NCBI GenBank assembly: GCA_001802645.1
Contig: MGZJ01000040.1
Coordinates: 1 to 64,000, forward strand
Direction: 5' to 3'
DNA: 64,000 bases
Source of the DNA: Geobacteraceae bacterium GWC2_53_11
Lineage (GTDB): Bacteria > Desulfobacterota > Desulfuromonadia > Geobacterales > Pseudopelobacteraceae
The position numbers were made by a program, and so were the translations under genes. How positions within the stretch are numbered: position 1 is the first letter of the stretch; each line of letters opens with the position of its first letter. The notes under the pieces were generated by a model. The model was not told where the DNA came from, ran no database searches, and saw only the letters and a list, made by a program, of their open reading frames with translations. Below are positions 1-64,000 of the stretch, piece after piece.

Positions 1-356
1 ATTTTGGCGGCCAGTTTCGAAAGATCATGGATCGGTTTCAGCAGGACATCATCAGCCGTCATGCCGACAGCCCGCAACTCATCTGACAACGAATAAAGCA
101 GGCCGGTGTGGATAAAAAAACCTACTGACGGGCACATCGCATAAGCCGCGATGATAAATGCTTCGCCATCCATACCGGGCAGCCGCATGTCGGATATGCA
201 GACCACGGGATGAATCCGCGTTAACAGCTCCAACGCCTCTTCGCCGCTGGCGGCACAATGCACACGGAATCCCTCATCATCCAGATAGGCGGTCATGCAG
301 TCGCGAATCATGTGATCATCATCAACAAGAAGCACCTCAAGTTCACTGCACATCAT
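1..356 (-). CDS. response regulator receiver protein (C-terminus outside window)
   Basis: The reading frame is open from an ATG at 356 to the left edge, so only about 118 N-terminal residues are seen. They form a CheY-like receiver: an acidic pocket in the N-terminal LLVDDDH, the phospho-acceptor Asp in SDMRLPGMDG, a Thr in the FFIHTGL strand and the conserved Lys in LLKPI. The output domain, if any, lies outside the window. The ATG overlaps the stop of the upstream PAS kinase gene (ATGA), so the two are very probably translationally coupled and this is the kinase's cognate regulator. Receiver identity is firm; output is unknown. Confidence 0.9.
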   Translation of the reverse strand, partial: MMCSELEVLLVDDDHMIRDCMTAYLDDEGFRVHCAASGEEALELLTRIHPVVCISDMRLPGMDGEAFIIAAYAMCPSVGFFIHTGLLYSLSDELRAVGMTADDVLLKPIHDLSKLAAK

Positions 357-1546
357 CCAACCCTCCCCTGCAGGGGCAACGTGATCCGAAAGCAGCTCCC
401 CTCACCCGGTTGCGACCGTACCTCTATCGAGCCATGATGCCCTTTGGTAATAATAGCATATGCCACCGACAACCCCAGGCCGGTACCGATACCTACTTCC
501 TTGGTAGTAAAAAACGGCTCAAAAATACGCAAACGGGTAGCTTCATCCATGCCGGGACCGTTGTCCTCAATGTCCAGCACTGCCATACCGTCCGACACTC
601 CTGTCCGCAGAGTAATGCGCGGAGGCCGATGCAGAGCCGTATCCGCCATTGCTTGGGCCGAGTTTTTCAGGATATTCAGCAGCACTTGTTCAATCTCCTG
701 CAGGGCTATATTGACAAGAATCGGCTTGTCGTCATACTCCCTGACTATGTCAATACTGCGAAACGAATAGCTCTTCTTCATAGTGTAGTCAGTTGCCGCT
801 AACCCGACTACCCTCTCAAGCACGGCATTCACATCAGCGTTTACGATGCCTTTGTCGCTCCGGCTGCTGAATTGAAGCATCTGCGAAATAATACCGGAAG
901 CGCGCATTCCCGCTGAGCGGATATGTCCGATAAAAGCCAGGATACCTCTCCGCTCCAGATACTCCCGCACAAGATCAAGATCAACCCCCACCTCGGCGGC
1001 GACCCTGCGGTTTGCCTCAATATCTCCCGAAACCCGGCGCTCGATGTTCTGGGCATGCTGCATGATCGCCCCCAACGGGTTATTGATCTCATGGGCCATG
1101 CCAGCGGCCAGGCCGCTGACCATGATCATCTTTTCCGTTTGAGCCATCATGTCTTCAATGCGGAGCCGTTCGGTAACGTCATGGGCAATTCCAATAACGG
1201 TTACCGAATCGCTTTCATCCCGGTGGCGAACCCCACGCGTCGTATGCCAGCGCCAGCGGCCATCCAGATGCCTGATCCGGTACGTCTCTTCAATGGCGGT
1301 ATTGTCCCGGAATGCGGTGGTTATTGCCGCTTCGCAGCGGGGGATATCGTCCGGATGAATGAAAGCGCGGTAATTACTCCCGAGCACATCAGCTGGTTCA
1401 TGACCAAGCACGCTTTTCCAGGCTGGAGAGATAAAGGTAAAGTTGCCGGCCTGGTCGAGCGAAAATATGATATCGCAGGAATTCTCCACCAGCACCCGGT
1501 AGCGTGACTCACTCTTGAAAAAAGCTTCTGTAGATTTTTGTGCCAT
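353..1546 (-). CDS. PAS-domain sensor histidine kinase
   Basis: A 397-residue protein with no membrane segment, so presumably a cytoplasmic sensor. A PAS domain with PAC-like tail occupies about residues 14-130 (it ends in IAHDVTERLRIED). It is followed by a HisKA dimerisation domain whose phospho-His lies in MAHEINNPLG, and a HATPase domain with N box (NILKNSAQAM), G1 (DIEDNGPGM), F box (FEPFFTTK) and G2 (GTGLGLSVAY). All catalytic boxes are present, so it should be active. It would autophosphorylate on His and pass phosphate to the receiver protein that follows in an ATGA overlap. The PAS ligand cannot be told from sequence. The gene lies 85 bp downstream of a chemoreceptor gene on the same strand, with an inverted repeat in between. 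Confidence 0.93.
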   Translation of the reverse strand: MAQKSTEAFFKSESRYRVLVENSCDIIFSLDQAGNFTFISPAWKSVLGHEPADVLGSNYRAFIHPDDIPRCEAAITTAFRDNTAIEETYRIRHLDGRWRWHTTRGVRHRDESDSVTVIGIAHDVTERLRIEDMMAQTEKMIMVSGLAAGMAHEINNPLGAIMQHAQNIERRVSGDIEANRRVAAEVGVDLDLVREYLERRGILAFIGHIRSAGMRASGIISQMLQFSSRSDKGIVNADVNAVLERVVGLAATDYTMKKSYSFRSIDIVREYDDKPILVNIALQEIEQVLLNILKNSAQAMADTALHRPPRITLRTGVSDGMAVLDIEDNGPGMDEATRLRIFEPFFTTKEVGIGTGLGLSVAYAIITKGHHGSIEVRSQPGEGSCFRITLPLQGRVG

Positions 1547-1561
1547 ACCTCGACCCCTTGA

Positions 1562-1629
1562 CTTCGACTCCGCTCAGTCACCGTCACTCCGCTCAGCCTG
1601 CGTCAAGCAGTTCCTGAGCGGAGTAGAAG
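1562..1629. repeat. REP-like inverted repeat between chemoreceptor and kinase genes
   Basis: The arms cttcgactccgctcag (1562-1577) and ctgagcggagtagaag (1614-1629) are complementary at 15 of 16 positions, with a further direct copy of the core (ctccgctcag) near 1587-1596. It fills most of the gap between the chemoreceptor stop and the kinase start. This type of CTTCGACT..CTCAG palindrome recurs as a dispersed repeat in many proteobacterial genomes. A transcript would fold into a long hairpin, which could protect or attenuate mRNA. No T-tract follows, so a simple terminator is less likely. Confidence 0.6.
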
Positions 1630-1631
1630 GA

Positions 1632-3272
1632 CTACAATTTAAACTGTCCGACCAGTTCTTTCAGCTCTTCAGCCTGCCGGGACACGTCATTGGCGGCTAT
1701 GGCGGTTTCATGCAAAGCGTGGTCGTTCTGCTGGGCAAGATCATTCAGATTCATAACATTACCACTTATTTCACGAGTTGTTGCAGTCTGCTCCTCGGCG
1801 GCAGTGGCGATCTGACCGATCTGTTCGGTAACGTCATTGATAATATCGAGGATCTCCTGCAGCGAGCGCCCTGAATCAGAAGCATGGCTGGTACCCTGTT
1901 CTACCTGAATCACACTCTGCTCCATTGAATTTACGGCGTCTCTGGTTTCTTTCTGGATGGCCTTTATCATTTCGCCAATTTCTTTTGTCGCCCGGGTCGT
2001 CCGTTCGGCAAGAGCGCGCACTTCGTCGGCGACAACGGCAAAACCACGCCCCTGCTCTCCCGCACGGGCCGCTTCTATGGCGGCATTCAACGCCAGAAGG
2101 TTGGTCTGATCGGCAATATCCTCAATGGTGCCGATAATGGCGCCGATCTGTTCGGAGCGTATACCGAGCGCATCTACCGTACCTGAAGCGTTTTTGACAC
2201 GCTCGGCAATGCTGTTCATTACGGCAATGGATTGTCCAACCACTGCTGCTCCCTGATGGGCTTTCTGAGACGCTCCGCTTGCGTTCGTAGCTGCATGGTG
2301 ACAGTTGGTGGCAATATCACCGGATGTGGCGGACATTTCTTCACCGGCAGTAGCCAGCGACGTGGACTGCGACGACAGCTGGGCGATGCTTTCGGTCATC
2401 TGGCGTGACGTCAACTGCAGCTCAAGAGCTGACGATGCCAGCTGCAGGGAGCTGCCGGAAACCTGACTGATGATGCCATGCAGTTTATTGATAAAGGTAT
2501 TGAACCATTCACTCAGCTCGCCGATTTCATTGGCGCTGTTGACCGGCAGGCGACGAGTCAGATCGCCTTCACCCTGGGCGATGTCCCGGATTGTCGTAAC
2601 AACCAGCTTGATCGGACCGGTGACCGTCCGCGCCACGAGCCAGGCCAGCACGATACCCAGCAGCAGCAGGACCACAAGGGTTGCTCCAATGCGGATCTGT
2701 ATCTGAAGCATATGGGCCGTTACATCATCGACATATATTCCCGTTCCGACGACCCACCCCCATGGCTGATACAACTCGACATAGGATATCTTGGGAACCG
2801 GCTTGCTGCTGCCCGGCTTTGACCAGACATACTCGACAAACCCTTTCCCTTTCTCCTTGCAGATCGAAGCCATCTCAACAAACAGCGCCTTGCCGTTGGG
2901 ATCCTTGTTGTCGCTCAGATCCTTGCCGTTCAGTTCCGGCTTGATCGGATGCATGACCATTTTCGGACCAAGATCGTTGATCCAGAGATAGTTTGAACCA
3001 TCATAACGCATTGCCGCTATTTTTTCCGCGGCCTGTTTTTGAGCTTCCTCTTTCGTAAGAGTTCCGGCCTCTACCTGTTTCTGGAACGAGGCAAGCACGC
3101 TGGCCGCCCCCTGCACCATATAACTGACCGTCGCCTGCTTCTCATTCATGATCAGGCCGCGAATAAACGGAACCAATGCAAATGTCGTTGCCAGCACCAG
3201 CACCAGCCAGGTAAGCAGCGACAGGCTCATTATTTTGGCAAAAATACCCCAATCCTTGTATTTCAGTTTCAT
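1632..3272 (-). CDS. methyl-accepting chemotaxis protein with Cache sensor domain
   Basis: A 546-residue transmembrane chemoreceptor. TM1 lies at about residues 12-36. A periplasmic single Cache (sCache) domain at about 40-190 carries the typical YLWINDLGPKMVMHP and WGWVVGTGIYVDDV motifs. TM2 is at about 193-217, then a HAMP linker, then the long cytoplasmic methyl-accepting coiled coil. The signalling tip contains DQTNLLALNAAIEAARAGE. The protein ends in LVGQFKL with no CheR/CheB-tethering pentapeptide. Cache receptors of this class usually bind small organic acids or similar metabolites; the ligand here is not predictable. The neighbouring two-component genes suggest a sensory cluster, but no CheA or CheW is in the window. 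Confidence 0.93.
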   Translation of the reverse strand: MKLKYKDWGIFAKIMSLSLLTWLVLVLATTFALVPFIRGLIMNEKQATVSYMVQGAASVLASFQKQVEAGTLTKEEAQKQAAEKIAAMRYDGSNYLWINDLGPKMVMHPIKPELNGKDLSDNKDPNGKALFVEMASICKEKGKGFVEYVWSKPGSSKPVPKISYVELYQPWGWVVGTGIYVDDVTAHMLQIQIRIGATLVVLLLLGIVLAWLVARTVTGPIKLVVTTIRDIAQGEGDLTRRLPVNSANEIGELSEWFNTFINKLHGIISQVSGSSLQLASSALELQLTSRQMTESIAQLSSQSTSLATAGEEMSATSGDIATNCHHAATNASGASQKAHQGAAVVGQSIAVMNSIAERVKNASGTVDALGIRSEQIGAIIGTIEDIADQTNLLALNAAIEAARAGEQGRGFAVVADEVRALAERTTRATKEIGEMIKAIQKETRDAVNSMEQSVIQVEQGTSHASDSGRSLQEILDIINDVTEQIGQIATAAEEQTATTREISGNVMNLNDLAQQNDHALHETAIAANDVSRQAEELKELVGQFKL

Positions 3273-3368
3273 GATTCCCCCCGTGTAATTACATCGTTGC
3301 CTACGATATGTTGATCTCGCTCTGCAACGCCTGTACGAGCAGGGAACATGCCACCGGTGACACTATAT

Positions 3369-3396
3369 TTTATACAATGATTACGTATTGTTACAA
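3369..3396 (-). promoter_or_regulatory. candidate sigma-70-type promoter of the chemoreceptor gene
   Basis: On the minus strand TTGTAA (3396-3391) is followed after 16 bases by TATAAA (3374-3369), about 100 bp upstream of the chemoreceptor start. This is the best promoter-like match in the 268-bp gap 3273-3540. The rest of that gap shows no gene. The call rests on consensus matching only. Confidence 0.4.
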
Positions 3397-3540
3397 AACA
3401 AGCAGGGGACAAAGCCAGCGACATAAGTTGACATAGGGAGAAGCAAAGGGGAGGTTATCGAGTAGTTACTGTTGGTTGGGTTCATGAGACAAAAACTGCT
3501 TCCGCAATTTTTGTCGCTGGGGGTGACACGGGGCGATTAC

Positions 3541-4956
3541 TCAATTCGACCGGGACAAACGCTTGTTAAGAGCCTGGCGGGAAATTCCCAGACAGGCGGC
3601 GGCCAGGCGCTGATTGTTATCAGCCAGCCGCAGCGCCTCGGCGATCAGATACTCTTCGGCAACTTTAAGGGTCGGAAATTTTCCGGCAAACGGCCAGGCG
3701 AGAGAGCTGCTCGTGAGAGTGGTAACGGAAGCGGGAATACGGAAATCACCGCCAATTGCTTCGATAATGGGTTCGAGGGGGAGAATGCGGCTTGTTGAAC
3801 GGGCAACCGCATCATGGATGATCGCTTCCAGTTCTCTGATATTGCCCGGAAAACGATACGCCGACAGATAACGGTTCAACTCAAGCGGAGCAGCCGGTGG
3901 AGTTTTGCCAAGCAGGGCTGCCGCCTTATCAATGAAATGGGCCGTCAGCAGGGAAATATCCTCGGGGCGGTCCCGCAGCGGCGGCAGCTCCACCCGGTGG
4001 CTGAACAGGCGGTAATACAGGTCGGGCCGAAACGTGCCGAGTTCCATGCGGCCTTTCAGATCGGCATGGGTAGCCGCCACGATGCGGGCATCACTCTTCT
4101 GCACCTTGTCGGAGCCGAGCGGCAGATATTCACCTTCCTGCAGCAGCCGCAGCAGCTTTACCTGTGAACCGGGCGACAGGTCGCCGATTTCATCCAGAAA
4201 GAGCGTTCCCCCGGAGGCCCGGCGCACCAACCCTTCCCTGACACGGTCAGCCCCCGTATAGGCGCCGCGCTGATGCCCGAAGAGGGTATCACTGAACATG
4301 GCATCATCCAGCCCGGCCAGATTCAGGGCAACAAACGGTCCGCCAACTCCGCTCAACGCATGGATGGCTCGGGCAATCAGCTCTTTGCCGGTACCGGTTT
4401 CGCCGGTAATCAGCATCGGCTGCCGGGATGGCGCAACCGACTCCAGATAGAGAAAAATGGTGCGCATTCGTGGCGACGCCGTAATGATGCTGCCAAAAGC
4501 GGTTTCATCTTCCAGCGCCCCGTCGGAAAGACGCCGCCGGAGACGGTCAAGCTCCCGTTTCGTCTCTGCCCGTTCCAGGCAACTATCGATCGTGATCTGC
4601 AGCTCTTCAAAATTCACAACCGGTTTGGAGAGATAATCCCAGGCCCCCAGGCGCATGGCGCGCACGGCTTCATCAATCGCTCCGGCTCCGGAAACAACGA
4701 TTGTGGGCGTACAGTCCGTTTCAGCGGCTATCGCCTCCACCAGGGCAAAACCATCCATGACCGGCATACGCAAATCAGTTAAGACCAGATCCGGTTTCTG
4801 ATGGAGGAACAGCTCCAATCCCTCCTTACCGTTTTCAGCTTCCAGAACCCGGTAGCCCATATCGTCAAGATATGCCGTCAGAGAGGCTCTGACGTACTGC
4901 TCGTCGTCAACCACAAGAATGGTTGGCTTCTGCCGTGGGGGTAATGATGTTTTCAC
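3541..4956 (-). CDS. sigma-54-dependent response regulator (NtrC family)
   Basis: A 471-residue three-domain activator. The N-terminal receiver (about 10-125) has the phospho-acceptor in LTDLRMPVMDG. The central AAA+ domain (about 150-390) has Walker A GETGTGKE and the sigma-54-contacting loop as GAYTGA, a tolerated variant of GAFTGA. The C-terminal Fis-type helix-turn-helix reads NNQRLAAACLGISRQALNKRL. It should bind an upstream enhancer and use ATP hydrolysis to open sigma-54 promoters when phosphorylated. Its ATG overlaps the stop of the hybrid kinase gene by 4 bp, marking that kinase as its partner. Target promoters were not identified in the window. Confidence 0.95.
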   Translation of the reverse strand: MKTSLPPRQKPTILVVDDEQYVRASLTAYLDDMGYRVLEAENGKEGLELFLHQKPDLVLTDLRMPVMDGFALVEAIAAETDCTPTIVVSGAGAIDEAVRAMRLGAWDYLSKPVVNFEELQITIDSCLERAETKRELDRLRRRLSDGALEDETAFGSIITASPRMRTIFLYLESVAPSRQPMLITGETGTGKELIARAIHALSGVGGPFVALNLAGLDDAMFSDTLFGHQRGAYTGADRVREGLVRRASGGTLFLDEIGDLSPGSQVKLLRLLQEGEYLPLGSDKVQKSDARIVAATHADLKGRMELGTFRPDLYYRLFSHRVELPPLRDRPEDISLLTAHFIDKAAALLGKTPPAAPLELNRYLSAYRFPGNIRELEAIIHDAVARSTSRILPLEPIIEAIGGDFRIPASVTTLTSSSLAWPFAGKFPTLKVAEEYLIAEALRLADNNQRLAAACLGISRQALNKRLSRSN

Positions 4957-7820
4957 CGTCCCAGCGCCTCCGCAACCATCTGGCTCAACACAGAGCGGTT
5001 ATACGGCTTTTGAATAAAGCCCCTGGCTCCAAGTCTCAGCAATTCATCACCGGTCCCTTCACTGTTAAACCCGGAGCAGAACAATACGTTGATGTCAGGT
5101 TCCAGTTCACGCAGTTGCAGGTACGTCTCCCTCCCCCCCATTTTCGGCATGATCATATCCAGAATCACCAGAGATATTTCACTTCGGTGGGTGAAAAAAA
5201 CCTCCAAAGCACGCAGGCCGTCTTCCGCGAGGAAAACCGTATAGCCCAGTTCTTCCAGTAAGTCACGTCCGACGTCGCGTAATATTTCTTCGTCATCAAC
5301 CAGCAGAATTCCGCCCTTACCGGTGATAATCTCGCAGTCACCAACCGCAAGCGTGACGTCATCTTCAACAATCGGCAGATATATTTTGAAAATGGTGCCG
5401 ACATCCGGTTCACTCTGGACAGATACTTCACCCTGATGACACAGGACCGTACCGTACACAACTGCAAGGCCAAGACCGGTCCCTTTGCCGACCCCCTTGG
5501 TAGTAAAAAATGGTTCGAAGATATGTTCCTGAATCTCTTTTGACATTCCTACCCCGGTATCAGACACCGAAATTTCAAGATAGTGGCCCGGTTTGAGTGA
5601 AAGTCCCAGAGCCCGGCAGGAGGCATCATCCAGAATTTTCCTGGCTGTTGCGTACGTCAGCTGCCCCCCCTGCGGCATGGCGTCACGGGCATTGATGCCC
5701 AGATTGAGCAACGCATTTTGCAGTTGGGTATGGTCACCCATGACAACAGGAGCACTCTCTGTCAGCCGAGAGGAAAGCAGTATTTTCTTGTCGATGGTTC
5801 TCTCCAGAAGCCCCATGACCGCAGCTATCGTGTCATGAATGAGAACCGGAGAACGGACGACGGAAGTCTTACGGGAAAAGCTCAGCAATTCACGGGTCAG
5901 ATCGGCTGAACGGGTGGTTGCTCCGATAATTGTTTTCAGCAGCTTATCGTTTTTCTCATCACTGGGCAGGCGAACCTTTAACAATTCGGCTGCCGCCATG
6001 ATTCCAGCCAGCATATTATTGAAATCATGGGCAATGCCGCCCGCCAACTGACCAACAACATCCATCTTCTGCGACTGAAACAACTGGTTTTGAAGCCGTT
6101 TCTGTTCCGAAATATCCATGACCGCGCTCAGGATAAACGACCGAGCGGCAATATCCAGCCGCACCCCGGAAAACAGCGCCATGAATGCATCACCATTTTT
6201 GCGCCGCATTTCAACTTCAAAGTTACGCACAAGACCGGTTTCCTTTATCATCCCCTGATAGCGGATCCGGTCGGCCGCATTCGCCCAAACACCCAGTTCA
6301 ACTGACGTTTTCCCGACAGCCTCCTCCCGCGAATAGCCAAAGGTATCAACAAACGACTGATTAACTTCACTGAACGTCCCGTCTTGCAGCGCCGTCAACG
6401 CCACTGTTATCGGTGAATGTTCAAAGACAGCCTGGAATTTCTGCGAGCTTTCTTCCGCCACCTCCAGTTGAATCCGCAGCATTTCTTCGGTAGCCAACAG
6501 TTGATCATGAGTACTCTGATACTCGCTGATCTGTTCCCGCAGCATCTCTTCAGTGGCCTGCAACTCGTCCTGGCTCTGGATATAGTCATCAACCTGGGTG
6601 CGCAACAACTCCTCTGTCGCCTGCAACTCCTCCTGCGATTCCTGATACTGCTCTATCTTCAGCAGCAGCATCCTTTCAAGGGACCTGCGTTTGCGGACAT
6701 TCACTATCAGAACCACCAGACCGATCGTGGTGAACAGCGTAAACGCTACCCCCAGCCAGACGGCTCGCTTGTTGATGGCAAAGGTTGAGGCGGGCTTGTT
6801 GATCATCTCCGAATCGGCTGGCAGACCTGCAGGGCTTATGTCGAACTTTTTCAGCACACTGTAATCAAACATCGGATGCGACAGATTACCGGTAACGACC
6901 GGCAGATTTTCGAGAGATTCGCCACCGATAATGCGTACGGCAAGCTCAGCTGCCTTGCGTCCCTGTATCTGCCCCTCCATCATACGGCCACCGACGACGC
7001 CGTTCCCCAGCTGCGCTGCGTACACTGAATACACGGGAACCGGGCTGGCACTGCTTACCAGACGGGCCGCTTCGGCGTGGGTGAACGTTCGCCCCCCCTT
7101 TTCTACCGTGTACGAAAGCATCAGCACCAGATCGCCGGGAGTAAGCATCTGCAGCTTTCTTACTGTTTCCTCAAGCGGCATCTCCTCCATGAACTTCAGC
7201 TTTATCGCAGGAAAAAGTTGCGCCATTTTTTCCAACTCCCGGCGTATTGCCATGCCGGTATCGGTATAATCATGAATGACAACGACGTTGCGCGTAGAGG
7301 GGTGTAACTGAAGGGCGAGGTTAAGAGTGCCGGCAAAATCGTGATACTCGGCAACTCCGGTCAGAAAATCCTGGCCCGCTATCATGGCCGCTTCATAATC
7401 GTTGATGCCGCAAAAAACCAGGGGAGCTCCGGGAGCAATATGCTGCCGGTACCGGAGCGCAAACTCCAGGGCAGCATTGTCCATGGCAACGATTACATCA
7501 AGATTCCGCTCGGCATACTTGGAGGCCAACAGAGCAGCCGCGGCGGGAAAATGTTTCTTGGCAGGGAATTTTTTCGTATCAAGATGTTCGACGTACAGAT
7601 CAATCCGCGGATAGGCTTTAGCAAGGGTACCCCGCAGCCCGTCCATCTCCTCCTCCCACCAGTCATAACCCATGTTGTATGAATTCAGCACGAGTATGCG
7701 CGGCACGGAAACCGCCGCATGGAGATGCATGACGGTTAGAAAGAGTAGCGCCCAGACCATCACGATGGCGCTTGCAATGCCTGCCGGAATGTTCATTCGC
7801 AAAGGTTTCATGTGTGACAC
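4953..7820 (-). CDS. hybrid histidine kinase with periplasmic ABC-type substrate-binding domain
   Basis: A 955-residue membrane sensor. Domain order: signal anchor (about 10-35); periplasmic domain of the ABC_sub_bind type (about 38-330; begins PRILVLNSYN); one transmembrane helix (about 350-372); a coiled coil of three near-identical 21-residue units (about 390-452); PAS domain (about 465-585); HisKA with phospho-His in GGIAHDFNNMLAG; HATPase with FEPFFTTKGVGKGTGLGL; and a C-terminal receiver with its Asp in LVILDMIMPKMGG. It should sense a periplasmic ligand or a binding-protein complex and phosphorylate the overlapping downstream sigma-54 regulator; the receiver may modulate the phosphorelay. 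A start at the Met three codons in (7811) is also possible. Confidence 0.93.
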   Translation of the reverse strand: MSHMKPLRMNIPAGIASAIVMVWALLFLTVMHLHAAVSVPRILVLNSYNMGYDWWEEEMDGLRGTLAKAYPRIDLYVEHLDTKKFPAKKHFPAAAALLASKYAERNLDVIVAMDNAALEFALRYRQHIAPGAPLVFCGINDYEAAMIAGQDFLTGVAEYHDFAGTLNLALQLHPSTRNVVVIHDYTDTGMAIRRELEKMAQLFPAIKLKFMEEMPLEETVRKLQMLTPGDLVLMLSYTVEKGGRTFTHAEAARLVSSASPVPVYSVYAAQLGNGVVGGRMMEGQIQGRKAAELAVRIIGGESLENLPVVTGNLSHPMFDYSVLKKFDISPAGLPADSEMINKPASTFAINKRAVWLGVAFTLFTTIGLVVLIVNVRKRRSLERMLLLKIEQYQESQEELQATEELLRTQVDDYIQSQDELQATEEMLREQISEYQSTHDQLLATEEMLRIQLEVAEESSQKFQAVFEHSPITVALTALQDGTFSEVNQSFVDTFGYSREEAVGKTSVELGVWANAADRIRYQGMIKETGLVRNFEVEMRRKNGDAFMALFSGVRLDIAARSFILSAVMDISEQKRLQNQLFQSQKMDVVGQLAGGIAHDFNNMLAGIMAAAELLKVRLPSDEKNDKLLKTIIGATTRSADLTRELLSFSRKTSVVRSPVLIHDTIAAVMGLLERTIDKKILLSSRLTESAPVVMGDHTQLQNALLNLGINARDAMPQGGQLTYATARKILDDASCRALGLSLKPGHYLEISVSDTGVGMSKEIQEHIFEPFFTTKGVGKGTGLGLAVVYGTVLCHQGEVSVQSEPDVGTIFKIYLPIVEDDVTLAVGDCEIITGKGGILLVDDEEILRDVGRDLLEELGYTVFLAEDGLRALEVFFTHRSEISLVILDMIMPKMGGRETYLQLRELEPDINVLFCSGFNSEGTGDELLRLGARGFIQKPYNRSVLSQMVAEALGR
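6465..6653 (-). repeat. three 63-bp repeats encoding a heptad coiled-coil linker
   Basis: Inside the hybrid kinase, three successive 21-residue units follow the pattern xxYxxSQxELxATEEMLRxQ. Each is exactly three heptads, so units can be gained or lost without changing helix phase. The segment lies between the transmembrane helix and the PAS domain, where a signalling helix is expected. Confidence 0.8.
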
Positions 7821-7928
7821 CTATGACGTTGCGTTATTTATTGTGCGCCGACAGAACAGAAGACGGAAACGAGGTGACAGAATATTGATATTATTACCAC
7901 ATTGGCAAAAGCAGTAAAACCAAATAAA

Positions 7929-7961
7929 AACGGCTGTCCGCAACACATCCGGACAGCCGTT
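7929..7961 (-). terminator. rho-independent terminator of the parvulin gene
   Basis: Perfect 12-bp arms aacggctgtccg and cggacagccgtt flank a 9-nt loop. On the minus strand the stem is followed by a T-rich run (TTTTTATTTG). It lies 24 bp past the stop of the parvulin gene and separates it from the hybrid kinase gene. Confidence 0.9.
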
Positions 7962-7984
7962 CAACAGACACCTGTGAAGAACCG

Positions 7985-8995
7985 CTATTTCAGCAAAAGT
8001 TCAATTTTTGCCGTTTTTCTGGTTTCGGCAAGGTGTTTTTGAATTGCCTCGTTTACTTTCTGCCCCTTAAGATACTCTTCAATCTTTGCTTTCACATCTT
8101 TGAGTTCGGTAACCGAAGCAGTTTTTTTCTCCGTCAGTTTGATGATGTGATACCCGAACTGAGTCTCCACGACATCGCTGATTTCACCCGGTTTGAGTGC
8201 GAAGGCAGCTTTTTCAAACTGAGGCACCATCTGCCCTTTTCCGAAGAAACCAAGGTCCCCTCCTTGCTGACTGCTGGGGCAGGTTGAATTCCCTTTGGCC
8301 AAAGCAGCAAAGTCAGCCCCGCCCGCCAGCTCTTTCCGTAATTTTTCGGACTTTTCGCGCGCTGCTTTCTTGTCGGCTACAGAGGTTTTACTGTCAGTTC
8401 CAATCAGGATATGACTGGCTTTAATCGCATCTCCTGTTTTGAACTTATCAGGATTCTTATCGTAGAAAGAACGGATTTCAGCATCCGAGACTGCTGTTTT
8501 TGACACAAATGTTGTCTCAACATAACGGGAGATCAGAAGACCACGGCGGACATACTCCCGCAGATCCTTTTCGTTCATTTCAAGATCTTTAATGGCTTTT
8601 TTGAACTCCTGCTCATCCTTGAAGCGGGTTCTGTCCTGAGCTATCTTGGCATCAATCTCCTTGTCAAGATCCTTGATCTCAAGTTTGGCTGCCGCCTGAT
8701 ACAGCAGTTCTGCCGAAACAAGCTGGTCCATAGCCTGCTTATCAAGCATTGCCTGCTGTTCAGCAGGAATGGTTTGCCCACGCAGCAGAACCTTTTTAGC
8801 ACGGCGCAGCTCAATGGCATCAATAGCGGTACCGTTGACGCGCGCAACAGCGCCCTTGGGCTGTGCCTGGTCAGAAGTGACAGCACTCTCTTTTTTTGCG
8901 TCAGCATCAGCGGCTGCGGCATAACTTCCGCATGACATAAGCGCAACGACCAGAAATCCTTTTGCCAACCATCGTGGTGAGTTAAAGTTATGCAT
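7985..8995 (-). CDS. exported peptidyl-prolyl isomerase, parvulin/SurA type
   Basis: A 336-residue periplasmic foldase. The N-terminal signal sequence ends near residue 30; a cysteine preceded by LMS could serve as a weak lipobox, so lipid anchoring is possible but not clear. A SurA-like N-terminal helical chaperone region spans about 45-180. The PpiC rotamase domain follows (about 185-290) with KASHILI, GGDLGFFGKGQMVPQFE and FGYHIIKL. It would catalyse cis-trans prolyl isomerisation and help fold exported proteins such as outer-membrane proteins or cytochromes. It is a single-gene unit, with a strong terminator behind and a divergent promoter region in front. Confidence 0.93.
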   Translation of the reverse strand: MHNFNSPRWLAKGFLVVALMSCGSYAAAADADAKKESAVTSDQAQPKGAVARVNGTAIDAIELRRAKKVLLRGQTIPAEQQAMLDKQAMDQLVSAELLYQAAAKLEIKDLDKEIDAKIAQDRTRFKDEQEFKKAIKDLEMNEKDLREYVRRGLLISRYVETTFVSKTAVSDAEIRSFYDKNPDKFKTGDAIKASHILIGTDSKTSVADKKAAREKSEKLRKELAGGADFAALAKGNSTCPSSQQGGDLGFFGKGQMVPQFEKAAFALKPGEISDVVETQFGYHIIKLTEKKTASVTELKDVKAKIEEYLKGQKVNEAIQKHLAETRKTAKIELLLK

Positions 8996-9056
8996 CGTAC
9001 CGGATACTCCTTAATATAAATTTTTGTCTACTCTAGCACACACCTCAAGGGTATGA

Positions 9057-9101
9057 AAAGCCAAACATACTTTTGACTTTTGTTTGGCTTTCGGTTACAT
9101 T
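9057..9101 (+). promoter_or_regulatory. promoter of the CheY-like gene overlapped by an inverted repeat
   Basis: TTGACT (9073-9078) and TACATT (9096-9101) are spaced by 17 bases, reading toward the CheY-like gene. A perfect 10-bp inverted repeat, aaagccaaac (9057-9066) and gtttggcttt (9082-9091), brackets the -35 box. This layout suits an operator controlling this promoter, and possibly the divergent parvulin gene. The binding protein is unknown. Confidence 0.45.
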
Positions 9102-9181
9102 CCCAAATGGTTTCAGAACCGGTACGACGCGGTGTCGTGCTTGATCTGGCCGCAGTCAGTTCATCAGGAGGAAATGTGGAA

Positions 9182-9541
9182 ATGAAAAAGGTTCTCGTAG
9201 TTGATGACAGCCTCTCAGTTGCCCGCCAGCTTGAGAAGATCATTGGTGAATCAGGCGATTTCACCTGTGTCGGTCACGCCAAAAACGGTGCCGAGGCGAT
9301 CAAGATGAATCATACGGAAGACCCGGAGATTATCTGCATGGACATGAACATGCCCGGTATGGACGGCCTGACGGCTCTTCGCACTCTCTCGGTCATGGAT
9401 AAAGATGTCAAGGTAGTTATGGTTACGTCTCTGGGCGGAGTTGGCGACAAATTTACCGAGGCTCTTAAGCTCGGCGCCAAGAATGTTATTTCAAAACCAT
9501 TCGAGGCCGACAACGTGCTGCGTATTTTGCGGGAGCTCTGA
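9182..9541 (+). CDS. CheY-like single-domain response regulator
   Basis: A 119-residue stand-alone receiver with the DD pocket (VLVVDDS), phospho-acceptor in CMDMNMPGMDG, Thr in VMVTSLGG and Lys in ISKPFE. The start at 9182 is chosen because an AGGAGG lies at 9166-9171 and the receiver begins there (MKKVLVVDD); an in-frame upstream extension has no ribosome site. No output domain is present, so it acts by protein contact. The gene after it encodes a CheX-like protein, the phosphatase class that dephosphorylates CheY proteins, so the two probably act together. Confidence 0.93.
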   Translation: MKKVLVVDDSLSVARQLEKIIGESGDFTCVGHAKNGAEAIKMNHTEDPEIICMDMNMPGMDGLTALRTLSVMDKDVKVVMVTSLGGVGDKFTEALKLGAKNVISKPFEADNVLRILREL

Positions 9542-9639
9542 TCCACCCCGCTTGGCGCGTCTCTACGTAATCTGTATAAAAGAAAACAATCTGGTTAACC
9601 TGTGTATCCTGTGTATCAGGGCCAGACAAGGGGCGGAAT

Positions 9640-10506
9640 ATGGCTGTTAAATTTTTCGGACAATTTTTGGTAGAACAGGGCATCGTCACCAGCGAAGCGC
9701 TGCTGAATGCCATAAATCTTCAGGACAAGAACAACCTTAAAATCGGCGAAATGGCCATGGAAATGGGGCTGATATCTCCGGCAGATATTCAGCGGGCCCA
9801 TAACGCACAGATGTCCAAAGACATGAGACTTGGCGACTTGCTGGTTGAAATGGGCTTTTTGACACTTGCACAGCTTAATGACGTCATCACCCGCCAGAAG
9901 AATACCCACCTGTACATCGGCGAAGCGCTGGTACAGGTGGGCGCATTGACAAGCAGCGAACTTCAGAAGCACCTGGACGCCTTCAAAGCCGACCAGGCCA
10001 AATACATATCAAACGGCATCGAACTGCCGATCACTTCCGCACATAGTGAAATATGGGAAATGACCGCTGACCTTACCTACAAAATGGTTACCCGTGTCCT
10101 GGACCTGCAGTTCCGGCCCGGTAAATGTGTCGTGGCTACCACCCTCGCCCCTAACTTCATGTTGGCTGCGATGGATTTGTCCGGTGACGTTGAAGCCCGC
10201 TATCTGATCTCCGTATCCGAGGGATTGCAGAAAACCATAGCCAAAGCAATTTTGAATGAGACCTCCGTCGATGACGAACCGGCTGAAGTTCTGGAAGATA
10301 CCGTCATGGAGTTTGTCAACGTCGTCTGCGGCAACGTGGCGGCCAAGGCATCCCAGATGGGAATCATCATGAATATCAACCCGCCGGTCACGATTCACCC
10401 GCCGGCACAAGGCCTGCCGGTCCCTGACGGGCACACGGCGCTCAGCTTCCCGATTCACATCCAGGATGGCGACACCATGGAACTGGTGCTGCTGATCAAG
10501 AACTGA
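9640..10506 (+). CDS. MshEN-type N-terminal domain fused to CheX-like phosphatase domain
   Basis: A 288-residue cytoplasmic protein. Residues about 1-120 contain short helical repeats of the GspE/MshE N-terminal type (FGQFLVEQGIVTSEAL, LGDLLVEMGFLTLAQL, IGEALVQVGALTSSEL); some members of that family bind c-di-GMP. The C-terminal half (about 130-288) matches the CheC/CheX/FliY fold and keeps the conserved E-x2-N catalytic pair in MEFVNVVCGN. It follows the CheY-like gene by 98 bp and ends before a strong terminator. It probably dephosphorylates that or another receiver, with the N-terminal module conferring control. The link to c-di-GMP is inference. Confidence 0.8.
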   Translation: MAVKFFGQFLVEQGIVTSEALLNAINLQDKNNLKIGEMAMEMGLISPADIQRAHNAQMSKDMRLGDLLVEMGFLTLAQLNDVITRQKNTHLYIGEALVQVGALTSSELQKHLDAFKADQAKYISNGIELPITSAHSEIWEMTADLTYKMVTRVLDLQFRPGKCVVATTLAPNFMLAAMDLSGDVEARYLISVSEGLQKTIAKAILNETSVDDEPAEVLEDTVMEFVNVVCGNVAAKASQMGIIMNINPPVTIHPPAQGLPVPDGHTALSFPIHIQDGDTMELVLLIKN

Positions 10507-10527
10507 TCCGCGGAGCGCGGCTCATCT

Positions 10528-10569
10528 AACTGAAACGGCATCCTCTCACACGAGGATGCCGTTTCAGTT
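10528..10569. terminator. bidirectional rho-independent terminator
   Basis: An 18-bp perfect stem (aactgaaacggcatcctc with gaggatgccgtttcagtt) and a 6-nt loop lie between the converging CheX-fusion and tRNA methyltransferase genes. Short T runs occur past the stem in the plus direction. Confidence 0.88.
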
Positions 10570-10592
10570 TGTATCCTGTGAGTATCACGGCA

Positions 10593-11312
10593 TCATCGCC
10601 AGACTTCATCCGTATACTCCCCATCCATATCCCGCACGAACAGCGGCGGCTCTACCACCGGAGCACTCTGTCTCCCCTTGGCCAATTCAGCCATGAACAT
10701 GGTCGCGGGTGATCCGGCATTATTGTGGATCATCCGTATGCGCAGCACCGCAAGCTTCATCTGCGCGGCCTCTGCCATAAATTCCGGTAAACGGGATGGA
10801 AGCTGAATAAAGCAGATCCTCCCCGAGGGTTTCACCAGGTACTTGGCAGCCGCAATAAAATCGGCAAGCCCTGCCGTCGTTTCATGGCGGGCGGCGTCAC
10901 GCCCGGCTTTGGGACTTACCCTGCCGCTCCACGGCGTCCGAAAGGGGGGATTTGACACGACCAGATCAAAGGTCGAATCCGGAAAACTGCTACGCAGATC
11001 AATGACGTCCCCGCCATGGATCGAAACACTTCCGGCAAGGTCATTGTGCTGAATATTCCGCTCAACCAGCGCAGCCATAGCGGGGTTATTTTCGACCGCC
11101 ACAACCGAGGCATCAGGGTTGACGCGGGCGAGCACCAGCGAAATTATGCCGCATCCGGCGCCGAGATCGATGATTCGCCGCCCCGGCTTCAGCTCCGCAC
11201 AAAAACGTGCCAGCAGAAGCGGATCAAGCGAATAGCGATAACCGTGGCGATGCTGGAACATCCGCAGGTCAAACAGTCTGAGTTCATCTTGGGTCAGCTC
11301 TTCACTCTTCAC
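10593..11312 (-). CDS. trmN6: tRNA1(Val) adenine-N6 methyltransferase-like protein (TrmN6/YfiC family)
   Basis: A 239-residue class I SAM-dependent methyltransferase. The SAM-binding motif I is IIDLGAGCGIISLVLA and the N6-adenine signature is NPPF (in VVSNPPFRT). The N-terminus has the family's FQHRHGYRYSLDPLLLA segment. The family methylates adenine 37 of tRNA1(Val); some members act on other RNA or DNA targets. The start is a GTG at 11312 inside a 7-bp tandem repeat shared with the end of the preceding gene. The purine-rich repeat itself (GAAGAG) is the only plausible ribosome site. It closes the minus-strand run that starts in the polysaccharide cluster but has no obvious role in it. Confidence 0.85.
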   Translation of the reverse strand: MKSEELTQDELRLFDLRMFQHRHGYRYSLDPLLLARFCAELKPGRRIIDLGAGCGIISLVLARVNPDASVVAVENNPAMAALVERNIQHNDLAGSVSIHGGDVIDLRSSFPDSTFDLVVSNPPFRTPWSGRVSPKAGRDAARHETTAGLADFIAAAKYLVKPSGRICFIQLPSRLPEFMAEAAQMKLAVLRIRMIHNNAGSPATMFMAELAKGRQSAPVVEPPLFVRDMDGEYTDEVWR

Positions 11313-11344
11313 TCTTCACTCTTCACTCTTCACTCTTCACTCTT
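11298..11344. repeat. heptamer microsatellite (CTCTTCA) joining two genes
   Basis: Six perfect copies of CTCTTCA (11298-11339) and a partial seventh. Read on the minus strand (TGAAGAG), it supplies the last codons and TGA stop of the YfhO-like gene (11325-11323) and the GTG start (11312-11310) and first codons of the tRNA methyltransferase gene. Because each copy carries a TGA and a GTG, slippage would mainly change the distance between the two genes. Confidence 0.95.
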
Positions 11345-13755
11345 TTACGGCACAGGAGCCATTCCCGGATCAGCATGCCGGCAAACAGGGCCAGAGACGC
11401 CAGAGTCAGGTATTTGCCGATCTTGAAGGGAAGCGGGTCAAAACGGAATTCCACCGTATGTTTTCCCGGCGTCAGATAGACACCGCGCAGGACGTGGTTG
11501 GCCGGGTAAATTTCTGTCCGGTTTCCATCCACAAAAGCCTGCCACCCCTGGTAATACTTTTCCCCGATTACCAGCAGACAATTGGCATTGGTTGTCGCCG
11601 AGAGGGAGATCCGTCTCCCCTCGTACGTGCGTATGGCAACTTCACCGTTGAACCCTGATTGTTCCTGCCCGAATGCTCCCATCCGGAACGGAGGTTCGGA
11701 TTCAACCAGAGCTGTTTTTCTCGGATCAAAATTCGGCGACAGCATTACCTGGGGAGCCAGCCCCCCATTAACCGTGACAACCGATGGCACAAGCCATGCT
11801 TTGGGCAAAACTGATTTATTTTCCAGAACGATCTGGTGGCCGTCCGGCGCCTGATATACCGGCTGATATTTTCTGTCAAGCTGTCCCTTGTCCTGAAGGT
11901 ACTGTTCTGATGGGTACACGAGATATTTGACATTAAGCATATCCGCCATGGAAGTGTTCAGGTTAAAAACATCCAGAAGCTCCTGCCAGCGGCGCTGTTG
12001 AATAGGATTCGAGGTAAACAGGACCGGAATCTTGTTGGTCGCAAAGTACATCGGATCACCGCCAACCGGAAGAACACGATAATGGTCTATCCCTTTCGAG
12101 ATAAAATCCACCTCGGGTGTCTTCACGCCGCGGGAATGTTCCGGCAACTGAATAGTAAACAGGAACTTGTCATTGACACGCCAGACATCCGCGACAAACA
12201 GCAGGACAAGCATAATAACGGTAGCCCGGGCAGACAGCCAACGACGGCCAAACGCAATCATCACACCGGCTATACCGAGAGCCAGTACGGCAGCAATTCC
12301 CGTTTCAGTTACCAGATTGCCCCAGCGTTGGGCAACCAGTTGCGGACCCTGTTCAAAGCGATTCGGTTCAGTGATGAGCGGTGACAACAGACTCATCCAG
12401 AGCCGCGCTCCGAACAATTCCGAGCAGAACAAGGTCGCCAGAATGAGCGGCACCGCGGCAACACCCCACATATAGCGCCTGAAAGCAACGGTATCGCGCA
12501 CCTCTTCACGCACCAGCAAGTCAATGCCCCGCGCTGCCAACATCCCCACCCCCAGCAATGGAATGAACATAATCATTTTCGGCACGCGAAAACGGTTTAT
12601 GCCGGGGAAATAGTCGTATAACAGATTATAAAACGGTGTGTATTTGCCCATGGAGAACAGCAGTCCGCCAACAACGGCCGCAACGGCCAGCCATGTGTAT
12701 TTGTCCCTGCGAAAGAGAAGCGGAACCGGAATCAGCAGCCACGGCAGGAGCCCCATGTAGCTGGCAGTCTGGGTAAAGACCATTCTTCCCCAATAATAGG
12801 AAGGGACATTGGTCGGATTTTCGCCCCCTTCCTTGCGGGAAAGGCCAAAGAGCCCCGGAATGACCATCGCCCCCAGCTCTTCAGGGGGCAATGACCACGA
12901 CATGGCTTCTTGCCGTTCAAGCCCCCCCTTGCCCTGGTTGGCACCACTCTTTACGCCGCGATTGGAATGGGTAGACCAGTTTGCCAGCGGGGCCAGTGAA
13001 ACGGCAACCGTTGAAAGAAAAAAGAACAGCACCACCAGATTGTACGCAAGCAGGCGAGGCAGTGAGGATGGCGCTCCCTGCGCACGTTCCGAAATGACGA
13101 TCCCCACCGTCCGGCCAATGCTATACACTGCCAGAGCCAGGCAGGTATAATAGACAATCTGCCAATGGCCGCCACAAAACTGAGCCGTCAGGATGACACT
13201 GGTCGCCATGAACCAGATCAGGCGCCGCGTCTGAAAAGCCTTCTCGATGACATAGAAAACCCAGGGAACAAAGCAGATCGTTGCAATTTTTATGACATGG
13301 CCGGCATTGATCAGAGACACGGTTTCAGGCGCCAGGACAAAAATCAATCCCCCGAACAAGGCGGCTGCGCGGCCTGTACCGATCAAACGGCAGCACGCGT
13401 AGACACCAACGCCGCCAAACAACAGATGCAACACGATGAACCAGGCAACATTGGCAGGCGCCGGAAGCAGCATGAGCAACAGCGGGCGGTACAGGTGTAT
13501 CAACTGGCCGGCGATCCCTCCCCCTTCATCGGTTGCGCCGCTATTGATGTAAATGTCCCAGCCGGGTGAAAACTGAAGCGTCTTGAAGAATTCGGCAAAT
13601 CCGCCGCGCCGTAAACTGTCAACCCACCAGTAAAATTCATTTATTATATCCGGTGCCCGGATCACCTTGTCGGTAAAAAGAATCCGGGAGAAAAAGGCCA
13701 GTAAAATCAGCGCCAGCAGTGCAATCACGGCCAGATCTTTTCTGCGTTCAGTCAT
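11323..13755 (-). CDS. YfhO-like polytopic membrane protein (GT-C-type glycosyltransferase-like)
   Basis: An 810-residue inner-membrane protein with about a dozen hydrophobic segments and a C-terminal periplasmic-type region (about 560-770) before a last membrane helix. The early loop has DIINEFYWW, and the layout resembles the YfhO family, which is related to GT-C glycosyltransferases that use polyprenyl-phosphate sugars. YfhO in Gram-positives glycosylates lipoteichoic acid; the substrate here is unknown. The start overlaps the methyltransferase stop upstream by 4 bp, and the stop lies in the heptamer repeat. The position at the end of a polysaccharide cluster suggests a role in modifying a lipid-linked glycan. 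Confidence 0.8.
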   Translation of the reverse strand: MTERRKDLAVIALLALILLAFFSRILFTDKVIRAPDIINEFYWWVDSLRRGGFAEFFKTLQFSPGWDIYINSGATDEGGGIAGQLIHLYRPLLLMLLPAPANVAWFIVLHLLFGGVGVYACCRLIGTGRAAALFGGLIFVLAPETVSLINAGHVIKIATICFVPWVFYVIEKAFQTRRLIWFMATSVILTAQFCGGHWQIVYYTCLALAVYSIGRTVGIVISERAQGAPSSLPRLLAYNLVVLFFFLSTVAVSLAPLANWSTHSNRGVKSGANQGKGGLERQEAMSWSLPPEELGAMVIPGLFGLSRKEGGENPTNVPSYYWGRMVFTQTASYMGLLPWLLIPVPLLFRRDKYTWLAVAAVVGGLLFSMGKYTPFYNLLYDYFPGINRFRVPKMIMFIPLLGVGMLAARGIDLLVREEVRDTVAFRRYMWGVAAVPLILATLFCSELFGARLWMSLLSPLITEPNRFEQGPQLVAQRWGNLVTETGIAAVLALGIAGVMIAFGRRWLSARATVIMLVLLFVADVWRVNDKFLFTIQLPEHSRGVKTPEVDFISKGIDHYRVLPVGGDPMYFATNKIPVLFTSNPIQQRRWQELLDVFNLNTSMADMLNVKYLVYPSEQYLQDKGQLDRKYQPVYQAPDGHQIVLENKSVLPKAWLVPSVVTVNGGLAPQVMLSPNFDPRKTALVESEPPFRMGAFGQEQSGFNGEVAIRTYEGRRISLSATTNANCLLVIGEKYYQGWQAFVDGNRTEIYPANHVLRGVYLTPGKHTVEFRFDPLPFKIGKYLTLASLALFAGMLIREWLLCRKRVKSEE

Positions 13756-14669
13756 ACGTTTCCTCGTAGGTCCGGCAAGGGTTTCCTGGCCACCAGATAG
13801 GTTTCAGAGGCCAGTTTATGGGCATTGGGGTGTTCATTCAAGAGCAGATCCAGCGGTCGTAACAAAAGGCTGAACAGGTTCCAGACGATCAGCAGCGGCA
13901 GGGCCAGAAATGTGGGGAGAAGGTAGCGCAGGAATTTTGAGGTCAGGTTGAACATGGTATAGATCGCCCCGACGCATACTCCCGATTCGCTGACCTCAAA
14001 ACCATGCGAACTGAACAGATGCTGGTGACCGGTCAGGGTAAAGTTCTGATAATGGTGAGGATAGCCGTGGTACGCCTGTAAGAAAGGAGTAGCGGCAAAC
14101 AGCTCGCCACCGGGGCGCAGAACCCTGAACATCTCCTGCACCGCTTTGAACGGGTCGCTGAGATGTTCCAACACCGCCTCACAAAAGATGGCATCGACAC
14201 TGTTGTCGGCATAAGGCAGCTGGTGGGCATCCGCCACCACCTCCACATTGGGAAAAGGGCCGACATTCAGATTTACCAGCACCTTATGACTCCTCCCAGG
14301 CCCCCCTCCGATTGAAAGACAGAGCGCATCGGACGGTTGTTGGCCAAAGATCCTCTCTACAGCAGCAACAGCTGACCTTTTACGATAATCGGGCACCAGT
14401 AGTTTCTGCACCTTGACAAGCAGAACCTCCAGTGAAAAACGTTCCGGTTTTGAGCTGTATTCGGCAGTCATCTTGTCCGACGCCGTCACATAACCGGCAA
14501 ATGCTTCCGGATCAGGCAGCATGAGGGGAACCCGTCCCTGCAAAAGAGGGTAGGATCGGGATCCGTCGGCTGTTTTCAGCAACGTGCCGGTCGCATCAAT
14601 CGTAAGCTGTTGCAAGGTAACCGGACAAACCAGCCGCCCCTCTTCAATCTGTCTGAACACATCCATCAT
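13752..14669 (-). CDS. SAM-dependent methyltransferase (Methyltransf_11) with Trm112-like N-terminus
   Basis: A 305-residue protein. The first 60 residues resemble a Trm112-type module (GRLVCPVTLQQL .. YPLLQGRVPLML). The methyltransferase core follows, with CLSIGGGPGR as the glycine-rich SAM loop and DNSVDAIFCEAVLEHL as the motif II/III region. A hydrophobic stretch near residues 240-265 may bind the membrane. It sits between a glycosyltransferase and the YfhO-like gene with ATGA overlaps on both sides, so all three are coupled. Methylation of a lipid-linked or surface glycan is a reasonable inference; the acceptor is unknown. Confidence 0.85.
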   Translation of the reverse strand: MMDVFRQIEEGRLVCPVTLQQLTIDATGTLLKTADGSRSYPLLQGRVPLMLPDPEAFAGYVTASDKMTAEYSSKPERFSLEVLLVKVQKLLVPDYRKRSAVAAVERIFGQQPSDALCLSIGGGPGRSHKVLVNLNVGPFPNVEVVADAHQLPYADNSVDAIFCEAVLEHLSDPFKAVQEMFRVLRPGGELFAATPFLQAYHGYPHHYQNFTLTGHQHLFSSHGFEVSESGVCVGAIYTMFNLTSKFLRYLLPTFLALPLLIVWNLFSLLLRPLDLLLNEHPNAHKLASETYLVARKPLPDLRGNV

Positions 14670-15874
14670 TGCAGTTCTCCATCTAAAGCGCCAAGCGCTC
14701 TGTAAAATCGGTCAAGTTTACCGGTGTAGGTACGCCAGGCGAAGTTTGCCAGCAGATATGTCCGCCCGGCTGCGCCGAGCGACCGTCGCCGCCCGGCATC
14801 GTGCAGCAGCGCAATCGTTTCGGCAGCCATCGCCTCCTGATCTCCCGGTTCACAGAGTATCCCGGAGAGACCCGGCTGAATATATTCGGCCAGCTGCCCT
14901 ACCCGATCCGCCACCACCGGACAGCCGGCCATCAGCAGCTCGGTGGCTTTAGCCGGGCACTTGCAGCGATTCACCAGGGTATCGTCAAAAGGATACACGG
15001 CCACATCACCAACGGCAAGATAGCCGGGAAGATCACCCGGATCAACCCACCCCGCCATCAGCAAATTCTCGCGAAAGCCACCCTCTTCCGCAGCAGCCAG
15101 CAGCTGAGCCTCTTCTCCATTTCGCCCCTTGCCGACAACCAGAAAACGCACCTGCGGCACCCGACGGGCAATCGCCGCGAAGAGCCGCTGCAGGCGCACC
15201 TGGCTGAACTCGAAAAAACGGGTATACAGCAGAACTACCGGCGTTTCCGGTGTTATGCCCAATTGTCTACGCCGGTCGGCACCGTCACCACGAGGCGTCT
15301 CGCGTACGCAGTTCGGCAGGTAGAGTATCCGCTCCGGTGATTTCCCCAGCCCGCGAGTCATCTCCTCCAGCCCGCGGCTGGCGACCGTAACACCCCGCGC
15401 CCGCAACGTCAGCCACTGTTCCTGATACGCGTAGAAGCGTTTTTCGAAGGAAGAGTAGCCATGCAGCTCATTCATCCCCCCGCTCCCTTCCCAGTCATCG
15501 GTATCAACAAACAGGGGTGGCAGGGTCATGCCGAATCTTTTCAGCATCAACATCAGCATCAGTGCAAGCCCGCCGTAACCCTTGGGTTTGAAGAGGTGGA
15601 TCAAATCGGGCGTTTCCGCCCGTGCCGACTGCATCATGCGATATGCCAGGACCGGCGCGGCCAGCACTTTGTTTCGCGGACCGAGAAGGATGTTACGCAG
15701 CAGTACTCCATCGATAGTTTCCACCCTCCCCGAATCCTCCGGATTGGTATAGGGGGGCGCTATAATCACCACCTCATGCCCCAGCTGCTGTAGTTCAACC
15801 GCGAGAGGAAGCATGCGGGCAATTACCGTACCTTTGGGACGGATGCCGAATGGAGCCAGGAAAACTATCTTCAT
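14666..15874 (-). CDS. glycosyltransferase family 4 (GT-B fold)
   Basis: A 402-residue cytoplasmic glycosyltransferase. The N-terminal Rossmann half begins MKIVFLAPFGIRPKG. The C-terminal nucleotide-sugar half has RFLVVGKG, the DLPGYLAVGDVAVYPF segment typical of GT4, and KATELLMAGCPVVAD carrying the conserved acidic region. It overlaps its neighbours on both sides by 4 bp (ATGA). It should transfer a hexose or similar sugar from an NDP-sugar to a growing lipid-linked oligosaccharide; donor and linkage cannot be predicted. Confidence 0.9.
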   Translation of the reverse strand: MKIVFLAPFGIRPKGTVIARMLPLAVELQQLGHEVVIIAPPYTNPEDSGRVETIDGVLLRNILLGPRNKVLAAPVLAYRMMQSARAETPDLIHLFKPKGYGGLALMLMLMLKRFGMTLPPLFVDTDDWEGSGGMNELHGYSSFEKRFYAYQEQWLTLRARGVTVASRGLEEMTRGLGKSPERILYLPNCVRETPRGDGADRRRQLGITPETPVVLLYTRFFEFSQVRLQRLFAAIARRVPQVRFLVVGKGRNGEEAQLLAAAEEGGFRENLLMAGWVDPGDLPGYLAVGDVAVYPFDDTLVNRCKCPAKATELLMAGCPVVADRVGQLAEYIQPGLSGILCEPGDQEAMAAETIALLHDAGRRRSLGAAGRTYLLANFAWRTYTGKLDRFYRALGALDGELQ

Positions 15875-16956
15875 TGCCGGCCACCTGCGACCAGAGTCTC
15901 ATACAACGTGGCAAACTCGGCGGCCCGCTGCTGCATGTCGAAGCGTTCCTCAACGTTCCGGCGACCGGCGGCTCCGATTCGCAATCTGAGCGCCGGATCA
16001 TCCAGAAGCTGCCCAATCCGCGCAGCCAGTTCAGCGACATCACCCGGCGTCACCAGAAAACCATTCTCGCCGTCAGTGATGATTTCATCCATGCCGGGAA
16101 TTCGATTAGCGATAACCGGCACCCCATACGACATTGCTTCCAACACCGAAATACTCATGCATTCGTTAAGAGAGCTGTGCACCAGGATGGTCGCCTCGCG
16201 AAACACCCTTGCCGCATCGGCGGTCGGGCCAGGGAAAAAGACCCGATCCGTCAGCCCCTGATCCGTAACGAAACGCCGCAAACCGGCAACAAAACCACGA
16301 GCGGAAAGGCCGACCGTACCATAGAGATGGAGTGTGACATCCTTCCGAGCAAGCCTGCTGAATGCCTCCAGCAGCAAGTCCTGACCCTTGTTGCGGTTGA
16401 TGCTGCCGAGCATGACGATGTTCAGCCCGGCGCTCGATGGCTCAGACGAAGTGACAACCGGGAGGCGGACTGCGTTAAGAATGGTCTGCCGCCTGTTGGT
16501 CGGCAAAGCCGCATAGTGCGCAGCACAATTAACAGCACAAAAGAGCAGACAATCTGCCATGGCAGATGCTTTCTTTAGCAACCACCCACCTACCCCTGCC
16601 TTCTCGTGCAGATGAAATACCACCTTTGCCCCAAACAGTTTAGCGACCAAAACTGATGGCACCAGCTTGATGCTGTTCACATGAACAACATCGGCGGCGG
16701 CAGCAAGCTTAATCAGGTGCAGATTGAGCAGAAAGCGATTGAGACGCCAGATAAAGGGCCACCGGCGGCCCACCACCGTAACGGGAATCCCTGCCGCTCT
16801 CAACTCATCGGCATAGACGCCATCATAGGCGAACAGTACCGACGGTTGAACGCGGCTCCGGTCGAGCGAAAGGATCAGGCTGGCAAGAACAGCCGGCACG
16901 CCGCTGCGGCGGGAATCGTGCAGCAGGTAGAGGACTTTCACGGGCGTGGTAGTCAT
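15871..16956 (-). CDS. glycosyltransferase family 4 (GT-B fold)
   Basis: A 361-residue retaining glycosyltransferase. It opens with KVLYLLHDSRRSGVP, the glycine/serine-rich donor loop of GT4. The C-terminal half has VMLGSINRNKGQDLLLEAF, the classical start of the nucleotide-binding half, and ILVHSSLNECMSISVLEAMSYGVPVIA with the E-x7-E motif. The stop overlaps the next GT4 gene by 4 bp. Both GT4 genes probably add consecutive sugars to the same repeat unit. Confidence 0.92.
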   Translation of the reverse strand: MTTTPVKVLYLLHDSRRSGVPAVLASLILSLDRSRVQPSVLFAYDGVYADELRAAGIPVTVVGRRWPFIWRLNRFLLNLHLIKLAAAADVVHVNSIKLVPSVLVAKLFGAKVVFHLHEKAGVGGWLLKKASAMADCLLFCAVNCAAHYAALPTNRRQTILNAVRLPVVTSSEPSSAGLNIVMLGSINRNKGQDLLLEAFSRLARKDVTLHLYGTVGLSARGFVAGLRRFVTDQGLTDRVFFPGPTADAARVFREATILVHSSLNECMSISVLEAMSYGVPVIANRIPGMDEIITDGENGFLVTPGDVAELAARIGQLLDDPALRLRIGAAGRRNVEERFDMQQRAAEFATLYETLVAGGRQ

Positions 16957-17017
16957 CTATCAGTCCTTCCGCTGTAGGTTCCCGCCAGAGATAGCAGGAG
17001 AGCTTGAGGGCGTTAAT

Positions 17018-18061
17018 TTAGTCATTTTTGATTACAACTTCCCCTCGAAAAGTCTGAAGAATAAATCTCAAGGTTGATACCCATCCCAGGCCAGTCATCT
17101 GAAAAAGATTGGGACGCAACAAAAATCCTTTCGGAATTGTTTTCTGCTCCAGCATTTTTTTTAGCAGTGTAACGAGTCTTTCTGTCAGCACCATCGAAAA
17201 GTGTGGTTCACTGTATACCTTGACTTTGTCGTTTGCCTCTTTGAGCCTGCAAAGCCAATCATCAGCTTTGGAGAAGAAATCCCTATCTCCATTCACCAAA
17301 AAAGCAGAGAGGCGCTGATGAGTTTCAAAATCGGAGGTCGATGGATTCAACCCAAGATTATTCAAGATGGAGAGCCGCACCCTCCCAGCGGTTTCCAACT
17401 GTTGGGCGTTAAACACGCTGGAAATTTGAGTTGGATGAAGACGGTAATTCAATAATACTTCCGGGATGTTTCCCATCTTTAACCGTTGTGCTGCTCTTAC
17501 CCAGAGCTCGTAATCCTCAGCCTGCTGATACGCCATGTCGTAATACAGTCCGTTGTCGATAAACAACTTGCGACGAAACATGACCGTTGGGTGCGCCAAT
17601 ATCGGACCGAATAGCAACCCGCATTGCAACAACTTCGGGTCGCCATGGTGGCGGCAGACCTTGGTATTGCCAACGCCAAATTTGCGTATCCATGTGCCAC
17701 ACACGGCAATATCCGGATGGCTCTCCATAAATGCAACTTGACAGGCGATTCGCTCCGTCAAACTGATATCATCCTGATCCATACGGCAGACATACTCGCC
17801 CGCAGCCAATTCAAGCCCCCGGTTTAGGGTAGCAATCAGCCCCAGGTTAGTCTCGTTATGGACCAACCGAATGCGAGGATCCCGGAATGCCCCAATCACC
17901 TCAGCACTCCGGTCAGTCGAACCATCGTTGACAATCAGAAACTCAAAGTCAGTAAACGTCTGGGCGAGAATACTCTCAATCGCCTCATCGAGATGCTGTT
18001 CACCGTTATAAACTGGCATGAGCACAGTAACCCTGTTATGCGTGCTATCATAATTCATCAT
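17018..18061 (-). CDS. glycosyltransferase family 2 (GT-A fold)
   Basis: A 347-residue inverting glycosyltransferase. The GT-A core (about 10-215) shows VTVLMPVYNGEQHLDEAIES, ILIVNDGSTDRS-like donor binding (FLIVNDGSTDRSAEV) and the metal-binding DxD region as RMDQDDIS. The rest is a helical tail. The start chosen is the ATG at 18061, overlapping the fucosyltransferase stop by 4 bp. A TTG 12 bp upstream and a second ATG 3 bp downstream are possible but less attractive. It lies in the polysaccharide cluster. Confidence 0.9.
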   Translation of the reverse strand: MMNYDSTHNRVTVLMPVYNGEQHLDEAIESILAQTFTDFEFLIVNDGSTDRSAEVIGAFRDPRIRLVHNETNLGLIATLNRGLELAAGEYVCRMDQDDISLTERIACQVAFMESHPDIAVCGTWIRKFGVGNTKVCRHHGDPKLLQCGLLFGPILAHPTVMFRRKLFIDNGLYYDMAYQQAEDYELWVRAAQRLKMGNIPEVLLNYRLHPTQISSVFNAQQLETAGRVRLSILNNLGLNPSTSDFETHQRLSAFLVNGDRDFFSKADDWLCRLKEANDKVKVYSEPHFSMVLTERLVTLLKKMLEQKTIPKGFLLRPNLFQMTGLGWVSTLRFILQTFRGEVVIKND

Positions 18062-18948
18062 AAACGAAGCCAATTTACCGGGAGAAGATCAGAGGTCTCA
18101 ATGGCATCCATGTTGAACCACTTGTGCGGCGCAATAACGATTTTTTCCGGGTGCGAAGACAGCCATGCCCCCCACCAACTGAACGAGCTGTTGGCAATAA
18201 TATGGTGGCGGCAGAGGCTCATCAATCGCAGATCTTCGTTCCCTTTCAGGAGGCCGTTGTGATCGATGTATGTTTTCGGTGCGTCAAAGTCCATATGTTC
18301 TTTTACCCAGGCTGAGTCATCGGAAAAGACGAAAAAATGGGGATGTTGGAGTCTGGCGGTCATTTCCGCAATCGCTTTTTTGTAATAATTCAAAGAGCAG
18401 CTTCCATGTGGCTGACTTTCCGATGTGCTTGTAACGTAATCGCCTCGTCGCACATGGAGCGATACAGCTTCAGTCCCCATAATGGCGTTGCCGATCTCGT
18501 GATTTACAGGACCAGGAGCGGTTCTAAAGGTAAAGTCGTGCCGTATGGCATCCTCCGTATCCGCAAAATATCGAGCACTCTGCCAGTAACCATCCAAATA
18601 GACATCACCCCGCAATCCGAGAATTTCCGGGTCAAAATGGTAATATTTTTCCCTTACAGATGTCTGTTTCATTAAGAGGCCGCTCGTCGTTAAAAAGCGT
18701 TTAACAACCTTCGGCCATCTCCTGATGTCCACCCCACGTAATGCACCTATCTCTGAAGGCGATGCGACATCCTGTATCGTGTTGAAACAGTGCAGCTCAT
18801 ACTGCCTTGGAGTATCACCTCGCGGCACATTAGAGAACCAGCTCAAGTCGAGCTTCAGCGGCGCATCATTAACCAGCGACAAGCGGCGGGCCGCCGCATA
18901 TTGAAACATCTGGTTGCCGAGACCGCCACACAATCTAACTATGACCAT
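18058..18948 (-). CDS. alpha-1,2-fucosyltransferase-like protein (GT11)
   Basis: A 296-residue protein with the GT11 hallmarks. The N-terminus is MVIVRLCGGLGNQMFQYA, the donor-binding motif is SLHVRRGDYV, and the C-terminal IIANSSFSWWGAWLS is characteristic of bacterial WbsJ/FutC-type enzymes. Family members transfer L-fucose, or in some cases another sugar, in alpha-1,2 linkage from GDP-fucose to galactose on O-antigen or capsule. No GDP-fucose synthesis genes (gmd, fcl) are in this window, so the donor must be made elsewhere or differ. It is coupled to the GT2 gene downstream. Confidence 0.93.
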   Translation of the reverse strand: MVIVRLCGGLGNQMFQYAAARRLSLVNDAPLKLDLSWFSNVPRGDTPRQYELHCFNTIQDVASPSEIGALRGVDIRRWPKVVKRFLTTSGLLMKQTSVREKYYHFDPEILGLRGDVYLDGYWQSARYFADTEDAIRHDFTFRTAPGPVNHEIGNAIMGTEAVSLHVRRGDYVTSTSESQPHGSCSLNYYKKAIAEMTARLQHPHFFVFSDDSAWVKEHMDFDAPKTYIDHNGLLKGNEDLRLMSLCRHHIIANSSFSWWGAWLSSHPEKIVIAPHKWFNMDAIETSDLLPVNWLRL

Positions 18949-18965
18949 CTAGTAGTTACCGAGCA

Positions 18966-19919
18966 TTACAGCGTTTTGTTGTTGTAGAAGTGTAAAAACC
19001 AGTCCCAGGCATCTCTAATACCGACGTCAAAGGAGACGGACGTTTTCCAGCCGGTCATTTGCCGAAGCTTTTGACAATCGAGAACATTGGCTGGTACGTC
19101 GAAGCGACGTGACGACAGAGTCGTTGTTTTAACGTCAAGACCCGCTGCATTTGCCAACGGCACGAGCGCATCAAGAATGTCCCTGTTGCTTCTCCCGATA
19201 CCACTGCCAATGTTGTAACAGTGGCCCGGGTTGCCATGCTCCAGCACAGCAACGACACCACTTGCAACATCAGTCACATGGATATAATCACGAATTGTCC
19301 CGGTCTCACCGAAAAGCACAACTTCCTGCCGTTCCAAAATAGCTGCAATTGCGGTCGCGATAAATCCCTGGCCTGTAAATGGTTTTTGCCCCTCCCCGTA
19401 CGCATTTGCAGGTCTGACGCACATAACCGGCAATTCTTTCAGCTCATGAAACATTTGTGCATATTTCTCGGTGGCAAGCTTTGTTATCCCATAGGCAGAG
19501 ATAGGGTTGGTCGGATGCTCTTCCGCTATGGGCAATGCCTGCGCCTTCCCATACACTGTGCCACCGGACGAAACGAACACCAGCTTTTCGATTGCAAGAT
19601 CAGCGGCAATTTCGAAAAGTTTCACTGAAGCCGGCAAGTTACTGAGAATATCGTGTACCGGATCTTCAAAACTCGACTTGGGAACGGTTGAATAGGCAAG
19701 TGAGACAACCTCGTCCACCCCCTGCAAAACTCCCTTCAGAAAATAGGAGTCACCATAATCTCCCGCAAGATAATCAACCCCTGGCGGCAGAGTTCTTGAA
19801 GGGTGGGGATTCCGACCGATCACGGTCAACCGCCTGTTCCGTTCAAGGAGCTGTTTGACAAGGTGAGAGCCGATAAAACCTGTTCCGCCGATAATGCAGC
19901 AATGTCTCATGGTAGTCAT
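18966..19919 (-). CDS. NAD-dependent epimerase/dehydratase (GalE-like SDR)
   Basis: A 317-residue extended short-chain dehydrogenase/reductase. It has the nucleotide loop IGGTGFIGSHL, and a catalytic YxxxK as YGITKLATEK with SSGGTVYG before it as the Ser/Thr element. The order is that of UDP-glucose 4-epimerase-type enzymes. It probably makes the NDP-sugar used by the neighbouring glycosyltransferases, for example UDP-galactose. The ATG at 19919 overlaps the TGA of an upstream open segment by 4 bp; an alternative Met is at 19910. Confidence 0.9.
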   Translation of the reverse strand: MTTMRHCCIIGGTGFIGSHLVKQLLERNRRLTVIGRNPHPSRTLPPGVDYLAGDYGDSYFLKGVLQGVDEVVSLAYSTVPKSSFEDPVHDILSNLPASVKLFEIAADLAIEKLVFVSSGGTVYGKAQALPIAEEHPTNPISAYGITKLATEKYAQMFHELKELPVMCVRPANAYGEGQKPFTGQGFIATAIAAILERQEVVLFGETGTIRDYIHVTDVASGVVAVLEHGNPGHCYNIGSGIGRSNRDILDALVPLANAAGLDVKTTTLSSRRFDVPANVLDCQKLRQMTGWKTSVSFDVGIRDAWDWFLHFYNNKTL

Positions 19920-20062
19920 ATATTCCTGAGTTTCTCAAAGAAGAAGCAACCACAGCCGTATTTTTGTTTGTTGGCCAGTTCATTTGTAGCATGCCTGATT
20001 AATCCACCCTCTTCAATACTGTCAGGTACGAGGGCAAACTCTTTTAGTTCAAAAATGCCGAT
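19916..20062 (-). pseudogene. 48-codon coding remnant, in frame with the upstream FkbM gene past its TGA
   Basis: After the FkbM stop (TGA 20065-20063) the same frame stays open for 48 codons and ends in a TGA that overlaps the epimerase ATG (ATGA). The translation is protein-like and charged (..KEFALVPDSIEEGGLIRH.., ending FFFEKLRNI). It has no ATG, GTG or TTG start of its own. Two readings fit: the C-terminus of a deleted gene once coupled to the epimerase, or the real end of the FkbM protein beyond a nonsense or misread codon. The FkbM domain looks complete without it, which favours a remnant. The family was not recognised. Confidence 0.45.
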
Positions 20063-20785
20063 TCAATAACCTGCATTTCCCTTGCTCATAATTTTCTGGT
20101 CTACAAAAATCGTATTTATAAAGGTATCTGCGTAAATCCAATAGTCATTCTTGATAAGGTACTCAGAAATCTCAGTCAGCTTTCTTTGCGTACTATTCTC
20201 CGAATAGGTAATTGTTTCAACGCAAATGACATTCGGTCTATATTTTACAAAATCAATCGATGTCAATATGTCATAATCCAATCCTTCAACATCAAGAGAA
20301 ATTAGATCCGGACATTCCTTGAAATGCCTATTGATAATCGTATTTACCGACAATAATGGTAACTCTATTATTCTCTCAATTTTTTGGTTCTCATGATTCT
20401 GATACCGTTCAGCCTCTTCTTTTGAAAATGTATTTAGTGTCTTTGTCTTCATGACATAAAAATTTGACCTGACGTTATCCATTAAACCGACACCAACATT
20501 AAGGACTATGTCTCGTGGCCGTTTCTTTGCTATATAGGTGTAAAGACACGGATCTGGCTCAACACAAACTCCGTAACATTTTTCCTTATAGAACAAAAAT
20601 GTATTGCTCAAATACGTGGGATGATGGGCGCCAATGTCCAAATAGGATGGCTTTTCTTTTTTTAAATAATTCTTGAACAGATATTTCATAATGACATCTT
20701 CACCACATTGAGCATACGTCAGTTTGCCATATTTTTTTTCCCATAAATTTACAACCCTGTTTCTCACCATTGCAATGTAGTTCAT
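20063..20785 (-). CDS. FkbM family methyltransferase
   Basis: A 240-residue SAM-dependent O-methyltransferase. SAM binding is suggested by SYLDIGAHHPTYLSNTF. The family's mid-region follows as GVCVEPDPCLY and LISLDVEGLDYDIL, and the end is TFINTIFV. FkbM-type enzymes in surface-polysaccharide clusters methylate sugar hydroxyls. The gene is markedly more AT-rich than the genes to its right and left in the older part of the cluster, suggesting recent acquisition. Its start overlaps the upstream GT2 stop by 4 bp. The frame continues in a 48-codon segment after the stop. Confidence 0.88.
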   Translation of the reverse strand: MNYIAMVRNRVVNLWEKKYGKLTYAQCGEDVIMKYLFKNYLKKEKPSYLDIGAHHPTYLSNTFLFYKEKCYGVCVEPDPCLYTYIAKKRPRDIVLNVGVGLMDNVRSNFYVMKTKTLNTFSKEEAERYQNHENQKIERIIELPLLSVNTIINRHFKECPDLISLDVEGLDYDILTSIDFVKYRPNVICVETITYSENSTQRKLTEISEYLIKNDYWIYADTFINTIFVDQKIMSKGNAGY

Positions 20786-21774
20786 TTTAATTTCCTTAAA
20801 TTCAAGCCAATCCGATTTATTTTCAATGCAAGCCTGGCGACAATTGGAATCGGAGGCACAACCGCCGCTCCAAGGATATTATCAATAGTACGTACCTTGC
20901 ATTTGTTGAATAACTTGCAAAAAAACCACAATATTTTCAGATTGAATTCAGCACCTGGCCAATATTTTCTGTAAAGATAAATCCATTCGTATATCTGAAG
21001 ATTTTTGTCAGCCAGGCATACCGTCGTAACTTTATTCTCCTCGCCAGCATCTATGTTTACCAAAGTTTTTGAATTAAAAACAAACCCACTGTTATCCCTC
21101 AATAAATTCATGTAAAAATCCATATCAACAACCCATTTCAACTTATGATCGAATTTTTTTTGGGTACGCCGAAAAATTGTCGCACTTGGCGAGCCTATAA
21201 AATTGTATGGAAATACATTTTTATAGGAATTTCTAAGCAAACCTAATTGGTAATTTGATGGAGTGTGAACAAATTTAAAATGCCCCTCGGAATCACAAGC
21301 AGAAGAAGAGCAAAAAGCAAAATCTGCACTTTGGTCATTATCAAGCATTGCCACAAATTCAAACAAACTATTTTCATCATAAAACCAATCATCATGGTGC
21401 AGAATTTTGATGTACTCACCAGAAGCTTTATCAATTGCTTCATTCCAATTCTCAGGAGAACCCAAAGTAGCAGTGTTTTTGTAATATTTTATACGATCAT
21501 CTGACTTATACAGACCCAAGGCGGTTTCTACAGAATCGTCCGGAGAATCATCCGTGATTATAACCTCATAATTATCGTATGATTGTGCAAGCACCGATTC
21601 TACAGCTCTCAGAAGTGAAGCTGGTCGTCTATAGGCAGGAATACATATGGAAACCTTGGGACTCATATTCAGGTAATCCTTGAAGTGGCAATAATAGTTA
21701 TAAAATTGGAGCCAGTTTTTGTTTCCCAGAAACCTTTTAATACATGGCTTGAACAAAGCCCAGTGCCAACGCAA
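20782..21774 (-). CDS. glycosyltransferase family 2 (GT-A fold)
   Basis: A 330-residue inverting glycosyltransferase. The core starts near residue 38 with KVSICIPAYRRPASLLRAVES. It has VIITDDSPDDS for donor binding and the DxD-like HHDDWFYDENSLFEF. The N-terminal 37 residues are basic and aromatic and may be a membrane-association segment, or the true start may be the Met at about residue 37 (MSPKVSIC). It is AT-rich, coupled to the FkbM gene by a 4-bp overlap, and part of the polysaccharide cluster. Sugar specificity is unknown. Confidence 0.9.
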   Translation of the reverse strand: MRWHWALFKPCIKRFLGNKNWLQFYNYYCHFKDYLNMSPKVSICIPAYRRPASLLRAVESVLAQSYDNYEVIITDDSPDDSVETALGLYKSDDRIKYYKNTATLGSPENWNEAIDKASGEYIKILHHDDWFYDENSLFEFVAMLDNDQSADFAFCSSSACDSEGHFKFVHTPSNYQLGLLRNSYKNVFPYNFIGSPSATIFRRTQKKFDHKLKWVVDMDFYMNLLRDNSGFVFNSKTLVNIDAGEENKVTTVCLADKNLQIYEWIYLYRKYWPGAEFNLKILWFFCKLFNKCKVRTIDNILGAAVVPPIPIVARLALKINRIGLNLRKLK

Positions 21775-21794
21775 AATCGATGTGACTAGTCAGT

Positions 21795-22517
21795 TTAGGA
21801 AACGGTTACAGAATCAGATAATTTCCTTGCAACACAGATGATAAAATCTTTTTTCAGAAGATTGTCCTCGATTGTGTGCTGCTCATAGTTTTGATACTTA
21901 ATGATTTCAGCTTGCAAGCTGTTTGCTGTCAACCAGTTCTTGATCGTATTTTCATCTATATCGAAGGTTAAGTGAAAGCCCATACTTATTGCTTCAGGCG
22001 ATCTTTCTTGCATATATGGAGTTGAAAATATCAATCTCCCGCCAGGCTTGAGTGCACGGCTGAAGGCCTTGAACAAATCTGGTATGTCTTCCTCTTTGAG
22101 ATGCTCAATAGTTTCGAATGAAATAATATTGTCAAACAAAGAATCATAGGAAAGGTTAAGTAGATTCCCCTGGACAAACTCTACATTTTCAATTTTTTCA
22201 TACCGCTTTGCGATTTGCTCAACAACATGCCGATTAATATCCATCCCAATAACTTTAGTTGATTTTTTTGAGAGCATTACGCTCCCATAACCTGAGCCAC
22301 ATGCAAAATCGCCTGTGATGCCCCATGGGGTTAACAAAGTCGATGCAAATGAATACCTCTGATAATGAGATTTTTGATACATATCCAATTTGTTATAATT
22401 TATTTTATTTGATGAAATATCAATATCCACTCTCTCGCCATCACATTCCAGTGGCCTTTTATTGACAAACAAGTACTGGTAGATTCTGGACTTCATTTTT
22501 TTTATTTTATTCAACAT
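21795..22517 (-). CDS. class I SAM-dependent methyltransferase
   Basis: A 240-residue protein. SAM motif I is GDFACGSGYGSVML, motif II VIGMDINRHVVEQI, and the motif IV area FDNIISFETIEHL, all typical of Methyltransf_11/23 enzymes. The start at 22517 is chosen because AAGGAG precedes it by 6 bases. A longer frame runs upstream but lies inside the flippase gene. It overlaps that gene's 3' end by 7 bp. It is AT-rich. It probably methylates a sugar or terminates a glycan chain. Confidence 0.87.
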   Translation of the reverse strand: MLNKIKKMKSRIYQYLFVNKRPLECDGERVDIDISSNKINYNKLDMYQKSHYQRYSFASTLLTPWGITGDFACGSGYGSVMLSKKSTKVIGMDINRHVVEQIAKRYEKIENVEFVQGNLLNLSYDSLFDNIISFETIEHLKEEDIPDLFKAFSRALKPGGRLIFSTPYMQERSPEAISMGFHLTFDIDENTIKNWLTANSLQAEIIKYQNYEQHTIEDNLLKKDFIICVARKLSDSVTVS

Positions 22518-24022
22518 GATGATCTCCTTGAGCGACCAATAATTGACAATAATCTTGGACGGATATGGCCAGCTAGAGCAGTTGACGCCACTAGAGCGAG
22601 GACCCCAGTAATCAATAAAAAAGAGAACCAGTGCCAACGATCATGATAACTTTCTGGTTGAAACGCCGTTGCAAACAGCATGACCCCAATCGATCCACCA
22701 ATTGGTAATAATAAATCGGCATAATACCAACGCAACTTTTCATTCGGTATGATCCGTTGATGCATAAACTGAACAGCAATCAGTACATAGCCAGAATTCA
22801 GAGCTACCCATATCCACGCAGCACCCACAGCGCCGTAGAGAGGAACAACCCAATAAATAGCAGGGATAAGCAGAAGCACCGCTACTGCGTTCGTTTTTAA
22901 TGTAAGACTGGTCCAGCCGTGTGCCAGTTGAAGCTGAGAAGGCATATGCATTAAACAGTTCAGAAAAGAACCTAAAACCAGGATCGTCAAAATTGGGGCG
23001 GTATTTGCTGCAAGGTCGGCATTTCCCGACCACATGAAGACAATTCCCCCCGCGAAGAAATAAATTAGCATCACTGCGGGTGCAGTTAAAATAGTGACTA
23101 ATTGTGCTCCCTTGTGGTAGGCCGCCACCAGTTCGGTCTGATCGTGCAGTGCGATAAGCTCTATCAGATGTGGATAAATAGCCGCCGTGATAGGGCCAAC
23201 AATCGTATAGAGGATACCTGCAACGGTTGCAGCCAGTGAGTAGTAGCCAAAAGACTTTAACATTAGCATTCGCGAGAGCATTATTTTGTCCACTTGAGTG
23301 AGGAGAATAGCAAGAAAGGTAATACCCATCATTCCCCCGGCGAACTTCCAGACTTCGGCGATGGCTTGACGTGAGAATTTCGGTGGTTCCGGTGGTTCAG
23401 GTAATGTGCGGTGAACGCCTGCGGCTAATACGATAATTGAAATAACGGAAACAACTGCCTGCCAGAGAAAAAAGACCTCCACCGTCGGCAAAACCCACGC
23501 TAGAACGGCCACTGCGCCACCATTGCGCACAGTTGCGATAATGGCACTAACACTGTTGTACCATACCTGTTTCTGCAGCCCGAAGAGTGAACCGCGATAT
23601 ACGCCTTCAATGAAGCGTAATGCAGCTACAAAAGCCATCACAGAGATAGCTTGGGAGACAACTTGAGTGGGGAGTTTATCGGTTTTTAGCCAGTCGTTTG
23701 CAAGATAACCAGACGAGGACCAGACTCCAATAGCGATAAGCACGGCAATTGAAAAGCAAACCACTTCCATGCTTCGCAGTAAGTTGCAAATGGATTGTGG
23801 GCTGTGTTTCCCGGCATTGTGTCGAGCCATTTCTCGGTTTAATGTGGGCGTCATGCCCATATCGAGAAGAGATAACCATGCTTGTAACACAACAAATAGA
23901 CCGATAAGGGCATAGGCCTCAATTCCGAGATAACGGATGTAAACTGGTAAAAACACCAACCCCATAAGGGCTGTCCATCCCTGCCCACAATAGTTGGCTA
24001 TGATATTTTTTTTTAGAGACAC
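22511..24022 (-). CDS. wzx: polysaccharide repeat-unit flippase (Wzx/MOP superfamily)
   Basis: A 503-residue integral membrane protein with about 12-14 hydrophobic helices spread over its length. The N-terminus (KNIIANYCGQGWTALMGLVF) and the MGMTPTLNREMAR segment are typical of the polysaccharide-transport branch of the MATE/MOP superfamily. It should translocate undecaprenyl-linked oligosaccharide repeat units to the periplasmic face. No Wzy polymerase was recognised in the window. It lies upstream of the methyltransferase with a 7-bp overlap and downstream of a 190-bp gap with no recognised gene. Confidence 0.9.
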   Translation of the reverse strand: MSLKKNIIANYCGQGWTALMGLVFLPVYIRYLGIEAYALIGLFVVLQAWLSLLDMGMTPTLNREMARHNAGKHSPQSICNLLRSMEVVCFSIAVLIAIGVWSSSGYLANDWLKTDKLPTQVVSQAISVMAFVAALRFIEGVYRGSLFGLQKQVWYNSVSAIIATVRNGGAVAVLAWVLPTVEVFFLWQAVVSVISIIVLAAGVHRTLPEPPEPPKFSRQAIAEVWKFAGGMMGITFLAILLTQVDKIMLSRMLMLKSFGYYSLAATVAGILYTIVGPITAAIYPHLIELIALHDQTELVAAYHKGAQLVTILTAPAVMLIYFFAGGIVFMWSGNADLAANTAPILTILVLGSFLNCLMHMPSQLQLAHGWTSLTLKTNAVAVLLLIPAIYWVVPLYGAVGAAWIWVALNSGYVLIAVQFMHQRIIPNEKLRWYYADLLLPIGGSIGVMLFATAFQPESYHDRWHWFSFLLITGVLALVASTALAGHIRPRLLSIIGRSRRSSC

Positions 24023-24212
24023 GGTTAGATATTTACTCCACTGGGAATGGTCATATAATTTATCATTCCAGATTAAATAACCTCTCTGTTACTTTGTGAA
24101 TGATGCGACACTTGATAGCTACCGTATCACCCGCGAGTTGCTGTATGCTAATCCAGTGACCAAACAGACCAATCGACACAGCAACCTGCAAGGAATATTA
24201 TTCATTAGATAC

Positions 24213-24863
24213 TCAATCCACTCTCTTTAAAAATCCATTAACATTAAATGTCGCATTTATGCCGAAAAAGTCACACCACTTTCTGTCTACAATGTAATCA
24301 GGATGATTTGTTAAGAATTCACGTATCGCTTTCAATGGCCCGCCACGGTACTCCTTTTCCATACCCAACTCATTGATTATTCCATCCTCAACTATAAGAT
24401 AGGAACCAGATGACACCAATTCAGAAAATTTATTCAGCGCGTTGAGAGTATCTTCATAAACATGAGAAGCATCCTCAATCACCAGGATCTTTGAGAATCC
24501 TCGTGCTTCATCGATATCATATTTTTCCCACCCCTCATAAAAAAGCTTAATTCTGGGGTGCCTCTCTAAAGAAGGATCTGATTGCTTTATAATATCTATA
24601 GAATGGAGTTGCCCGAACCCAAAAGTCTCCATAAGGTCGGCGAGATACAATGCACCACCACCGGTATTCGTTCCAATTTCAATAACCAAATCTGGTTTAA
24701 CTTCCCATAAAATCATTTGATAAATTAAATAGTCGAAAGGACTTCGAATTGCTTTAACTCCTTTGTAGGTGACCTTGTGGTGACCTTTACAAATACTATC
24801 TATATCAAAACTTACTTCATCACCAATTAATGCTTTTTTCCTCCTGCTCTTCAGCCCAAACAT
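24213..24863 (-). CDS. CmcI-like methyltransferase (cephalosporin hydroxylase/rhamnosyl O-methyltransferase family)
   Basis: A 216-residue protein. A SAM-type Rossmann core begins at PDLVIEIGTNTGGGALYLAD, with LHSIDI after it and a DASHVYED motif at the expected metal/acceptor site. The family, named after CmcI, also contains rhamnosyl O-methyltransferases in glycan and glycolipid clusters, which suits this neighbourhood. The ATG at 24863 has GGAGG eight bases upstream; a GTG two codons earlier would leave only two bases. It is AT-rich and is the most upstream gene of the polysaccharide run. Confidence 0.8.
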   Translation of the reverse strand: MFGLKSRRKKALIGDEVSFDIDSICKGHHKVTYKGVKAIRSPFDYLIYQMILWEVKPDLVIEIGTNTGGGALYLADLMETFGFGQLHSIDIIKQSDPSLERHPRIKLFYEGWEKYDIDEARGFSKILVIEDASHVYEDTLNALNKFSELVSSGSYLIVEDGIINELGMEKEYRGGPLKAIREFLTNHPDYIVDRKWCDFFGINATFNVNGFLKRVD

Positions 24864-24974
24864 AGTCACATCCTCCAGTTATTTTTAGACTTCAGATACA
24901 ATGTAGCCGTCCAACCAAGCAGCATTTAGTATCTGGCTTTCACAATTTGAATTAAAAACACTTTTTCATCATAT

Positions 24975-25595
24975 TCATACAGATTTCAACTCCGTAGCTC
25001 CGGCGGCAAAAATTATGCCGCCTGCCACACCCATACCTTGAAGTACCAGCAGTAGCTCGTCTCGCCTCTTCAGTGAAGAAATCACCACCGGAGTACTAAC
25101 ACCTCTTAAACCATCAGCTAATGTCACAACCGGTAATCCGAAAAACAGATCTCCCTGACGTTCATCATCCATAACAGCCACAAGCTTCAACCCGGTTTCC
25201 TGAAGAGATAAATATGCCACCTCCGCCACCTCGTCCACACCGCAGAACACGACTTCACGCACCCCGGACGCCTCCAGGCGGTGGAACAGATCCCGGTAAT
25301 CCTGCCGGGCTATGGTGTACAGATTGGTAAAATAGCTAAGGTGCTGATAGGCAAGGCGGCTTTTTTCGGCAATTCCCTGAGGAGTAAGAAGATACGCGTA
25401 GCGATTGCTGGGAAAGTTTTTAACCCGGACAAAACCTTTGGATACGAGATTTTTCAAATACGAGTTAACCAGGCCGACGGCAATCCCGAGACGGCGGGAA
25501 AGTTCGCGCTGTGAAAGCGGTTCTTCACCGCTAATCTCCGACAGAAGCTGAAGTGAACGTGATGAATCAAGAGGCTTTTCGACGATATTGTTCAT
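24975..25595 (-). CDS. winged-helix (MarR-like) regulator with C-terminal nucleotide-binding-like domain
   Basis: A 206-residue protein from the ATG at 25595; a TTG at 25631 would add 12 residues. The N-terminal winged helix (about 10-85) reads LSQRELSRRLGIAVGLVNSYLKNLV with a wing VRVKNFPSNRYAYLLTPQG. The C-terminal part (about 110-206) looks like a Rossmann-type small-molecule domain (REVVFCGVDEVAEVAYLSL, LVAVMDDERQGDLFFG). Similar two-domain regulators head surface-polysaccharide clusters in related bacteria. Two identical palindromes flank its start and suggest autoregulation. It lies between the polysaccharide genes and the divergent secretion locus and could control either. Confidence 0.8.
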   Translation of the reverse strand: MNNIVEKPLDSSRSLQLLSEISGEEPLSQRELSRRLGIAVGLVNSYLKNLVSKGFVRVKNFPSNRYAYLLTPQGIAEKSRLAYQHLSYFTNLYTIARQDYRDLFHRLEASGVREVVFCGVDEVAEVAYLSLQETGLKLVAVMDDERQGDLFFGLPVVTLADGLRGVSTPVVISSLKRRDELLLVLQGMGVAGGIIFAAGATELKSV

Positions 25596-25606
25596 ATTTT
25601 GAACAA
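25588..25606. promoter_or_regulatory. operator-like palindrome, copy 1 (TTGTTCA-N5-TGAACAA)
   Basis: Perfect 7-bp inverted repeat with a 5-base spacer. It covers the ATG start region of the winged-helix regulator gene, so binding there would block transcription or initiation. An identical half-site pair lies 49 bp away, center to center. Confidence 0.7.
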
Positions 25607-25636
25607 TACTATCAAAGCTGGGCAAAGGCAAACATA

Positions 25637-25655
25637 TTGTTCAGATAATGAACAA
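25637..25655. promoter_or_regulatory. operator-like palindrome, copy 2 (TTGTTCA-N5-TGAACAA)
   Basis: The same half-sites as copy 1 with a different spacer (gataa instead of tattt). This shows that selection is on the arms. It is upstream of the regulator start and between it and the divergent secretion locus. Confidence 0.7.
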
Positions 25656-25710
25656 CCAAAACGGCTCGCTGCATGGCACAATCCGTATCAGTGCAAAACT
25701 TTCAATATCC

Positions 25711-25739
25711 TTGACAATTCCGGCTCAACCGGCTAATAC
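25711..25739 (+). promoter_or_regulatory. possible promoter of the secretion locus
   Basis: A perfect -35 box TTGACA (25711-25716) is followed after 17 bases by a weak -10 (TAATAC, 25734-25739), about 70 bp before the GspE-like start. The -10 matches poorly, so the call is tentative. Confidence 0.35.
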
Positions 25740-25809
25740 AGTGACATAAAATCAATATGTTGCATTATATTTATCCTCATTTAGCCGTTCAAATATGGAA
25801 TAAGGACGC

Positions 25810-27276
25810 ATGCCCCCCAAAAAACGCATTGGCGACATCATGATCGACCAGGGACTGATTACCCAGGAACAACTGGAAATCGGTATCCGCGAGCAGAAAA
25901 AAAGTGGCGAACTGCTCGGATCTGTTCTGTTCAGCCTCGGTTTTATCAGTCAGAAAGACCTTTTTAAACTCCTCACGATTTCAAGCGCCAATCAGGAAGA
26001 ATCCGAACTTAATAAATATAACGCCGCTATCCCGCAAGAGATAGAGAACCTTGTCAAGCAGAGCAGTTCGCTCTTTCAGCGGGATGGCTCTGTCGGCAAG
26101 AAAGAGTTGGACTCCGCCTTTTCACCGCTGGTCAATCTCGTTGAGAAAATCATCGTTGACGGCGTTCAGCGCAGCGCCACCGACATTCATATCAACCCTG
26201 ATGTAAAAGGGGTGCGCATACGTTATCGTGTTGACGGAGTTTTGCTGCACAGCATGTTTCTTCCTACCGAACTGCTTAACCCGATTGTATCGCGCTTCAA
26301 GATCATGGGGCAGATGAACATTGCCGAATCCCGCATCCCCCAGGACGGAGCAGCAGAATTCGCTTACAAAAACCGCAAGCTGGATCTGCGTATCTCCACC
26401 TTCCCGATCCTGGGTGGGGAAAATGTCGTCATCAGGGTATTGGACAAAAGTCAGCTGCGGGTCGGGCTTGAAAATCTGGGGTTCTTTGAAGAGGACATCG
26501 AAAAGCTGAATGCTTCTATCCAGCTCCCCTTCGGCATGATTCTGGTGACCGGTCCGACCGGTTCCGGCAAAACCACCACGCTTTACTCCTGCCTTTCGAT
26601 CATAAACACCGTCAGCCGCAACATCTTTACCCTTGAAGATCCCGTTGAATATCAGCTTCCGCTGGCGCGGCAATCCCAGATCAATGTTAAAGCCGGACTC
26701 ACCTTTGCGACCGGTTTGCGCTCCATTCTGCGTCAGGACCCGGATGTCATCCTGGTCGGGGAAATGCGTGATGCCGAGACCGCCGAACTGGCCATCCGCG
26801 CCTCATTAACCGGCCACCTGGTATTCAGTACCATTCACACCAACGATGCCATATCGAGTATTGCCCGTATTATCGACATCGGCATTGACCCGTTCCTGAT
26901 CTCAACCACGATCGATTCGATTATCGCCCAGCGCCTGGTACGCTCCTTGTGTGAAGAATGCAAAGAACCGGTGCCCCCCTTCAGTCCGCAGTATGCAAAG
27001 CTGAACCTTGACCCGGCCACCAGCAAACTCTATCGAGCAAAAGGGTGCCCCACCTGCGACAATTCAGGCTTCAAGGGACGCTCCGTCATTTATGAGATTC
27101 TCAAAATCACCCCAAAAATCCGGGAGATGATCAATATCAAAGCCAGTCTGGAAGAAATCCGTCTGCACGCCATTAGCGAGGGTTTCCGTGAAATGCATCT
27201 CATTGCGTTGGAAAAAGTCCGGCGGGGCATAACAACGCTTGATGAAGTTAGCCACGCAACCAGGATGACCTTCTAA
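25810..27276 (+). CDS. gspE: type II/IV secretion assembly ATPase, GspE/PilB family
   Basis: A 488-residue cytoplasmic hexameric ATPase. The N-terminal MshEN/GspE-N domain (about 5-70) reads IGDIMIDQGLITQEQLEIG. The secretion ATPase core has Walker A GPTGSGKTTTLY, the Asp box around FTLEDPVEYQLP, Walker B DPDVILVGEMRD and the His box GHLVFSTIHTNDA. A C4 zinc site is present (CEECKE .. CPTCDNSGF), as in extension ATPases and unlike PilT. It powers assembly of a pseudopilus. The stop overlaps the GspF-like start (TAATG). It heads a seven-gene plus-strand run and may read c-di-GMP through its N-terminal domain. Confidence 0.95.
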   Translation: MPPKKRIGDIMIDQGLITQEQLEIGIREQKKSGELLGSVLFSLGFISQKDLFKLLTISSANQEESELNKYNAAIPQEIENLVKQSSSLFQRDGSVGKKELDSAFSPLVNLVEKIIVDGVQRSATDIHINPDVKGVRIRYRVDGVLLHSMFLPTELLNPIVSRFKIMGQMNIAESRIPQDGAAEFAYKNRKLDLRISTFPILGGENVVIRVLDKSQLRVGLENLGFFEEDIEKLNASIQLPFGMILVTGPTGSGKTTTLYSCLSIINTVSRNIFTLEDPVEYQLPLARQSQINVKAGLTFATGLRSILRQDPDVILVGEMRDAETAELAIRASLTGHLVFSTIHTNDAISSIARIIDIGIDPFLISTTIDSIIAQRLVRSLCEECKEPVPPFSPQYAKLNLDPATSKLYRAKGCPTCDNSGFKGRSVIYEILKITPKIREMINIKASLEEIRLHAISEGFREMHLIALEKVRRGITTLDEVSHATRMTF

Positions 27277-28493
27277 TGGGAGATTTCGCCTATCGGGCAA
27301 TGGATGCCAACGCGGAAATGCGTGAAGGCACCATGACGGCACGGGACGAAGCCCACTTGGAGCGGCTACTCGCCCAGCAGGGATTGACGCTTATCGACGC
27401 AGAAGGGGGCGGGTTCAGCGGTTTTGGCAACTTCGGCGACCTGTTTAAGCCGAAACTCACAGATAAGGATCTGCTGGATTTTACCTACCTGCTCAAACTG
27501 GTCATTACCTCCGGAATTCCCGTGCTTCAGGGCATCGATACCCTGATGAAGAGCAATTCGAACAAGAGCATCGGTCACGCGGCGCAACTGGTGCGGCATG
27601 GCATTGACTCGGGTCTGTCGATGTCGGAAGTCATGCAGTCGGCCCCCCTGCTCTTCCCCCCCTTTTATGTTCAGATGATCCGGGCTGGCGAAGCATCGGG
27701 GACACTGGACGGCAGCCTCGATTTTCTCGTTAATTACCTTACCTGGCAGACTGATTTCAAGAAAAGCGTCAAAGCCAGCCTGACCTATCCCATCACGGTA
27801 CTTTCAGTCCTGGGATCGTTGATGTTTATCATCTTTACCTTTGTCTTTCCCAAGATGTTGAAAACCATCACCGGCATGGGGGGGGAACTTCCTCTCCCGA
27901 CAAAAATTATGATGGCAATTTCCGGTTTTCTGCGCAGCTACTATCTGCCGGTAATTATCATAATCATTGTTCTTTATGTCGGGACCAAACTTTACTGCCG
28001 GACCCCCCAAGGGAAACGGGCAATTGACGGATTATTATTGAAGCTGCCGCTTATAGGAATGCTGATAAAAAAAATCAACATGTCACGCTACTTCAAAATA
28101 GTTGCTACGCTGCACGCATCCGGCATAACGGCCGACAAAACATTTGCCATCGGCGCTGACGTCATCAGCAACAGTGTCATTGCCGAGAGTATGGCTTCGA
28201 TAGCCCGGGTTATCGTAACCGGCGAAAGCATTTCGGACGCCATGAGACGCACCGGATATATCCAGCCGCTGGTAATCGATATGATGTCGATTGCCGAAAA
28301 GACCGGCACACTGGAAGGCACATTGACCAGGGCCAGTGAAATTCTGGACAAGGAAGTGCCTGAAACCATCAAGAAAGTTTTTTCATATGTGGAACCGCTG
28401 ACCATGGTAGTTCTGGGAAGCATGGTATTACTGCTGCTGCTTTCCGTGTTTTTGCCTATCTACAAATCTGTAGGACATGTGAAACTGAAATGA
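27276..28493 (+). CDS. gspF: type II secretion inner-membrane platform protein, GspF/PilC family
   Basis: A 405-residue polytopic membrane protein. A short N-terminal cytoplasmic part (FAYRAMDANAEMREGTM) precedes two GspF repeats (about 65-190 and 270-395), each with the conserved FPPFYVQMIRAGEASGTL / DMMSIAEKTGTLEGTL pattern. Transmembrane helices lie near 170-195, 215-240 and 375-400. The length is the family's usual one. It anchors the ATPase and drives pseudopilin addition. It overlaps the pseudopilin gene downstream by 4 bp. Confidence 0.95.
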   Translation: MGDFAYRAMDANAEMREGTMTARDEAHLERLLAQQGLTLIDAEGGGFSGFGNFGDLFKPKLTDKDLLDFTYLLKLVITSGIPVLQGIDTLMKSNSNKSIGHAAQLVRHGIDSGLSMSEVMQSAPLLFPPFYVQMIRAGEASGTLDGSLDFLVNYLTWQTDFKKSVKASLTYPITVLSVLGSLMFIIFTFVFPKMLKTITGMGGELPLPTKIMMAISGFLRSYYLPVIIIIIVLYVGTKLYCRTPQGKRAIDGLLLKLPLIGMLIKKINMSRYFKIVATLHASGITADKTFAIGADVISNSVIAESMASIARVIVTGESISDAMRRTGYIQPLVIDMMSIAEKTGTLEGTLTRASEILDKEVPETIKKVFSYVEPLTMVVLGSMVLLLLLSVFLPIYKSVGHVKLK

Positions 28494-29314
28494 GAGTAAA
28501 AGCCTTTACCCTTATAGAGGTTATGGTTGTTATGGCGATCATCTCCATACTGGCAGGAATGATGGCGCCCGCAGTCTGGAAATTCTGGGAGAGCGAGGAG
28601 ATCGCCACCACCCGTGAGCGGATGAGAGAGATCAAAAAAGGGCTGGTGGGAGACAAAAACCTGGTACAAAACGGCGTACGGACACACTACGGTTTTGTCG
28701 GCGATAACGGGGAACTCCCCTTCAGCAATTTTTCCGCATCGGGCGGGCTTTCCTACCTTGTCAGTAAACCGGTTGGGGGGTATCCCAACTGGAGCGGCCC
28801 TTACTTGACAGGTTTTGGCACCGACTGGAACAAGGATGCCTGGGGCAAGGCCTTCAAATATGCACTGACCCAGGACGCTTATGGACGCTACGTCAACGCC
28901 GAACTGCGTAGCGCCGGTCCTGACGGCGCTTTTGACACCCCCGACGATATTGTTGATCCAGACGTGCAGGTATCGGACAGAGAGGTAACACCAACAAACC
29001 GCATTAAGTGGAATCTCTACAGTTCACATGCTGGTTTAGCAATATCTGTTAAGTTCAAGGATCCAATGGAGTTGTCCGGTGCTACAACGAAAACCGTGTG
29101 CAAAAACATGGCCACAGCACCGGGATTTTCCAACTATACAACTCTCCTGTTAGATAATGCTTTAAACCCCATTAAAATGCCGGTTGGTGGAATTGAAATC
29201 ACTACAACCTTTCACGGTTCTTCTAACTGTACTGGCCCAGTAATATCATCTAATAACTTTATGTATTTTGTGAACGACAATGCAAACCAAATCATTTTGC
29301 CCGAGCTACGTTAA
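28490..29314 (+). CDS. type II secretion pseudopilin-like protein
   Basis: A 274-residue prepilin-like protein. The very short leader MRVKA precedes FTLIEVMVVMAIISILAGM, the conserved cleavage region and hydrophobic N-helix, with the +5 Glu present. The -1 residue is Ala rather than the usual Gly. The periplasmic part contains GPYLTGFGTDWNKDAWGKAF, resembling the GspG GPYL..DPWG signature. At 274 residues it is longer than GspG, with an extra C-terminal half that is AT-rich. It overlaps the platform gene by 4 bp. It is probably a major or minor pseudopilin of this locus. Confidence 0.85.
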   Translation: MRVKAFTLIEVMVVMAIISILAGMMAPAVWKFWESEEIATTRERMREIKKGLVGDKNLVQNGVRTHYGFVGDNGELPFSNFSASGGLSYLVSKPVGGYPNWSGPYLTGFGTDWNKDAWGKAFKYALTQDAYGRYVNAELRSAGPDGAFDTPDDIVDPDVQVSDREVTPTNRIKWNLYSSHAGLAISVKFKDPMELSGATTKTVCKNMATAPGFSNYTTLLLDNALNPIKMPVGGIEITTTFHGSSNCTGPVISSNNFMYFVNDNANQIILPELR

Positions 29315-29320
29315 GAGACC

Positions 29321-30862
29321 ATGAATACTCTAATAATCGACATACGCGAAAACTGTCTGCGTGCCGTACTGAGTAATGACGGCGTACTCGAATACTGCCA
29401 ATCGTTCGACTTTGAACCGTTATCCGTTTCAGATACAGATGCGCCCCCTGTCGAAGAACCAGCGGCAAAAAATGTCCCTGCGGCGGATAATCCCTATCTG
29501 ATCTACTATGACACGGAAGAGAAAAACTCCTGGAATTCTGTCCTCAAGCAGATCATCAAGCAGATTCGTTCCGACGTCACCTCCTCTATCGACTCGGTTC
29601 ACCTTATCCTTCCATCGGATGAAGTCACCATTGAAACGCATCAGCTTCCAAAAATGCCTCAGGCGGATGCCCTTAAACTAATCGGCCGGAAAATTTCCGC
29701 TGAATCAAAAGAGGAGTATCCCCCCTTCACCATTCTTCGCGGCACATCGGATCAAAAGACCCAGACGTGGTGTTCGCTCTATATTCCCACGACAACTTTG
29801 AGAGATTACCACAAACTGTTTTCGTCGTGCCGGATGCGCTTGACAAGTATCACCACATCGATCAACGCCATGCTGGATGCATTCCGCAGTGTTCGCGAAG
29901 CGATCTTTAATGCCCACGCTGTCTTTGAAATTCAGCGCGGGTTTATCGAAGCGTTTTATATCTCGACAGACGGCATCCTGCATTTCCAGCGCCTGCCGTA
30001 TGCAGCATCCACCGATACTTCAGAGATGAGCGCTGAAGACGCCGAAAAAGCGCAGAAACAAAAAATATTCAAGATTCTCAACTCCATTTTCAGCATCAAC
30101 GCGCACTACCAATCGGCCCATCCGACGACTCCGGTTCAAATGGCCTGGGTATGCGGACTTGAAAACGGCCTGGATGAAGTTGCCTCGGCACTTAAGGAAG
30201 CCATGGGCATTGAGGTCGGTATTGCCCCCGCAATGCCGACTGGACATTCCGAAGAAAGCAGCTATGTTCCATTAGCCGGTTTTGCCTCTGCGCTACAGAG
30301 CAACACGGCAACGGTCTACTCACAGGCAGACTTCTTCCGGCGCTTCCCCTTACGCAAGACATCCGGCGTAATTATCTATGCGGTGACAGCCTGTGTAGCT
30401 TTACTGGCTGTCACTCTCACGGAACGGGGATACAGAAAGCTTCAGAAGCAGGTCCAGCAATCCCGGCAACCACTGGACCCAAAATCGGGGAAAAGCACTC
30501 CATCAGCGTCAACGGCTTACACCAAAAACCTTGAAACACTCAAAAAATTAACTTCCCGGCAGTTTGTGTTTTACAATCTGTTTCGTGAACTGGCAACCAA
30601 CTTGCCTGATGGAGTTTTCCTCGAAAACCTTGAGTACCATCTGAAGAACGACAAGGGGACGATAGACCTCACTGCTCTGGCTGTTCTTGACGATAAAGTT
30701 GCGGAGAATAAGCTGCTAACCAGATTTATGACATTGGTTGATCAATCACCAACCCTGAAAAGCCACCTGGAGCCCGGCATAACGGTTTTTAACAAGGATA
30801 AACAACGATTCATGAAGATTACTATCACGAGTGAGGTTAATCAGCTTGACACAACGAAATAA
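29321..30862 (+). CDS. PilM/PilN- or GspL-like assembly protein
   Basis: A 513-residue single-pass membrane protein. The N-terminal half (about 1-340) resembles an actin-like PilM/GspL cytoplasmic domain (starts NTLIIDIRENCLRAVLSNDG). One transmembrane helix lies at about 350-370, then a coiled segment and a periplasmic domain like PilN/GspL (VFYNLFRELATNLPDGVFLENLEY). In type II systems GspL links the ATPase to the pseudopilus; here PilM and PilN functions seem to be joined in one chain. It precedes a PilO/GspM-like gene, as expected for this order. Confidence 0.8.
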   Translation: MNTLIIDIRENCLRAVLSNDGVLEYCQSFDFEPLSVSDTDAPPVEEPAAKNVPAADNPYLIYYDTEEKNSWNSVLKQIIKQIRSDVTSSIDSVHLILPSDEVTIETHQLPKMPQADALKLIGRKISAESKEEYPPFTILRGTSDQKTQTWCSLYIPTTTLRDYHKLFSSCRMRLTSITTSINAMLDAFRSVREAIFNAHAVFEIQRGFIEAFYISTDGILHFQRLPYAASTDTSEMSAEDAEKAQKQKIFKILNSIFSINAHYQSAHPTTPVQMAWVCGLENGLDEVASALKEAMGIEVGIAPAMPTGHSEESSYVPLAGFASALQSNTATVYSQADFFRRFPLRKTSGVIIYAVTACVALLAVTLTERGYRKLQKQVQQSRQPLDPKSGKSTPSASTAYTKNLETLKKLTSRQFVFYNLFRELATNLPDGVFLENLEYHLKNDKGTIDLTALAVLDDKVAENKLLTRFMTLVDQSPTLKSHLEPGITVFNKDKQRFMKITITSEVNQLDTTK

Positions 30863-31361
30863 ACTCATCGTCCTGATAGCATATCTGTTGATCCTGGCCA
30901 TTTCCATGCTCACGTATCGGGCCAACAGGGCAACGAAGGTCAAGCGCCTTCGTGCCGATCTGGCCAGAATCACCGCAGAACAGGACAAATCACGAAGTGC
31001 GGAAGCGGAAGTGTCCAGCCTCACGCGACTGATTCCGACTGACGCCGACATTCCGGCTTCTATTGAAGCGCTCTATCGCTCAGCGCGAGAATCAGGACTG
31101 AAACAGTATGAAGTTACTACCGAGGCGGGCAAGACTTCTGGTACGGCCAGGCCTGGCGGTACAGATTCAACCTCAATTGCCAAGCATCGTCTCAAGGTAA
31201 CTGCGTCCGGCAGTTATCGAAATTTTGCCGAATTTATCAGGCGGGTGCAGAATTTCGAACGACTCAACCGTATAACCGACTTCAAACTGGCTCCAGCCCA
31301 GGAACAACTCAGCGGGGCAATGACTGTCGAACTCTATTCTCTTCCGGTGAATAAAAAATGA
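30846..31361 (+). CDS. PilO/GspM-like membrane protein
   Basis: A 171-residue bitopic protein. A transmembrane helix (about 5-25; LIVLIAYLLILAISML) is followed by a coiled coil and a small ferredoxin-like periplasmic domain (SGSYRNFAEFIRRVQNFERL) typical of PilO. The TTG at 30846 is preferred because GAGG lies 9 bases before it; a GTG at 30831 has no ribosome site but would also be in frame. It overlaps the previous gene by 17 bp. It should form the inner-membrane alignment complex with the PilM/N-like and PilP-like proteins. Confidence 0.78.
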   Translation: MTQRNKLIVLIAYLLILAISMLTYRANRATKVKRLRADLARITAEQDKSRSAEAEVSSLTRLIPTDADIPASIEALYRSARESGLKQYEVTTEAGKTSGTARPGGTDSTSIAKHRLKVTASGSYRNFAEFIRRVQNFERLNRITDFKLAPAQEQLSGAMTVELYSLPVNKK

Positions 31362-31819
31362 AGCTTTTTCACTATTTCGCCATTATAGCTGCATCGTCCG
31401 GATTCTGTATCTTTGCACCGGCAACCATTGTGACTTCAAGTATAGCAGCTTCAGTCGCGCCAACCTCTCAGAACTCCGTCAGTGAGGATTCGGGGGCATG
31501 GCGGCGGAGAAACCCTTTTATTGAAAACACCGGCACGAAAAACGGCAGAGGCACTGTAATAGTTAAAAACAGTCCATTGCTATCAGGCTCAAGAGTTCCG
31601 GCACACATACAGGATGGAGATATTCACGTACAGGGAATCATGCAGGCTGACAGGAAGTTCCACGCCCTGATCAATGGTCGTACCGTAAAAGTCGGCGATA
31701 CAATTGGCGGCATTACGGTAAAGGAAATCCATCGATACAAGGTGGTCGTAGTCAATGAGCGCAAAGAAAAAATCGTCTATGATATCTATCAGGGCAGGAT
31801 TGATCGAGGCATAAAATGA
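31358..31819 (+). CDS. PilP/GspC-like periplasmic protein
   Basis: A 153-residue exported protein with a signal or anchor segment at about 5-32. The folded part (about 85-150; VQGIMQADRKFHALINGRTVKVGDTIGG) matches the beta-rich homology region of PilP and GspC that contacts the secretin N-domain. The short length favours PilP/GspC without a PDZ domain. ATGA overlaps on both sides tie it to the PilO-like and secretin genes. No lipobox was seen. Confidence 0.78.
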   Translation: MKLFHYFAIIAASSGFCIFAPATIVTSSIAASVAPTSQNSVSEDSGAWRRRNPFIENTGTKNGRGTVIVKNSPLLSGSRVPAHIQDGDIHVQGIMQADRKFHALINGRTVKVGDTIGGITVKEIHRYKVVVVNERKEKIVYDIYQGRIDRGIK

Positions 31820-34167
31820 ATAAGCAATTTATAGCGGCACTTGCCATCCCTCTTGGTATAGCTGGATGCGTGAATCCGACGGTGAACAAAACCAAGGACA
31901 CCCGGGCACTTCCGACATATTCGGCTCCTACACTTCCACAAAAAACGGCACCAACGCCTAAAGTCGCAGAGGCTTATCGCTATAGCGATCCTGGGCGCGC
32001 CTACTCTCTTACACTCAAAAACGCTGACCTGCGTGATGTTCTCATGCTGCTTTCAAAGGAAAGCGGCGTTTCAATTGTAGCCGAACGGGGACTGCGCGGC
32101 ACGGTTCAGATTGAAGCAAAGAACAAGAAACTGGGCGAACTGCTCTATACCATCCTCAAGCCACTTGGCTATACCGCTTCAATAGAAAACGGCTTGATCC
32201 TGGTCGGAAGACCAAAACTGACGACCCGCACCTTCCGGATGAATTATTTGAAAGATACCCGGAACTCTTCCAGTAACATGAGCGTATCCGGCTTTGCTGC
32301 CGGCGGTTCCGGCAGCGTCAGCGTTTCAACAACCGGTAAGTCTGACTATTGGGGAGCGCTTGAGACGTCTCTGGAAATGTTCGTATTCGGCACCAGCGGC
32401 AAGGGAAAACGTGAAGATGGCGGTTATATAGTCGGTGAAACGGAAAAGAAACCAGCAGCTGAGTCAAAATCCGGTGTTTCAGGAACTGACAAAAAGATCA
32501 CTGCAACCGAGTCGGACGATCCAATGCTGAGCAGCACCCAACTCAGTGAAAATCAACTCAAACAGTTGGTCGTCAATGAAATGGCGGGCATCATCCAGAT
32601 TACCGATTTCCCCGAAAACCTCGACAAAATCGCCCTGTTTCTTGCGGATGTCGAAGAAGGCAGCAAACGGCAGGTGCTTATCCAGGCTCATATCATGGAA
32701 GTCAGTTTAAGCGACAGTTATGCCATGGGTATTGACTGGAAAACCATCATTAACAAATCGTCGAATTTTTCAATTGCTCAGTCAATACTCCCCACAGGCA
32801 GTGGGGCGGCGACGGCAGGAAGTAATGTTTTTAAAATTTCCGCAGTTGGCGACAGCTTCGGGGTCATGCTCGATGCCATGAAGGAACAGGGCAACGTCAA
32901 TATGCTTTCCAGCCCAAAAATATCGGCGCTTAATAACCAGAAGGCCGTCATCAAGCTGACCACAAAAGAAGTATCGTGGGTTTCTACAAAAACGACCGCC
33001 ACTACAACAAACGGATCGGACACTTTCACCACAACTCCTCAGGTAGATGAGGTCGGTATTTTTCTTGATGTGACCCCTCAGATTGGCCCTGACGGATCCG
33101 TTATAATGCAGATTCATCCCAGTGTTTCCGAGATCAGGGAGATGTCAATATCACCCGACAAAACCAGCACAAAGCCGATTATCGACGTGCGCGAAATAGA
33201 CACCATGGTTGATGCCAAGGCAGGTGAAACAGTCGTAATTGCCGGATTGATCTCGGACAAGCTTCTGGAAGCAAAACGTGGCGTACCGCTTCTTGGCGAT
33301 ATCCCCTATCTCGGCGCCCTCTTTTCGTATAACAAGCAGACCAGAACAAAATCCGAACTCGTCATCATGATGACCCCGTATTTTCTGAATGCAAAAAGCA
33401 TTGACGAAATCAGGCGGGATCATGAAAAGCGAATGCAGAACATCGGCGGAGATTTCCACCTCATTAACAACATTGGGAGCATGGTCACAGAAAAGAGTTC
33501 ACGAGACTGGATCATGCGCAGCGAACCGAACCGGGTTCAGCCTGCTTCCGTAACGGATGAGCCAGCAGCACCAAAACGCGGCGAAAGCTCCCTCTTACCC
33601 CCGGCTGCCACACCTGCAACATCTCAAACTAAAACGGTGACGCAACCGGAAGCCTCAAAACCTGTTGAAACTTCGCAACAAACCCCGGTGATCTCTCCAG
33701 AGACGGCACAACAACTGGAACAACAACAGGCAGCAATTGCACGTTTAAAAATGGACGTTGCCGATGCTGAGGAGCGGCTAAAACGTGAACGGCTGGAAAA
33801 CGAAGCGAGGAGTTCTGAAGAACGCAGGATTGCCGATGCTGCCCGGCAGGCACAGCTCAGGAAGATCGAAGAGCTGCAAAACAGCGCCAGTATCCAGCCG
33901 GTAAGCACTCCAGCCACCGTCCCGGTACAACCGCAACCCGCCGAAGCTCCGCAGCCACCTGCAGCGGTACAGACTGTTTCGGTAACAACTGATCGAGAAC
34001 AGACGCTGTACCGTAGTGCCGTCACCGCCTACAAGATCGGTGATTGTTCAGAGAGCATCAAAGCCTTCGACACATTCACGAAAGAATATCCCGGTTCTCC
34101 TTTCATAAGCGATGCCGCTTACTATCGCAAAGACTGTGCTGATCGGCTGGCCAGTTCAAACAAATGA
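31816..34167 (+). CDS. gspD: outer-membrane secretin (GspD/PilQ type) with C-terminal TPR-like extension
   Basis: A 783-residue protein. A lipobox (GIAGC, Cys at 18) suggests a lipoprotein, so no separate pilotin may be needed. An STN domain (about 60-130; LRDVLMLLSKESGVSIVAERG) and further N-domain precede the secretin barrel (about 270-530), which contains VVIAGLISDK, RGVPLLGDIPYLGALF and ELVIMMTPYFL. The unusual part is the tail: Pro/Gln-rich linkers and a coiled coil (about 580-700), then a TPR-like module (about 735-783; YRSAVTAYKIGDCSESIKAF) like that of YbgF/CpoB. Ordinary secretins end soon after the barrel. It forms the outer-membrane channel of this locus. Confidence 0.92.
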   Translation: MNKQFIAALAIPLGIAGCVNPTVNKTKDTRALPTYSAPTLPQKTAPTPKVAEAYRYSDPGRAYSLTLKNADLRDVLMLLSKESGVSIVAERGLRGTVQIEAKNKKLGELLYTILKPLGYTASIENGLILVGRPKLTTRTFRMNYLKDTRNSSSNMSVSGFAAGGSGSVSVSTTGKSDYWGALETSLEMFVFGTSGKGKREDGGYIVGETEKKPAAESKSGVSGTDKKITATESDDPMLSSTQLSENQLKQLVVNEMAGIIQITDFPENLDKIALFLADVEEGSKRQVLIQAHIMEVSLSDSYAMGIDWKTIINKSSNFSIAQSILPTGSGAATAGSNVFKISAVGDSFGVMLDAMKEQGNVNMLSSPKISALNNQKAVIKLTTKEVSWVSTKTTATTTNGSDTFTTTPQVDEVGIFLDVTPQIGPDGSVIMQIHPSVSEIREMSISPDKTSTKPIIDVREIDTMVDAKAGETVVIAGLISDKLLEAKRGVPLLGDIPYLGALFSYNKQTRTKSELVIMMTPYFLNAKSIDEIRRDHEKRMQNIGGDFHLINNIGSMVTEKSSRDWIMRSEPNRVQPASVTDEPAAPKRGESSLLPPAATPATSQTKTVTQPEASKPVETSQQTPVISPETAQQLEQQQAAIARLKMDVADAEERLKRERLENEARSSEERRIADAARQAQLRKIEELQNSASIQPVSTPATVPVQPQPAEAPQPPAAVQTVSVTTDREQTLYRSAVTAYKIGDCSESIKAFDTFTKEYPGSPFISDAAYYRKDCADRLASSNK

Positions 34168-34204
34168 ACTTCATTTTCATGCTGCACGTAACAATGGAGG
34201 GTGT

Positions 34205-35806
34205 ATGAAACCAGTTATGCGGATGTTGATGATTCTTATATATGCTCTCTGCCTTCTAACCGGCTGCGGCGGCGGAAATGATGTTGTTTCAGATGACACT
34301 TCAGGCATTCTCTCGATCGAAAGTGTCAATGTGCCTGCCCAAAGTGGCGGCAGCGGCACGGTATCAGTAAAGCTCGTGGCACCGAAAGGCGGCCCGGGCA
34401 GCGGCACAGTGGCTATCAGCGCAACCGAATCTTCGTTAATTGCCTTCAGCCCGACCAGTCAGTCCGTGAATTCAAACGGCACCGCTACCTTCTACTTCAC
34501 AACATCTGAAGTGCAGGCGGATACCATCGTACCATTCACCGTTTCCATCGGCACACTTTCGATTTCCAAACAAATAACACTGAAAGCGGCAACTTCTTCA
34601 TCGGGTGTTACAGTCACAAGTCCAGCGGTCAACTCCATTTCATTCGTTTCAGCCTCCCCGACCAGCATTTCGCTGAAAGGAGCCGGCGGGGCTGGTAATA
34701 CCGAAACATCAATTATCACATTTCTCGTTAAAGATGTAACTGGGCAACCGCTGAGCAGGCAGACAGTCGATTTCACCCTTGATACAAGTGTAGGCGGCCT
34801 TTCGCTGATTCCATCTTCTGCCGTAAGTGATGTAAAAGGAGCAGTTAAAACAATTGTTAACGCAGGTATTACCTCCACTCCGGTAAAAGTTACTGCAACT
34901 GTCAGAGGAACATCAATTTCCTCAAAATCTGACCAACTTATTGTATCAACAGGCTTGCCATCTCAAGACGGCTTTTCTGTTTCAATTGAGGATTCATATA
35001 CTGAATCATTTAATAAGGACGGGGTAAAGGACAAGGTAACAGCTCGATTATCTGATCATTTTCACAACCCGGTTCCTGATGGAACAGCCGTATATTTTAC
35101 TACAAGTGGCGGAAGCATCGAGCCATCTTGTACAACAGTAAAAGGCGTCTGTTCGGTAACATGGACAAGCCAAGCACCACGCCCTGCAAATGGACGAGCA
35201 GTTGTTTTAGCCTATGCAATTGGAGAAGAGGCTTTTATTGATTTAAATGGAAACGGTGTGGCAGATGCTGGAGAATTCACTGATACAGCCGGTGCCTTCC
35301 GAGATGATAATGAGAATGGAATATTTAATGCGGGCGAAACATATATTCCTTTCAACAGTATTGGAATATTTGACGTAGCCGATGGAAAATACAATGGAAT
35401 ACTTCAGGGTTCTTCATCTTTTGGCGCTCCAAAGTCAAAACACATTTATTATAATTCGGCGATTGTAATGGCAAGTTCCCTGGCAAACGTCACTAACAGC
35501 TGCGGCAACAGCATTGCTGTAGCGCTTGGCGGCTCAACTTCATGCACTATTACGGTTTCCGATAAAAACAATGGATCAATGCCGGTTGGTACTACGGTTG
35601 CTTTTAGTTATACCGATGCAGTAGCCGGGATAACTTTAACAGCAGATAATTATACAGTTACAAATGACTCTCCAATTACAGGTGAAGCAAGAGATATATT
35701 TCTTAGAGATGATGGTACTGCTCCTTTTGGACGGGGGACGGTTACCATTACTATCGTATCACCAAGCGGTATAACGACACCGCTTATTAGATATGATGTA
35801 AATTAA
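34205..35806 (+). CDS. lipoprotein with Ig-like (Big) repeats and calcium-loop-like motifs
   Basis: A 533-residue lipoprotein. The start at 34205 has GGAGG nearby, and the lipobox is LLTGCGGG. Several Ser/Thr/Val-rich beta domains of the Big/invasin type follow (GGSGTVSVKLVAPKG .., SPTSISLKGAGGAGNTETSI). Around residues 340-380 two Asp/Asn-rich loops, DLNGNGVADAGE and DDNENGIFNAGE, look like dockerin/EF-hand-type calcium sites. The 3' half is more AT-rich than the 5' half. It follows the secretin by 37 bp and could be an exported cargo or surface accessory of the system; function is not known. Confidence 0.78.
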   Translation: MKPVMRMLMILIYALCLLTGCGGGNDVVSDDTSGILSIESVNVPAQSGGSGTVSVKLVAPKGGPGSGTVAISATESSLIAFSPTSQSVNSNGTATFYFTTSEVQADTIVPFTVSIGTLSISKQITLKAATSSSGVTVTSPAVNSISFVSASPTSISLKGAGGAGNTETSIITFLVKDVTGQPLSRQTVDFTLDTSVGGLSLIPSSAVSDVKGAVKTIVNAGITSTPVKVTATVRGTSISSKSDQLIVSTGLPSQDGFSVSIEDSYTESFNKDGVKDKVTARLSDHFHNPVPDGTAVYFTTSGGSIEPSCTTVKGVCSVTWTSQAPRPANGRAVVLAYAIGEEAFIDLNGNGVADAGEFTDTAGAFRDDNENGIFNAGETYIPFNSIGIFDVADGKYNGILQGSSSFGAPKSKHIYYNSAIVMASSLANVTNSCGNSIAVALGGSTSCTITVSDKNNGSMPVGTTVAFSYTDAVAGITLTADNYTVTNDSPITGEARDIFLRDDGTAPFGRGTVTITIVSPSGITTPLIRYDVN

Positions 35807-35808
35807 AA

Positions 35809-36156
35809 CTATTCGGGCCGTTTCCCGGATCTGTAACGAATCACAGTCGCCTTCTCCAAGGTAATCATGCCGCCACCCATCATGCCGTCGATGCGCGGCA
35901 TGATGGCGTTAATTTTTTCCTGCGCATCAATAACCTCAACCACAAGCGGCAGGTCAGCTGACAAATCCAGCAGTTTTTGGGTGTGATAAACCCGGTTGGC
36001 TCCATAACCGCAAATCCCCCTCAGCACAGTCGCCCCGGCAAAGCCCTCTTTTCTAAAGAGTTCAACCAATGCCTCATACAGCGGTTTATGCTCAAAGCGA
36101 TCGCCTTCTCCGATAAAAATCCGCATCAGTACTTGTTCACCAATAAGTTTTGTCAT
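35809..36156 (-). CDS. DUF190 family protein associated with fluoride export
   Basis: A 115-residue cytoplasmic protein. GEQVLMRIFIGEGDRF, FAGATVLRGICGYG and LPLVVEVIDAQEKI are the family's hallmarks, and the fold is PII-like. DUF190 genes commonly sit beside crcB, as here (10 bp apart). A regulatory role for the exporter is inferred from this. The start at 36156 has AAGGA seven bases upstream. It converges on the Ig-like lipoprotein gene with a 2-bp gap. Confidence 0.9.
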   Translation of the reverse strand: MTKLIGEQVLMRIFIGEGDRFEHKPLYEALVELFRKEGFAGATVLRGICGYGANRVYHTQKLLDLSADLPLVVEVIDAQEKINAIMPRIDGMMGGGMITLEKATVIRYRSGKRPE

Positions 36157-36166
36157 AATAGAGTCC

Positions 36167-36544
36167 TTACCCAAGTGTTCGTACCGTAATTATCCCCAAC
36201 CAGGTAAAAAGAAGACAGACCGCAACACTTGCCAAGATGTTGGCAAAGGCCACGACAAACCGGCCATCTTCAAGGAGCGTGAACGTTTCGTAACTAAACG
36301 TAGAAAATGTAGTCAGGCCACCAAGAAACCCCACCGTCAATCCAAGGCGAATAGTATCCGGGATGACTGTACTGCGCAAGCCAAGCTCCATTACCAAACC
36401 GATCAGGTAGGCGCCTATGATGTTGACCACGAAGGTTCCGTACGGGAACGCACGTCCCAACAGGCTGTAGACCCACCCCGACAAGTAATATCGTGTAAGG
36501 CCGCCACCGGCACAGAACAGGGCAATGGTAGCTGCGGTCTTCAT
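36167..36544 (-). CDS. crcB: fluoride exporter CrcB/Fluc
   Basis: A 125-residue protein with four transmembrane helices. It carries the family motifs GTFVVNIIGAYLIG and GFLGGLTTFSTFSYE, which include the pore Asn and the Phe/Thr/Ser filter. Fluc channels work as dual-topology homodimers that let fluoride leave the cytoplasm. AGGAGA precedes the ATG at 36544. The pair crcB-DUF190 lies inside the secretion locus, opposite to its main direction and between the lipoprotein and second pseudopilin genes. The usual fluoride riboswitch was not found in the short leader. Confidence 0.94.
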   Translation of the reverse strand: MKTAATIALFCAGGGLTRYYLSGWVYSLLGRAFPYGTFVVNIIGAYLIGLVMELGLRSTVIPDTIRLGLTVGFLGGLTTFSTFSYETFTLLEDGRFVVAFANILASVAVCLLFTWLGIITVRTLG

Positions 36545-36578
36545 CGTAACTATTCTCCTGCAATCATTAAATAAAAAA

Positions 36579-36611
36579 ATACCCTGCCTCTTTATACAAG
36601 AGACAGGGTAT
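36579..36611 (-). terminator. rho-independent terminator of the second pseudopilin gene
   Basis: 14-bp arms (ataccctgcctctt and aagagacagggtat) pair with one G-T wobble. On the minus strand the stem is followed by a run of seven T residues. It ends the pseudopilin transcript 23 bp after its stop and 35 bp before crcB. Confidence 0.9.
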
Positions 36612-36633
36612 ATGCGCAAAGTTTTATACGTAA

Positions 36634-37251
36634 TTAATTGAGCCGGATACCAATATCATCGCAAGGAGAAATAGGAGTCGGAGGATCTGGGGCTACTGCC
36701 ACCGTCGTACACAATTCTTTCGCTTGTGCAGGGGTCTGAATAACACCATCAGGACCTGCTGACATTATCCAGACAACCTCTGGAGGATTGGAATCTAAAT
36801 TACCGGAATTTATTACATATGACTTGCCCCATGGGTCAAGACTGGAGTCCGGAAGATAGGGGCCTTTCCACATAGTAGCATTATATCCAAATTTGTTTGA
36901 AGCAAGCTGATCTATTATCGGTATAGTTTGAGCAGGATTAGAATTATCAAACCCAGCAGACAAGGCCGGAAGATCTGCCGCAGCACCTGTATGGAGCAAT
37001 GAGCAGGTCACAAAGGTTCCATCAGCATTGAACTGAGTATAGTATGGCCATTTGCCGACATCTCTTCTGAACATCTGGAATGCTGTCTGGATAGTTTTAA
37101 CATCGCCCTTTGCTTTTGAAGTCCGCGACTCCTCAACCTGACTAAAAATCATCGGCACCAGAATACCGGCCAGAATGGCTATAATGGCAGCAACAACAAT
37201 AACCTCGATCAGCGTAAAACCACTTCGATTCAACCGGACAAACTTCTTCAT
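36634..37251 (-). CDS. type II secretion pseudopilin, GspG-like (possible OxpG-type)
   Basis: A 205-residue prepilin with canonical processing site RSG/FTLIEVIVVAAIIAILAG and Glu at +5. The mid-region GPYLPDSSLDPWGKSYVI matches the GspG GPYL..DPWG signature. It is longer than classic GspG (about 140 residues), with two Cys near the C-terminus. The ATG at 37251 follows a run of seven G that serves as ribosome site. It faces the main secretion genes and has its own terminator. Geobacter has a described type II-like pseudopilin, OxpG, needed for Fe(III) oxide reduction; correspondence here is inference. Confidence 0.88.
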   Translation of the reverse strand: MKKFVRLNRSGFTLIEVIVVAAIIAILAGILVPMIFSQVEESRTSKAKGDVKTIQTAFQMFRRDVGKWPYYTQFNADGTFVTCSLLHTGAAADLPALSAGFDNSNPAQTIPIIDQLASNKFGYNATMWKGPYLPDSSLDPWGKSYVINSGNLDSNPPEVVWIMSAGPDGVIQTPAQAKELCTTVAVAPDPPTPISPCDDIGIRLN

Positions 37252-37383
37252 GTTCCCCCCCAAAATTGATTTTTACTTCTCTTTGTATACACAACTAATA
37301 ACAGTAAAAAACAGTGGAACTATATAGATACAAATACAAACTGTCAACCAGTTAAAATTTAGAGCTCTCGTTTATGTACGTAG

Positions 37384-38124
37384 TTAACCGTAAAAAAGAG
37401 GGAACCTTTTAATATTATTCACATGTAGCACGTATTTAAAAATGGTAGCCAAAACACCGACACCATACCGGATACTTGGCCATAAACTGATCGATGATGC
37501 TTCCGGGAAATACTTTGTCGGGCAACTGATTTCTCCAATACGAAAACCGAAGAAAATTGTTTGAGCTAACATTTCATTATCAAATACAAAATTATCCGAA
37601 TTGGATTCAAGAGGAAGTTTTTCAAGAACCTGACGGCTGAAGGCCCGATAACCGGTGTGATATTCTGAGAGCTTGACTCCGAGAATTACGTTCTCAAAGG
37701 CGGTCAGTATCCTGTTGGACACATATTTATAGTACGGCATCCCGCCCTTCAAAGCCCCGCCCCCCAGAATACGTGATCCTAATACAACATCATAGTGACC
37801 TGAGATGATCATGGACGCCATGGCGGTGACAAGGCGGGGTGAGTACTGATAATCAGGATGGACCATAACGACTATATCTGCACCGAGCTCCAATGCAGCA
37901 CGATAGCAGGTTTTCTGATTAGCGCCATACCCACCGTTGACCGGATGCACAATTGTCCTGATACCAAGCTCGGCAGCCACCTGGGCAGTCCTGTCGCTGG
38001 AGGCATCGTCTACCAGTACGACGTCGTCAACATACTCATGCGGAAGGTCTGAAAAAGTCTGTCGCAATGTTTTTTCGGCATTATAGGCAGGCATGACAAC
38101 AACAAGTTTAAGTCCTGATATCAT
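37384..38124 (-). CDS. glycosyltransferase family 2 (polyprenyl-phosphate sugar synthase-like)
   Basis: A 246-residue GT-A enzyme. [15 protein letters not shown] and [12 protein letters not shown] bind the donor, and [13 protein letters not shown] holds the metal-binding D-x-D-like site. The C-terminal ECGKL-like pattern [17 protein letters not shown] is typical of enzymes that load a sugar on polyprenyl phosphate. No C-terminal membrane pair is present. The ATG at 38124 has a GGGG-rich ribosome site; a longer frame would overlap the YedE-like gene. It is the last gene of the long minus-strand run from 50.4 kb, and its link to the others is unclear. Confidence 0.87.
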
Positions 38125-38140
38125 GTCGCCCCTCTGTCTC

Positions 38141-39211
38141 TCATTCAGCACGTTCTCGGAAAAGTAGGCTCCCGGCTGCAACAAGTGCAAATCCTATAAG
38201 AATCGAAATTTTCCCGTACGTTGAGACGCCGGATGCCGTCGCGGCAATGCCCCACGACTGGGCAAGTGCCCCGCCAATAAACATGCCGACCACAACCATC
38301 CCGGCGTCCGCATCACCCTCTCCTGCCTTGATAAGTTGCCGGAACGGACATCCGCCGATCAATACCGATATCCAGCCGACCAATCCCATACCCAGAAAGC
38401 TCCAAAGAAAATCTCCGTGTGCTCCCGGCTGCCCGTACAGTCCAAGATTGAATCGTCCTGAAGCCACGTTTGCGACCAATGCCACAGCTACGAAAATGAA
38501 CAGTCCCCATACTGCAGGAACTCGCAACCCCATCAGCATAAAATTCCGAATGCTGCCGGTAATACAGAAACGGCTCCGCTGTGCTACAACGCCAAGAATG
38601 AGTCCCGACGACAATGCCAGCTGCCAAGGGGCAAACTGAGTGCCGCCTCCCTGGGAGGAAAAGAGCAGAAAGCCCGGCCTGACAAGGAAAAATACCAACA
38701 GAAGCAGGAACATCCCGGGAATCATCAGACCGCCATGTCCCTTGCCGTGACTTTGCGGCACAAACTCCACGCCATGCGACAGACTTTTCAGCCCGATCCA
38801 CACACCGGCAACCAGGCCTATGACACCTGCAACGGCGGTAAGATCCCCTGCAGTAAGCCGCAACAGAAGCTTGATCGGGCAGCCGATAAAAACGGCGCAG
38901 CCGAAAATCATGAAAACACCGAGAAAGAGCCGGGCTAGCGGGGCACTGCCGCCGCGAGAACTAAAATCGCGAAAGATAAGAGCACTCACTACGGAACCAA
39001 GTACAAAGCCGAGCAGCTCCGGACGGAGGTACTGCATGCGTTGATTATCGTGCAATCCAAGTGCACCGGCACTGTTCTCAATGAAACAGGAAACACAAAT
39101 ACCGGAGTTTTCCGGATTGCCCCACACGGAGAGCATGACGCCAAGGCCACCGAGCAGCAGTCCTGACAGCGCGACCAACCAGAATTCACGATTACGCATC
39201 ATGTTATTCAC
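38141..39211 (-). CDS. yedE: YedE/YeeE-family sulfur or selenium transport membrane protein
   Basis: A 356-residue polytopic membrane protein with about nine helices, arranged as two related halves. The conserved cysteine motifs [16 protein letters not shown] and [16 protein letters not shown] are the family signature, with a third Cys in [11 protein letters not shown]. YeeE/TsuA members import thiosulfate through these cysteines. A YedE-related branch occurs with selenium-metabolism genes. Which ion is carried here is open. It overlaps the upstream TPR gene by 8 bp and lies in the extended GeoRSP gene run. Confidence 0.88.
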
Positions 39212-39746
39212 ACCCTCCGGCCAGACGGCTTTTGAGGTAATTGATCTTCTGGCGGGAAGCGGCCAGCGTGCGGTTGTCAGGATTAACCGAGGCCCTTTGA
39301 GTAATATTTTTCATCCCGTCGGACACCAGTCGCTGGATCTCAACCCGCCGCGACAAGGGACTCTTGGCGTCTACATAATCGCCATTCAGCTTTACCCCTT
39401 CGACAAAGGAAGATACAGCTTCGTCAAAGGCCCCCATACTGAGGAGTATTTCCCCCTGAAGAATATGACCGTGTCCTTCAGCAGGATATTTCCGGATCAA
39501 TTCGTCGAGCTTCAGAAGAGCCGTCTGATTATTTCCTTCTTTACGAAGGTTCTCAACCGGAGCGTAGAGTGTGGCAATCAGTTCGACCCGGGTACGGTAT
39601 GCCATCTCCCGTTCCAGAGCCTTACCCGGTCCGCTGGATCGCTTCTCGTTTCCCGCACCTGTAGTAGCGTACAGAAGTACCGCCAGCGACACAATGACGA
39701 TCGCCAGAAAGATCCAACACAATTTGTCGAAGACATCTCTGAACAT
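39204..39746 (-). CDS. membrane-anchored TPR protein
   Basis: A 180-residue protein with one N-terminal transmembrane helix (about 10-28) and then helical repeats. At least one clear TPR is seen (GHGHILQGEILLSMGAFDEAVSSFVEGVKL), preceded by another (LYAPVENLRKEGNNQTALLKLDELIRKYP). It should face the periplasm and act as an adaptor. It has a 12-bp gap to the PhnD-like gene upstream and an 8-bp overlap with the YedE-like gene, so it belongs to the same transcript. No specific family was recognised. Confidence 0.75.
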   Translation of the reverse strand: MFRDVFDKLCWIFLAIVIVSLAVLLYATTGAGNEKRSSGPGKALEREMAYRTRVELIATLYAPVENLRKEGNNQTALLKLDELIRKYPAEGHGHILQGEILLSMGAFDEAVSSFVEGVKLNGDYVDAKSPLSRRVEIQRLVSDGMKNITQRASVNPDNRTLAASRQKINYLKSRLAGGCE

Positions 39747-39757
39747 GATTACCTTTG

Positions 39758-40657
39758 TTAATACTTCTGAAACGGTGCCACATTCACCCGTTTTGCCATT
39801 TCACGGATAGGGTCATAATCGGAATCCAGGAGTTCTTCATATCCATCGATCCACGCCGCTTTCATAACCTTAAGCTGCTCACCGTCAACTTCCGCAGTAT
39901 CAGTCGGCTTAAGCGACATAAGCGCTTCCTTGACTTTCTTGACCAGAGCCGGATCGGCATCCTTGGCCACCCCAAAGGTACAGTACGGAATTGGCTTGCT
40001 CTGGGCAAGGATAACAATATCATCAGCCGCAATCTTGCCTTCCCGGGTCATGTTTTCAATATCCATAGCCGGCGCAGCAGCAACATCGTACATTCCGTAC
40101 AGGACTCCGTAGATCAGCTTTTCATGTTTGTAGGAACCGGGTGGAATGGTGTAATGACCGAGGTCATTTTCAGGGTTGATACCGGCAGCAAGCATCATGT
40201 CATATTCCGCAAGATAGCCGGTTGGCGCAAGCATAGGTCCGAATGCCATCCGCTTGCCGCGAATGTCAGCAAGCTTATTTATACCGCTCCCCTTACGGGC
40301 AATGATGGTACCGGCGGAACGCGATCCAAGCTTTCCGCGTTTTTCGGACGCAAGCAGTTGAACACCCTCATTCTCGTGCAGCACAATATAAATAAGCGAG
40401 TTCGTGTGAGTGAATTGAAACTCACCGGCTTTAAAACGCTTCTCAAAATCGTGGGTGTCAACGGGTACCATTACGAAATCAACGCCGACCTTGTCAGACA
40501 GGTACTTGGTGAGGGGGAGGAACCGTTGCGTGGTTTCCTGTTCGCTGTTGCACAACATATAGCCGATTTTAACAACCTGGCGTTTACCTTCCGTCTTGCA
40601 TCCGGCAATCATAACGAGTGCGGTAAGTGCTATACATATCCGTAGTAATCGATTCAT
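39758..40657 (-). CDS. PhnD-like periplasmic substrate-binding lipoprotein
   Basis: A 299-residue lipoprotein with lipobox LVMIAGC (Cys at 20). The body follows the phosphate/phosphonate-binding (PhnD) fold pattern: IGYMLCNSEQETTQRFLPLTKYLSDKVG, VPVDTHDFEKRFKAGEFQFTHTN, DIRGKRMAFGPMLAPTGYL. Members of this fold also serve as sensors for other oxyanions. No ABC permease or ATPase is adjacent, so it may feed the YedE-like or DUF318-like transporters or act as a sensor. The start at 40657 fits the lipoprotein signal; the longer frame is a shadow over the FmdE gene. Confidence 0.83.
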   Translation of the reverse strand: MNRLLRICIALTALVMIAGCKTEGKRQVVKIGYMLCNSEQETTQRFLPLTKYLSDKVGVDFVMVPVDTHDFEKRFKAGEFQFTHTNSLIYIVLHENEGVQLLASEKRGKLGSRSAGTIIARKGSGINKLADIRGKRMAFGPMLAPTGYLAEYDMMLAAGINPENDLGHYTIPPGSYKHEKLIYGVLYGMYDVAAAPAMDIENMTREGKIAADDIVILAQSKPIPYCTFGVAKDADPALVKKVKEALMSLKPTDTAEVDGEQLKVMKAAWIDGYEELLDSDYDPIREMAKRVNVAPFQKY

Positions 40658-40692
40658 CGGCTGTCCGTTTCCTTTTGATTGGAATGAAAAGT

Positions 40693-41217
40693 TCAGTTTA
40701 CTGCAAGTTCTTTCGCACATGGGATGCAAACAAGGCCGTTTGTTGTCTCCCGAACGCGAGTATCCATGACTGATTCGCCACATCCGACACACACAACGGA
40801 ATTCCTGACCCGTGCCGTTTGCAGTTCTTCGTAGGGAATCCGGGTAACTGACAGAATTGCATCTTCCTGTTCCGCCATAATGCGCGAGGCGAAAGCCGGC
40901 CGGTCACTGCGGAGTTCCGCCGGAACCCCTTTGCCATGAAAAACGACTCGCACGCCTTGCTGCCGAACTCGGGAAAAAAGACTATAGGCATGTTTTCCGT
41001 AATCACGAAAAACAAGGTTCCCCTTACCAAAGGTGCAGCCGCTGACGCACTGCAAGGCATCTACTCCGCACGCATCGCTTTCGACAACAGCAAAAAGCTC
41101 TTCATCATCAGACCTGATCGCGCCAAGTGCATCCATGGCCGCGCTGGCAAGGCGAAATCCGATTGCCAGACCGGGACAGGAATGCCCGTGAAATTTTATG
41201 ATATCAGCGTATTCCAT
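40693..41217 (-). CDS. fmdE: FmdE family protein with C-terminal zinc ribbon
   Basis: A 174-residue cytoplasmic protein. The FmdE core has the metal-site motif FHGHSCPGLAIGFRLA and DACGVDALQCVSGCTFGKGN. The C-terminus has a four-Cys ribbon (VCVGCGE .. LVCIPCAKEL). FmdE is named for a gene next to formylmethanofuran dehydrogenase in methanogens. In bacteria without that pathway it is found with molybdate/tungstate and other metal-cofactor genes, and its role is not settled. It lies between the SPASM-only and PhnD-like genes of the GeoRSP run. Confidence 0.9.
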   Translation of the reverse strand: MEYADIIKFHGHSCPGLAIGFRLASAAMDALGAIRSDDEELFAVVESDACGVDALQCVSGCTFGKGNLVFRDYGKHAYSLFSRVRQQGVRVVFHGKGVPAELRSDRPAFASRIMAEQEDAILSVTRIPYEELQTARVRNSVVCVGCGESVMDTRVRETTNGLVCIPCAKELAVN

Positions 41218-41243
41218 TACAGGTTCCTTTTCATCCGGCTAGG

Positions 41244-42107
41244 TTACCGGCAGGCATCATCAACGTCCTCATACGAGCCGTATTTAACATATGATCTACC
41301 GCGGCATCCGCCACGGCAGACGGCTACTTCGTCGCAATTGTCACAGGATGCAGGATACCGTACGATCTTGCTGCGCAGTACCTTTTTCACAGGAGACAAT
41401 ATAATGTTTTTCAGCGAAGTTGCGCCGATTTCTCCGAGGCGGACGGGGAATGTCGGACAAGGGTAGACTCCACCATCAGGTGAAATGGCAATCATGGTAT
41501 TGGCGGCCTGACAGCCGCCCTGCGGAAAGGGGATACCCGGATTGAAGGCCCGCCAGAGAAACGGGTCATGGATGGTAAGACGGAAATCACTGACTCCTCC
41601 CACGGCAACAAGCGCGTGTTCAAGGATTCCCTGATTTTCCCTGTTCAGCAGAAACGGCTCTTCGCCATGATACAAGCGCTGCATGGGCAGCACCAGACGC
41701 TTTATGCCCCGCTCCCGGCAGAGGGAAACGACCTCCGGCAAATCACGCCAGTTAGTAGTGTTCACATAAAATGCAACGCCCAACTCTGATATCTGCGAAA
41801 AATCCCGAAGAGAATCCAACGTGTCACAGGCCCCCAACAGTTCCTTGACACCAAGGTCGGCACGTGACGTTTCCGCCAATGATGACAGGCACGCATTCGA
41901 CAAGGTCAGCGACACGGCAACCGACGACCTTTTGAACCGCTCCAGAATGGCACATACGCCTTCATTCAGAACGGAAGAAGGGTCGTATAGCTGGAGTATG
42001 AGCGGCCGGCATTCGAGAATTTCGTCACAGATTCGTAACAGTGAATCATCAGACGGCGCACAGGGTGCAAGATCCCAATAGACCGTAATCGGCAGGGCCA
42101 GTTCCAT
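41244..42107 (-). CDS. SPASM-domain protein lacking the radical SAM cluster motif (GeoRSP type)
   Basis: A 287-residue protein with a TIM-barrel-like N-terminal part but no CxxxCxxC, so it cannot bind the usual SAM [4Fe-4S] cluster. The C-terminal SPASM-type cysteines are intact: GGCQ, GGVYPCPTFP, CDNCDEVAVCRGGCRG and a last DDACR. These should hold auxiliary Fe-S clusters. It follows the full radical SAM/SPASM gene by 58 bp and resembles the entry I recall as GeoRSP system SPASM domain protein. It is probably a partner subunit of that enzyme. Confidence 0.85.
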   Translation of the reverse strand: MELALPITVYWDLAPCAPSDDSLLRICDEILECRPLILQLYDPSSVLNEGVCAILERFKRSSVAVSLTLSNACLSSLAETSRADLGVKELLGACDTLDSLRDFSQISELGVAFYVNTTNWRDLPEVVSLCRERGIKRLVLPMQRLYHGEEPFLLNRENQGILEHALVAVGGVSDFRLTIHDPFLWRAFNPGIPFPQGGCQAANTMIAISPDGGVYPCPTFPVRLGEIGATSLKNIILSPVKKVLRSKIVRYPASCDNCDEVAVCRGGCRGRSYVKYGSYEDVDDACR

Positions 42108-42165
42108 TCAGCAATTCCTTAATAAGACGACTTTTCTATGAAACAGACACAACTCTACGACATGA

Positions 42166-43179
42166 TCACTTCGCAGGAGCATCACTTCCCCAGCAATGCG
42201 GGTCAGGACTGTTCATATCTCCGGTAAGCGCCAGTGCACGTGCGGTACACCCGCCCAGGCAGTCTTCGTATTTGCTGCAGCCGCTGCATTTGCCAGTCGG
42301 CTGTTTGTTGCGCATCTTGTCCAGAACAACAGAATCTTTCCAGACCTGCTGCAGATCATCACGAACGATATTTCCGATAACGATCGGGATAAATCCGCAT
42401 GGCGTCATATCACCGTTCGACTTGATGTTAAGCGACAACTTGCCGCAGACGCTCCCTTTGACAAGACTTCCGGCATCGCGGGCATCAAGAAGGGCAATAA
42501 TAGGGTCATCAAGCGAAATATCGAGATTTTTTACCGTACGTTTGGCGGCAATGGCATCGCGATAAAACACTTTCCATTCTTCAGGTGTCAAATCGAGTTC
42601 ATCCTTGTTCGACATGCCAAGCCCGGAACATTTAAAGTTATGGAAATTGAGCTGGCCAACCTCATGCTCCAGCGCCATGGCCACCAGTTCATCAATAGTT
42701 GAACAGTTGATGCGGCAGATTACTGTAGAGATTGATGTCGTAATCCCCACCGCCTTCAAATGTTTCAGAGCCGCAAGTGCCCGTGCATGGCTGCCGGCAA
42801 CACCGCGAAATTTGTCATGTACTTCGGGTAGATGGCTATCAATACTGATGCCGACCTTGGTAAACCCGGCATTTTTGAGTGCGACCGCCTTGTCGTAATC
42901 CAGCAGCCAGCCATTGCTGTTCATGGAAACCCGCAAACCAAGTCCACTTGAAAACGCCGCAATATCAAGAAGATCCGGATGAAGCAACGGTTCGCCGCCG
43001 CCAAAATTAACGGAAAACACACCCGCTTTTACCACTTTTTCAATACAGGAATAGAGCACATCACGCGAAATTTCATCGTGAGTATCCTCCCTGCTGTAGC
43101 AGTGGCTGCACGCAAAATTGCAGCTGTTATTGATCGCCCAGTTGATGGTGAGAGGTGCTTTGAGCTGCAGGTTACTCAT
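42166..43179 (-). CDS. radical SAM/SPASM peptide-modifying enzyme (GeoRSP type)
   Basis: A 337-residue enzyme. The radical SAM cysteines are C20, C24 and C27 (SCNFACSHC), followed by the GGEP motif (NFGGGEPLLHP). The C-terminal SPASM region has CGKLSLNIKSNGDMTPCGFIP and CSGCSKYEDCLGGCTARAL with a final PHC. This architecture is that of peptide-modifying maturases such as PqqE and the sactipeptide enzymes. The ATG at 43179 has AAAGGGG upstream and overlaps the PqqD-like gene by 8 bp. Together with the PqqD-like and SPASM-only genes it matches the GeoRSP set. The substrate is unknown. Confidence 0.93.
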   Translation of the reverse strand: MSNLQLKAPLTINWAINNSCNFACSHCYSREDTHDEISRDVLYSCIEKVVKAGVFSVNFGGGEPLLHPDLLDIAAFSSGLGLRVSMNSNGWLLDYDKAVALKNAGFTKVGISIDSHLPEVHDKFRGVAGSHARALAALKHLKAVGITTSISTVICRINCSTIDELVAMALEHEVGQLNFHNFKCSGLGMSNKDELDLTPEEWKVFYRDAIAAKRTVKNLDISLDDPIIALLDARDAGSLVKGSVCGKLSLNIKSNGDMTPCGFIPIVIGNIVRDDLQQVWKDSVVLDKMRNKQPTGKCSGCSKYEDCLGGCTARALALTGDMNSPDPHCWGSDAPAK

Positions 43180-43456
43180 ACCGTATAAACCCCTTTTGAA
43201 ACAGGCTGTTGAGGAAGTCCTGAATATCACTCCGCAGGACATCTTCATCGACTTCGAATTCAGACATCAGGGTAGTTACAATCTCATCCACCGTCTGGCC
43301 ATCACACATTTCCCAGAGTTCTATGCCGAACTCGTTCAGGGAGAGCATCGAACCGCCCGAAAAGAGGATAGCTGCTACCGCCTCTTCCTGAGAAACATCA
43401 CTGTCATCAGACTCCCGGCGCCAGAGGACATCTGGGTTGCGAAAAACTTTAGACAT
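43172..43456 (-). CDS. PqqD-like peptide chaperone (RiPP recognition element)
   Basis: A 94-residue protein with the PqqD winged-helix pattern: a beta region (AVAAILFSGGSMLSLNEFGIELWEMCDG), then QTVDEIVTTLMSEFEVDEDVLRSDIQDFLNSL. PqqD domains bind precursor peptides and hand them to the radical SAM enzyme. It overlaps that enzyme's gene by 8 bp and follows the cupin gene by 5 bp. No short precursor peptide gene is seen next to it. Confidence 0.9.
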   Translation of the reverse strand: MSKVFRNPDVLWRRESDDSDVSQEEAVAAILFSGGSMLSLNEFGIELWEMCDGQTVDEIVTTLMSEFEVDEDVLRSDIQDFLNSLFQKGFIRYE

Positions 43457-43461
43457 GGTAT

Positions 43462-43782
43462 CTAGTCACCTTTCGCCGTAATGGAAGCAATGACGAGGTT
43501 TTCTGAAGATGCATTACGAATGCCGTGGTCCTCTAAAGCAGGCACGACAACAATCTGGCCAACGCTGATTTTCTGGGAGTCTTTGCCGGAGAGCAGTTCG
43601 CCTTCACCCTCGATGACCGTCCAGATATGGCTGCCATGGTGGGTATGGGTAACAACGTCCTGTCCCGGCTTCAGGCATAACATGCTGATGCGGTTGTGAT
43701 CGTCAGTAAAGATTGTTTCCTGATAGCGTTTTGCATCATCAAATTTCTTCAGTTTCTGCACATCAATAATTTGCGATTTCAT
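43462..43782 (-). CDS. small cupin-domain protein
   Basis: A 106-residue single cupin. The first motif is HTHHGSHIWTVIEGEGELL and the second VVVPALEDHGIRNAS, giving the two His and Glu expected for a metal site. Such proteins can be metal-dependent enzymes, metal sensors or small-molecule binders. The position directly before the PqqD and radical SAM genes suggests a part in the same modification or metal-handling pathway. Function is not assignable from sequence. Confidence 0.88.
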   Translation of the reverse strand: MKSQIIDVQKLKKFDDAKRYQETIFTDDHNRISMLCLKPGQDVVTHTHHGSHIWTVIEGEGELLSGKDSQKISVGQIVVVPALEDHGIRNASSENLVIASITAKGD

Positions 43783-43833
43783 TGTTACTCCCCTTGTTGA
43801 TTTGATGGTTCGTACACTGCATTGTACTGCCGG

Positions 43834-45747
43834 TCACGCCTTGTGAACAATCTTAAGAAACCTGCCAAGCAATTCTGACGCTGATGAAAACAGTTGCGAT
43901 GTGATACCGACTGAAATACGAGGTACGTTTTCAGAACTCCCCGCAAACAGGACGCCATAACGGGACGACAACAGATTAACCGACGCATCGTTACGCAGAA
44001 CGGTCTGTCCGTTATCCGTCGAGATCAGCATACCGTTTCCGCGTTCATTAAACCGGGATACCAGTTCCAACTCGCTAGCATTCAGCTGGACCTTACCACC
44101 TGATTCGGGAAAAAACAGCCATAGCTGCCCTACATCAGCCAGCATTCTGTCTGTAAGCTGCGCTGTTTTGGCGCGGTCCATGAGGGTCACGGCAAAACGG
44201 GACTTGCGCAAGACTTCTGCAACCCCATCGGTAAATCCAACCGTACTATTGTCGTTTGCAACAGAATAAATAAGGATTTTATTGCCGACCGGAGAGCTGC
44301 TGTTCTGTTCAATCCAGGTTGCTGCATTTGCGACATAGCGCTGGTCATTTTCAATGCCGGTTGCGGCAGCCGTAAACCGGTTAAATCCGGCATCAAAGAC
44401 AATGCTGCCCTGGCCCGCCAGATCATTGGCATAGGTGGCGATGACATTTTTCCCCACCGGATCAAGAGCTATCCGGACGTTAGTGCCTTCTTTCCGGATA
44501 ACGGAAGAATGCCCCCCCGCCAGTGACGAAACATTCCTGAACAGCTGGTTACCCGTGTCAACACCGGGCACGAATACCAACCACTGGAATGCAGAAGCAA
44601 TTATTATCGTGCCGCCCAGACATACGAACATATACAACACAAAAACCCGCTTCTTGAAAATCGTCCAGAACAGAACCATGGTCGGTATGGCCGTTACCGG
44701 TCCGCCAATCATGAAAGCAAGCGCCGCGCCCCCGTCAAGCGTACCGTGCAGGGAACTCTTGATGTGAGAAAGAATGCTCGAAGCGCTGAGCTGATGGAGA
44801 AACATCGGTACAGAAGCCAAAGTAATCCAGACAATATTAAGCGGGTCCTGGCGGCCGAAAAACTGGAACATCCAGTCACTCGGCATATAGCGCTCAACAA
44901 TGGCACCGATAAAAACCCCTACGAGAATATACTTCCCTACCACCCATGACATTTCCGCTGTTTTAGCCAAAAAGATAAGAAACTTGCTGTTTGTCCGTAT
45001 TGCGACACGGTTACCAAACTTTTCCCTGCAATTGCAGCGCAAATGTTCGATAGGATAATCTTCATCATGAAAATCACCGGGAACGACAGCACCTTCTATG
45101 AACAATCCTCCCTTATCAAACCCTCTTTTACACAGAAAATGGGTGACACCACCGGCAAAAAAGCCCATGGCAAGTGCCGATATGGTTCGGATAACCGTCC
45201 ATTCCGGGCCCAAATCGTTCAAAGTAATCAGATAGGTAGATGGACTGAGCAGTGCCGATGTCACCATCAATGACATGACGGGCGCGAGCGGCAAACCGGC
45301 AAACAGCAGGCTCACTGCAGTGGTAATGGTTCCGCAGGCGCAGAGCGGTGTAATTATGCCCACTAATGAGGCGACAACCACGCTCATGGCGCCGTATTTG
45401 CGTAAGGACGTCTGGAGCTTGACTGCAATTTTATAGGTACGCAGATATCCGGCCAGAATAATGCCGACAAGGAAATACGGAACGACATCCCGCAGTTCGG
45501 AAATAACTCCGTGTGCGTTAAAAAGCAGATCCCAAATTTCATACCCGACGAGCATAAGAAGGGGTGCTGTCGAAGAGGATCCGTCGCCGGACGGGTTGCT
45601 CAGACCATGCCCCCATACGTGCCAAACAATCAGACAGAGGCAGGCGGCAATCATGATCAGCAGGGTACGATTGGCTTTTCTGGCATGGCCTCCATGCAAT
45701 TCACAATCATTCTTGCGTTTTGAGAATATTATGTCACGAAACCCCAT
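43834..45747 (-). CDS. DUF318/YraQ-type permease with large C-terminal soluble domain
   Basis: A 637-residue membrane protein. About eight helices in residues 25-440 form the permease, with the conserved PLCACGTITTAVSLLFAGLPLAPVM region near residue 130 and a second half repeating the pattern (GGPVTAIPTMVLFW). A hydrophilic Cys-containing loop (LRCNCREKFG) connects the halves. The last about 200 residues form a soluble domain (SIVFDAGFNRFTAAATGIEN .. GNGMLISTDNGQTVL), reminiscent of the GATase-like DUF4350 fold. Related permeases (ArsP, SO_0444) export metalloids or organic arsenicals; the substrate here is open. The start at 45747 has AGGAG upstream. Confidence 0.82.
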   Translation of the reverse strand: MGFRDIIFSKRKNDCELHGGHARKANRTLLIMIAACLCLIVWHVWGHGLSNPSGDGSSSTAPLLMLVGYEIWDLLFNAHGVISELRDVVPYFLVGIILAGYLRTYKIAVKLQTSLRKYGAMSVVVASLVGIITPLCACGTITTAVSLLFAGLPLAPVMSLMVTSALLSPSTYLITLNDLGPEWTVIRTISALAMGFFAGGVTHFLCKRGFDKGGLFIEGAVVPGDFHDEDYPIEHLRCNCREKFGNRVAIRTNSKFLIFLAKTAEMSWVVGKYILVGVFIGAIVERYMPSDWMFQFFGRQDPLNIVWITLASVPMFLHQLSASSILSHIKSSLHGTLDGGAALAFMIGGPVTAIPTMVLFWTIFKKRVFVLYMFVCLGGTIIIASAFQWLVFVPGVDTGNQLFRNVSSLAGGHSSVIRKEGTNVRIALDPVGKNVIATYANDLAGQGSIVFDAGFNRFTAAATGIENDQRYVANAATWIEQNSSSPVGNKILIYSVANDNSTVGFTDGVAEVLRKSRFAVTLMDRAKTAQLTDRMLADVGQLWLFFPESGGKVQLNASELELVSRFNERGNGMLISTDNGQTVLRNDASVNLLSSRYGVLFAGSSENVPRISVGITSQLFSSASELLGRFLKIVHKA

Positions 45748-46660
45748 GCAATCTCCTGAATGTCGCCATGAAGGCACCAATTACAACTATAACCATCCCC
45801 AAAAACACCAGCCAGCGCCCGGGATCGCGTACTATTTGAATTCCGGCATATTGAGTCCCCGCGGGGTCAACTGTAAGCTGGGTATTATAAAAATAGAATC
45901 CATGCCATTGTAACGGACCGTTCACTTCTGCAGTTCCTTCCGTAACCGCTCCCGCAGCATCCTTTAGGACCAGGTCAACCCACTGTCTTTTAATCTGGGG
46001 ATTCACATACGCAACCAGCTTGAACGAGTAAGGAAAACCGGCGGGAAGGTCGTTTGCACCGGACAGAGTATTGTACGTGCCGATCAATTTGTCTTTTTCA
46101 AAAACAGAAAGCTTCAGATTTTCTGATTTATTTTCTGCCAGACCGACATCCACCCTGTATTCGTGCAAATCAAAGCTCTGCCCTGTTTTCAGCTCGACCA
46201 GCTTTTCTTTATTCTGCCCCTTAAGGACGCCGATCTTCACGGGCATCGGGTAAAATTCCAGGTTTATCTTCTTGAGAGACAAATTCATACCGAGAGGGGC
46301 GTCCAATTTCGTATCCCAGCGATAGAACTGATCAACCGTGGTCCCTTCATACATGTTGACGGTTGCGACAAACCCGAACGTAGCCAGAACGCATCCCAAC
46401 AGTGTTACAATCACCCCCACGTGCAGTACCAGCACAGGTCTGGATATTGATGCGAACCTCCGGTAGGTACAGAGGAGCAGATTTACCCCAAAGAGACCAA
46501 GCAACAAACGGAACGGGGGGCTGGAATAGAACGTGCGGGCTTCTGAAAGTGTCCCGGGGATGGCAGCAAGCGAAATCACCAGAAAAAGTGCAACAGCCAA
46601 TTCAGTTGACGCAAGAAATTTTAAACCCTTCTTCATCTTCTCAACAAATATCAAAGGCAC
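45734..46660 (-). CDS. ResB-like cytochrome c biogenesis protein
   Basis: A 308-residue membrane protein. Three helices in the first 105 residues (AVALFLVISLAAIPGTL; FRLLLGLFGVNLLLC; VLVLHVGVIVTLLGCVLA) precede a periplasmic beta-rich domain ending in WHGFYFYNTQLTVDP, and a last helix (WLVFLGMVIVVIGAFMA). This matches ResB/Ccs1, which with ResC/CcsA transports and attaches heme. It is shorter than usual ResB and no ResC is next to it, so a different, perhaps metal- or sulfur-related, role is possible. It overlaps the permease gene by 14 bp. The GTG start used is uncertain; a Met eight codons in is an alternative. Confidence 0.82.
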   Translation of the reverse strand: MPLIFVEKMKKGLKFLASTELAVALFLVISLAAIPGTLSEARTFYSSPPFRLLLGLFGVNLLLCTYRRFASISRPVLVLHVGVIVTLLGCVLATFGFVATVNMYEGTTVDQFYRWDTKLDAPLGMNLSLKKINLEFYPMPVKIGVLKGQNKEKLVELKTGQSFDLHEYRVDVGLAENKSENLKLSVFEKDKLIGTYNTLSGANDLPAGFPYSFKLVAYVNPQIKRQWVDLVLKDAAGAVTEGTAEVNGPLQWHGFYFYNTQLTVDPAGTQYAGIQIVRDPGRWLVFLGMVIVVIGAFMATFRRLHGVS

Positions 46661-46667
46661 CTTCCTG

Positions 46668-47219
46668 CTAAATCAGTTTCTTGCTCTTCAGAAAATCTTT
46701 CGCGACCTTTTTGGCTTTATCATCCGACTCAACAGACTTCAGCAATTTCGCATAGGTATCGTTCGAGAGAACTCCCGCCAGCTTATTAAGCAGTTTGGGC
46801 AGTGCCGGATAATTTGACAGGGTATCTGCCGTCAATACCGGCGCATACAGAGGCGCAGCGCCAAAGGTGTTCAGCCAGGTAAGGTTAAAGTTTTTGCGAT
46901 ATTCGCTTTTGATTGAATCAACGCCGAGCGTACCGGTATTTTTGGCTTTCCCCAGTTTTTCCTGGGCTCGATCGGTATTTTCCATGAGAATGTTGACTTT
47001 CCCCTGTTTTACCGCTTCGTACAGTGACCTGGAGTCTTTATAAACATCAATCTTCACACTCGAACCGGTCCGTTCGGAAATCATCAGGGAAGCCATTTCG
47101 GCCATCAGTTTTTCATTTGAACTCGATATTCCCACATGAATTGTCTTCCCAACACACGCCACGGACATATGAGCCGCCATTAGCACTACTGCCGCAACCA
47201 AGCAGATTATTCTCTTCAT
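46668..47219 (-). CDS. exported OpuAC-like substrate-binding protein (short)
   Basis: A 183-residue periplasmic protein. A signal peptide (about 1-25) is followed by HVGISSSNEKLMAEMASLMI and VDVYKDS-like segments (VKIDVYKDSRSLYEAVKQG), as in glycine betaine-type binding proteins. At 183 residues it is shorter than a complete OpuAC (about 250-300), so it may be a single-lobe or diverged form. No ABC transporter is adjacent. A helical Lys-rich C-terminus (SDDKAKKVAKDFLKSKKLI) is present. It precedes the ResB-like gene by 7 bp. It may act as a soluble carrier for the cluster's substrate. Confidence 0.72.
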   Translation of the reverse strand: MKRIICLVAAVVLMAAHMSVACVGKTIHVGISSSNEKLMAEMASLMISERTGSSVKIDVYKDSRSLYEAVKQGKVNILMENTDRAQEKLGKAKNTGTLGVDSIKSEYRKNFNLTWLNTFGAAPLYAPVLTADTLSNYPALPKLLNKLAGVLSNDTYAKLLKSVESDDKAKKVAKDFLKSKKLI

Positions 47220-47277
47220 GAATTACCTCGCAAAACCAGGGGGTTCAATTACATTGCCGACTATTTCAGGCAACATT

Positions 47278-47973
47278 TTATTGTACTGCTAAATTTATAT
47301 CCATGGCAATATCTATTTTCCCGCATACAATCTCTATCAGCCTGCCGGATCCTTCCTGAAATTTGATCGGAAATTGTCGCGATGCTCCGACATAATAGGT
47401 TACATCTGAAGCGACATACACTTCGAATCGGCCATCATTTCCCGTCCACGCGGAAACAAAATCAGGCAATTCCGTGATGTCTTTCGACCTATTGGCAAAG
47501 ACAAGCGAGTTTAAAACAGGCACACCCTCGGCATCAAGCACCCGTCCGGTCAGACGCACCGCTTCCGTGGCACCTGCCCGTTTTTTCTGACCGATTTCAC
47601 GTATATCTGCGACAGCAAAGTCAGCTTCAACCGTTTGCCCAGTCATATCAACTTCAAACGGTTCCCCGGAATGCCTGTCCCCCGGCAATAGCGGGCCGTA
47701 TTTTCCGTCCACTTTATAGCGTGCAACCACCCAGAATTTCCCCGGTGGCAATTGCACCTGCACCTGTCCGGCACGATTTGACAATGAGGAGATAAAATCA
47801 GCCGGTCTCCTCACAACCGGACTGTCGTAAAGAAACAGCTTGGCACCCTCGAGGGGACGGCCCTCAATATCAGTCACCTTGGCTTTCAGAAGATGAGTCT
47901 CGGAAGCGACAGAGGAGAATGCCGCCAGCAGGCATACCAGTACCAACATCATTTGTAAACGTAACCGTTTCAT
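47278..47973 (-). CDS. exported carboxypeptidase-regulatory-like (beta-sandwich) protein
   Basis: A 231-residue protein with a signal peptide (about 1-24). Two CarboxypepD_reg-type beta-sandwich modules follow: LKAKVTDIEGRPLEGAKLFLYD (about 30-115) and LTGRVLDAEGVPVLNSLVFAN (about 140-225), each ending in a FWVVARYK / TYYVGASR strand. Such domains bind or scaffold at the cell surface. Its start overlaps the NosD-like gene's stop by 4 bp. A paralogue is on the plus strand at 52.15 kb with the same two-module plan. Confidence 0.8.
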   Translation of the reverse strand: MKRLRLQMMLVLVCLLAAFSSVASETHLLKAKVTDIEGRPLEGAKLFLYDSPVVRRPADFISSLSNRAGQVQVQLPPGKFWVVARYKVDGKYGPLLPGDRHSGEPFEVDMTGQTVEADFAVADIREIGQKKRAGATEAVRLTGRVLDAEGVPVLNSLVFANRSKDITELPDFVSAWTGNDGRFEVYVASDVTYYVGASRQFPIKFQEGSGRLIEIVCGKIDIAMDINLAVQ

Positions 47974-50444
47974 TTCAACACACTCTTGGCTGGTGCATCA
48001 AGATAAGGCTCAAACAAAACTCTGCCGATCCCCGGCTCATATTTTTCATCAAAAATCGCGCTGGAAGGATCACTCCCGCCCCACCAGTTTCCACGGGCAT
48101 TAACATCTTCATTATTAAAATCACCCACACGAATACCATAACTGCTGTTTCCAACTATATTGTTGCCGTTGACAACAAGGCCGCCGCCCTTTTCTCTGAC
48201 AAAGATACCGACCTCATTTTTCTGTATGGTAGTACCTCTTATGACTGCATTGCCAAGATACGCCCTGATACCAATGGAATTGTTTTCGAACGTCGAATTC
48301 CGGATTTCAGCAGGACCGCTCCTGAACCGCATCCCTCCATAATTGTTGGCAAAATAACTATCGGAAACGACCAGATTGGTAAAATGACTGTGCAGCCCCC
48401 AGGTAGCGTATTCAAAGATACAATTGGATACAATGCTGCCGGTAGCATATTCAAGCTGTACTTCATTCCAATCGCCTGCAGCTTTCCTGCGGTCCGATGT
48501 AAAACTGATTTTCGCGGTTTCCTCCCCCTTGGCAATCAGGCGGCCTTTGACCAGCATCCCGATCCCCTCAGAAAATTCAACAGTTGTACCGGGAGCTACC
48601 GACAACTCCACACCAGAATAAACCGTCACAGGTTGCGTTATGGCAATAACACCGCGCCAAAGCGCGTCAACCGCGACACTCTGTAACGGCCACACGAATC
48701 GAAACGGGCGTTCACTGGCCCTATCCTGATTAACCCTGCCCCTCGCTGGATCTGACCGTTTGTCAAAGACGACTTTGGCCGGGGCATCCCCCCCCCACCA
48801 GTTTTCATAGGCCATAACGTCCTGCGGGCCTTCAAGATCAATTGCATACAGTCGGTTTTTTATGAAATTGTTTCCGGATATTTCCCCGTTAAACGACTGT
48901 ACGCCGATACCCCGCTCTCCATTATCGGAAATCTGGTTCCCTCTGACAGTGGCACGGGATTCCTGAATATTGAGGCCATTAAATCCGTTCAAAGCAATAT
49001 TGTTGCCAACTACTTCCACATTATCGGCATTTTTCAGAAAGATGCCGACTTCCTGATTATATGAAATATTGTTCCGGCTATAGTCACCGTAAAACATATC
49101 AGCAACCATCATGCCGAAGCGATTGCCATCAATTGAGTTTTCCTGCAGCGATGAAATGCCTTCGCGTATTCTCAGGCCTTCCTTGCCGTTTGCCGTTATT
49201 CGGTTCCCCCGCGCCGTCAGGTTCGTTCTGAAAAAATTAGCTCCGAGATAGTTTGCGGCAATAACATTATCTGTCAGGGTGACATCAGAATCCCTCCCCT
49301 GCACGCCACTCTTATTGCCATAAATATAATTGTTCTTGAGAAGTACCAGTGATTCCTGAAACTGGATGGCGCGATAATTATTGGTCACCTGGGAATTAAA
49401 CAGCCCGACATGGGAGAAATGGAAATGCAGCCCCCGATAGGCGTGCTCGATTCGACAGTATTCAATAAGATTCTGGGTTCCCGAACTGTTCATGATATTG
49501 ATAGAATCCCAATCGCCAGTCCTTTTCACGTTCTCGGCAGATCTGAAAATTATGGGGTTCTCGGGCGTACCCTTGGCAATCAGCCTCCCCTGGATCAAAA
49601 GGCCGTTTTCGCCGATTCCGGTCCCGGTCGTGTCCTTCTTTACAAACTCCACGATCGTTCCGGGCAGTATGAAAAGCCTGCTCCCTTCAGGCACCCGAAT
49701 AACCCCGGCAACTTCGATTCGACCCTGCCATATTGTGTCGCCACGGAAAACTTCGTCCTGATAACGCCTGCTAACCGGAGAATCAGCGGAGGTCGCAAGA
49801 GTGTTTGGCGGAGCAAATTCTTTCGACGTTGCAGAATAGCTGTCTTTTTTCCGGTTTCCGGTAACGAGCGAGCTTTTCGATTCCAGTCGTGCGCCCTGAA
49901 AGGTAAAAACTCCGTACTCGTTTTCCGTAATACGAGATCCTTCGATCCGCGCATTAGCCGCACTTCCGTGAGCAACGACTCCATATCTGTTCCGGCTGAG
50001 AAGGGAACCCGTCATGTTTAGAGAACCGTCCAGGACCGTAAAAGCTGCCTCGGAATCATGGACCTGAACAGCAGAGACTTCAGCAGTCCCTTGGTCAATA
50101 GCAATTCCTGCCCAGCTTGCATTCCTTTTCTCTTCTCCGGAAAAGGTAACCGGCGCTTTGCCGGTGCCTTCAACTACTAATTTTCCGCGAATCGTTATTT
50201 CGGTCAGAGGAGAAATGAACTCGGGATCTGTTTTGGTACTTTCCGCTGCGGCAATTCTGATGATTGTTCCCGCCCTGACCGTCAGGGTAATCCCCCGGGG
50301 AACCAGAACGTCCTCAGCAACCCTTACTTCGCCCGTCCATACGGTATCTTTGGTGAGAGTGACGGCGTGGGAGATTCCGGGAGACACCACAAAAAACAGC
50401 AGAAACAGGAAAGCAACGAAATGTATGCGGAAGGAAATTGTCAT
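47970..50444 (-). CDS. exported right-handed beta-helix protein (NosD-like)
   Basis: An 824-residue periplasmic or outer-surface protein with a signal peptide (about 1-28). The body consists of parallel beta-helix repeats rich in Asn and Gly (NRFGMMVADM, NNISYNQEVGIFLKNADN). Three modules begin with the same kind of capping strand: DTVWTGEVRVAEDVLVPRG, DTIWQGRIEVAGVIRVPEG and DALWRGVIAITQPVTVYSG. Two modules close with NWWGG. NosD is the periplasmic copper-related factor of N2O reductase maturation, with the same fold; no nosZ is here. It heads the long minus-strand run. The promoter-like site gives it almost no leader. Confidence 0.85.
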   Translation of the reverse strand: MTISFRIHFVAFLFLLFFVVSPGISHAVTLTKDTVWTGEVRVAEDVLVPRGITLTVRAGTIIRIAAAESTKTDPEFISPLTEITIRGKLVVEGTGKAPVTFSGEEKRNASWAGIAIDQGTAEVSAVQVHDSEAAFTVLDGSLNMTGSLLSRNRYGVVAHGSAANARIEGSRITENEYGVFTFQGARLESKSSLVTGNRKKDSYSATSKEFAPPNTLATSADSPVSRRYQDEVFRGDTIWQGRIEVAGVIRVPEGSRLFILPGTIVEFVKKDTTGTGIGENGLLIQGRLIAKGTPENPIIFRSAENVKRTGDWDSINIMNSSGTQNLIEYCRIEHAYRGLHFHFSHVGLFNSQVTNNYRAIQFQESLVLLKNNYIYGNKSGVQGRDSDVTLTDNVIAANYLGANFFRTNLTARGNRITANGKEGLRIREGISSLQENSIDGNRFGMMVADMFYGDYSRNNISYNQEVGIFLKNADNVEVVGNNIALNGFNGLNIQESRATVRGNQISDNGERGIGVQSFNGEISGNNFIKNRLYAIDLEGPQDVMAYENWWGGDAPAKVVFDKRSDPARGRVNQDRASERPFRFVWPLQSVAVDALWRGVIAITQPVTVYSGVELSVAPGTTVEFSEGIGMLVKGRLIAKGEETAKISFTSDRRKAAGDWNEVQLEYATGSIVSNCIFEYATWGLHSHFTNLVVSDSYFANNYGGMRFRSGPAEIRNSTFENNSIGIRAYLGNAVIRGTTIQKNEVGIFVREKGGGLVVNGNNIVGNSSYGIRVGDFNNEDVNARGNWWGGSDPSSAIFDEKYEPGIGRVLFEPYLDAPAKSVLK

Positions 50445-50453
50445 AAGGTTTTC

Positions 50454-50483
50454 AATATAGCCTATATTTCATCAAACAGTAAA
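50454..50483 (-). promoter_or_regulatory. candidate promoter of the NosD-like/GeoRSP run, near-leaderless
   Basis: On the minus strand TTTACT (50483-50478) and TATATT (50459-50454) are 18 bases apart. Only 9 bases lie between the -10 box and the ATG at 50444, and there is no Shine-Dalgarno sequence. A transcript from this site would have a leader of two or three bases. Confidence 0.35.
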
Positions 50484-50557
50484 GAGGCTCTGACCAGATT
50501 GACTCGTTTAATTTCTGATGTTATTGTGATGCTATCTGCGAAGTACTGGTGCCATCA

Positions 50558-51394
50558 ATGATTCGTCTTGTTTATTACGCTCTGATTCTCTGTTGCACAC
50601 ATCTGCCGACACACGCCGCTGCTTCGAGCACGTTACAGACCATTCCGGCGGGCTGTTTTCTCATGGGCAACACTTTTGAGGACGCCTACCATATAGAGAG
50701 ACCGGCGCATGAAGTATGTATCAGCAGTTTCTCCATGTCACCTTTTCCGGTAACACGGGGCGAGTTTGGCATGTTTGTGGCTGAAACTGGCTACCGTACC
50801 GATGCAGAGAAAGATGATGGCTGCAATATTTTTGACGGCAATAACTGGAAAAAGGATCCTGCTGCCACTTGGCGTTCCCCCGGTTTCCTTCAAGAGGCCG
50901 ACCATCCGGTGGTATGCGTAAGCTGGAATGACGCAGGTGCCTATGCCAATTGGTTGACCCGCAAAAACAACCGGATCTACCGTCTCCCGACAGAAGCTGA
51001 ATGGGAATACGCTGCCCGAAGCGGGGGAAAAAACGAGCGCTTTGCCGGAGGAGACGACATAGACAAGGTGGCGTGGTATGCCGCAAATTCGGAAAACCGC
51101 ACCCATTCAGTAGGTAAAAAGCAGGCAAACGGTCTGGGGTTGTATGACATGAGCGGCAACGTCTGGCAATGGTCCGGGGATTGGTACAACAATCGCTATT
51201 ACCGCATGAGTCCCCGCAATGACCCGTCAGGCCCGGCATCTGGCACAAAGCGCATCTTCAGGGGGGGAAGCTGGTTCTATGACCAGAGGGGCGCACGCAC
51301 CACGTACCGTGATTTTGCCACCCCTGGATTCAGCAGCAGTTATCTGGGGTTCCGGCTTGTTTCCACGATGCCGGATTCCAGCCCCCCTCAATGA
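50558..51394 (+). CDS. exported SUMF1/FGE-fold protein without the catalytic cysteines
   Basis: A 278-residue protein with a signal peptide (about 1-24). The full SUMF1 (formylglycine-generating-enzyme-like) fold follows: IPAGCFLMGN, PVVCVSWNDAGAYANWL, RLPTEAEWEYAARSGG, GLGLYDMSGNVWQW, RGGSWFYDQRG and LGFRLVS. The segment after RGGSW, where FGE has its Cys-x4-Cys copper site, has no cysteine, so formylglycine formation is unlikely. Start 50558 (ATG) is used; a GTG three codons earlier is possible. It heads a plus-strand run of four exported proteins. Confidence 0.88.
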   Translation: MIRLVYYALILCCTHLPTHAAASSTLQTIPAGCFLMGNTFEDAYHIERPAHEVCISSFSMSPFPVTRGEFGMFVAETGYRTDAEKDDGCNIFDGNNWKKDPAATWRSPGFLQEADHPVVCVSWNDAGAYANWLTRKNNRIYRLPTEAEWEYAARSGGKNERFAGGDDIDKVAWYAANSENRTHSVGKKQANGLGLYDMSGNVWQWSGDWYNNRYYRMSPRNDPSGPASGTKRIFRGGSWFYDQRGARTTYRDFATPGFSSSYLGFRLVSTMPDSSPPQ

Positions 51395-51460
51395 TATGAC
51401 ATCCGCTCCTCCTCTTCGGCAACAACCTCTATTCTACGTTAACAGTTCAAAGGGTGCCCC

Positions 51461-52123
51461 GTGACGCGAATTTGCATAGTGCTTCTCTCCATTACATTGT
51501 TTGTTCTAGATGCCAGAACCGCTTCCACAGCACCACCGGAATCAAATAATCCGTTCTATTCCTCCGTACCGTCAGCGTATATGGACGATCCACGCCGCAA
51601 CGAATGGCAACAACCGGACAAGGTTATTGACTACCTATTCATTAAACCGGGAGAAACCATAGCTGACATCGGTGCCGGCACCGGTTTTTTCTCAACCCGC
51701 TTCGCTCGAAAAGTCGGAAAAACGGGGCATGTCTATAGTGCCGATGTTGACGAGACCATGGTGCGGTTTATTGAGAAAAGAGCCCAAAAGGAAGGTCTGG
51801 GAAATATCCGGGCGATTCATGCACACCTGAATGATCCGTTGATACCTCGCTCATCTGCGGACGTTGTTTTTATCTGCGATACGTATCTCTTCATAGACAA
51901 CCGGGTACAGTATCTGGCACGATTACGTGACAGCCTCAAAATTAACGGACGGCTCGCGATCATTTCCTTCAACGCTTCTGCGGAAATCCCTGGCGCCCCC
52001 CCACAGCAGCGTATGATACCCAAACAGACTGTCATCACGGAAGCCATTGCTGCCGGCTATGCACCGGAGGCTGATTACCTTTTCTTACCCTTTCAGGATT
52101 TTCTGGTTTTCAGAAAGCGGTAA
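51461..52123 (+). CDS. SAM-type methyltransferase with an N-terminal signal sequence
   Basis: A 220-residue protein. The N-terminus (TRICIVLLSITLFVLDARTAST) looks like a signal peptide. The rest is a class I methyltransferase: DYLFIKPGETIADIGAGTGFFS (motif I), VYSADVDETMVRFI (motif II), SADVVFICDTYLFI. A methyltransferase in the periplasm would lack SAM, so either the segment is a membrane anchor facing inward, or the fold serves another purpose. Similar signal-bearing proteins are annotated in other delta-proteobacteria. The GTG start follows AAAGGG. It lies between the SUMF1-like and beta-sandwich genes. Confidence 0.82.
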   Translation: MTRICIVLLSITLFVLDARTASTAPPESNNPFYSSVPSAYMDDPRRNEWQQPDKVIDYLFIKPGETIADIGAGTGFFSTRFARKVGKTGHVYSADVDETMVRFIEKRAQKEGLGNIRAIHAHLNDPLIPRSSADVVFICDTYLFIDNRVQYLARLRDSLKINGRLAIISFNASAEIPGAPPQQRMIPKQTVITEAIAAGYAPEADYLFLPFQDFLVFRKR

Positions 52124-52149
52124 GGTAATAACACCTCAAGGAGATCACC

Positions 52150-53013
52150 ATGAAACGCTCTCTATTGGCACTCGTATTTTTTCTTGCAACCACTGCCCTG
52201 GCATATGGTGAAGCGTCCCCCTCTCAGATGCCAGCTTCACCTGAGACAAAAACTACCATTTCCGGCCAGGTAAAGGTCAAGGGCAAAACCCCGATGACCA
52301 ACGGAGTAGTACTCTTATTTAACAAAATGTGGGGTCCTCCCCCGCATCCTTATAAATACTGGCGTATCCCTGACATTATCTCTGAGACAGATAAATCCGG
52401 TAAATTTACTGTTGATGTCCAGGAAGGCACCTACTATTTGATGATCGCCCAGAAAAAGCCTGATGGTGAAATAGGTCCGCCAAAAGGGAACGAGTTTTTG
52501 TATTTTCATGGCAACGCCAAGGGAGATCCAAAAACTATCGTTGTTTCCGCCGGATCGAAAGTGAATCTTGGGGTGCTTTCCAAATCATTTATATGGTCGC
52601 CGAAGAAGGTGCCACACGACGGAGACCTCACTGCCGCTGAAGGAATAGTTGCCAACCTGGAAAATACACCTGTTGAGAATGCGGTCGTATTTGCGTATTT
52701 CAATAGTGACGCCGTCGGCAAACCGGCCTTTGTCTCTGACAGAACGGACAAAAACGGCAGGTTTCAGCTTCGCGTCTACGAAGGCGGCACCTATTATCTC
52801 AAAGTTAGAAGCATTATTGGTGGCGGCGCGCCCGAGACAGGTGAATATCAGAACGCAACGAAAGAGTTTGTTCCGGTCGAGGTATTGCTGACAAGCGGGC
52901 AACAACTGAAGGGGATCACACTTAAGGTTGATAAGTTTGTTGGAAAGGGCTCCACAGGTACAGTAAAACCTGACAGAATTTGGAAAAACACTAAGAAACT
53001 GCAAGGCAAATAA
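52150..53013 (+). CDS. exported carboxypeptidase-regulatory-like protein, paralogue of the 47.3-kb gene
   Basis: A 287-residue protein with a signal peptide ending near residue 22 (ALAYGEA). Two beta-sandwich modules follow: TISGQVKVKGKTPMTNGVVL (about 38-130) and AEGIVANLENTPVENAVVFA (about 165-265). Each is followed by a SDKSGKFTVDV / TDKNGRFQLRV strand and a TYYLMIAQK / TYYLKVRS strand. The plan is that of the protein at 47278-47973. It ends in a Lys-rich tail. It follows the methyltransferase by 26 bp with a clear AAGGAG. Probable role: surface or periplasmic scaffold. Confidence 0.8.
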   Translation: MKRSLLALVFFLATTALAYGEASPSQMPASPETKTTISGQVKVKGKTPMTNGVVLLFNKMWGPPPHPYKYWRIPDIISETDKSGKFTVDVQEGTYYLMIAQKKPDGEIGPPKGNEFLYFHGNAKGDPKTIVVSAGSKVNLGVLSKSFIWSPKKVPHDGDLTAAEGIVANLENTPVENAVVFAYFNSDAVGKPAFVSDRTDKNGRFQLRVYEGGTYYLKVRSIIGGGAPETGEYQNATKEFVPVEVLLTSGQQLKGITLKVDKFVGKGSTGTVKPDRIWKNTKKLQGK

Positions 53014-53036
53014 ACACCCTTCACTTACTCACCACA

Positions 53037-54305
53037 ATGCCGATACCACATTTACAGCACAAGCGTAAGTACTTCGCCCGGACACGGGGAGTACTTACGC
53101 TTGTGCTGGCCTCCTTTCTCTGCTGTCCGCACAGCTCAACAGCTGCCTCCGAAGAAGATGTACCGGGAAAAGCCCTTGGGTACCCAACGGGGCCACCGCT
53201 GGCCGAGTCAGGCGAACAGTTCCGCGTTGGTACTTTCAGCCGAATGGATCAACTCTTTCCAAGCAACAAAGTCCGCAAAGGCGTTTCGACACTCCCTTTT
53301 ACAAAGGCTAAGCAAGAGCCTCACATTACGTATGAAATAAATGGAAGCGTTTTAACTGTTGACGACTACCTGCGGCGTAACCGGGTATCCGGGCTTCTTG
53401 TCATAAAAGATGATTGTATACTTGTCGAACGTTACCGGTATGATCGCAAGGATACCGACAAATTTGTATCCAATTCTATTGCGAAGTCGATCACCAGCCT
53501 TGCGGTCGGGCTTGCCCTTCAGGATGGCGCCATCTCATCCCTGGACGATAAAGCGGCCAAATATGTTCCAGAACTGAAAGGATCAGCTTACGGCCAGACA
53601 ACAATCCGGAACCTCCTGAGAATGTCATCAGGCGTCCCGTTCAGCGAGGACTACAGCGGCAATGACGATCTGACCTCTTTCGTTCGGACACTTGCCACCA
53701 CCGGAGCCGTTGAAACCCTGAAACAGTTCCGTGTCAGGACTGTTCCGGAAGGGACAAAATTCAGCTACGCGTCGAGCGAGGCGCTGACTCTCGGCCTGGT
53801 AGTACGTGCAAGCACGGGAAAAGCCCTCTCCGATTATATTTCGGAAAGACTCTGGCAGCCTATGGGGGCCGAGTCTGATGCAACATGGGTAATTGACTCG
53901 AAGGGGGTTGAATGGTCATTTGCAAAATTCAATGCGGTGTTGCGGGATTACGGGAGACTGGGACGCCTGCTGGCGAATGACGGGGTATTGCATGGGCGAA
54001 AAATCCTGCCGCGTGACTACCTAATAGAAGCGACAGACTGGCATAAACATCCTGAAGCATTCAGGCCAGGACATGCAACCGCTGATCTTGGCTATGGATA
54101 TCAGTTCTGGATATTTCCGGGAGAGAAGAGACGCTTTGCACTTGTGGGAATCTTCGGGCAGCTGATCTATGTCGACCCGGCGCTGAAACTTGTCATCGTA
54201 CAAACGGCCGTCGCGAAAAAACCTTCCAGCGCGGAGATGTGGCGCGAATTCGGAGCCCTTATACAAGGGATCAAAACTATCTACGAAAAGGCATCATGCA
54301 GCTGA
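53037..54305 (+). CDS. exported serine hydrolase, class C beta-lactamase/DD-peptidase family
   Basis: A 422-residue protein. A signal sequence lies at about 17-38 (VLTLVLASFLCC..; a lipobox-like FLCC is possible). The hydrolase domain has the SxxK nucleophile as SNSIAKSITSLAVGLAL, then MSSGVPFSEDYSG, the YxN-like YAS (FSYASSEAL) and a late GYGYQFWIFPG. These place it with EstB/AmpC-like proteins; the substrate (peptide, ester or lactam) is not known. The first 25 codons contain a perfect 18-bp inverted repeat. No clear ribosome site precedes the ATG at 53037; a GTG at 53103 is a possible start. Confidence 0.82.
   Translation: MPIPHLQHKRKYFARTRGVLTLVLASFLCCPHSSTAASEEDVPGKALGYPTGPPLAESGEQFRVGTFSRMDQLFPSNKVRKGVSTLPFTKAKQEPHITYEINGSVLTVDDYLRRNRVSGLLVIKDDCILVERYRYDRKDTDKFVSNSIAKSITSLAVGLALQDGAISSLDDKAAKYVPELKGSAYGQTTIRNLLRMSSGVPFSEDYSGNDDLTSFVRTLATTGAVETLKQFRVRTVPEGTKFSYASSEALTLGLVVRASTGKALSDYISERLWQPMGAESDATWVIDSKGVEWSFAKFNAVLRDYGRLGRLLANDGVLHGRKILPRDYLIEATDWHKHPEAFRPGHATADLGYGYQFWIFPGEKRRFALVGIFGQLIYVDPALKLVIVQTAVAKKPSSAEMWREFGALIQGIKTIYEKASCS
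53056..53107. repeat. 52-bp hairpin: perfect 18-bp inverted repeat in the start of a coding region
   Basis: The arms agcacaagcgtaagtact (53056-53073) and agtacttacgcttgtgct (53090-53107) are fully complementary. Inside the 16-base spacer CCCG (53077-53080) pairs with CGGG (53085-53088). The mRNA would form a very stable hairpin covering codons 7-24 of the hydrolase gene, which could control translation. It might instead be a small inserted palindromic element. Confidence 0.9.
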
Positions 54306-54340
54306 CCCGGTTCTAGACTGCCCGCGTTTTCCTCAGTACG

Positions 54341-55165
54341 TCACGGACCGGGATACATGATCCGGAAACCAAGATCAAGCGCCTGATCATCAGGATAACC
54401 GCTGCTGCGCCACGTTGCCTGCGACTGCCTGGCACCATAATGCCAGCTGCCGCCGCGACGGACCCGTGTTGAACTTGTTGCAGGCCCTGAAGGATCCTGC
54501 TGGCGCATGGCTGAATATTCCCCACTCCAGTCCTGCACCCACTCCCAAACATTGCCGCTCATGTCATATATGCCCAGCCCGTTAGGTTGTTTCTGCCCCA
54601 CCAGATGGGTTTTCCCCGCTAGAACCCGTTCATACCAGGCAACGTCATCAGCAGTATTGCTGCCGCAGTAGGTCTCATCTTTCCCGCCACTTCTGCAGGC
54701 ATATTCCCATTCAGCCTCAGTCGGAAGATAATATTTTTTACCGGTCTGGCTGCTGAGCGCCCTGACAAACTCCTGGGCATCATTCCAGCCAACCTGCTCG
54801 ACGGGGCAATCATCGCCGCAGCTGTTAAAACGTGACGGGTTATTCCCCATGACCCTACGCCATTGGCCTTGGGTAACTTCATACTTTCCGATAAAAAAGT
54901 CGGAGACACAGACTTCATGTACCGGTTTTTCATCGCTGGCGCCTTTTTCAGACCCCATTCGGAAACATCCCCCCGGCACGAAAACAAACTCCATGCCGGT
55001 CTGAGCGTTTTTTGAAGTTGCTCGCACCGGTGGCGCATCGGTTTTTCCAGAGCCATTATCCCCTTTGCTTTCAAAGGGTAGAGGTCCTGCCCAGGCAAAA
55101 GTGTTCCACAAAAAGATTGCAGCAAGAAGCCGCATCAGCATGGTCATATTTCCTCTGGCACTCAT
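54341..55165 (-). CDS. exported SUMF1/FGE-fold protein without the catalytic cysteines
   Basis: A 274-residue protein with a signal peptide (about 1-26). The SUMF1 domain (about 55-272) has VPGGCFRMGSEKGA, EVCVSDFFIGKYEVTQGQW, CPVEQVGWNDAQEFV, YLPTEAEWEYACRSGG, LGIYDMSGNVWEWVQDW and RGGSWHYGARQ. The FGE copper-binding cysteines after RGGSW are missing, so it is probably a non-catalytic lectin-like or binding protein. The start overlaps the upstream SUMF1-like gene by 4 bp, and both lie behind a cytochrome gene. It converges on the hydrolase gene. Confidence 0.88.
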   Translation of the reverse strand: MSARGNMTMLMRLLAAIFLWNTFAWAGPLPFESKGDNGSGKTDAPPVRATSKNAQTGMEFVFVPGGCFRMGSEKGASDEKPVHEVCVSDFFIGKYEVTQGQWRRVMGNNPSRFNSCGDDCPVEQVGWNDAQEFVRALSSQTGKKYYLPTEAEWEYACRSGGKDETYCGSNTADDVAWYERVLAGKTHLVGQKQPNGLGIYDMSGNVWEWVQDWSGEYSAMRQQDPSGPATSSTRVRRGGSWHYGARQSQATWRSSGYPDDQALDLGFRIMYPGP

Positions 55166-56043
55166 TGGTTTTGTACCGGCGACACGAGGCGGAAGCCCAG
55201 AAAAAGGATGCGGAATTCGGGATCAAATCCGTTGCGATCTGAGACCCGGACGCATTCGGAAGCATTTCCCCACCCCCCACCACGGGGGATACGAAGCTTG
55301 CCGCTGGCCGGACCGCGCGGGTTGGATTTGGGACTATTGAAATAATATTCCGCATCATACCAGTCGCCCGTCCATTCCCAGGCGTTACCCATCATATCGT
55401 GTAACCCAAACGCGTTCGGCTTGAAGCTCCCTACCGGTGCAGCCACTTTATAGCCATCATTGCAGTTGGTTGTTGTCCAGGCCGGCCACTGGCTTTTCGC
55501 TGTCAGATCCGCGCCGTTTGCGGAACGGCACGGCCCATCCGGGTCGTTATCCCAGAAGTTCCTTTCTCCCGTTCCTCCCCGTGCAGCATATTCCCACTCC
55601 GCCTCGGTCGGGAGCCGGTATGTGCGGCCTGACCGTTTGGAAAGCCACTTTGAATATGCCACGGCATCATTCCACGATACATTTCCCGTCGGCTGGTTAT
55701 CATCATTCAGTGTGTTTCCTTCATAGGCTCCACTGGAATGTTCCGGTTTAAACATGCGATACTGGGCGTTGGTTACCTCATATTTTCCTATGAAGAAACC
55801 ATCCAGACACACCTCGTGCGCAGGCTTTTCATCACCCTGCCCGTCTCCGTAGGTATCGCCCATCAAAAAGCACCCTCCCGGCACCGGCATAAACGCCATA
55901 CCGGTAGATGGGTCGGCAAATGCAGCACCTGAGGCCTTACCCGTTACAGACACCGCACTTTTATCTGTTCCGGCTGCCATTGCAGAATGATCAGCAGTAA
56001 CAATCAGTGCAGCAATGACGGCAATAAAAATCCGGCTTACCAC
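55162..56043 (-). CDS. exported SUMF1/FGE-fold protein without a proper catalytic cysteine pair
   Basis: A 293-residue protein with a signal peptide (about 1-24). The SUMF1 domain includes MPVPGGCFLMGDTYGDG, EVCLDGFFIGKYEVTNAQY, NVSWNDAVAYSKWLSKR, YRLPTEAEWEYAARGGTG, GLHDMMGNAWEWTGDWYD and RGGGWGNASECVRVSDRNG. There is one Cys after the RGGGW but not in the two positions used by FGE, so formylglycine synthesis is unlikely. A GTG at 56043 with AAGGA eight bases upstream is the chosen start; it overlaps the cytochrome stop by 7 bp. It is probably part of the cytochrome operon. Confidence 0.87.
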   Translation of the reverse strand: MVSRIFIAVIAALIVTADHSAMAAGTDKSAVSVTGKASGAAFADPSTGMAFMPVPGGCFLMGDTYGDGQGDEKPAHEVCLDGFFIGKYEVTNAQYRMFKPEHSSGAYEGNTLNDDNQPTGNVSWNDAVAYSKWLSKRSGRTYRLPTEAEWEYAARGGTGERNFWDNDPDGPCRSANGADLTAKSQWPAWTTTNCNDGYKVAAPVGSFKPNAFGLHDMMGNAWEWTGDWYDAEYYFNSPKSNPRGPASGKLRIPRGGGWGNASECVRVSDRNGFDPEFRILFLGFRLVSPVQNQ

Positions 56044-58721
56044 GGTGTTAATTCCTTCCACTGGCCGTTTTGTTTCTTGTCAGCAGATGCTGCGGATTTA
56101 CCGAACTGCCTGACATGACAACCGACAACCTTGTTCTTCGACGAATCCGAACTTTTTACTGCAGCAGGCACTCCACTACGATCATCACTGTTCTTGTAGG
56201 GAAGCCAGGCTAGGCCGCTGTTCTCCCGCAACCCGGATGGACCTTCCTGAAAGCAATTAGTCTGCATGAGTCTCGGGAGTCCGGAGTTGTGAGATTGGTG
56301 ACACTTGGAACAGGGGAAGGAGTGTTCCTTGTTTTCTCCCCAACCCTTAACGGAGCGGTGAATAAGTGCGGTTTTGGAATTGCCGGCAAAATTTTCCTTC
56401 TTGTGGCACTGCATGCAGAGGCCGCCAAAGGTATCGTCATTTTCCCTGATGCGGTGATCCCCGCCAAAGGTATTGCGGTCAACACTGTATTTCATGCCCT
56501 GAATCGGTTCGCGCGGTGCACCGCCCGACATTTTTCCGAAATTCGAATTATCTTCACGATTGGTGACATTAAAGTCGCTGGTACGAGGCGAAGGGCTGCC
56601 GCCTTTGCCAAAGTTGGCGTTACCATCGCGGTTCGTCGTGTTGTAGTCAGCGCTGCGCGGGGCACTGCTCTCACCTTTGCCGAAATTAGAGTTAGCGCTA
56701 CGGTTCGTGGCGTTGTAATCGCCGGAACGGGGGGCACTGCTGTCACCTTTGCCGAAGTTCGCGTTGCCGTCGCGGTTCGTTGTGTTGTAGTCAGCGCTGC
56801 GCGGGGCACTGCTGTCACCCTTGCCGAAGTTCGCATTGCCGTCGCGGTTGGTTGTGTTGTAATCGGCGCTGCGCGGGGCGCTGCTCTCGCCTTTGCCGAA
56901 GTTGGAATTGGCGCTACGGTTCGTGGCGTTGTAGTCGCCGGAACGGGGAGCACTGCTGTCACCCTTGCCGAAGTTCGCATTGCCGTCGCGGTTGGTTGTG
57001 TTGTAATCGGCGCTGCGCGGGGCGCTGCTCTCGCCTTTGCCGAAATTAGAATTAGCGCTACGGTTCGTGGCGTTGTAGTTTCCGGAACGAGGGGCACTGC
57101 TGTCACCCTTGCCGAAATTCGCATTGCCGTCGCGGTTGGTCGTGTTGTAGTCAGCGCTGCGCGGGGCACTGCTCTCACCTTTGCCGAAATTAGAATTAGC
57201 GCTACGGTTCGTGGCGTTGTAGTTGCCGGAACGGGGGGCACTGCTGTCACCCTTGCCGAAGTTCGCGTTGCCGTCACGGTTGGTCGTGTTGTAATCAGCA
57301 CTGCGTGGGGCGCTGCTCACGCCTTTGCCGAAATTAGAATTAGCGCTCCGGTTCGTGGCATTGTAGTCGCCGGAACGGGGGGCACTGCTGTCGCCCTTGC
57401 CGAAGTTCGCATTGCCGTCGCGATTGGTGGCATTGTAATCAGTTTTACGGATAGGAGTGGACGCCTTGGCCTTTACACCTGCAGGCGGACCGTCTTCCTT
57501 GTAAGGAGAGGTAAGCCAGGTCCCTTTGAGGAGAGGGACTGCATACGGCATCCTATCGCCCAATGTCCGGCTGACCCCGTGAGGATCGTGACAGGGGGTA
57601 CACAAGCCGTTGATTTTACCGTGAGCTGAATAATTGAGAAAACTACCCGACTTCAAATGGCTGCTGGCAACATCTGAACGGCTCTGTCGGTTGGCAAATC
57701 GGGACGTAGAGCCCTTTTCACCGGAAGCAAAACGCAGGGTATCCTTATATCCAATGATCGGCTGACGGGCACCAAATGTGGAGCTGAAGCCCCAAGGGGT
57801 TTTGCCGGCTTTTGCCGTTTCATGACAATCAAAACAGAGCCCGGCACCCGCATTGTACGGGTTCTTGCTCTTCGCATCAGAGTTGGCTGACGGTTTATAT
57901 GAGGTATGGTACCCCCCCTTCCCTGAAACAGTATCCTTAAGAATCCCTCCGCTAAAGCTTCCGCCGTAGGTTTGATAGCTGGAAGTGACGCCGGAAACGG
58001 TTGAACCATGAGAATTATGGCAGTCAAAACATTCTACGTTTTTAGCTTTGGCTCCGCCCCTGCTGCTAGTAACGTCGCCGTCATAACCGCTGACTGCGCT
58101 CCATCCCCCCTGGTTTGCAGCTGAATTCCCATGAGCCGAGAATGCCTTGGTAATCCGGCTTTTCTTATTGGTTGCAGCGGTAGAGTACTTGCCCCATGGA
58201 GTAACACCTGACTGGGAATAGCGGGACGCGACGCTCTGAAGATCCCACGCATACTGCCGCGGCGTATTGCCGTCACCAGCAAACGGCTTGACATCATTAG
58301 TGCCGTCGTTATGACAGGAGAGACAATGAGCGCTGACCTTTGCTACTTCAGCGCGTTCAGACGGAGTGCCGATTGCTGCACTTCTGAATGGTATTGCCGT
58401 GACATTCTTCTTGTATTCCGTCGGACGCACGCCATCCGCCCAGACGACAAGATGAACCGTTGAACCGGGTTTACCAGCCGACTTGGCGTCGTGGTACCGT
58501 TTGTTTATCTGACCGTCCGGAGTGCTCTCCCAGTGGCAGGCATAGCAATGCCGGCCTGTGACACCGGTTCCCTGGATGTGATGGGAATTGCCCTGCAGAT
58601 GTTTCAGAACTCCGGTATGACAATCTACACATTCTTTCGCAGTTGCGTTATAGGCCGACAGAACAATGACACAGAGCATCACCATCAGCATGATTTTATT
58701 CCGGAGTCCAATTATGCGCAC
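56037..58721 (-). CDS. exported octaheme c-type cytochrome with repeat insert
   Basis: An 894-residue protein with a signal peptide (about 1-28). Eight CxxCH motifs are seen: CVDCH, CYACH, CLSCH, CFDCH, CFDCH, CTPCH before the repeat and CMQCH, CSKCH after it. Several free His (HHIQG) could be distal ligands. Between hemes 6 and 7, residues 428-739 are 13 tandem 24-residue units. Without them it aligns over its length with the cytochrome at 60.9-62.8 kb, so the insert is an expansion. The end (VVGCHVRQFGK) is also shared. It is likely an extracellular or outer-surface electron carrier. GTG start at 58721 follows GGGAGG. Confidence 0.92.
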   Translation of the reverse strand: MRIIGLRNKIMLMVMLCVIVLSAYNATAKECVDCHTGVLKHLQGNSHHIQGTGVTGRHCYACHWESTPDGQINKRYHDAKSAGKPGSTVHLVVWADGVRPTEYKKNVTAIPFRSAAIGTPSERAEVAKVSAHCLSCHNDGTNDVKPFAGDGNTPRQYAWDLQSVASRYSQSGVTPWGKYSTAATNKKSRITKAFSAHGNSAANQGGWSAVSGYDGDVTSSRGGAKAKNVECFDCHNSHGSTVSGVTSSYQTYGGSFSGGILKDTVSGKGGYHTSYKPSANSDAKSKNPYNAGAGLCFDCHETAKAGKTPWGFSSTFGARQPIIGYKDTLRFASGEKGSTSRFANRQSRSDVASSHLKSGSFLNYSAHGKINGLCTPCHDPHGVSRTLGDRMPYAVPLLKGTWLTSPYKEDGPPAGVKAKASTPIRKTDYNATNRDGNANFGKGDSSAPRSGDYNATNRSANSNFGKGVSSAPRSADYNTTNRDGNANFGKGDSSAPRSGNYNATNRSANSNFGKGESSAPRSADYNTTNRDGNANFGKGDSSAPRSGNYNATNRSANSNFGKGESSAPRSADYNTTNRDGNANFGKGDSSAPRSGDYNATNRSANSNFGKGESSAPRSADYNTTNRDGNANFGKGDSSAPRSADYNTTNRDGNANFGKGDSSAPRSGDYNATNRSANSNFGKGESSAPRSADYNTTNRDGNANFGKGGSPSPRTSDFNVTNREDNSNFGKMSGGAPREPIQGMKYSVDRNTFGGDHRIRENDDTFGGLCMQCHKKENFAGNSKTALIHRSVKGWGENKEHSFPCSKCHQSHNSGLPRLMQTNCFQEGPSGLRENSGLAWLPYKNSDDRSGVPAAVKSSDSSKNKVVGCHVRQFGKSAASADKKQNGQWKELTPW
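56505..57440. repeat. 72-bp minisatellite, 13 units, within the octaheme cytochrome gene
   Basis: Twelve full 72-bp units (57440 down to 56577) and a diverged thirteenth. Each encodes a 24-residue unit of the form DYNxTNRxxNxNFGKGxSSAPRSx. Two unit types mostly alternate (TTNRDGNANFGKGDSS and ATNRSANSNFGKGESS), giving a 144-bp higher-order period. There is one doubling of the first type at units 9 and 10. The paralogous cytochrome has one unit at the same place. The encoded segment is polar, Gly/Ser/Asn-rich and basic, and probably unstructured. Confidence 0.97.
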
Positions 58722-59012
58722 ACGACCTCCCTAAATTTGCAAATAACACACTGTTTTTTTTGAAACTTTATGCATCTGATGTGCCATATAAAAATAGCTT
58801 GGAATTATGTATAGTTGTGATCCGGGAGAGTAAAATTCAGGCAGGAACAGCATAAACATGGCAGCAGCAATGCCCTAATTATGGGCATATATGCTTAATA
58901 AATATACACTTATTACATTTTCTCCGATCCGCACAAGCTGGACAATGGTGCCGGAAAGATGATATACAGTACGTGTAACGTACTCGTTAAGTCGTGGCGG
59001 AGGTCGGAAGGA
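58722..59012. promoter_or_regulatory. divergent regulatory region between cytochrome and DUF1566 genes
   Basis: A 291-bp AT-rich gap with no coding sequence seen. It holds a perfect inverted repeat AGTACGT-gta-ACGTACT at 58968-58984, 29 bp before the DUF1566 start, and a partial palindrome tgccctaattatgggca at 58871-58887. Divergent promoters must lie here, but no pair of boxes stood out. Confidence 0.5.
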
Positions 59013-59741
59013 ATGATGAAAAAGATATGCCTGCTGCTCTGTCTTGTCACATTGGCAGCAGCGGCTGAAAGCGGTGCTGAAGTTTCAGCAAAACAGCTTC
59101 AAGACGTAACCGGTGTTACGACATGGAGCAGTACCAACCGGAACCGTATTTCCACCGCTCAACCGGATTTCCCCCGTCAGAATGCGGATTTCTCCAAGCC
59201 CCTGTCTTTTACGAAACTGGACCATTCCGGAAAAGATCTCCCTGACAGCGCCGATTCCTGGGCGTGTGTACGGGACAACCTGTCCGGCCTCGTCTGGGAA
59301 GCCAAAACGTCCGATGGCAGTCTCCACGACAAATCCTATACCTACACCTGGTACAGTTCAGATGAGAACAGTAATGGCGGCAGGATGGGTGTGGAGGGCG
59401 AGCCGGACAATACAACCTGTGGGACCCCGGCGGTTGTCGCAGCCGGCTGCGATACCGAAAAATTCGTTACCGCCGTCAACAAGGCCGGCTGGTGCGGCCA
59501 GAAGGACTGGCGTATGCCAACCGTCAACGAGCTGTATTCGATCGTCAATTACGGGGCATCGCTACCGGCGATATCAGAGAAATACTTCCCCGACCTGATC
59601 ATGCCGGCCGGCTTCTGGACGGTTTCGCCGTATGCGGCAAACCCGGCCTTTGCCTGGATTGTCATTTTTGACGACGGCTATGTCGGTTCCTGCGTCAAAA
59701 GCTGGGCGTATTACCTTCGTCTCGTACGGGGAGGAAACTGA
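59013..59741 (+). CDS. exported DUF1566 (Lcl C-terminal-like) protein
   Basis: A 242-residue protein with a signal peptide (about 1-22; MMKKICLLLCLVTLAAAAES). The DUF1566 domain includes DNLSGLVWEAKTSDGSLH, WCGQKDWRMPTVNELYSIVNYG and the C-terminal FWTVSPYAANPAFAWIVIF .. YLRLVRGG. This fold is related to C-type lectin-like domains. The start at 59013 has GGAGG nine bases upstream; the next ATG is adjacent. It is the first of three DUF1566 genes, divergent from the cytochrome. Function unknown; likely a surface-binding protein. Confidence 0.87.
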   Translation: MMKKICLLLCLVTLAAAAESGAEVSAKQLQDVTGVTTWSSTNRNRISTAQPDFPRQNADFSKPLSFTKLDHSGKDLPDSADSWACVRDNLSGLVWEAKTSDGSLHDKSYTYTWYSSDENSNGGRMGVEGEPDNTTCGTPAVVAAGCDTEKFVTAVNKAGWCGQKDWRMPTVNELYSIVNYGASLPAISEKYFPDLIMPAGFWTVSPYAANPAFAWIVIFDDGYVGSCVKSWAYYLRLVRGGN

Positions 59742-59773
59742 TTGTGGTATTACAACGGGAAGGAATAATTGAA

Positions 59774-60316
59774 ATGAAATCTACTGCTCTTGCATGCCTG
59801 CTGTTTTTGTCGCTGTTCCTCTGTACATCACCTGCATCGGCGACCCAGACCTGCCGAAGCGACCTTTCCCCTTCGACCCCAACCGGACGTTTCATAAGCG
59901 GCAGCGACGGGACGGTTACCGATACCGTGACAAATCTGACCTGGAAGCGCTGCAGTGAGGGGCTGTCCGGCCCATCATGCGAGACCGGCAAGGCCATTAC
60001 CTATACGTGGCCCGATGCTCTCAGAATTGCCGCTTCCAGCACATTTGCCGGCAAAAAAGACTGGCGTGTACCGACAATTCAGGAACTTGATACGATAATA
60101 GAATATCACTGCACCATGCCGGCAATCAACGCCGCCGTTTTCCCCGCAACCCCCACATCAAACTTCTGGTCGGTTTCACCATTTGCCGGGTACCCCGACG
60201 GCAGCTGGAATATTAACTTTAACGATGGTGCCCATGAAACCTGCAACAGAAACTGGAACCTGTATCTGCGTCTCGTTCGCGGAAAAATGCTGAATCAGGA
60301 AGGAGCCGGCAGATGA
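59774..60316 (+). CDS. exported DUF1566 protein
   Basis: A 180-residue protein with a signal peptide ending near residue 24 (SPASA/TQ). A compact DUF1566 domain follows: SDGTVTDTVTNLTWKRCSEG, DWRVPTIQELDTIIEYHC, SNFWSVSPFAGYPDGSWNI and a final LYLRLVRGK. It is closely related to the next gene and less so to the first one. GGAAGG precedes the start at 59774. It overlaps the third DUF1566 gene by 4 bp. Confidence 0.88.
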   Translation: MKSTALACLLFLSLFLCTSPASATQTCRSDLSPSTPTGRFISGSDGTVTDTVTNLTWKRCSEGLSGPSCETGKAITYTWPDALRIAASSTFAGKKDWRVPTIQELDTIIEYHCTMPAINAAVFPATPTSNFWSVSPFAGYPDGSWNINFNDGAHETCNRNWNLYLRLVRGKMLNQEGAGR

Positions 60317-60840
60317 AATTTGCAGATATATTTATCACACTTTCCATAACGGCCATGCTGTTGCCCGTGCCATCGGAAGCGGTACAGACACAGACCTGCC
60401 ACTCATACTGGCCCAAGGCATCGACCCCCATAAGCCGTTTCACGAACAACGCCGACGGGACTGTTTCCGACAGTATTACCGGACTCACCTGGAAACGCTG
60501 TAGTGAGGGATTGAGCGGCGCGCTCTGCGAGTCCGGGACACCGGCAACCTACACGTGGCAGGAAGCACTGAAGAGCGGAGCTGGCAGCACCTTTGCCGGC
60601 AAGAATGACTGGAGGCTGCCGAACATCAAGGAACTTGCCACCATTGTGGAGCGCCAGTGCACCATGCCGGCCATCAATGAAATCATCTTTCCGGCAACTC
60701 CGACCATGTCCTTCTGGTCAAGCACTCCGTACGATGCAAATCCGGCTTTTGCCTGGAACATCTATTTCCCTTACGGGATCAGCGACGGCAATAACAAGGA
60801 GTATAAATTTTTCGTACGGCTTGTACGCGGAGGAAAATAA
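60313..60840 (+). CDS. exported DUF1566 protein
   Basis: A 175-residue protein, signal peptide about 1-23. The DUF1566 domain has NADGTVSDSITGLTWKRCSE, DWRLPNIKELATIVERQC, MSFWSSTPYDANPAFAWNIY and a final FFVRLVRGGK. AGGAG lies before the ATG, which overlaps the previous stop (ATGA). It is a tandem-duplicate relative of the gene before it, diverged mainly in the segment before the last FVRLVRG. It is followed by a terminator hairpin. Confidence 0.88.
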   Translation: MKFADIFITLSITAMLLPVPSEAVQTQTCHSYWPKASTPISRFTNNADGTVSDSITGLTWKRCSEGLSGALCESGTPATYTWQEALKSGAGSTFAGKNDWRLPNIKELATIVERQCTMPAINEIIFPATPTMSFWSSTPYDANPAFAWNIYFPYGISDGNNKEYKFFVRLVRGGK

Positions 60841-60868
60841 ACCGGCTCTTGCCCGATATAAAAACGAC

Positions 60869-60903
60869 AATGCCGCGAAACCTTTACCCGGTTTCACGGC
60901 ATT
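60869..60903. terminator. terminator between converging DUF1566 and cytochrome genes
   Basis: 14-bp arms aatgccgcgaaacc and ggtttcacggcatt pair with one wobble around a 7-nt loop. A T run (TCGTTTTTATA) follows on the minus strand, so it best serves the cytochrome transcript. It may stop both. Confidence 0.8.
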
Positions 60904-60934
60904 GCTGCTTCCAGAACTATATCTACTGTTCAGC

Positions 60935-62809
60935 TTACCACTTCATTTTTTCTTTCCACTGGCCGTTATCGCCGCCCGGCATTGCCGCACTGCTGCCGCC
61001 GAACTGCTTCACATGACACCCGACCATTTCACCTTTACCGCTCTTTTTATTCTTTGACGTGGAATCGGACTGCTTGCTTTCTCTGGCAGGGGGCGGACCT
61101 TCACCTTTCCGGTCCGGCGTCCAGGAGATGCCGCTGTTTTCACGGAGACCGGCAGGACCGGAGACAAAACAGTTGGTCTGCATCAGGCGAGGCAACCCTG
61201 AATTGTGCGGCTGATGGCATTTCGAGCAGGGGAATGAGTGTTCCTTGTTGTTGCCCCACCCTTTAACCGCACGATGAATCTTGTCTGATTTCGCACTGCC
61301 GCCGCTCTTTTCTTTGGCATGGCATTTCAGACAGAGTCCACCAAAGGTATCCGCATCCTCAGTGATCCGCCCCTTTTCCCCGAACGTGTTTTTGTCGATG
61401 AAATACTTCATTCCGGCCATCGGTTCGCGCGGAGTACCAGCCCCTCCAATCCCGAAATTAGCATTTGCCTCCCGGTTGGTAAGACTGAAGTCCCCCTTTT
61501 CCCACGCCTCTCCCCGGTTGGCACCGGCATCACGCTTGGCAAAGGCGCCTTTGCCGGCCAGAGTGGCAGGCGGTCCATCCTCGCGATACGGCGACGTCAG
61601 CCAGGCGCCCTTAAGAAGCGGCACGGCATAGGGCATTTTATCCCCCAGCGTCCTGCTCACCCCGTGAGGATCATGACATGGCGTACAGAGACCGTTGATG
61701 CGTCCTTCTGCAGAATAGTTAAGGAACGTCCCTGCCTTCAGGTGGCTGCTGACGACATCGGTACGGCTCTCCCGGTTCGCATAGCGCGAGGTGGAACCTT
61801 TGTCGCCGGGTCCAAAATGCGGGGAATCCTTGTATCCCATGACCGGCTTTGAAGCTCCGAAGGTAGAAGCGTATCCCCATGGCTTTGCCCCTGCCTGTGC
61901 CGTTTCGTGGCAGTCAAAACAGAGTCCGGCTCCTGCATTATACGGGTTCTTGCTCCCCTTGTCCGGGTTGGCTGAAGGACGATAGGTCATCCGATACCCC
62001 GCCTTGCCCGCAGTTGTTTCTTTCAGGATCGCGCCGTTATAAGTTCCGTCAAAGGTTTTGTAGCTTGAGGTTACGCCCGGAACGGAGGAGCCGTGTGAGT
62101 TATGGCAGTCAAAACATTCAACATTCTTTGCCCCGGGTCCTCCCCAGCGAATAGGAATGGCTTCATCGTAGCCGGTGACGGGGCTCCAGCCTCCCCGTGT
62201 TGCCGCGGCATTACCATGGCCGGAAAGCGCCTTGGTTACCCTCATTTTGCCGTTACTCTTCGCCGTCGAATACTTGCCCCACGTGGTAACGCCCTTCTCG
62301 CTGTAGCGCGAAGCAACGCTCTGCCCATCCCAGGCGTAGACCAGAGGCGTATTGCCGTCTCCGGCAAACGGCTGGATCGCATTGCTGCCATCGCTGTGAC
62401 AGCCGAGACAGTGGCGGGTCACCTGTGCCACCTGAGTCCGTTCCGACACCTGGCCAATGGCAGAGGGGCGGAACGCAACAGCACTAATTCCATCCTTGTA
62501 TGCTGCAGGGCGGGCACCATCTTTCCAGATCACCAGATCAACTGCTCCGTGTGAACGCCGGGAAGATTTTTTTGCCGTCCCGCTATGGAATTTCGGATTA
62601 ATCTGTCCGTCCGGAGTCGCCTCCCAGTGGCAGGCAAAACAGTGCTTTCCAGAAATATCCACTCCCTGGACATGGTGAGAAGTGCCGTTGAACTGCTTCA
62701 GCACCTCTCCATGGCACTCCACACACTCTTGTGCCAATGCAGCAGCCGTTGGAACAGCAAGCAGGACGAGCAGACTACTTAAACACCATTGTTTCGTAAA
62801 CAAACCCAT
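60935..62809 (-). CDS. exported octaheme c-type cytochrome, paralogue of the repeat-bearing one
   Basis: A 624-residue protein with a signal peptide (about 1-26). Eight CxxCH motifs (CVECH, CFACH, CLGCH, CFDCH, CFDCH, CTPCH, CLKCH, CSKCH) occur in the same order and context as in the 894-residue cytochrome. Between hemes 6 and 7 it has one unit (FSLTNREANANFGIGGAGTP) where the other has thirteen. The C-terminal MVGCHVKQFGG is also shared. It follows the sulfatase gene by 39 bp and is probably co-transcribed with it. Likely secreted or outer-membrane-associated electron carrier; partner unknown. Confidence 0.93.
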   Translation of the reverse strand: MGLFTKQWCLSSLLVLLAVPTAAALAQECVECHGEVLKQFNGTSHHVQGVDISGKHCFACHWEATPDGQINPKFHSGTAKKSSRRSHGAVDLVIWKDGARPAAYKDGISAVAFRPSAIGQVSERTQVAQVTRHCLGCHSDGSNAIQPFAGDGNTPLVYAWDGQSVASRYSEKGVTTWGKYSTAKSNGKMRVTKALSGHGNAAATRGGWSPVTGYDEAIPIRWGGPGAKNVECFDCHNSHGSSVPGVTSSYKTFDGTYNGAILKETTAGKAGYRMTYRPSANPDKGSKNPYNAGAGLCFDCHETAQAGAKPWGYASTFGASKPVMGYKDSPHFGPGDKGSTSRYANRESRTDVVSSHLKAGTFLNYSAEGRINGLCTPCHDPHGVSRTLGDKMPYAVPLLKGAWLTSPYREDGPPATLAGKGAFAKRDAGANRGEAWEKGDFSLTNREANANFGIGGAGTPREPMAGMKYFIDKNTFGEKGRITEDADTFGGLCLKCHAKEKSGGSAKSDKIHRAVKGWGNNKEHSFPCSKCHQPHNSGLPRLMQTNCFVSGPAGLRENSGISWTPDRKGEGPPPARESKQSDSTSKNKKSGKGEMVGCHVKQFGGSSAAMPGGDNGQWKEKMKW

Positions 62810-62848
62810 ATTAACTCCTGCTTTTTTTATCCTATCTGTCTTTCTTGA

Positions 62849-64000
62849 TTAGGGATACGGGATGATATACCGTTTTTCCCCCGCTCCGTAGCTGGCCTTT
62901 TTCTTGTCAACAGCAGCATCCCACTCCATAAGCTTTGCCCTCAGGGTTTCGACAACCTTCGGATTCTGAGCCGCCACATTGCGGCGTTCATGGGGATCAG
63001 TCACGATATCGTACAGCTCGATGTCGTTATACTGGAGTGCACTCCCCGTAATATAGCCATACCAGGAAACTTTCTCCAGCAACCGGGGCTCTTTGCGCAG
63101 GATCATTTTCCACTGTTTGGTTCTAATAGCGATGTCTCCCGGCGGATACGAACCGGCAGGAAATGCAGAGCGGAGCATGGCACCGTACTCCTTGACCGGC
63201 TTCTTTTCCGACTCGGGGTAATTGGTCTGTGAATTTTTAAACTCCAGATACCATCTGCTCAGGGTATGCTCCCACCAGGGGATCCTGTCGATATAGGCAT
63301 ACTCGGTTCCTGTCGCACCTGGCTCACCCTTGATAAGCGGCAGCAGACTGCTCCCCTGCTGGCTGTGGTCACGAGGGACACCGAGATAATCAAGCACGGT
63401 CGGCATGATATCAATCCCCTGCACCTGATCGGCAATCCGCTTCCCTCCCTGCTGGCCGTCCGGCAGACGAACGAGAAGGGCACTTTTTACCGCTGACTCG
63501 GAGAGATCGTAATGAACGTAGGTATCCCGCTCGCCAAGATCCTCACCATGGATTGAATGGATAATCAGGATCGTGTTTTTGGTCAGGCCGTTCTTTTCAA
63601 GCGTATCAACCAGCTGCCCGATGAAATTGTCGGTGTAGCGGATGGCGGCATCGTAGCGCGACACGATATACGAATAGTCGGTCGGCGTCAGTTTGTACAC
63701 GGGCTTGAAGCCGAGATAGTACTCGTCCTTGTAAAGCCTCATCAGAACATCGTAGGTGGTGTCGTCGGACGCCCCCTCCTCCGCCTTGATGGAATGGAAT
63801 TTTTCCCAGAACGGTGTATATCCCGGCGGGTCGTAGACAACACGGTCCTCCCGGGGAACACCTGCCGCATAGGGTACATGAATCACACCGCTGGCAATCC
63901 ACATGAAGAACTTTTTGTCCTTGTTCCTCTTGATCCAGTCAAGCGATTCAACCGGAGCAACCCTGAGTGAAGAGCCGAGCCCTTTTCTGGTCCTGCCGAA
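62849..64000 (-). CDS. sulfatase-family protein (N-terminus outside window)
   Basis: The frame is open from the right edge to the stop at 62849, giving 383 residues. A Met at 63904 is internal, since upstream codons continue the family pattern (..KDKKFFMWIASGVIHVPY). Alkaline-phosphatase-superfamily sulfatase features are SRYDAAIRYTDNFIGQLVDTL, LIIHSIHGEDLGERDTYVHYDLSESAVK, VQGIDIMPTVLDYLGV and the C-terminal KWKMILR-like and LYDIVTDPHERRNVA. The catalytic C/S-x-P-x-R motif lies outside the window, so it cannot be said whether it is a Cys- or Ser-type enzyme or a phosphoethanolamine transferase-like relative. It is upstream of the second cytochrome. Confidence 0.85.
   Translation of the reverse strand, partial: FGRTRKGLGSSLRVAPVESLDWIKRNKDKKFFMWIASGVIHVPYAAGVPREDRVVYDPPGYTPFWEKFHSIKAEEGASDDTTYDVLMRLYKDEYYLGFKPVYKLTPTDYSYIVSRYDAAIRYTDNFIGQLVDTLEKNGLTKNTILIIHSIHGEDLGERDTYVHYDLSESAVKSALLVRLPDGQQGGKRIADQVQGIDIMPTVLDYLGVPRDHSQQGSSLLPLIKGEPGATGTEYAYIDRIPWWEHTLSRWYLEFKNSQTNYPESEKKPVKEYGAMLRSAFPAGSYPPGDIAIRTKQWKMILRKEPRLLEKVSWYGYITGSALQYNDIELYDIVTDPHERRNVAAQNPKVVETLRAKLMEWDAAVDKKKASYGAGEKRYIIPYP

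Follow-up and report, generated by a model that had tools for sequence, protein, structure and literature searches.

A conserved, apparently undescribed envelope gene block combining a YedE-family transporter, a TPR protein with a penultimate-cysteine tail and a separable GeoRSP maturase module

The window analysed here, 64,000 nucleotides of contig MGZJ01000040.1 from Geobacteraceae bacterium GWC2_53_11 (GCA_001802645.1), carries between positions 37384 and 50444 a run of 14 open reading frames (ORFs), all on the minus strand and separated by short gaps or overlaps (Table 1). The initial annotation had listed thirteen one-strand genes; all those it named are there, in the arrangement described, the omitted one being the CarboxypepD_reg-like gene. 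Neither tRNAs nor Rfam matches reaching the gathering score were found in the window, and the 26 promoter-like sites (17.1 in shuffled sequences) and 17 terminator-like sites (16.3) are not a decisive excess.

Table 1. Genes of the minus-strand run, with model scores and recurrence among 53 loci where available.
Feature	Position	Strand	Remarks
NosD-like right-handed beta-helix protein, 824 aa	47970..50444	-	apparent signal peptide; in 45/53 loci
CarboxypepD_reg-like protein	47278..47973	-	Pfam match; apparent signal peptide; in 28/53 loci
Short OpuAC-like protein	46668..47219	-	Pfam match; in 47/53 loci
ResB-like membrane protein	45734..46660	-	Pfam match; C64, H80 conserved; in 29/53 loci
DUF318/ArsP_1 permease with C-terminal soluble alpha/beta domain	43834..45780	-	Pfam match; ORF start probably too early
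Cupin (Cupin_2)	43462..43782	-	Pfam match; His46, 48, 52, 86 conserved; in 19/53 loci
GeoRSP PqqD-family peptide chaperone	43172..43456	-	TIGR04302, 106.6 bits (cut-off 100)
GeoRSP radical SAM/SPASM protein	42166..43248	-	TIGR04303, 613 bits (cut-off 400); start probably near 43176
GeoRSP SPASM-only protein	41244..42107	-	TIGR04304, 326 bits (cut-off 300)
FmdE-domain protein	40693..41217	-	Pfam match; in 10/53 loci
PhnD-like binding protein, apparent lipoprotein	39758..40792	-	Phosphonate-bd (Pfam); start probably near 40657
TPR protein, one N-terminal membrane-type helix, C-terminal [11 protein letters not shown]	39204..39746	-	TPR by weak matches only
YedE-family transporter	38141..39211	-	TIGR04112, 394 bits (cut-off 200); start probably ATG near 39202
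GT2 glycosyltransferase	37384..38190	-	adjoins block; recurs at 1/53 and 1/74 loci

About 12 neighbouring genes form a conserved block in two phyla, being found in Geobacter relatives and in Nitrospirota, and because the gene order recurs in other genera, in other families and in a second phylum, the block reflects more than chance. Conservation of the gene set as a unit, anticipated by the initial annotation, was thereby borne out. Loci were tallied in two sets of 53 and 74, after leaving out 7/60 and 6/80 in which a scripted search recovered no TPR gene and no GeoRSP radical SAM gene; the sets overlap in part, with identical sequences in both, and their counts are not independent. The twelve-gene form, from which FmdE is absent, was seen in Geobacter relatives and in 8 Nitrospirota loci, where the presence of NosD was separately confirmed, and Desulfuromonadales-type genomes hold the gene set in rearranged order. 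The FmdE-domain protein, formerly counted as part of the unit, is a lineage-specific accessory, and the terminal GT2 glycosyltransferase lies outside the conserved unit, both of its recurrences belonging to one and the same genome.

Other components vary with lineage. The ResB-like gene occurs in 31/74 loci of the larger set and in 1/26 of the Desulfobulbaceae class, by a single-sequence search that may miss divergent copies; all the locus tallies come from such queries, as an iterated ResB profile also picked up NosD proteins. The permease type changes from DUF318 to NicO or, beside locus L243, HupE/UreJ. Variant C loci contain an extra TIGR01977 desulfurase/Sec-lyase-like gene and a polyferredoxin, and variant D loci adjoin large proteins with CxxCH motifs, recognised by inspection. 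A cable-bacteria nickel cofactor, suggested by the presence of NicO or HupE next to certain loci, was left as an idea; a study of nickel homeostasis reports that HupE-type importers are missing from both cable bacteria and reference Desulfobulbales (PMC11247825). Among the papers searched there was no description of this gene system, in line with the initial view of its function as not previously described, and it is apparently an undescribed but widespread envelope system of Geobacter relatives, Desulfuromonadales, Desulfobulbaceae-type bacteria and Nitrospirota.

The PqqD-family, radical SAM/SPASM and SPASM-only genes are adjacent and all exceed the curated NCBIfam cut-offs of the GeoRSP models, upholding their earlier identification. 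GeoRSP is presumably known as three family names only; here, the trio instead lies within a larger coinherited envelope set, which exists without the radical SAM protein in another class. The CxxxCxxC motif is found in 52/54 radical SAM rows, and the SPASM-only protein is probably a degenerate radical SAM barrel devoid of this motif, its SPASM cysteines having been kept. Among 277 genomes of the Geobacter-relative class, the radical SAM gene was detected in 82 and the tail pattern of the TPR protein in 80, both being present in 76, a genome-wide co-occurrence that holds even where the two genes are unlinked (by 24 kb in G362, 77 kb in G541 and 1.17 Mb in G570). In such unlinked cases the tail gene stays with YedE, away from the trio. 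Within the class to which a Desulfobulbaceae genome belongs, the tail protein occurs in 30/135 genomes (the tail being intact in 23/23 of those in which it was read), against 0/135 for the radical SAM protein (TIGR04303), and six genomes from Desulfobulbaceae-type records keep the tail TPR protein, YedE and NosD with the GeoRSP radical SAM absent. Since this class keeps the tail without the radical SAM protein, the trio is a separable add-on to the core, present in the majority of lineages though not in every one; the initial reading of the locus is supported in part.

New here is the tail of the TPR protein with its penultimate cysteine, the gene lying directly upstream of the system YedE. 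Full-length homologues terminate in YLxxRxxG(G/S)Cx-COOH, the cysteine being penultimate with one exception, and nine near-invariant columns stand out at the C-terminus, the rest of the protein being poorly conserved: pairwise identity is 94% over the last 11 residues versus 50% over residues 36-169 in 35 sequences ending in GGCE (2/37 were left out as incomplete). Nitrospirota, the Desulfobulbaceae class and variant D all share this form of the tail. The AlphaFold model comprises a helix at 3-29, TPR helices and a last helix at 159-175, with AGGCE as coil; topology was not settled by the charges flanking the membrane helix. Conservation of the tail merely as a YedE ribosome site embedded in its codons was ruled out by synonymous variation among loci (e.g., GGC GGC or GGC GGT) and by the varying gap to the YedE ORF, for instance 11 bases in L070 and 45 bases in L117.

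The trio might act as a RiPP-like maturase of this tail, PqqD presenting YLxxRxxGGCx and the radical SAM/SPASM pair modifying it at or near the cysteine. Genome-wide coinheritance and the near-invariant C-terminal columns argue for such a role, as does the window operon, where no inter-ORF gap of at least 60 bases is available to a separate precursor (the ORFs considered being those of 70 aa or more within the operon). It is nonetheless unlikely, given that the tail persists intact without the radical SAM protein and that its gene, when unlinked, goes with YedE and not with the trio. The candidate tail substrate sits on a 180-aa protein. Neither synteny nor differential conservation identified a substrate of the trio: between trio-bearing and trio-less loci, the PhnD, OpuAC-like, TPR, YedE and CpdR proteins (NosD was left out) differed by few conservative changes, which did not reveal the target.

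Directly upstream of the system YedE, the tail gene was found at 126/131 places (101/106 distinct sequences), as opposed to 0/10 for canonical YedE. Locus L198/G666 has YedE and a radical SAM gene (397.6 bits, just under the cut-off) with no tail gene adjoining YedE. The window protein passes the same model cut-off as the canonical seleno-YedE associated with SelD, YedF and Sec lyase, but the canonical proteins, located beside SelD or Sec-lyase-like genes, form one branch of the tree (support 100/100) from which the system YedE is excluded, its neighbours being the tail protein and usually PhnD. Grouping of all tail-linked YedE proteins is weak (58/45), long branches being flagged by the tree tool. 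None of SelD, YedF/SirA-like protein or Sec lyase is encoded among the window's operon genes; selD lies on another contig of the same genome. Profiling of selD was set aside as a guide to selenium dependence, selD being present in 244/277 genomes and offering no discrimination; genome G409 (99% complete) has the radical SAM and tail genes with no selD match. The sulfur/selenium-type transport suggested by the initial annotation remains the favoured direction, although this YedE falls outside the canonical SelD/Sec-lyase-linked branch; the making or loading of a cofactor, which the initial annotation also proposed, is conceivable.

The PhnD-like protein has C81, H223, E224, K225 and C271 invariant in 24 aligned rows, of which C81, H223 and C271 are kept in >90% of 21 trio-less rows. 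Solved structures among its relatives include ArrX and AioX, the latter ligating arsenite by cysteine. These relatives, the DUF318/ArsP permease and the second copies of PhnD and TPR-YedE in a metal-type island (gene names by inspection) of Geobacter sp. OR-1 and L167/L216 are what a metalloid or heavy-metal handling or detoxification system would predict, but none of the 14 ORFs encodes a metalloid regulator or reductase, and we consider that function very unlikely. An ABC importer would need an ATPase and a permease along with its binding proteins, and no ABC ATPase is found among the 14 ORFs. The OpuAC-like protein carries, as read by eye, a conserved Cys-x-Gly directly after its apparent signal peptide. 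The permease resembles SO_0444/SaoE, scoring under both cut-offs, and the model of its C-terminal domain (pLDDT 78) matched nothing in the PDB at an E-value of 0.001 or below.

Several of these parts could also belong to a Nos-like assembly of an extracytoplasmic metal-sulfur site, in which the permeases would move metal and YedE sulfur, NosD and the binders would load a client, and the trio would mature part of it. The NosD-type beta helices, the lineage-specific metal-type permeases, the cupin and FmdE, and the desulfurase and polyferredoxin of variant C are consistent with such an assembly, which resembles the NosDFYL maturation of nitrous oxide reductase in its beta helix. The window protein, however, reaches only 25.1 bits against the 300-bit cut-off of the NosD model TIGR04247, NosF- and NosY-like genes are absent from the window operon, where other partners occur, no constant client gene was found and the permease varies; on balance, we hold this reading to be rather improbable, if a serious contender. 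Specialised c-type cytochrome or haem maturation, based on ResB, TPR and CcdA-like parts, is very unlikely: the ResB match, the faint resemblance of the TPR protein to NrfG (E 0.005) and the large CxxCH-motif proteins beside variant D loci point to it, but ResB is nearly absent from the Desulfobulbaceae class by the search described, the TPR model yielded generic PDB matches and the window set includes no haem lyase.

The explanation we prefer, tentatively and with a probability of roughly 0.4, is a single envelope system in which a membrane relay of sulfur/selenium type, formed by the PhnD-like protein, YedE and the cysteine arm of the TPR protein, is joined by the separable maturase module. 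The relay core probably consists of the PhnD-like binder, YedE and the arm, the latter replacing a TusA-type partner. The PhnD-like protein, in which two cysteines may line a pocket, would capture a thiophilic ligand of sulfur, selenium or metalloid type on the periplasmic side, and YedE would conduct it across the membrane along its cysteines. The C-terminal arm would then accept or donate it, filling the position that TusA-type YeeD has with YeeE. Outside the cytoplasm, the ligand may be used or delivered by NosD, by the OpuAC-like protein and, depending on lineage, by ResB or polyferredoxin with a metal-type permease. The PqqD, radical SAM and SPASM-only proteins, where present, may modify a peptide or protein of the relay pathway, most probably acting as a heterodimer on a substrate bound to PqqD.

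A close parallel is thiosulfate uptake by YeeE-YeeD (TsuA-TsuB), which likewise pairs a YeeE-superfamily transporter having conserved cysteines with a partner having one conserved cysteine; YeeE passes its substrate by cysteine relay to C17 of YeeD (PMC11073785). That partner is a soluble TusA-type CPxP protein, whereas the gene adjoining YedE here encodes a TPR protein that is anchored in the membrane and has a GGC arm at its C-terminus. A flexible C-terminus with a penultimate cysteine is also a feature of the DsrC/TusE family, DsrC being persulfurated at this residue (PMC3397948), but no sequence relation to the TPR protein was seen and the fold here is TPR. The TIGR01977 desulfurase/Sec-lyase-like gene of variant C counts for the relay. 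Against it, NosD, DUF318, NicO and HupE suggest metals and ResB suggests haem, and the radical SAM and PqqD proteins play no part in the core relay as drawn.

It is also conceivable, though distinctly unlikely, that the trio chemically arms the penultimate-cysteine tail to receive sulfur or selenium from the YedE channel, or give it, feeding a periplasmic metal-sulfur assembly line. If so, the tail would serve the transporter as a prosthetic arm derived from a ribosomally synthesised peptide, and its counterpart in lineages without the radical SAM protein would represent an ancestral state, either unmodified or modified in another way. The present analysis assigns the orphan GeoRSP maturase to a pathway, narrows its partners to a few and singles out one specific, testable peptide. 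For YedE/YeeE-family transporters, which are important to bacterial import of sulfur and perhaps selenium, it proposes a new type of partner.

The window's ORF listing counts 14 minus-strand ORFs in the cluster, so the initial annotation was right about the single strand, but its figure of thirteen genes has to be raised. In the family model search, curated cut-offs were exceeded by YedE and by the GeoRSP trio, namely the PqqD-like protein (TIGR04302), the radical SAM/SPASM protein (TIGR04303) and the SPASM-only protein (TIGR04304). The C-terminal domain of the permease gave no match in a Pfam search; in most homologues it has a conserved end, LGxxLKxVxKA. The DUF190-like and CrcB-like pair (gene clusters c16 and c12) is seen again nearby among close relatives, at 4 and 5 loci, and L084 has relatives of the FGE and methyltransferase genes in the vicinity of the cluster.

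Coordinates of the features in the window and in one Desulfobulbaceae-type locus
Feature	Position	Strand	Content
Cluster, in gene order	50444 to 37384	minus	NosD-like, CarboxypepD_reg-like (CpdR), short OpuAC-like, ResB-like, DUF318/ArsP_1 permease with C-terminal domain, cupin, PqqD, radical SAM/SPASM, SPASM-only, FmdE, PhnD-like, TPR, YedE, GT2 glycosyltransferase
Permease C-terminal domain	43834-44493	minus	
Just downstream of cluster	35809-36619		Genes that we take, from their sequence, to be DUF190-like and CrcB-like (fluoride exporter type)
Upstream of cluster	50549-56061		Two FGE-sulfatase genes (Pfam), a third by inspection; methyltransferase; further CarboxypepD_reg protein; beta-lactamase-fold protein
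Permease adjoining PhnD and NosD	L243:16370-16957		HupE/UreJ nickel-type permease

Across 277 genomes of the window's class, the SPASM-only model matched 69 at E 1e-25 or better, with 25 above the cut-off, and across 395 genomes of the phylum it gave four matches above the cut-off and two just below. Sixty loci were fetched, and the 53 holding the TPR or GeoRSP radical SAM gene were tallied: SPASM-only 53, radical SAM 52, PqqD 51, OpuAC-like 47, NosD 45, PhnD 40, TPR and YedE 36 each, ResB 29, CpdR 28, permease 22, cupin 19, FmdE 10 and GT2 1. Four variants were distinguished. Variant A, that of the window, has the DUF318 permease and cupin, which in variant B are replaced by a NicO/RcnA-like permease, a second TPR and a second NosD; variant C (Desulfuromonadales-type) combines a polyferredoxin, an OpuAC-like protein, two NosD, PhnD, TPR, YedE and the trio with a TIGR01977 cysteine desulfurase/selenocysteine-lyase-like gene; and variant D (L066, L069, L071) comprises PhnD, a short tail protein, YedE, permease, radical SAM and SPASM. 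After the variant D loci come an anti-sigma-like gene and a large many-CxxCH protein (by inspection), and in L069 also an ECF sigma factor (Pfam).

A genome scan with the PhnD alignment, of which the best 80 of 99 loci were kept, extends the range to Nitrospirota, where eight loci (L175, L176, L178, L179, L180, L184, L185, L186) each hold, as a single block, NosD, CpdR, OpuAC-like, ResB, PhnD, TPR, YedE, permease, cupin and the trio. The block, which lacks FmdE, bears out the proposal that the gene set is a real, conserved unit. A small cassette of OpuAC-like, second TPR-like and PhnD genes, lacking the trio and in some cases with a NicO permease, was seen in L177, L188, L191, L195 and L268. 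The nickel-type permease of L243 contrasts with the reference Desulfobulbales, for which the cited part of the source reports no HupE-type permease (PMC11247825). No relevant description of GeoRSP, its model names or this combination of parts was found in the literature searched, whose scope left out subscription papers and preprints.

In the conserved-column analysis, the C-terminus of the TPR protein proved to be a conserved 11-residue stretch, YLxxRxxG(G/S)Cx, with the cysteine mostly penultimate (the tail). This ending is shared by 35 of 37 rows, with slight variation at the x and S residues, the other two rows being incomplete, and its codons vary synonymously. Among these 35 sequences, chosen by their last four residues (GGCE) and hence by part of the stretch itself, pairwise identity was 94% over the last 11 residues, 50% over residues 36-169 and 33% over the first 35. 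D126, A176, G177 and C179 are the sole invariant columns of a 42-row alignment. The tail reads YYLQR(R/K)IAGSC(G/S), with close variants, in Nitrospirota, (Y/F)LFRR(M/I)YGGCG in variant D, and, for example, YYMLRKIAGSCG or YLQRRVAGGCE in the Desulfobulbaceae class; a single locus, L279, has two residues beyond the cysteine. In the AlphaFold model (pLDDT 90.6), a membrane-type helix (3-29) precedes the TPR helices, YLKSRL lies in the final helix (159-175) and AGGCE is coil; PDB matches are generic TPR proteins.

YedE was found at E 1e-50 in 68 of 186 class genomes. The ten best-scoring places (474-491 bits) were treated as canonical YedE; at those of G485 and G500, selD lies within about 0.6 kb, and canonical YedE coexists with the YedE of this gene set in G325 and G343. 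Among the fetched loci, a tail-bearing TPR gene lies directly upstream of 126 of 131 YedE places of the gene set (101 of 106 distinct sequences) and of 0 of 10 canonical ones; the five others are three variant D loci with their own tail protein, L181, which is masked with N, and L198, the one true exception. A tree was built from 60 of the 141 rows; canonical YedE forms one branch in it (support 100/100), and tail-linked YedE falls on one side of a weakly supported branch (58/45), with a tool warning of long branches. Tail-bearing TPR and YedE are the steadiest pair, usually accompanied by PhnD, NosD and the OpuAC-like protein.

Coinheritance in the 277 class genomes was scored by a DNA pattern for GGCE and by TIGR04303 at E 1e-105: the tail pattern occurred in 80, TIGR04303 in 82, both in 76 and neither in 191. 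Among the six radical-SAM-only genomes, G480 and G469 do carry a tail that uses other codons or has a single substitution, contig ends interrupt the locus in G405, G455 and G481, and G589 is 52% complete. Among the four tail-only genomes, two (G411 and G474) are positive for the SPASM model, one (G438) has a split radical SAM gene besides SPASM, and one (G542) is 78% complete. The distance between radical SAM and tail genes is 1.17 Mb in G570, but 77 kb and 24 kb in G541 and G362. They occupy separate contigs in G584, G536, G534 and G568, where other genes flank PhnD-TPR-YedE on both sides; further different-contig cases, including G622, G629, G543 and G586, may reflect assembly breaks. At the inspected loci where it is unlinked to radical SAM, the TPR gene remains with PhnD and YedE. 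The script missed the TPR gene in L206 and L208, yet the tail pattern is present there.

TIGR04303 was positive in five of the 12 genomes of PhnD-scan loci (four Nitrospirota, which exceed the cut-off, and G666, which falls just short of it) and without match in seven. Six of these seven carry the TPR protein, at loci that read tail, then YedE; in these six, TIGR04302 gave just two matches, both weak (23 and 22 bits) and both in one genome. Across 135 genomes of the Desulfobulbaceae class of G665, the TPR profile matched 30 whereas TIGR04303 matched none; lack of a match is not proof of absence, and with the identical model 82 genomes were positive in the window's class. Neither SPASM nor PqqD was found in 26 loci fetched from Desulfobulbaceae-class genomes, and in a set of 20 loci, every one shows the TPR tail and then YedE. 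Conservation of the reactive residues compared (TPR C179; YedE C39, C42, C105, C111, C216, C288; PhnD C81, H223, C271; OpuAC-like C22) is 93% or higher among trio-bearing rows and more than 90% among trio-less rows, with no such motif lost in the latter. Since tail-bearing TPR and YedE are kept where TIGR04303 gives no match, the tail does not depend on the trio; the single unit first proposed stands as a conserved set, but not with the trio as an inseparable part.

Within the trio, CxxxCxxC occurs in 52 of 54 aligned radical SAM rows, whereas the SPASM-only protein lacks it (1 of 54 rows has it near the start). The seven SPASM cysteines of the SPASM-only protein are kept in 53 or 54 of 54 rows, and in a distant relative of this protein most of the length aligns to the PqqE model; on these grounds, we interpret the SPASM-only protein as probably a degenerate radical SAM partner. 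The PhnD-like protein groups by sequence with PtxB, PhnD, HtxB, ArrX and AioX, and its C81 and C271 lie in segments whose aligned counterparts in PtxB are the first loop and the P-x-Y-P-W segment; this points to a two-cysteine pocket without proving it. Geobacter sp. OR-1 and a relative (L143, L167, L215, L216) have second PhnD and TPR-YedE copies in a metal/metalloid-type island with ArsR-, DUF318-, CDF-, thioredoxin-, CcdA- and RND-like genes, named by inspection; the second PhnD lies within the island in Geobacter sp. OR-1 and L167, and in L215 and L216 the second TPR-YedE pair is ~9 kb from the second PhnD.

According to the cited parts of these sources, YeeE passes thiosulfate along three cysteines to a cysteine of YeeD (PMC11073785), DsrC bears sulfur on its penultimate cysteine (PMC3397948), and comparative genomics links TIGR04112 YedE and TIGR01977 to selenium (PMC5322559, PMC2276186). 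From these precedents we infer a putative function of the gene set, a membrane relay of sulfur/selenium type that would involve the PhnD-like binder, YedE and the TPR protein, whose tail cysteine would stand in for the TusA-type partner. In this model the TPR tail cysteine would take, as acceptor or donor, the place that the cysteine of YeeD has in YeeE-YeeD; the trio is a separable module.

What the first reader, a model, noticed from the sequence alone, without database searches (positions are those of the whole stretch)
56505..57440. Octaheme cytochrome with a 13-unit 24-residue repeat between hemes 6 and 7
Seen directly: 12 exact-length 72-bp units plus a diverged one, in two alternating types, inside a cytochrome whose neighbour paralogue (60935-62809) has a single unit at the same point. 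A single ancestral motif seems to have been amplified to a Gly/Asn/Ser-rich, basic spacer of about 310 residues that splits the heme array 6+2. A flexible spacer could let two heme domains reach across the cell surface or tune aggregation. Copy number is likely to vary among strains.
Basis: partly seen in the sequence, partly recalled or inferred. Interest (0 to 1): 0.75.

Follow-up and report, generated by a model that had tools for sequence, protein, structure and literature searches.

The report
Amplified 24-residue repeat in octaheme cytochrome
A bacterium related to iron-respiring Geobacter carries an eight-heme electron-transfer protein in which one short, strongly conserved motif has been copied 13 times into a long, probably floppy arm between two groups of hemes; relatives carry different copy numbers, a natural series for asking what such arms do.

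Summary
CDS 56037-58721(-) encodes an 894-aa cytochrome with a signal peptide and eight CXXCH motifs; 13 gap-free 72-bp units (56505-57440) lie between hemes 6 and 7. The neighbour (60935-62809) has one unit at the same point. An assembly artefact is unlikely: the longest exact internal repeat is 95 bp. Seven independent Geobacterales genomes carry an array. Three are assembled through (4, 11 and 13 units); four break their draft contigs inside it.

A plain flexible spacer is only half the story. AlphaFold gives no structure for the tract (pLDDT about 30). But the unit is a constrained motif: N3, R7 and N12 are invariant in 60 units. Same-type units differ almost only synonymously (pS 0.35, pN 0.02). 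The single unit in six paralogues is more conserved (0.87) than their heme core (0.64). Arrays homogenise within species. The octaheme core is obligate and the 6-7 loop is its most length-variable site, so the array may be an extruded loop rather than a split into two domains.

Best reading: a disordered multivalent arm built from a short binding or self-association motif on an octaheme core. It is a new variant of repeat-bearing cytochromes (PgcA is closest). Function is untested.

The parts
56037..58721 (-). Array-bearing octaheme c-type cytochrome (REP), 894 aa, signal peptide, no lipobox
   Evidence: ORF and eight CXXCH; Pfam Paired_CXXCH_1 and Cytochrome_C7
57588..58631 (-). Hemes 1-6 (CXXCH at aa 31, 59, 133, 231, 296, 374)
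   Evidence: spacings conserved in 56 homologues
56505..57440 (-). 13 tandem 24-aa units (A/B dimer repeat, aa 428-739), predicted disordered
56505..56576 (-). Terminal unit (DFNVTNREDNSNFGKMSGGAPREP), conserved across orthologues G000, G014, G019 and G027
56298..56417 (-). Hemes 7 and 8 (CXXCH at aa 769 and 804)
60935..62809 (-). Paralogous octaheme cytochrome with a single unit (PAR), 624 aa
61421..61492 (-). Single 24-aa unit of the paralogue, between hemes 6 and 7
58959..60840 (+). Three Lcl_C-type (DUF1566) proteins between the two cytochromes; found beside them in all six genomes that have PAR. Pfam was run on the first two; the third (60313-60840) is assigned by its similarity to them
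54341..56061 (-). Two FGE-sulfatase-fold proteins directly downstream of REP, conserved neighbours

Best explanation
A signal-peptide-bearing (presumably secreted) octaheme c-type cytochrome of a Geobacterales bacterium, in which a 24-residue motif of the variable heme 6-7 loop, [DN][YF]Nxx-NR-xxxx-NF-[GA][KR]-G, has been tandemly amplified as an A/B dimer. The array forms a long disordered arm (contour about 110 nm, coil end-to-end roughly 12-16 nm). Each unit acts as a weak binding or self-association site (regularly spaced Tyr/Phe and Arg in a Gly/Ser/Asn background), so the arm gives reach and avidity: it holds the octaheme core near its partner (other cytochromes, matrix polymer or mineral) while letting it move. 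Shown: the array, conservation of and selection on the unit, concerted turnover, a conserved gene neighbourhood. Predicted: disorder and export. Inferred: binding or self-association, extracellular location, and a role in extracellular electron transfer.
For: N3, R7 and N12 invariant and F13 59/60 in 60 units from seven genomes of two families. pS about 0.35 against pN about 0.02 within unit types. The single unit in six paralogues has pairwise identity 0.87, against 0.61 for the preceding linker and 0.64 for the heme core. No structure predicted for aa 415-747. Disordered side of the charge-hydropathy boundary. 26 aromatics spaced 11/13, 26 Arg, only three I/L/V/M. Array retained with unit number and unit types turning over. 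Same gene neighbourhood across genomes.
Against: No partner, location or phenotype is known. Disorder rests on AlphaFold with few aligned rows in the array. Conserved sequence could reflect protease resistance or export needs rather than binding; PgcA's (PT)x linkers are also conserved, yet showed no mineral-binding role (PMC11520253). Sticker-like composition is an analogy, not a measurement.
Confidence: 0.42

Rival explanations
1. Pure entropic tether: the array is a PgcA-like flexible linker that lets a hexaheme and a diheme domain move independently, so electrons pass by tethered diffusion. Length matters and exact sequence does not.
For: Array lies between hemes 6 and 7; predicted disordered; each side has at least as many invariant non-motif His as hemes; PgcA precedent (PMC11520253).
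Against: Unit sequence is selected and kept as a single copy in paralogues; the eight hemes are an obligate module and the 6-7 interval already varies 66-120 aa without an array, so the two parts may be one lobe with a loop.
Confidence: 0.3
2. Folded repeat: the units stack into a regular structure (a beta-solenoid or cross-beta fibre) that acts as a rigid rod or amyloid-like scaffold.
For: Strict 24-aa period and invariant residues; Asn/Gly-rich units with regularly placed aromatics are compatible with cross-beta assembly (general knowledge).
Against: No secondary structure predicted and pLDDT about 30 throughout; only three I/L/V/M in 312 residues; 23-residue units tolerated in three other genomes.
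Confidence: 0.12
3. By-product: replication slippage and recombination expanded a tolerant loop, and the array has little or no function.
For: The 6-7 loop is the most length-variable interval of the module; arrays turn over within species.
Against: Almost only synonymous divergence between same-type units; arrays kept in frame in seven independent genomes of two families with an invariant core.
Confidence: 0.08

Closest known systems
PgcA of Geobacter sulfurreducens (PMC5732950, PMC11520253)
   Same: c-type cytochrome of a related organism whose heme-binding parts are separated by low-complexity tandem repeats; flexible linker model with tethered diffusion.
   Different: PgcA has three monoheme domains, (PT)x repeats and a lipid-attachment site. 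Here there are eight hemes in one conserved module, a 24-aa Asn/Arg/aromatic unit, no PTx or PAx runs and no lipobox.
Non-PTx tandem repeats in other putative secreted Geobacter cytochromes, noted in PMC5732950
   Same: Tandem repeats in extracellular cytochromes of related strains were already predicted there.
   Different: Their unit sequences are in a figure not held here, so identity with this unit could not be checked. No selection or copy-number analysis of this unit was found in the library.
Tandem-repeat-bearing multiheme cytochromes of Borg elements (PMC9879509)
   Same: Disordered amino-acid tandem repeats in multiheme cytochromes, fast repeat turnover, selection on the amino-acid sequence.
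   Different: Archaeal extrachromosomal elements; T/P-rich units, lying at different sites in proteins described as distinct in sequence and architecture.
Filament-forming Geobacter cytochromes OmcS, OmcE and OmcZ
   Same: Multiheme cytochromes of Geobacter; OmcZ also has eight hemes (general knowledge).
   Different: The family profile matches no PDB chain at E <= 1 and the paralogue model has no Foldseek match. Filament formation untested.

Membership tests
PgcA-like tethered-heme cytochromes | CXXCH-bearing parts separated by a low-complexity tandem repeat | tested here: met
PgcA-like tethered-heme cytochromes | (PT)x or (PA)x repeat type | tested here: not met
   No PT/PA runs in the protein
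PgcA-like tethered-heme cytochromes | Monoheme domains | tested here: not met
   Six plus two CXXCH
PgcA-like tethered-heme cytochromes | Lipoprotein attachment site | tested here: not met
   No lipobox in the first 40 aa
PgcA-like tethered-heme cytochromes | Independently moving heme domains (SAXS, NMR) | not testable with these tools
   Needs purified protein; models too weak
Octaheme module of Geobacterales and Nitrospirota (unnamed) | Eight CXXCH with conserved spacings and invariant extra His | tested here: met
Filament-forming cytochromes (OmcS, OmcE, OmcZ) | Sequence or fold similarity to the solved filaments | tested here: inconclusive
   No PDB sequence match and no Foldseek match, but the model is of low confidence
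Prion-like sticker-and-spacer domains | Disorder with regularly spaced aromatics and Arg | tested here: met
   (composition and prediction only)
Prion-like sticker-and-spacer domains | Measured condensation or self-association | not testable with these tools
   Needs purified protein

The most novel reading that the evidence does not exclude
The array is a bacterial prion-like 'sticker' domain inserted in an exported multiheme cytochrome: it lets the cytochrome condense with itself or with the biofilm matrix into a redox-active gel, with unit number tuning the material, so that electrons hop between mobile octaheme cores instead of along a rigid filament.
Probability: 0.15. Interest if true: 0.82.

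Novelty: new variant of a known kind. Interest (0 to 1): 0.5.

Why it matters
Rigid heme wires and flexibly tethered hemes are two pictures of how metal-reducing bacteria move electrons outside the cell. Here nature provides a graded series (0, 1, 4, 11 and 13 units) on one conserved eight-heme core. One cultured strain, Geobacter sp. OR-1, holds an array cytochrome and a single-unit paralogue whose hemes 1-6 regions are 97.7% identical over 1118 nt. That makes 'what does the linker's length or sequence do?' directly testable. It also suggests that such linkers can be selected for their sequence and not only for flexibility.

Tried and rejected
2) PDB sequence searches with the paralogue, the array and the family profile: nothing meaningful; the array hit to 'DMIP19' at E 0.027 is judged composition-driven. 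3) Foldseek of the paralogue model: nothing; the models are too weak to decide loop versus split. 4) Is the unit used elsewhere? In 141 genomes of the order it was found only in these cytochromes and their paralogues; one 2073-aa ORF in G104 matches at 19% identity, E 2e-5, judged low-complexity and not followed up. 5) Assembly artefact: rejected for the window. 6) Neutral slippage: disfavoured by pN/pS. 7) G014 and G016 as two witnesses: rejected, the contigs are 100% identical and counted once. 8) A clean clade of array proteins: not recovered. The tree of the six-heme region is poorly resolved and OR-1 REP groups with OR-1 PAR, best explained by gene conversion, so a single origin of the array is not proven. 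The single-copy state as ancestor is parsimony, not shown. 9) Copy number within a species: no strain-level collection to search. 10) Literature: no paper in the library joins DUF1566 and extracellular-electron cytochromes; one review holds the terms multiheme, cytochrome and condensate, and was not read.

Full report
OBSERVATION. The CDS at 56037-58721(-) encodes 894 aa with eight CXXCH motifs (aa 31, 59, 133, 231, 296, 374, 769, 804). Between motifs 6 and 7 lie 13 units of exactly 24 aa / 72 bp at 56505-57440, also seen by TRF as a 144-bp dimer with score 1096. Types A and B alternate, with one A-A break at units 9-10; the last unit is diverged. The paralogue 60935-62809(-) has eight CXXCH and a single unit at 61421-61492. 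The longest exact repeat inside the array is 95 bp and no 99-mer repeats, so collapse or expansion by the assembler is unlikely.

WHAT CARRIES IT. Both proteins match only generic multiheme families (Paired_CXXCH_1, Cytochrome_C7, Cytochrom_c3_2). Homologues of the octaheme module are common in Geobacterales and occur in Nitrospirota MAGs, many inside larger open frames of 1200-3000 aa. In 56 aligned homologues the heme-to-heme spacings are nearly fixed (28-41, 63-97, 90-105, 59-66, 76-96, then 66-395, then 32-64), and non-motif His at 47, 48, 197, 238, 355, 381, 788, 800 and 811 are invariant. The 6-7 interval is the most length-variable; a few relatives instead have about 160 aa between hemes 5 and 6. 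Of 99 heme-6 signatures, 82 are followed by the diheme part. By my reading of the printed list, the other 17 are contig edges, frameshifts, masked stretches, near-misses of the search pattern that visibly contain the diheme part, or (one case, L030) printed too short to tell. So the array sits in a tolerant loop of an apparently obligate octaheme module. Whether it separates two lobes or bulges from one cannot be told: AlphaFold gives pTM 0.50 for the array protein and 0.57 for the paralogue, with a weak C-terminal part, and Foldseek finds nothing.

DISTRIBUTION. Seven independent genomes carry an array orthologue. The window's genome has 13 units, G014 has 4 (G016 holds an identical contig and is not counted), and G038 has 11 (the gene runs off the contig after heme 8). 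G019, G027, G080 and Geobacter sp. OR-1 break their contigs inside the array, leaving about 4-6 whole units visible on the longer side. In 141 genomes of the order the repeat was found in no other kind of protein. Copy number therefore varies between species; variation within a species was not testable.

SELECTION ON THE UNIT. Over 60 units, N3, R7 and N12 are invariant, N6 and F13 are 59/60, position 2 is Y/F in 57 and position 15 is K/R in all. Within type A and type B of the window array, pS is about 0.35 and pN about 0.02, and 23 of 28 variable sites are at third codon positions. The single unit in six paralogues (G000, G014, G038, OR-1, G080, G082) has mean pairwise identity 0.87, against 0.61 for the 22 residues before it and 0.64 for the heme core before heme 6. 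A passive spacer would not need a conserved single copy; a short functional motif would. Internal units are closest to units of their own array in 41 of 53 cases (10 ties), whereas the terminal units of G000, G014, G019 and G027 match one another best. This is concerted evolution of the array with a more slowly changing last unit; in G038, OR-1 and G080 the last unit is less distinctive.

OR-1. In this 454-sequenced isolate (PMC4319506) the array cytochrome and its paralogue are 97.7% identical over 1118 nt of the hemes 1-6 region and diverge about where the linker starts. Frameshifts in both genes are probably 454 homopolymer errors (inference). Recent gene conversion (inference) has homogenised the heme region while the linker and C-terminal parts stayed distinct. 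This would also help explain why the six-heme tree does not recover the array proteins as a clade.

BIOPHYSICS. The array is 17% N, 15% S and 13% G, with net charge +8 over 312 residues and pI 9.6, and lies on the disordered side of the charge-hydropathy boundary. AlphaFold pLDDT is about 30 with no secondary structure throughout the array (caution: only a few rows of the alignment cover it). There are 26 aromatics spaced 11/13, 26 Arg and three I/L/V/M. This resembles sticker-and-spacer prion-like domains (field example PMC9748015, abstract only); it is an analogy of composition and spacing. Contour length is about 112 nm and expected coil end-to-end roughly 12-16 nm.

NEIGHBOURHOOD. A gene set is conserved around the pair, with rearrangements: three FGE-sulfatase-fold proteins, a methyltransferase, a CarboxypepD_reg protein, an Lcl_C/DUF1566 trio and a sulfatase-like protein. 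The Lcl_C trio lies beside the cytochromes in all six genomes with the single-unit paralogue. G019 and G027, which have only the array cytochrome, show only distant Lcl_C relatives (at most 40% identity). The sulfatase-like proteins of G014 lack a C/S-x-P-[SA]-R motif, so sulfatase activation is not the likely link. No other multiheme gene lies in the window. The set looks like an island of exported proteins whose function is unknown.

COMPARISON. The closest known protein is PgcA, whose heme domains are separated by (PT)x repeats and move independently over up to 180 A (PMC11520253). Tandem repeats without PTx were already noted in other secreted Geobacter cytochromes (PMC5732950), and Borg multiheme cytochromes carry disordered amino-acid tandem repeats (PMC9879509). 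So repeats in extracellular cytochromes are a known kind. Different here are the octaheme module, the 24-aa aromatic/Arg unit, the single-copy paralogue and the evidence that the unit sequence is selected. PgcA membership fails on repeat type, domain type and lipobox; working like PgcA remains possible.

VERDICT. Observation confirmed, interpretation partly supported. Most likely a disordered multivalent arm; a pure tether is the main rival. New variant of a known kind.

Noticed in passing
50549-64000: Conserved gene set around the cytochrome pair: three FGE-sulfatase-fold proteins, a methyltransferase, a CarboxypepD_reg protein, three Lcl_C proteins and a sulfatase-like protein, recurring with rearrangements in the other array genomes.
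   Followed up: partly
58959-60840: The Lcl_C trio tracks the single-unit paralogue (present beside it in 6 of 6 genomes that have it) and is missing, except for distant relatives, in two genomes that have only the array cytochrome.
   Followed up: partly
54341-56061 and 50549-51394: By inspection the FGE-like proteins seem to lack the paired catalytic cysteines of formylglycine-generating enzymes, and the sulfatase-like neighbours in G014 lack C/S-x-P-[SA]-R; they may be exported C-type-lectin-fold proteins instead.
   Followed up: no
56289-57629 (+) and 56492-57301 (-): The array is also open in an antisense frame (446 aa) and in a second minus-strand frame (269 aa), because a 72-bp unit keeps every frame in register; no sign that these are genes.
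   Followed up: no
L052 2674-4583 and L059 10001-11334 (Geobacter sp. OR-1): Apparent recent gene conversion between the two cytochrome genes: 97.7% nt identity over the hemes 1-6 region, ending about where the linker begins.
   Followed up: yes
L111, L112, L122: Some homologues have about 160 aa between hemes 5 and 6 instead of about 78, a second site that tolerates insertion in the octaheme module.
   Followed up: no
L130, L131 (G014 contig C69, G016 contig C167): Two MAGs listed as different species share a 100% identical 4.5-kb contig, suggesting cross-binning of one organism's DNA.
   Followed up: partly
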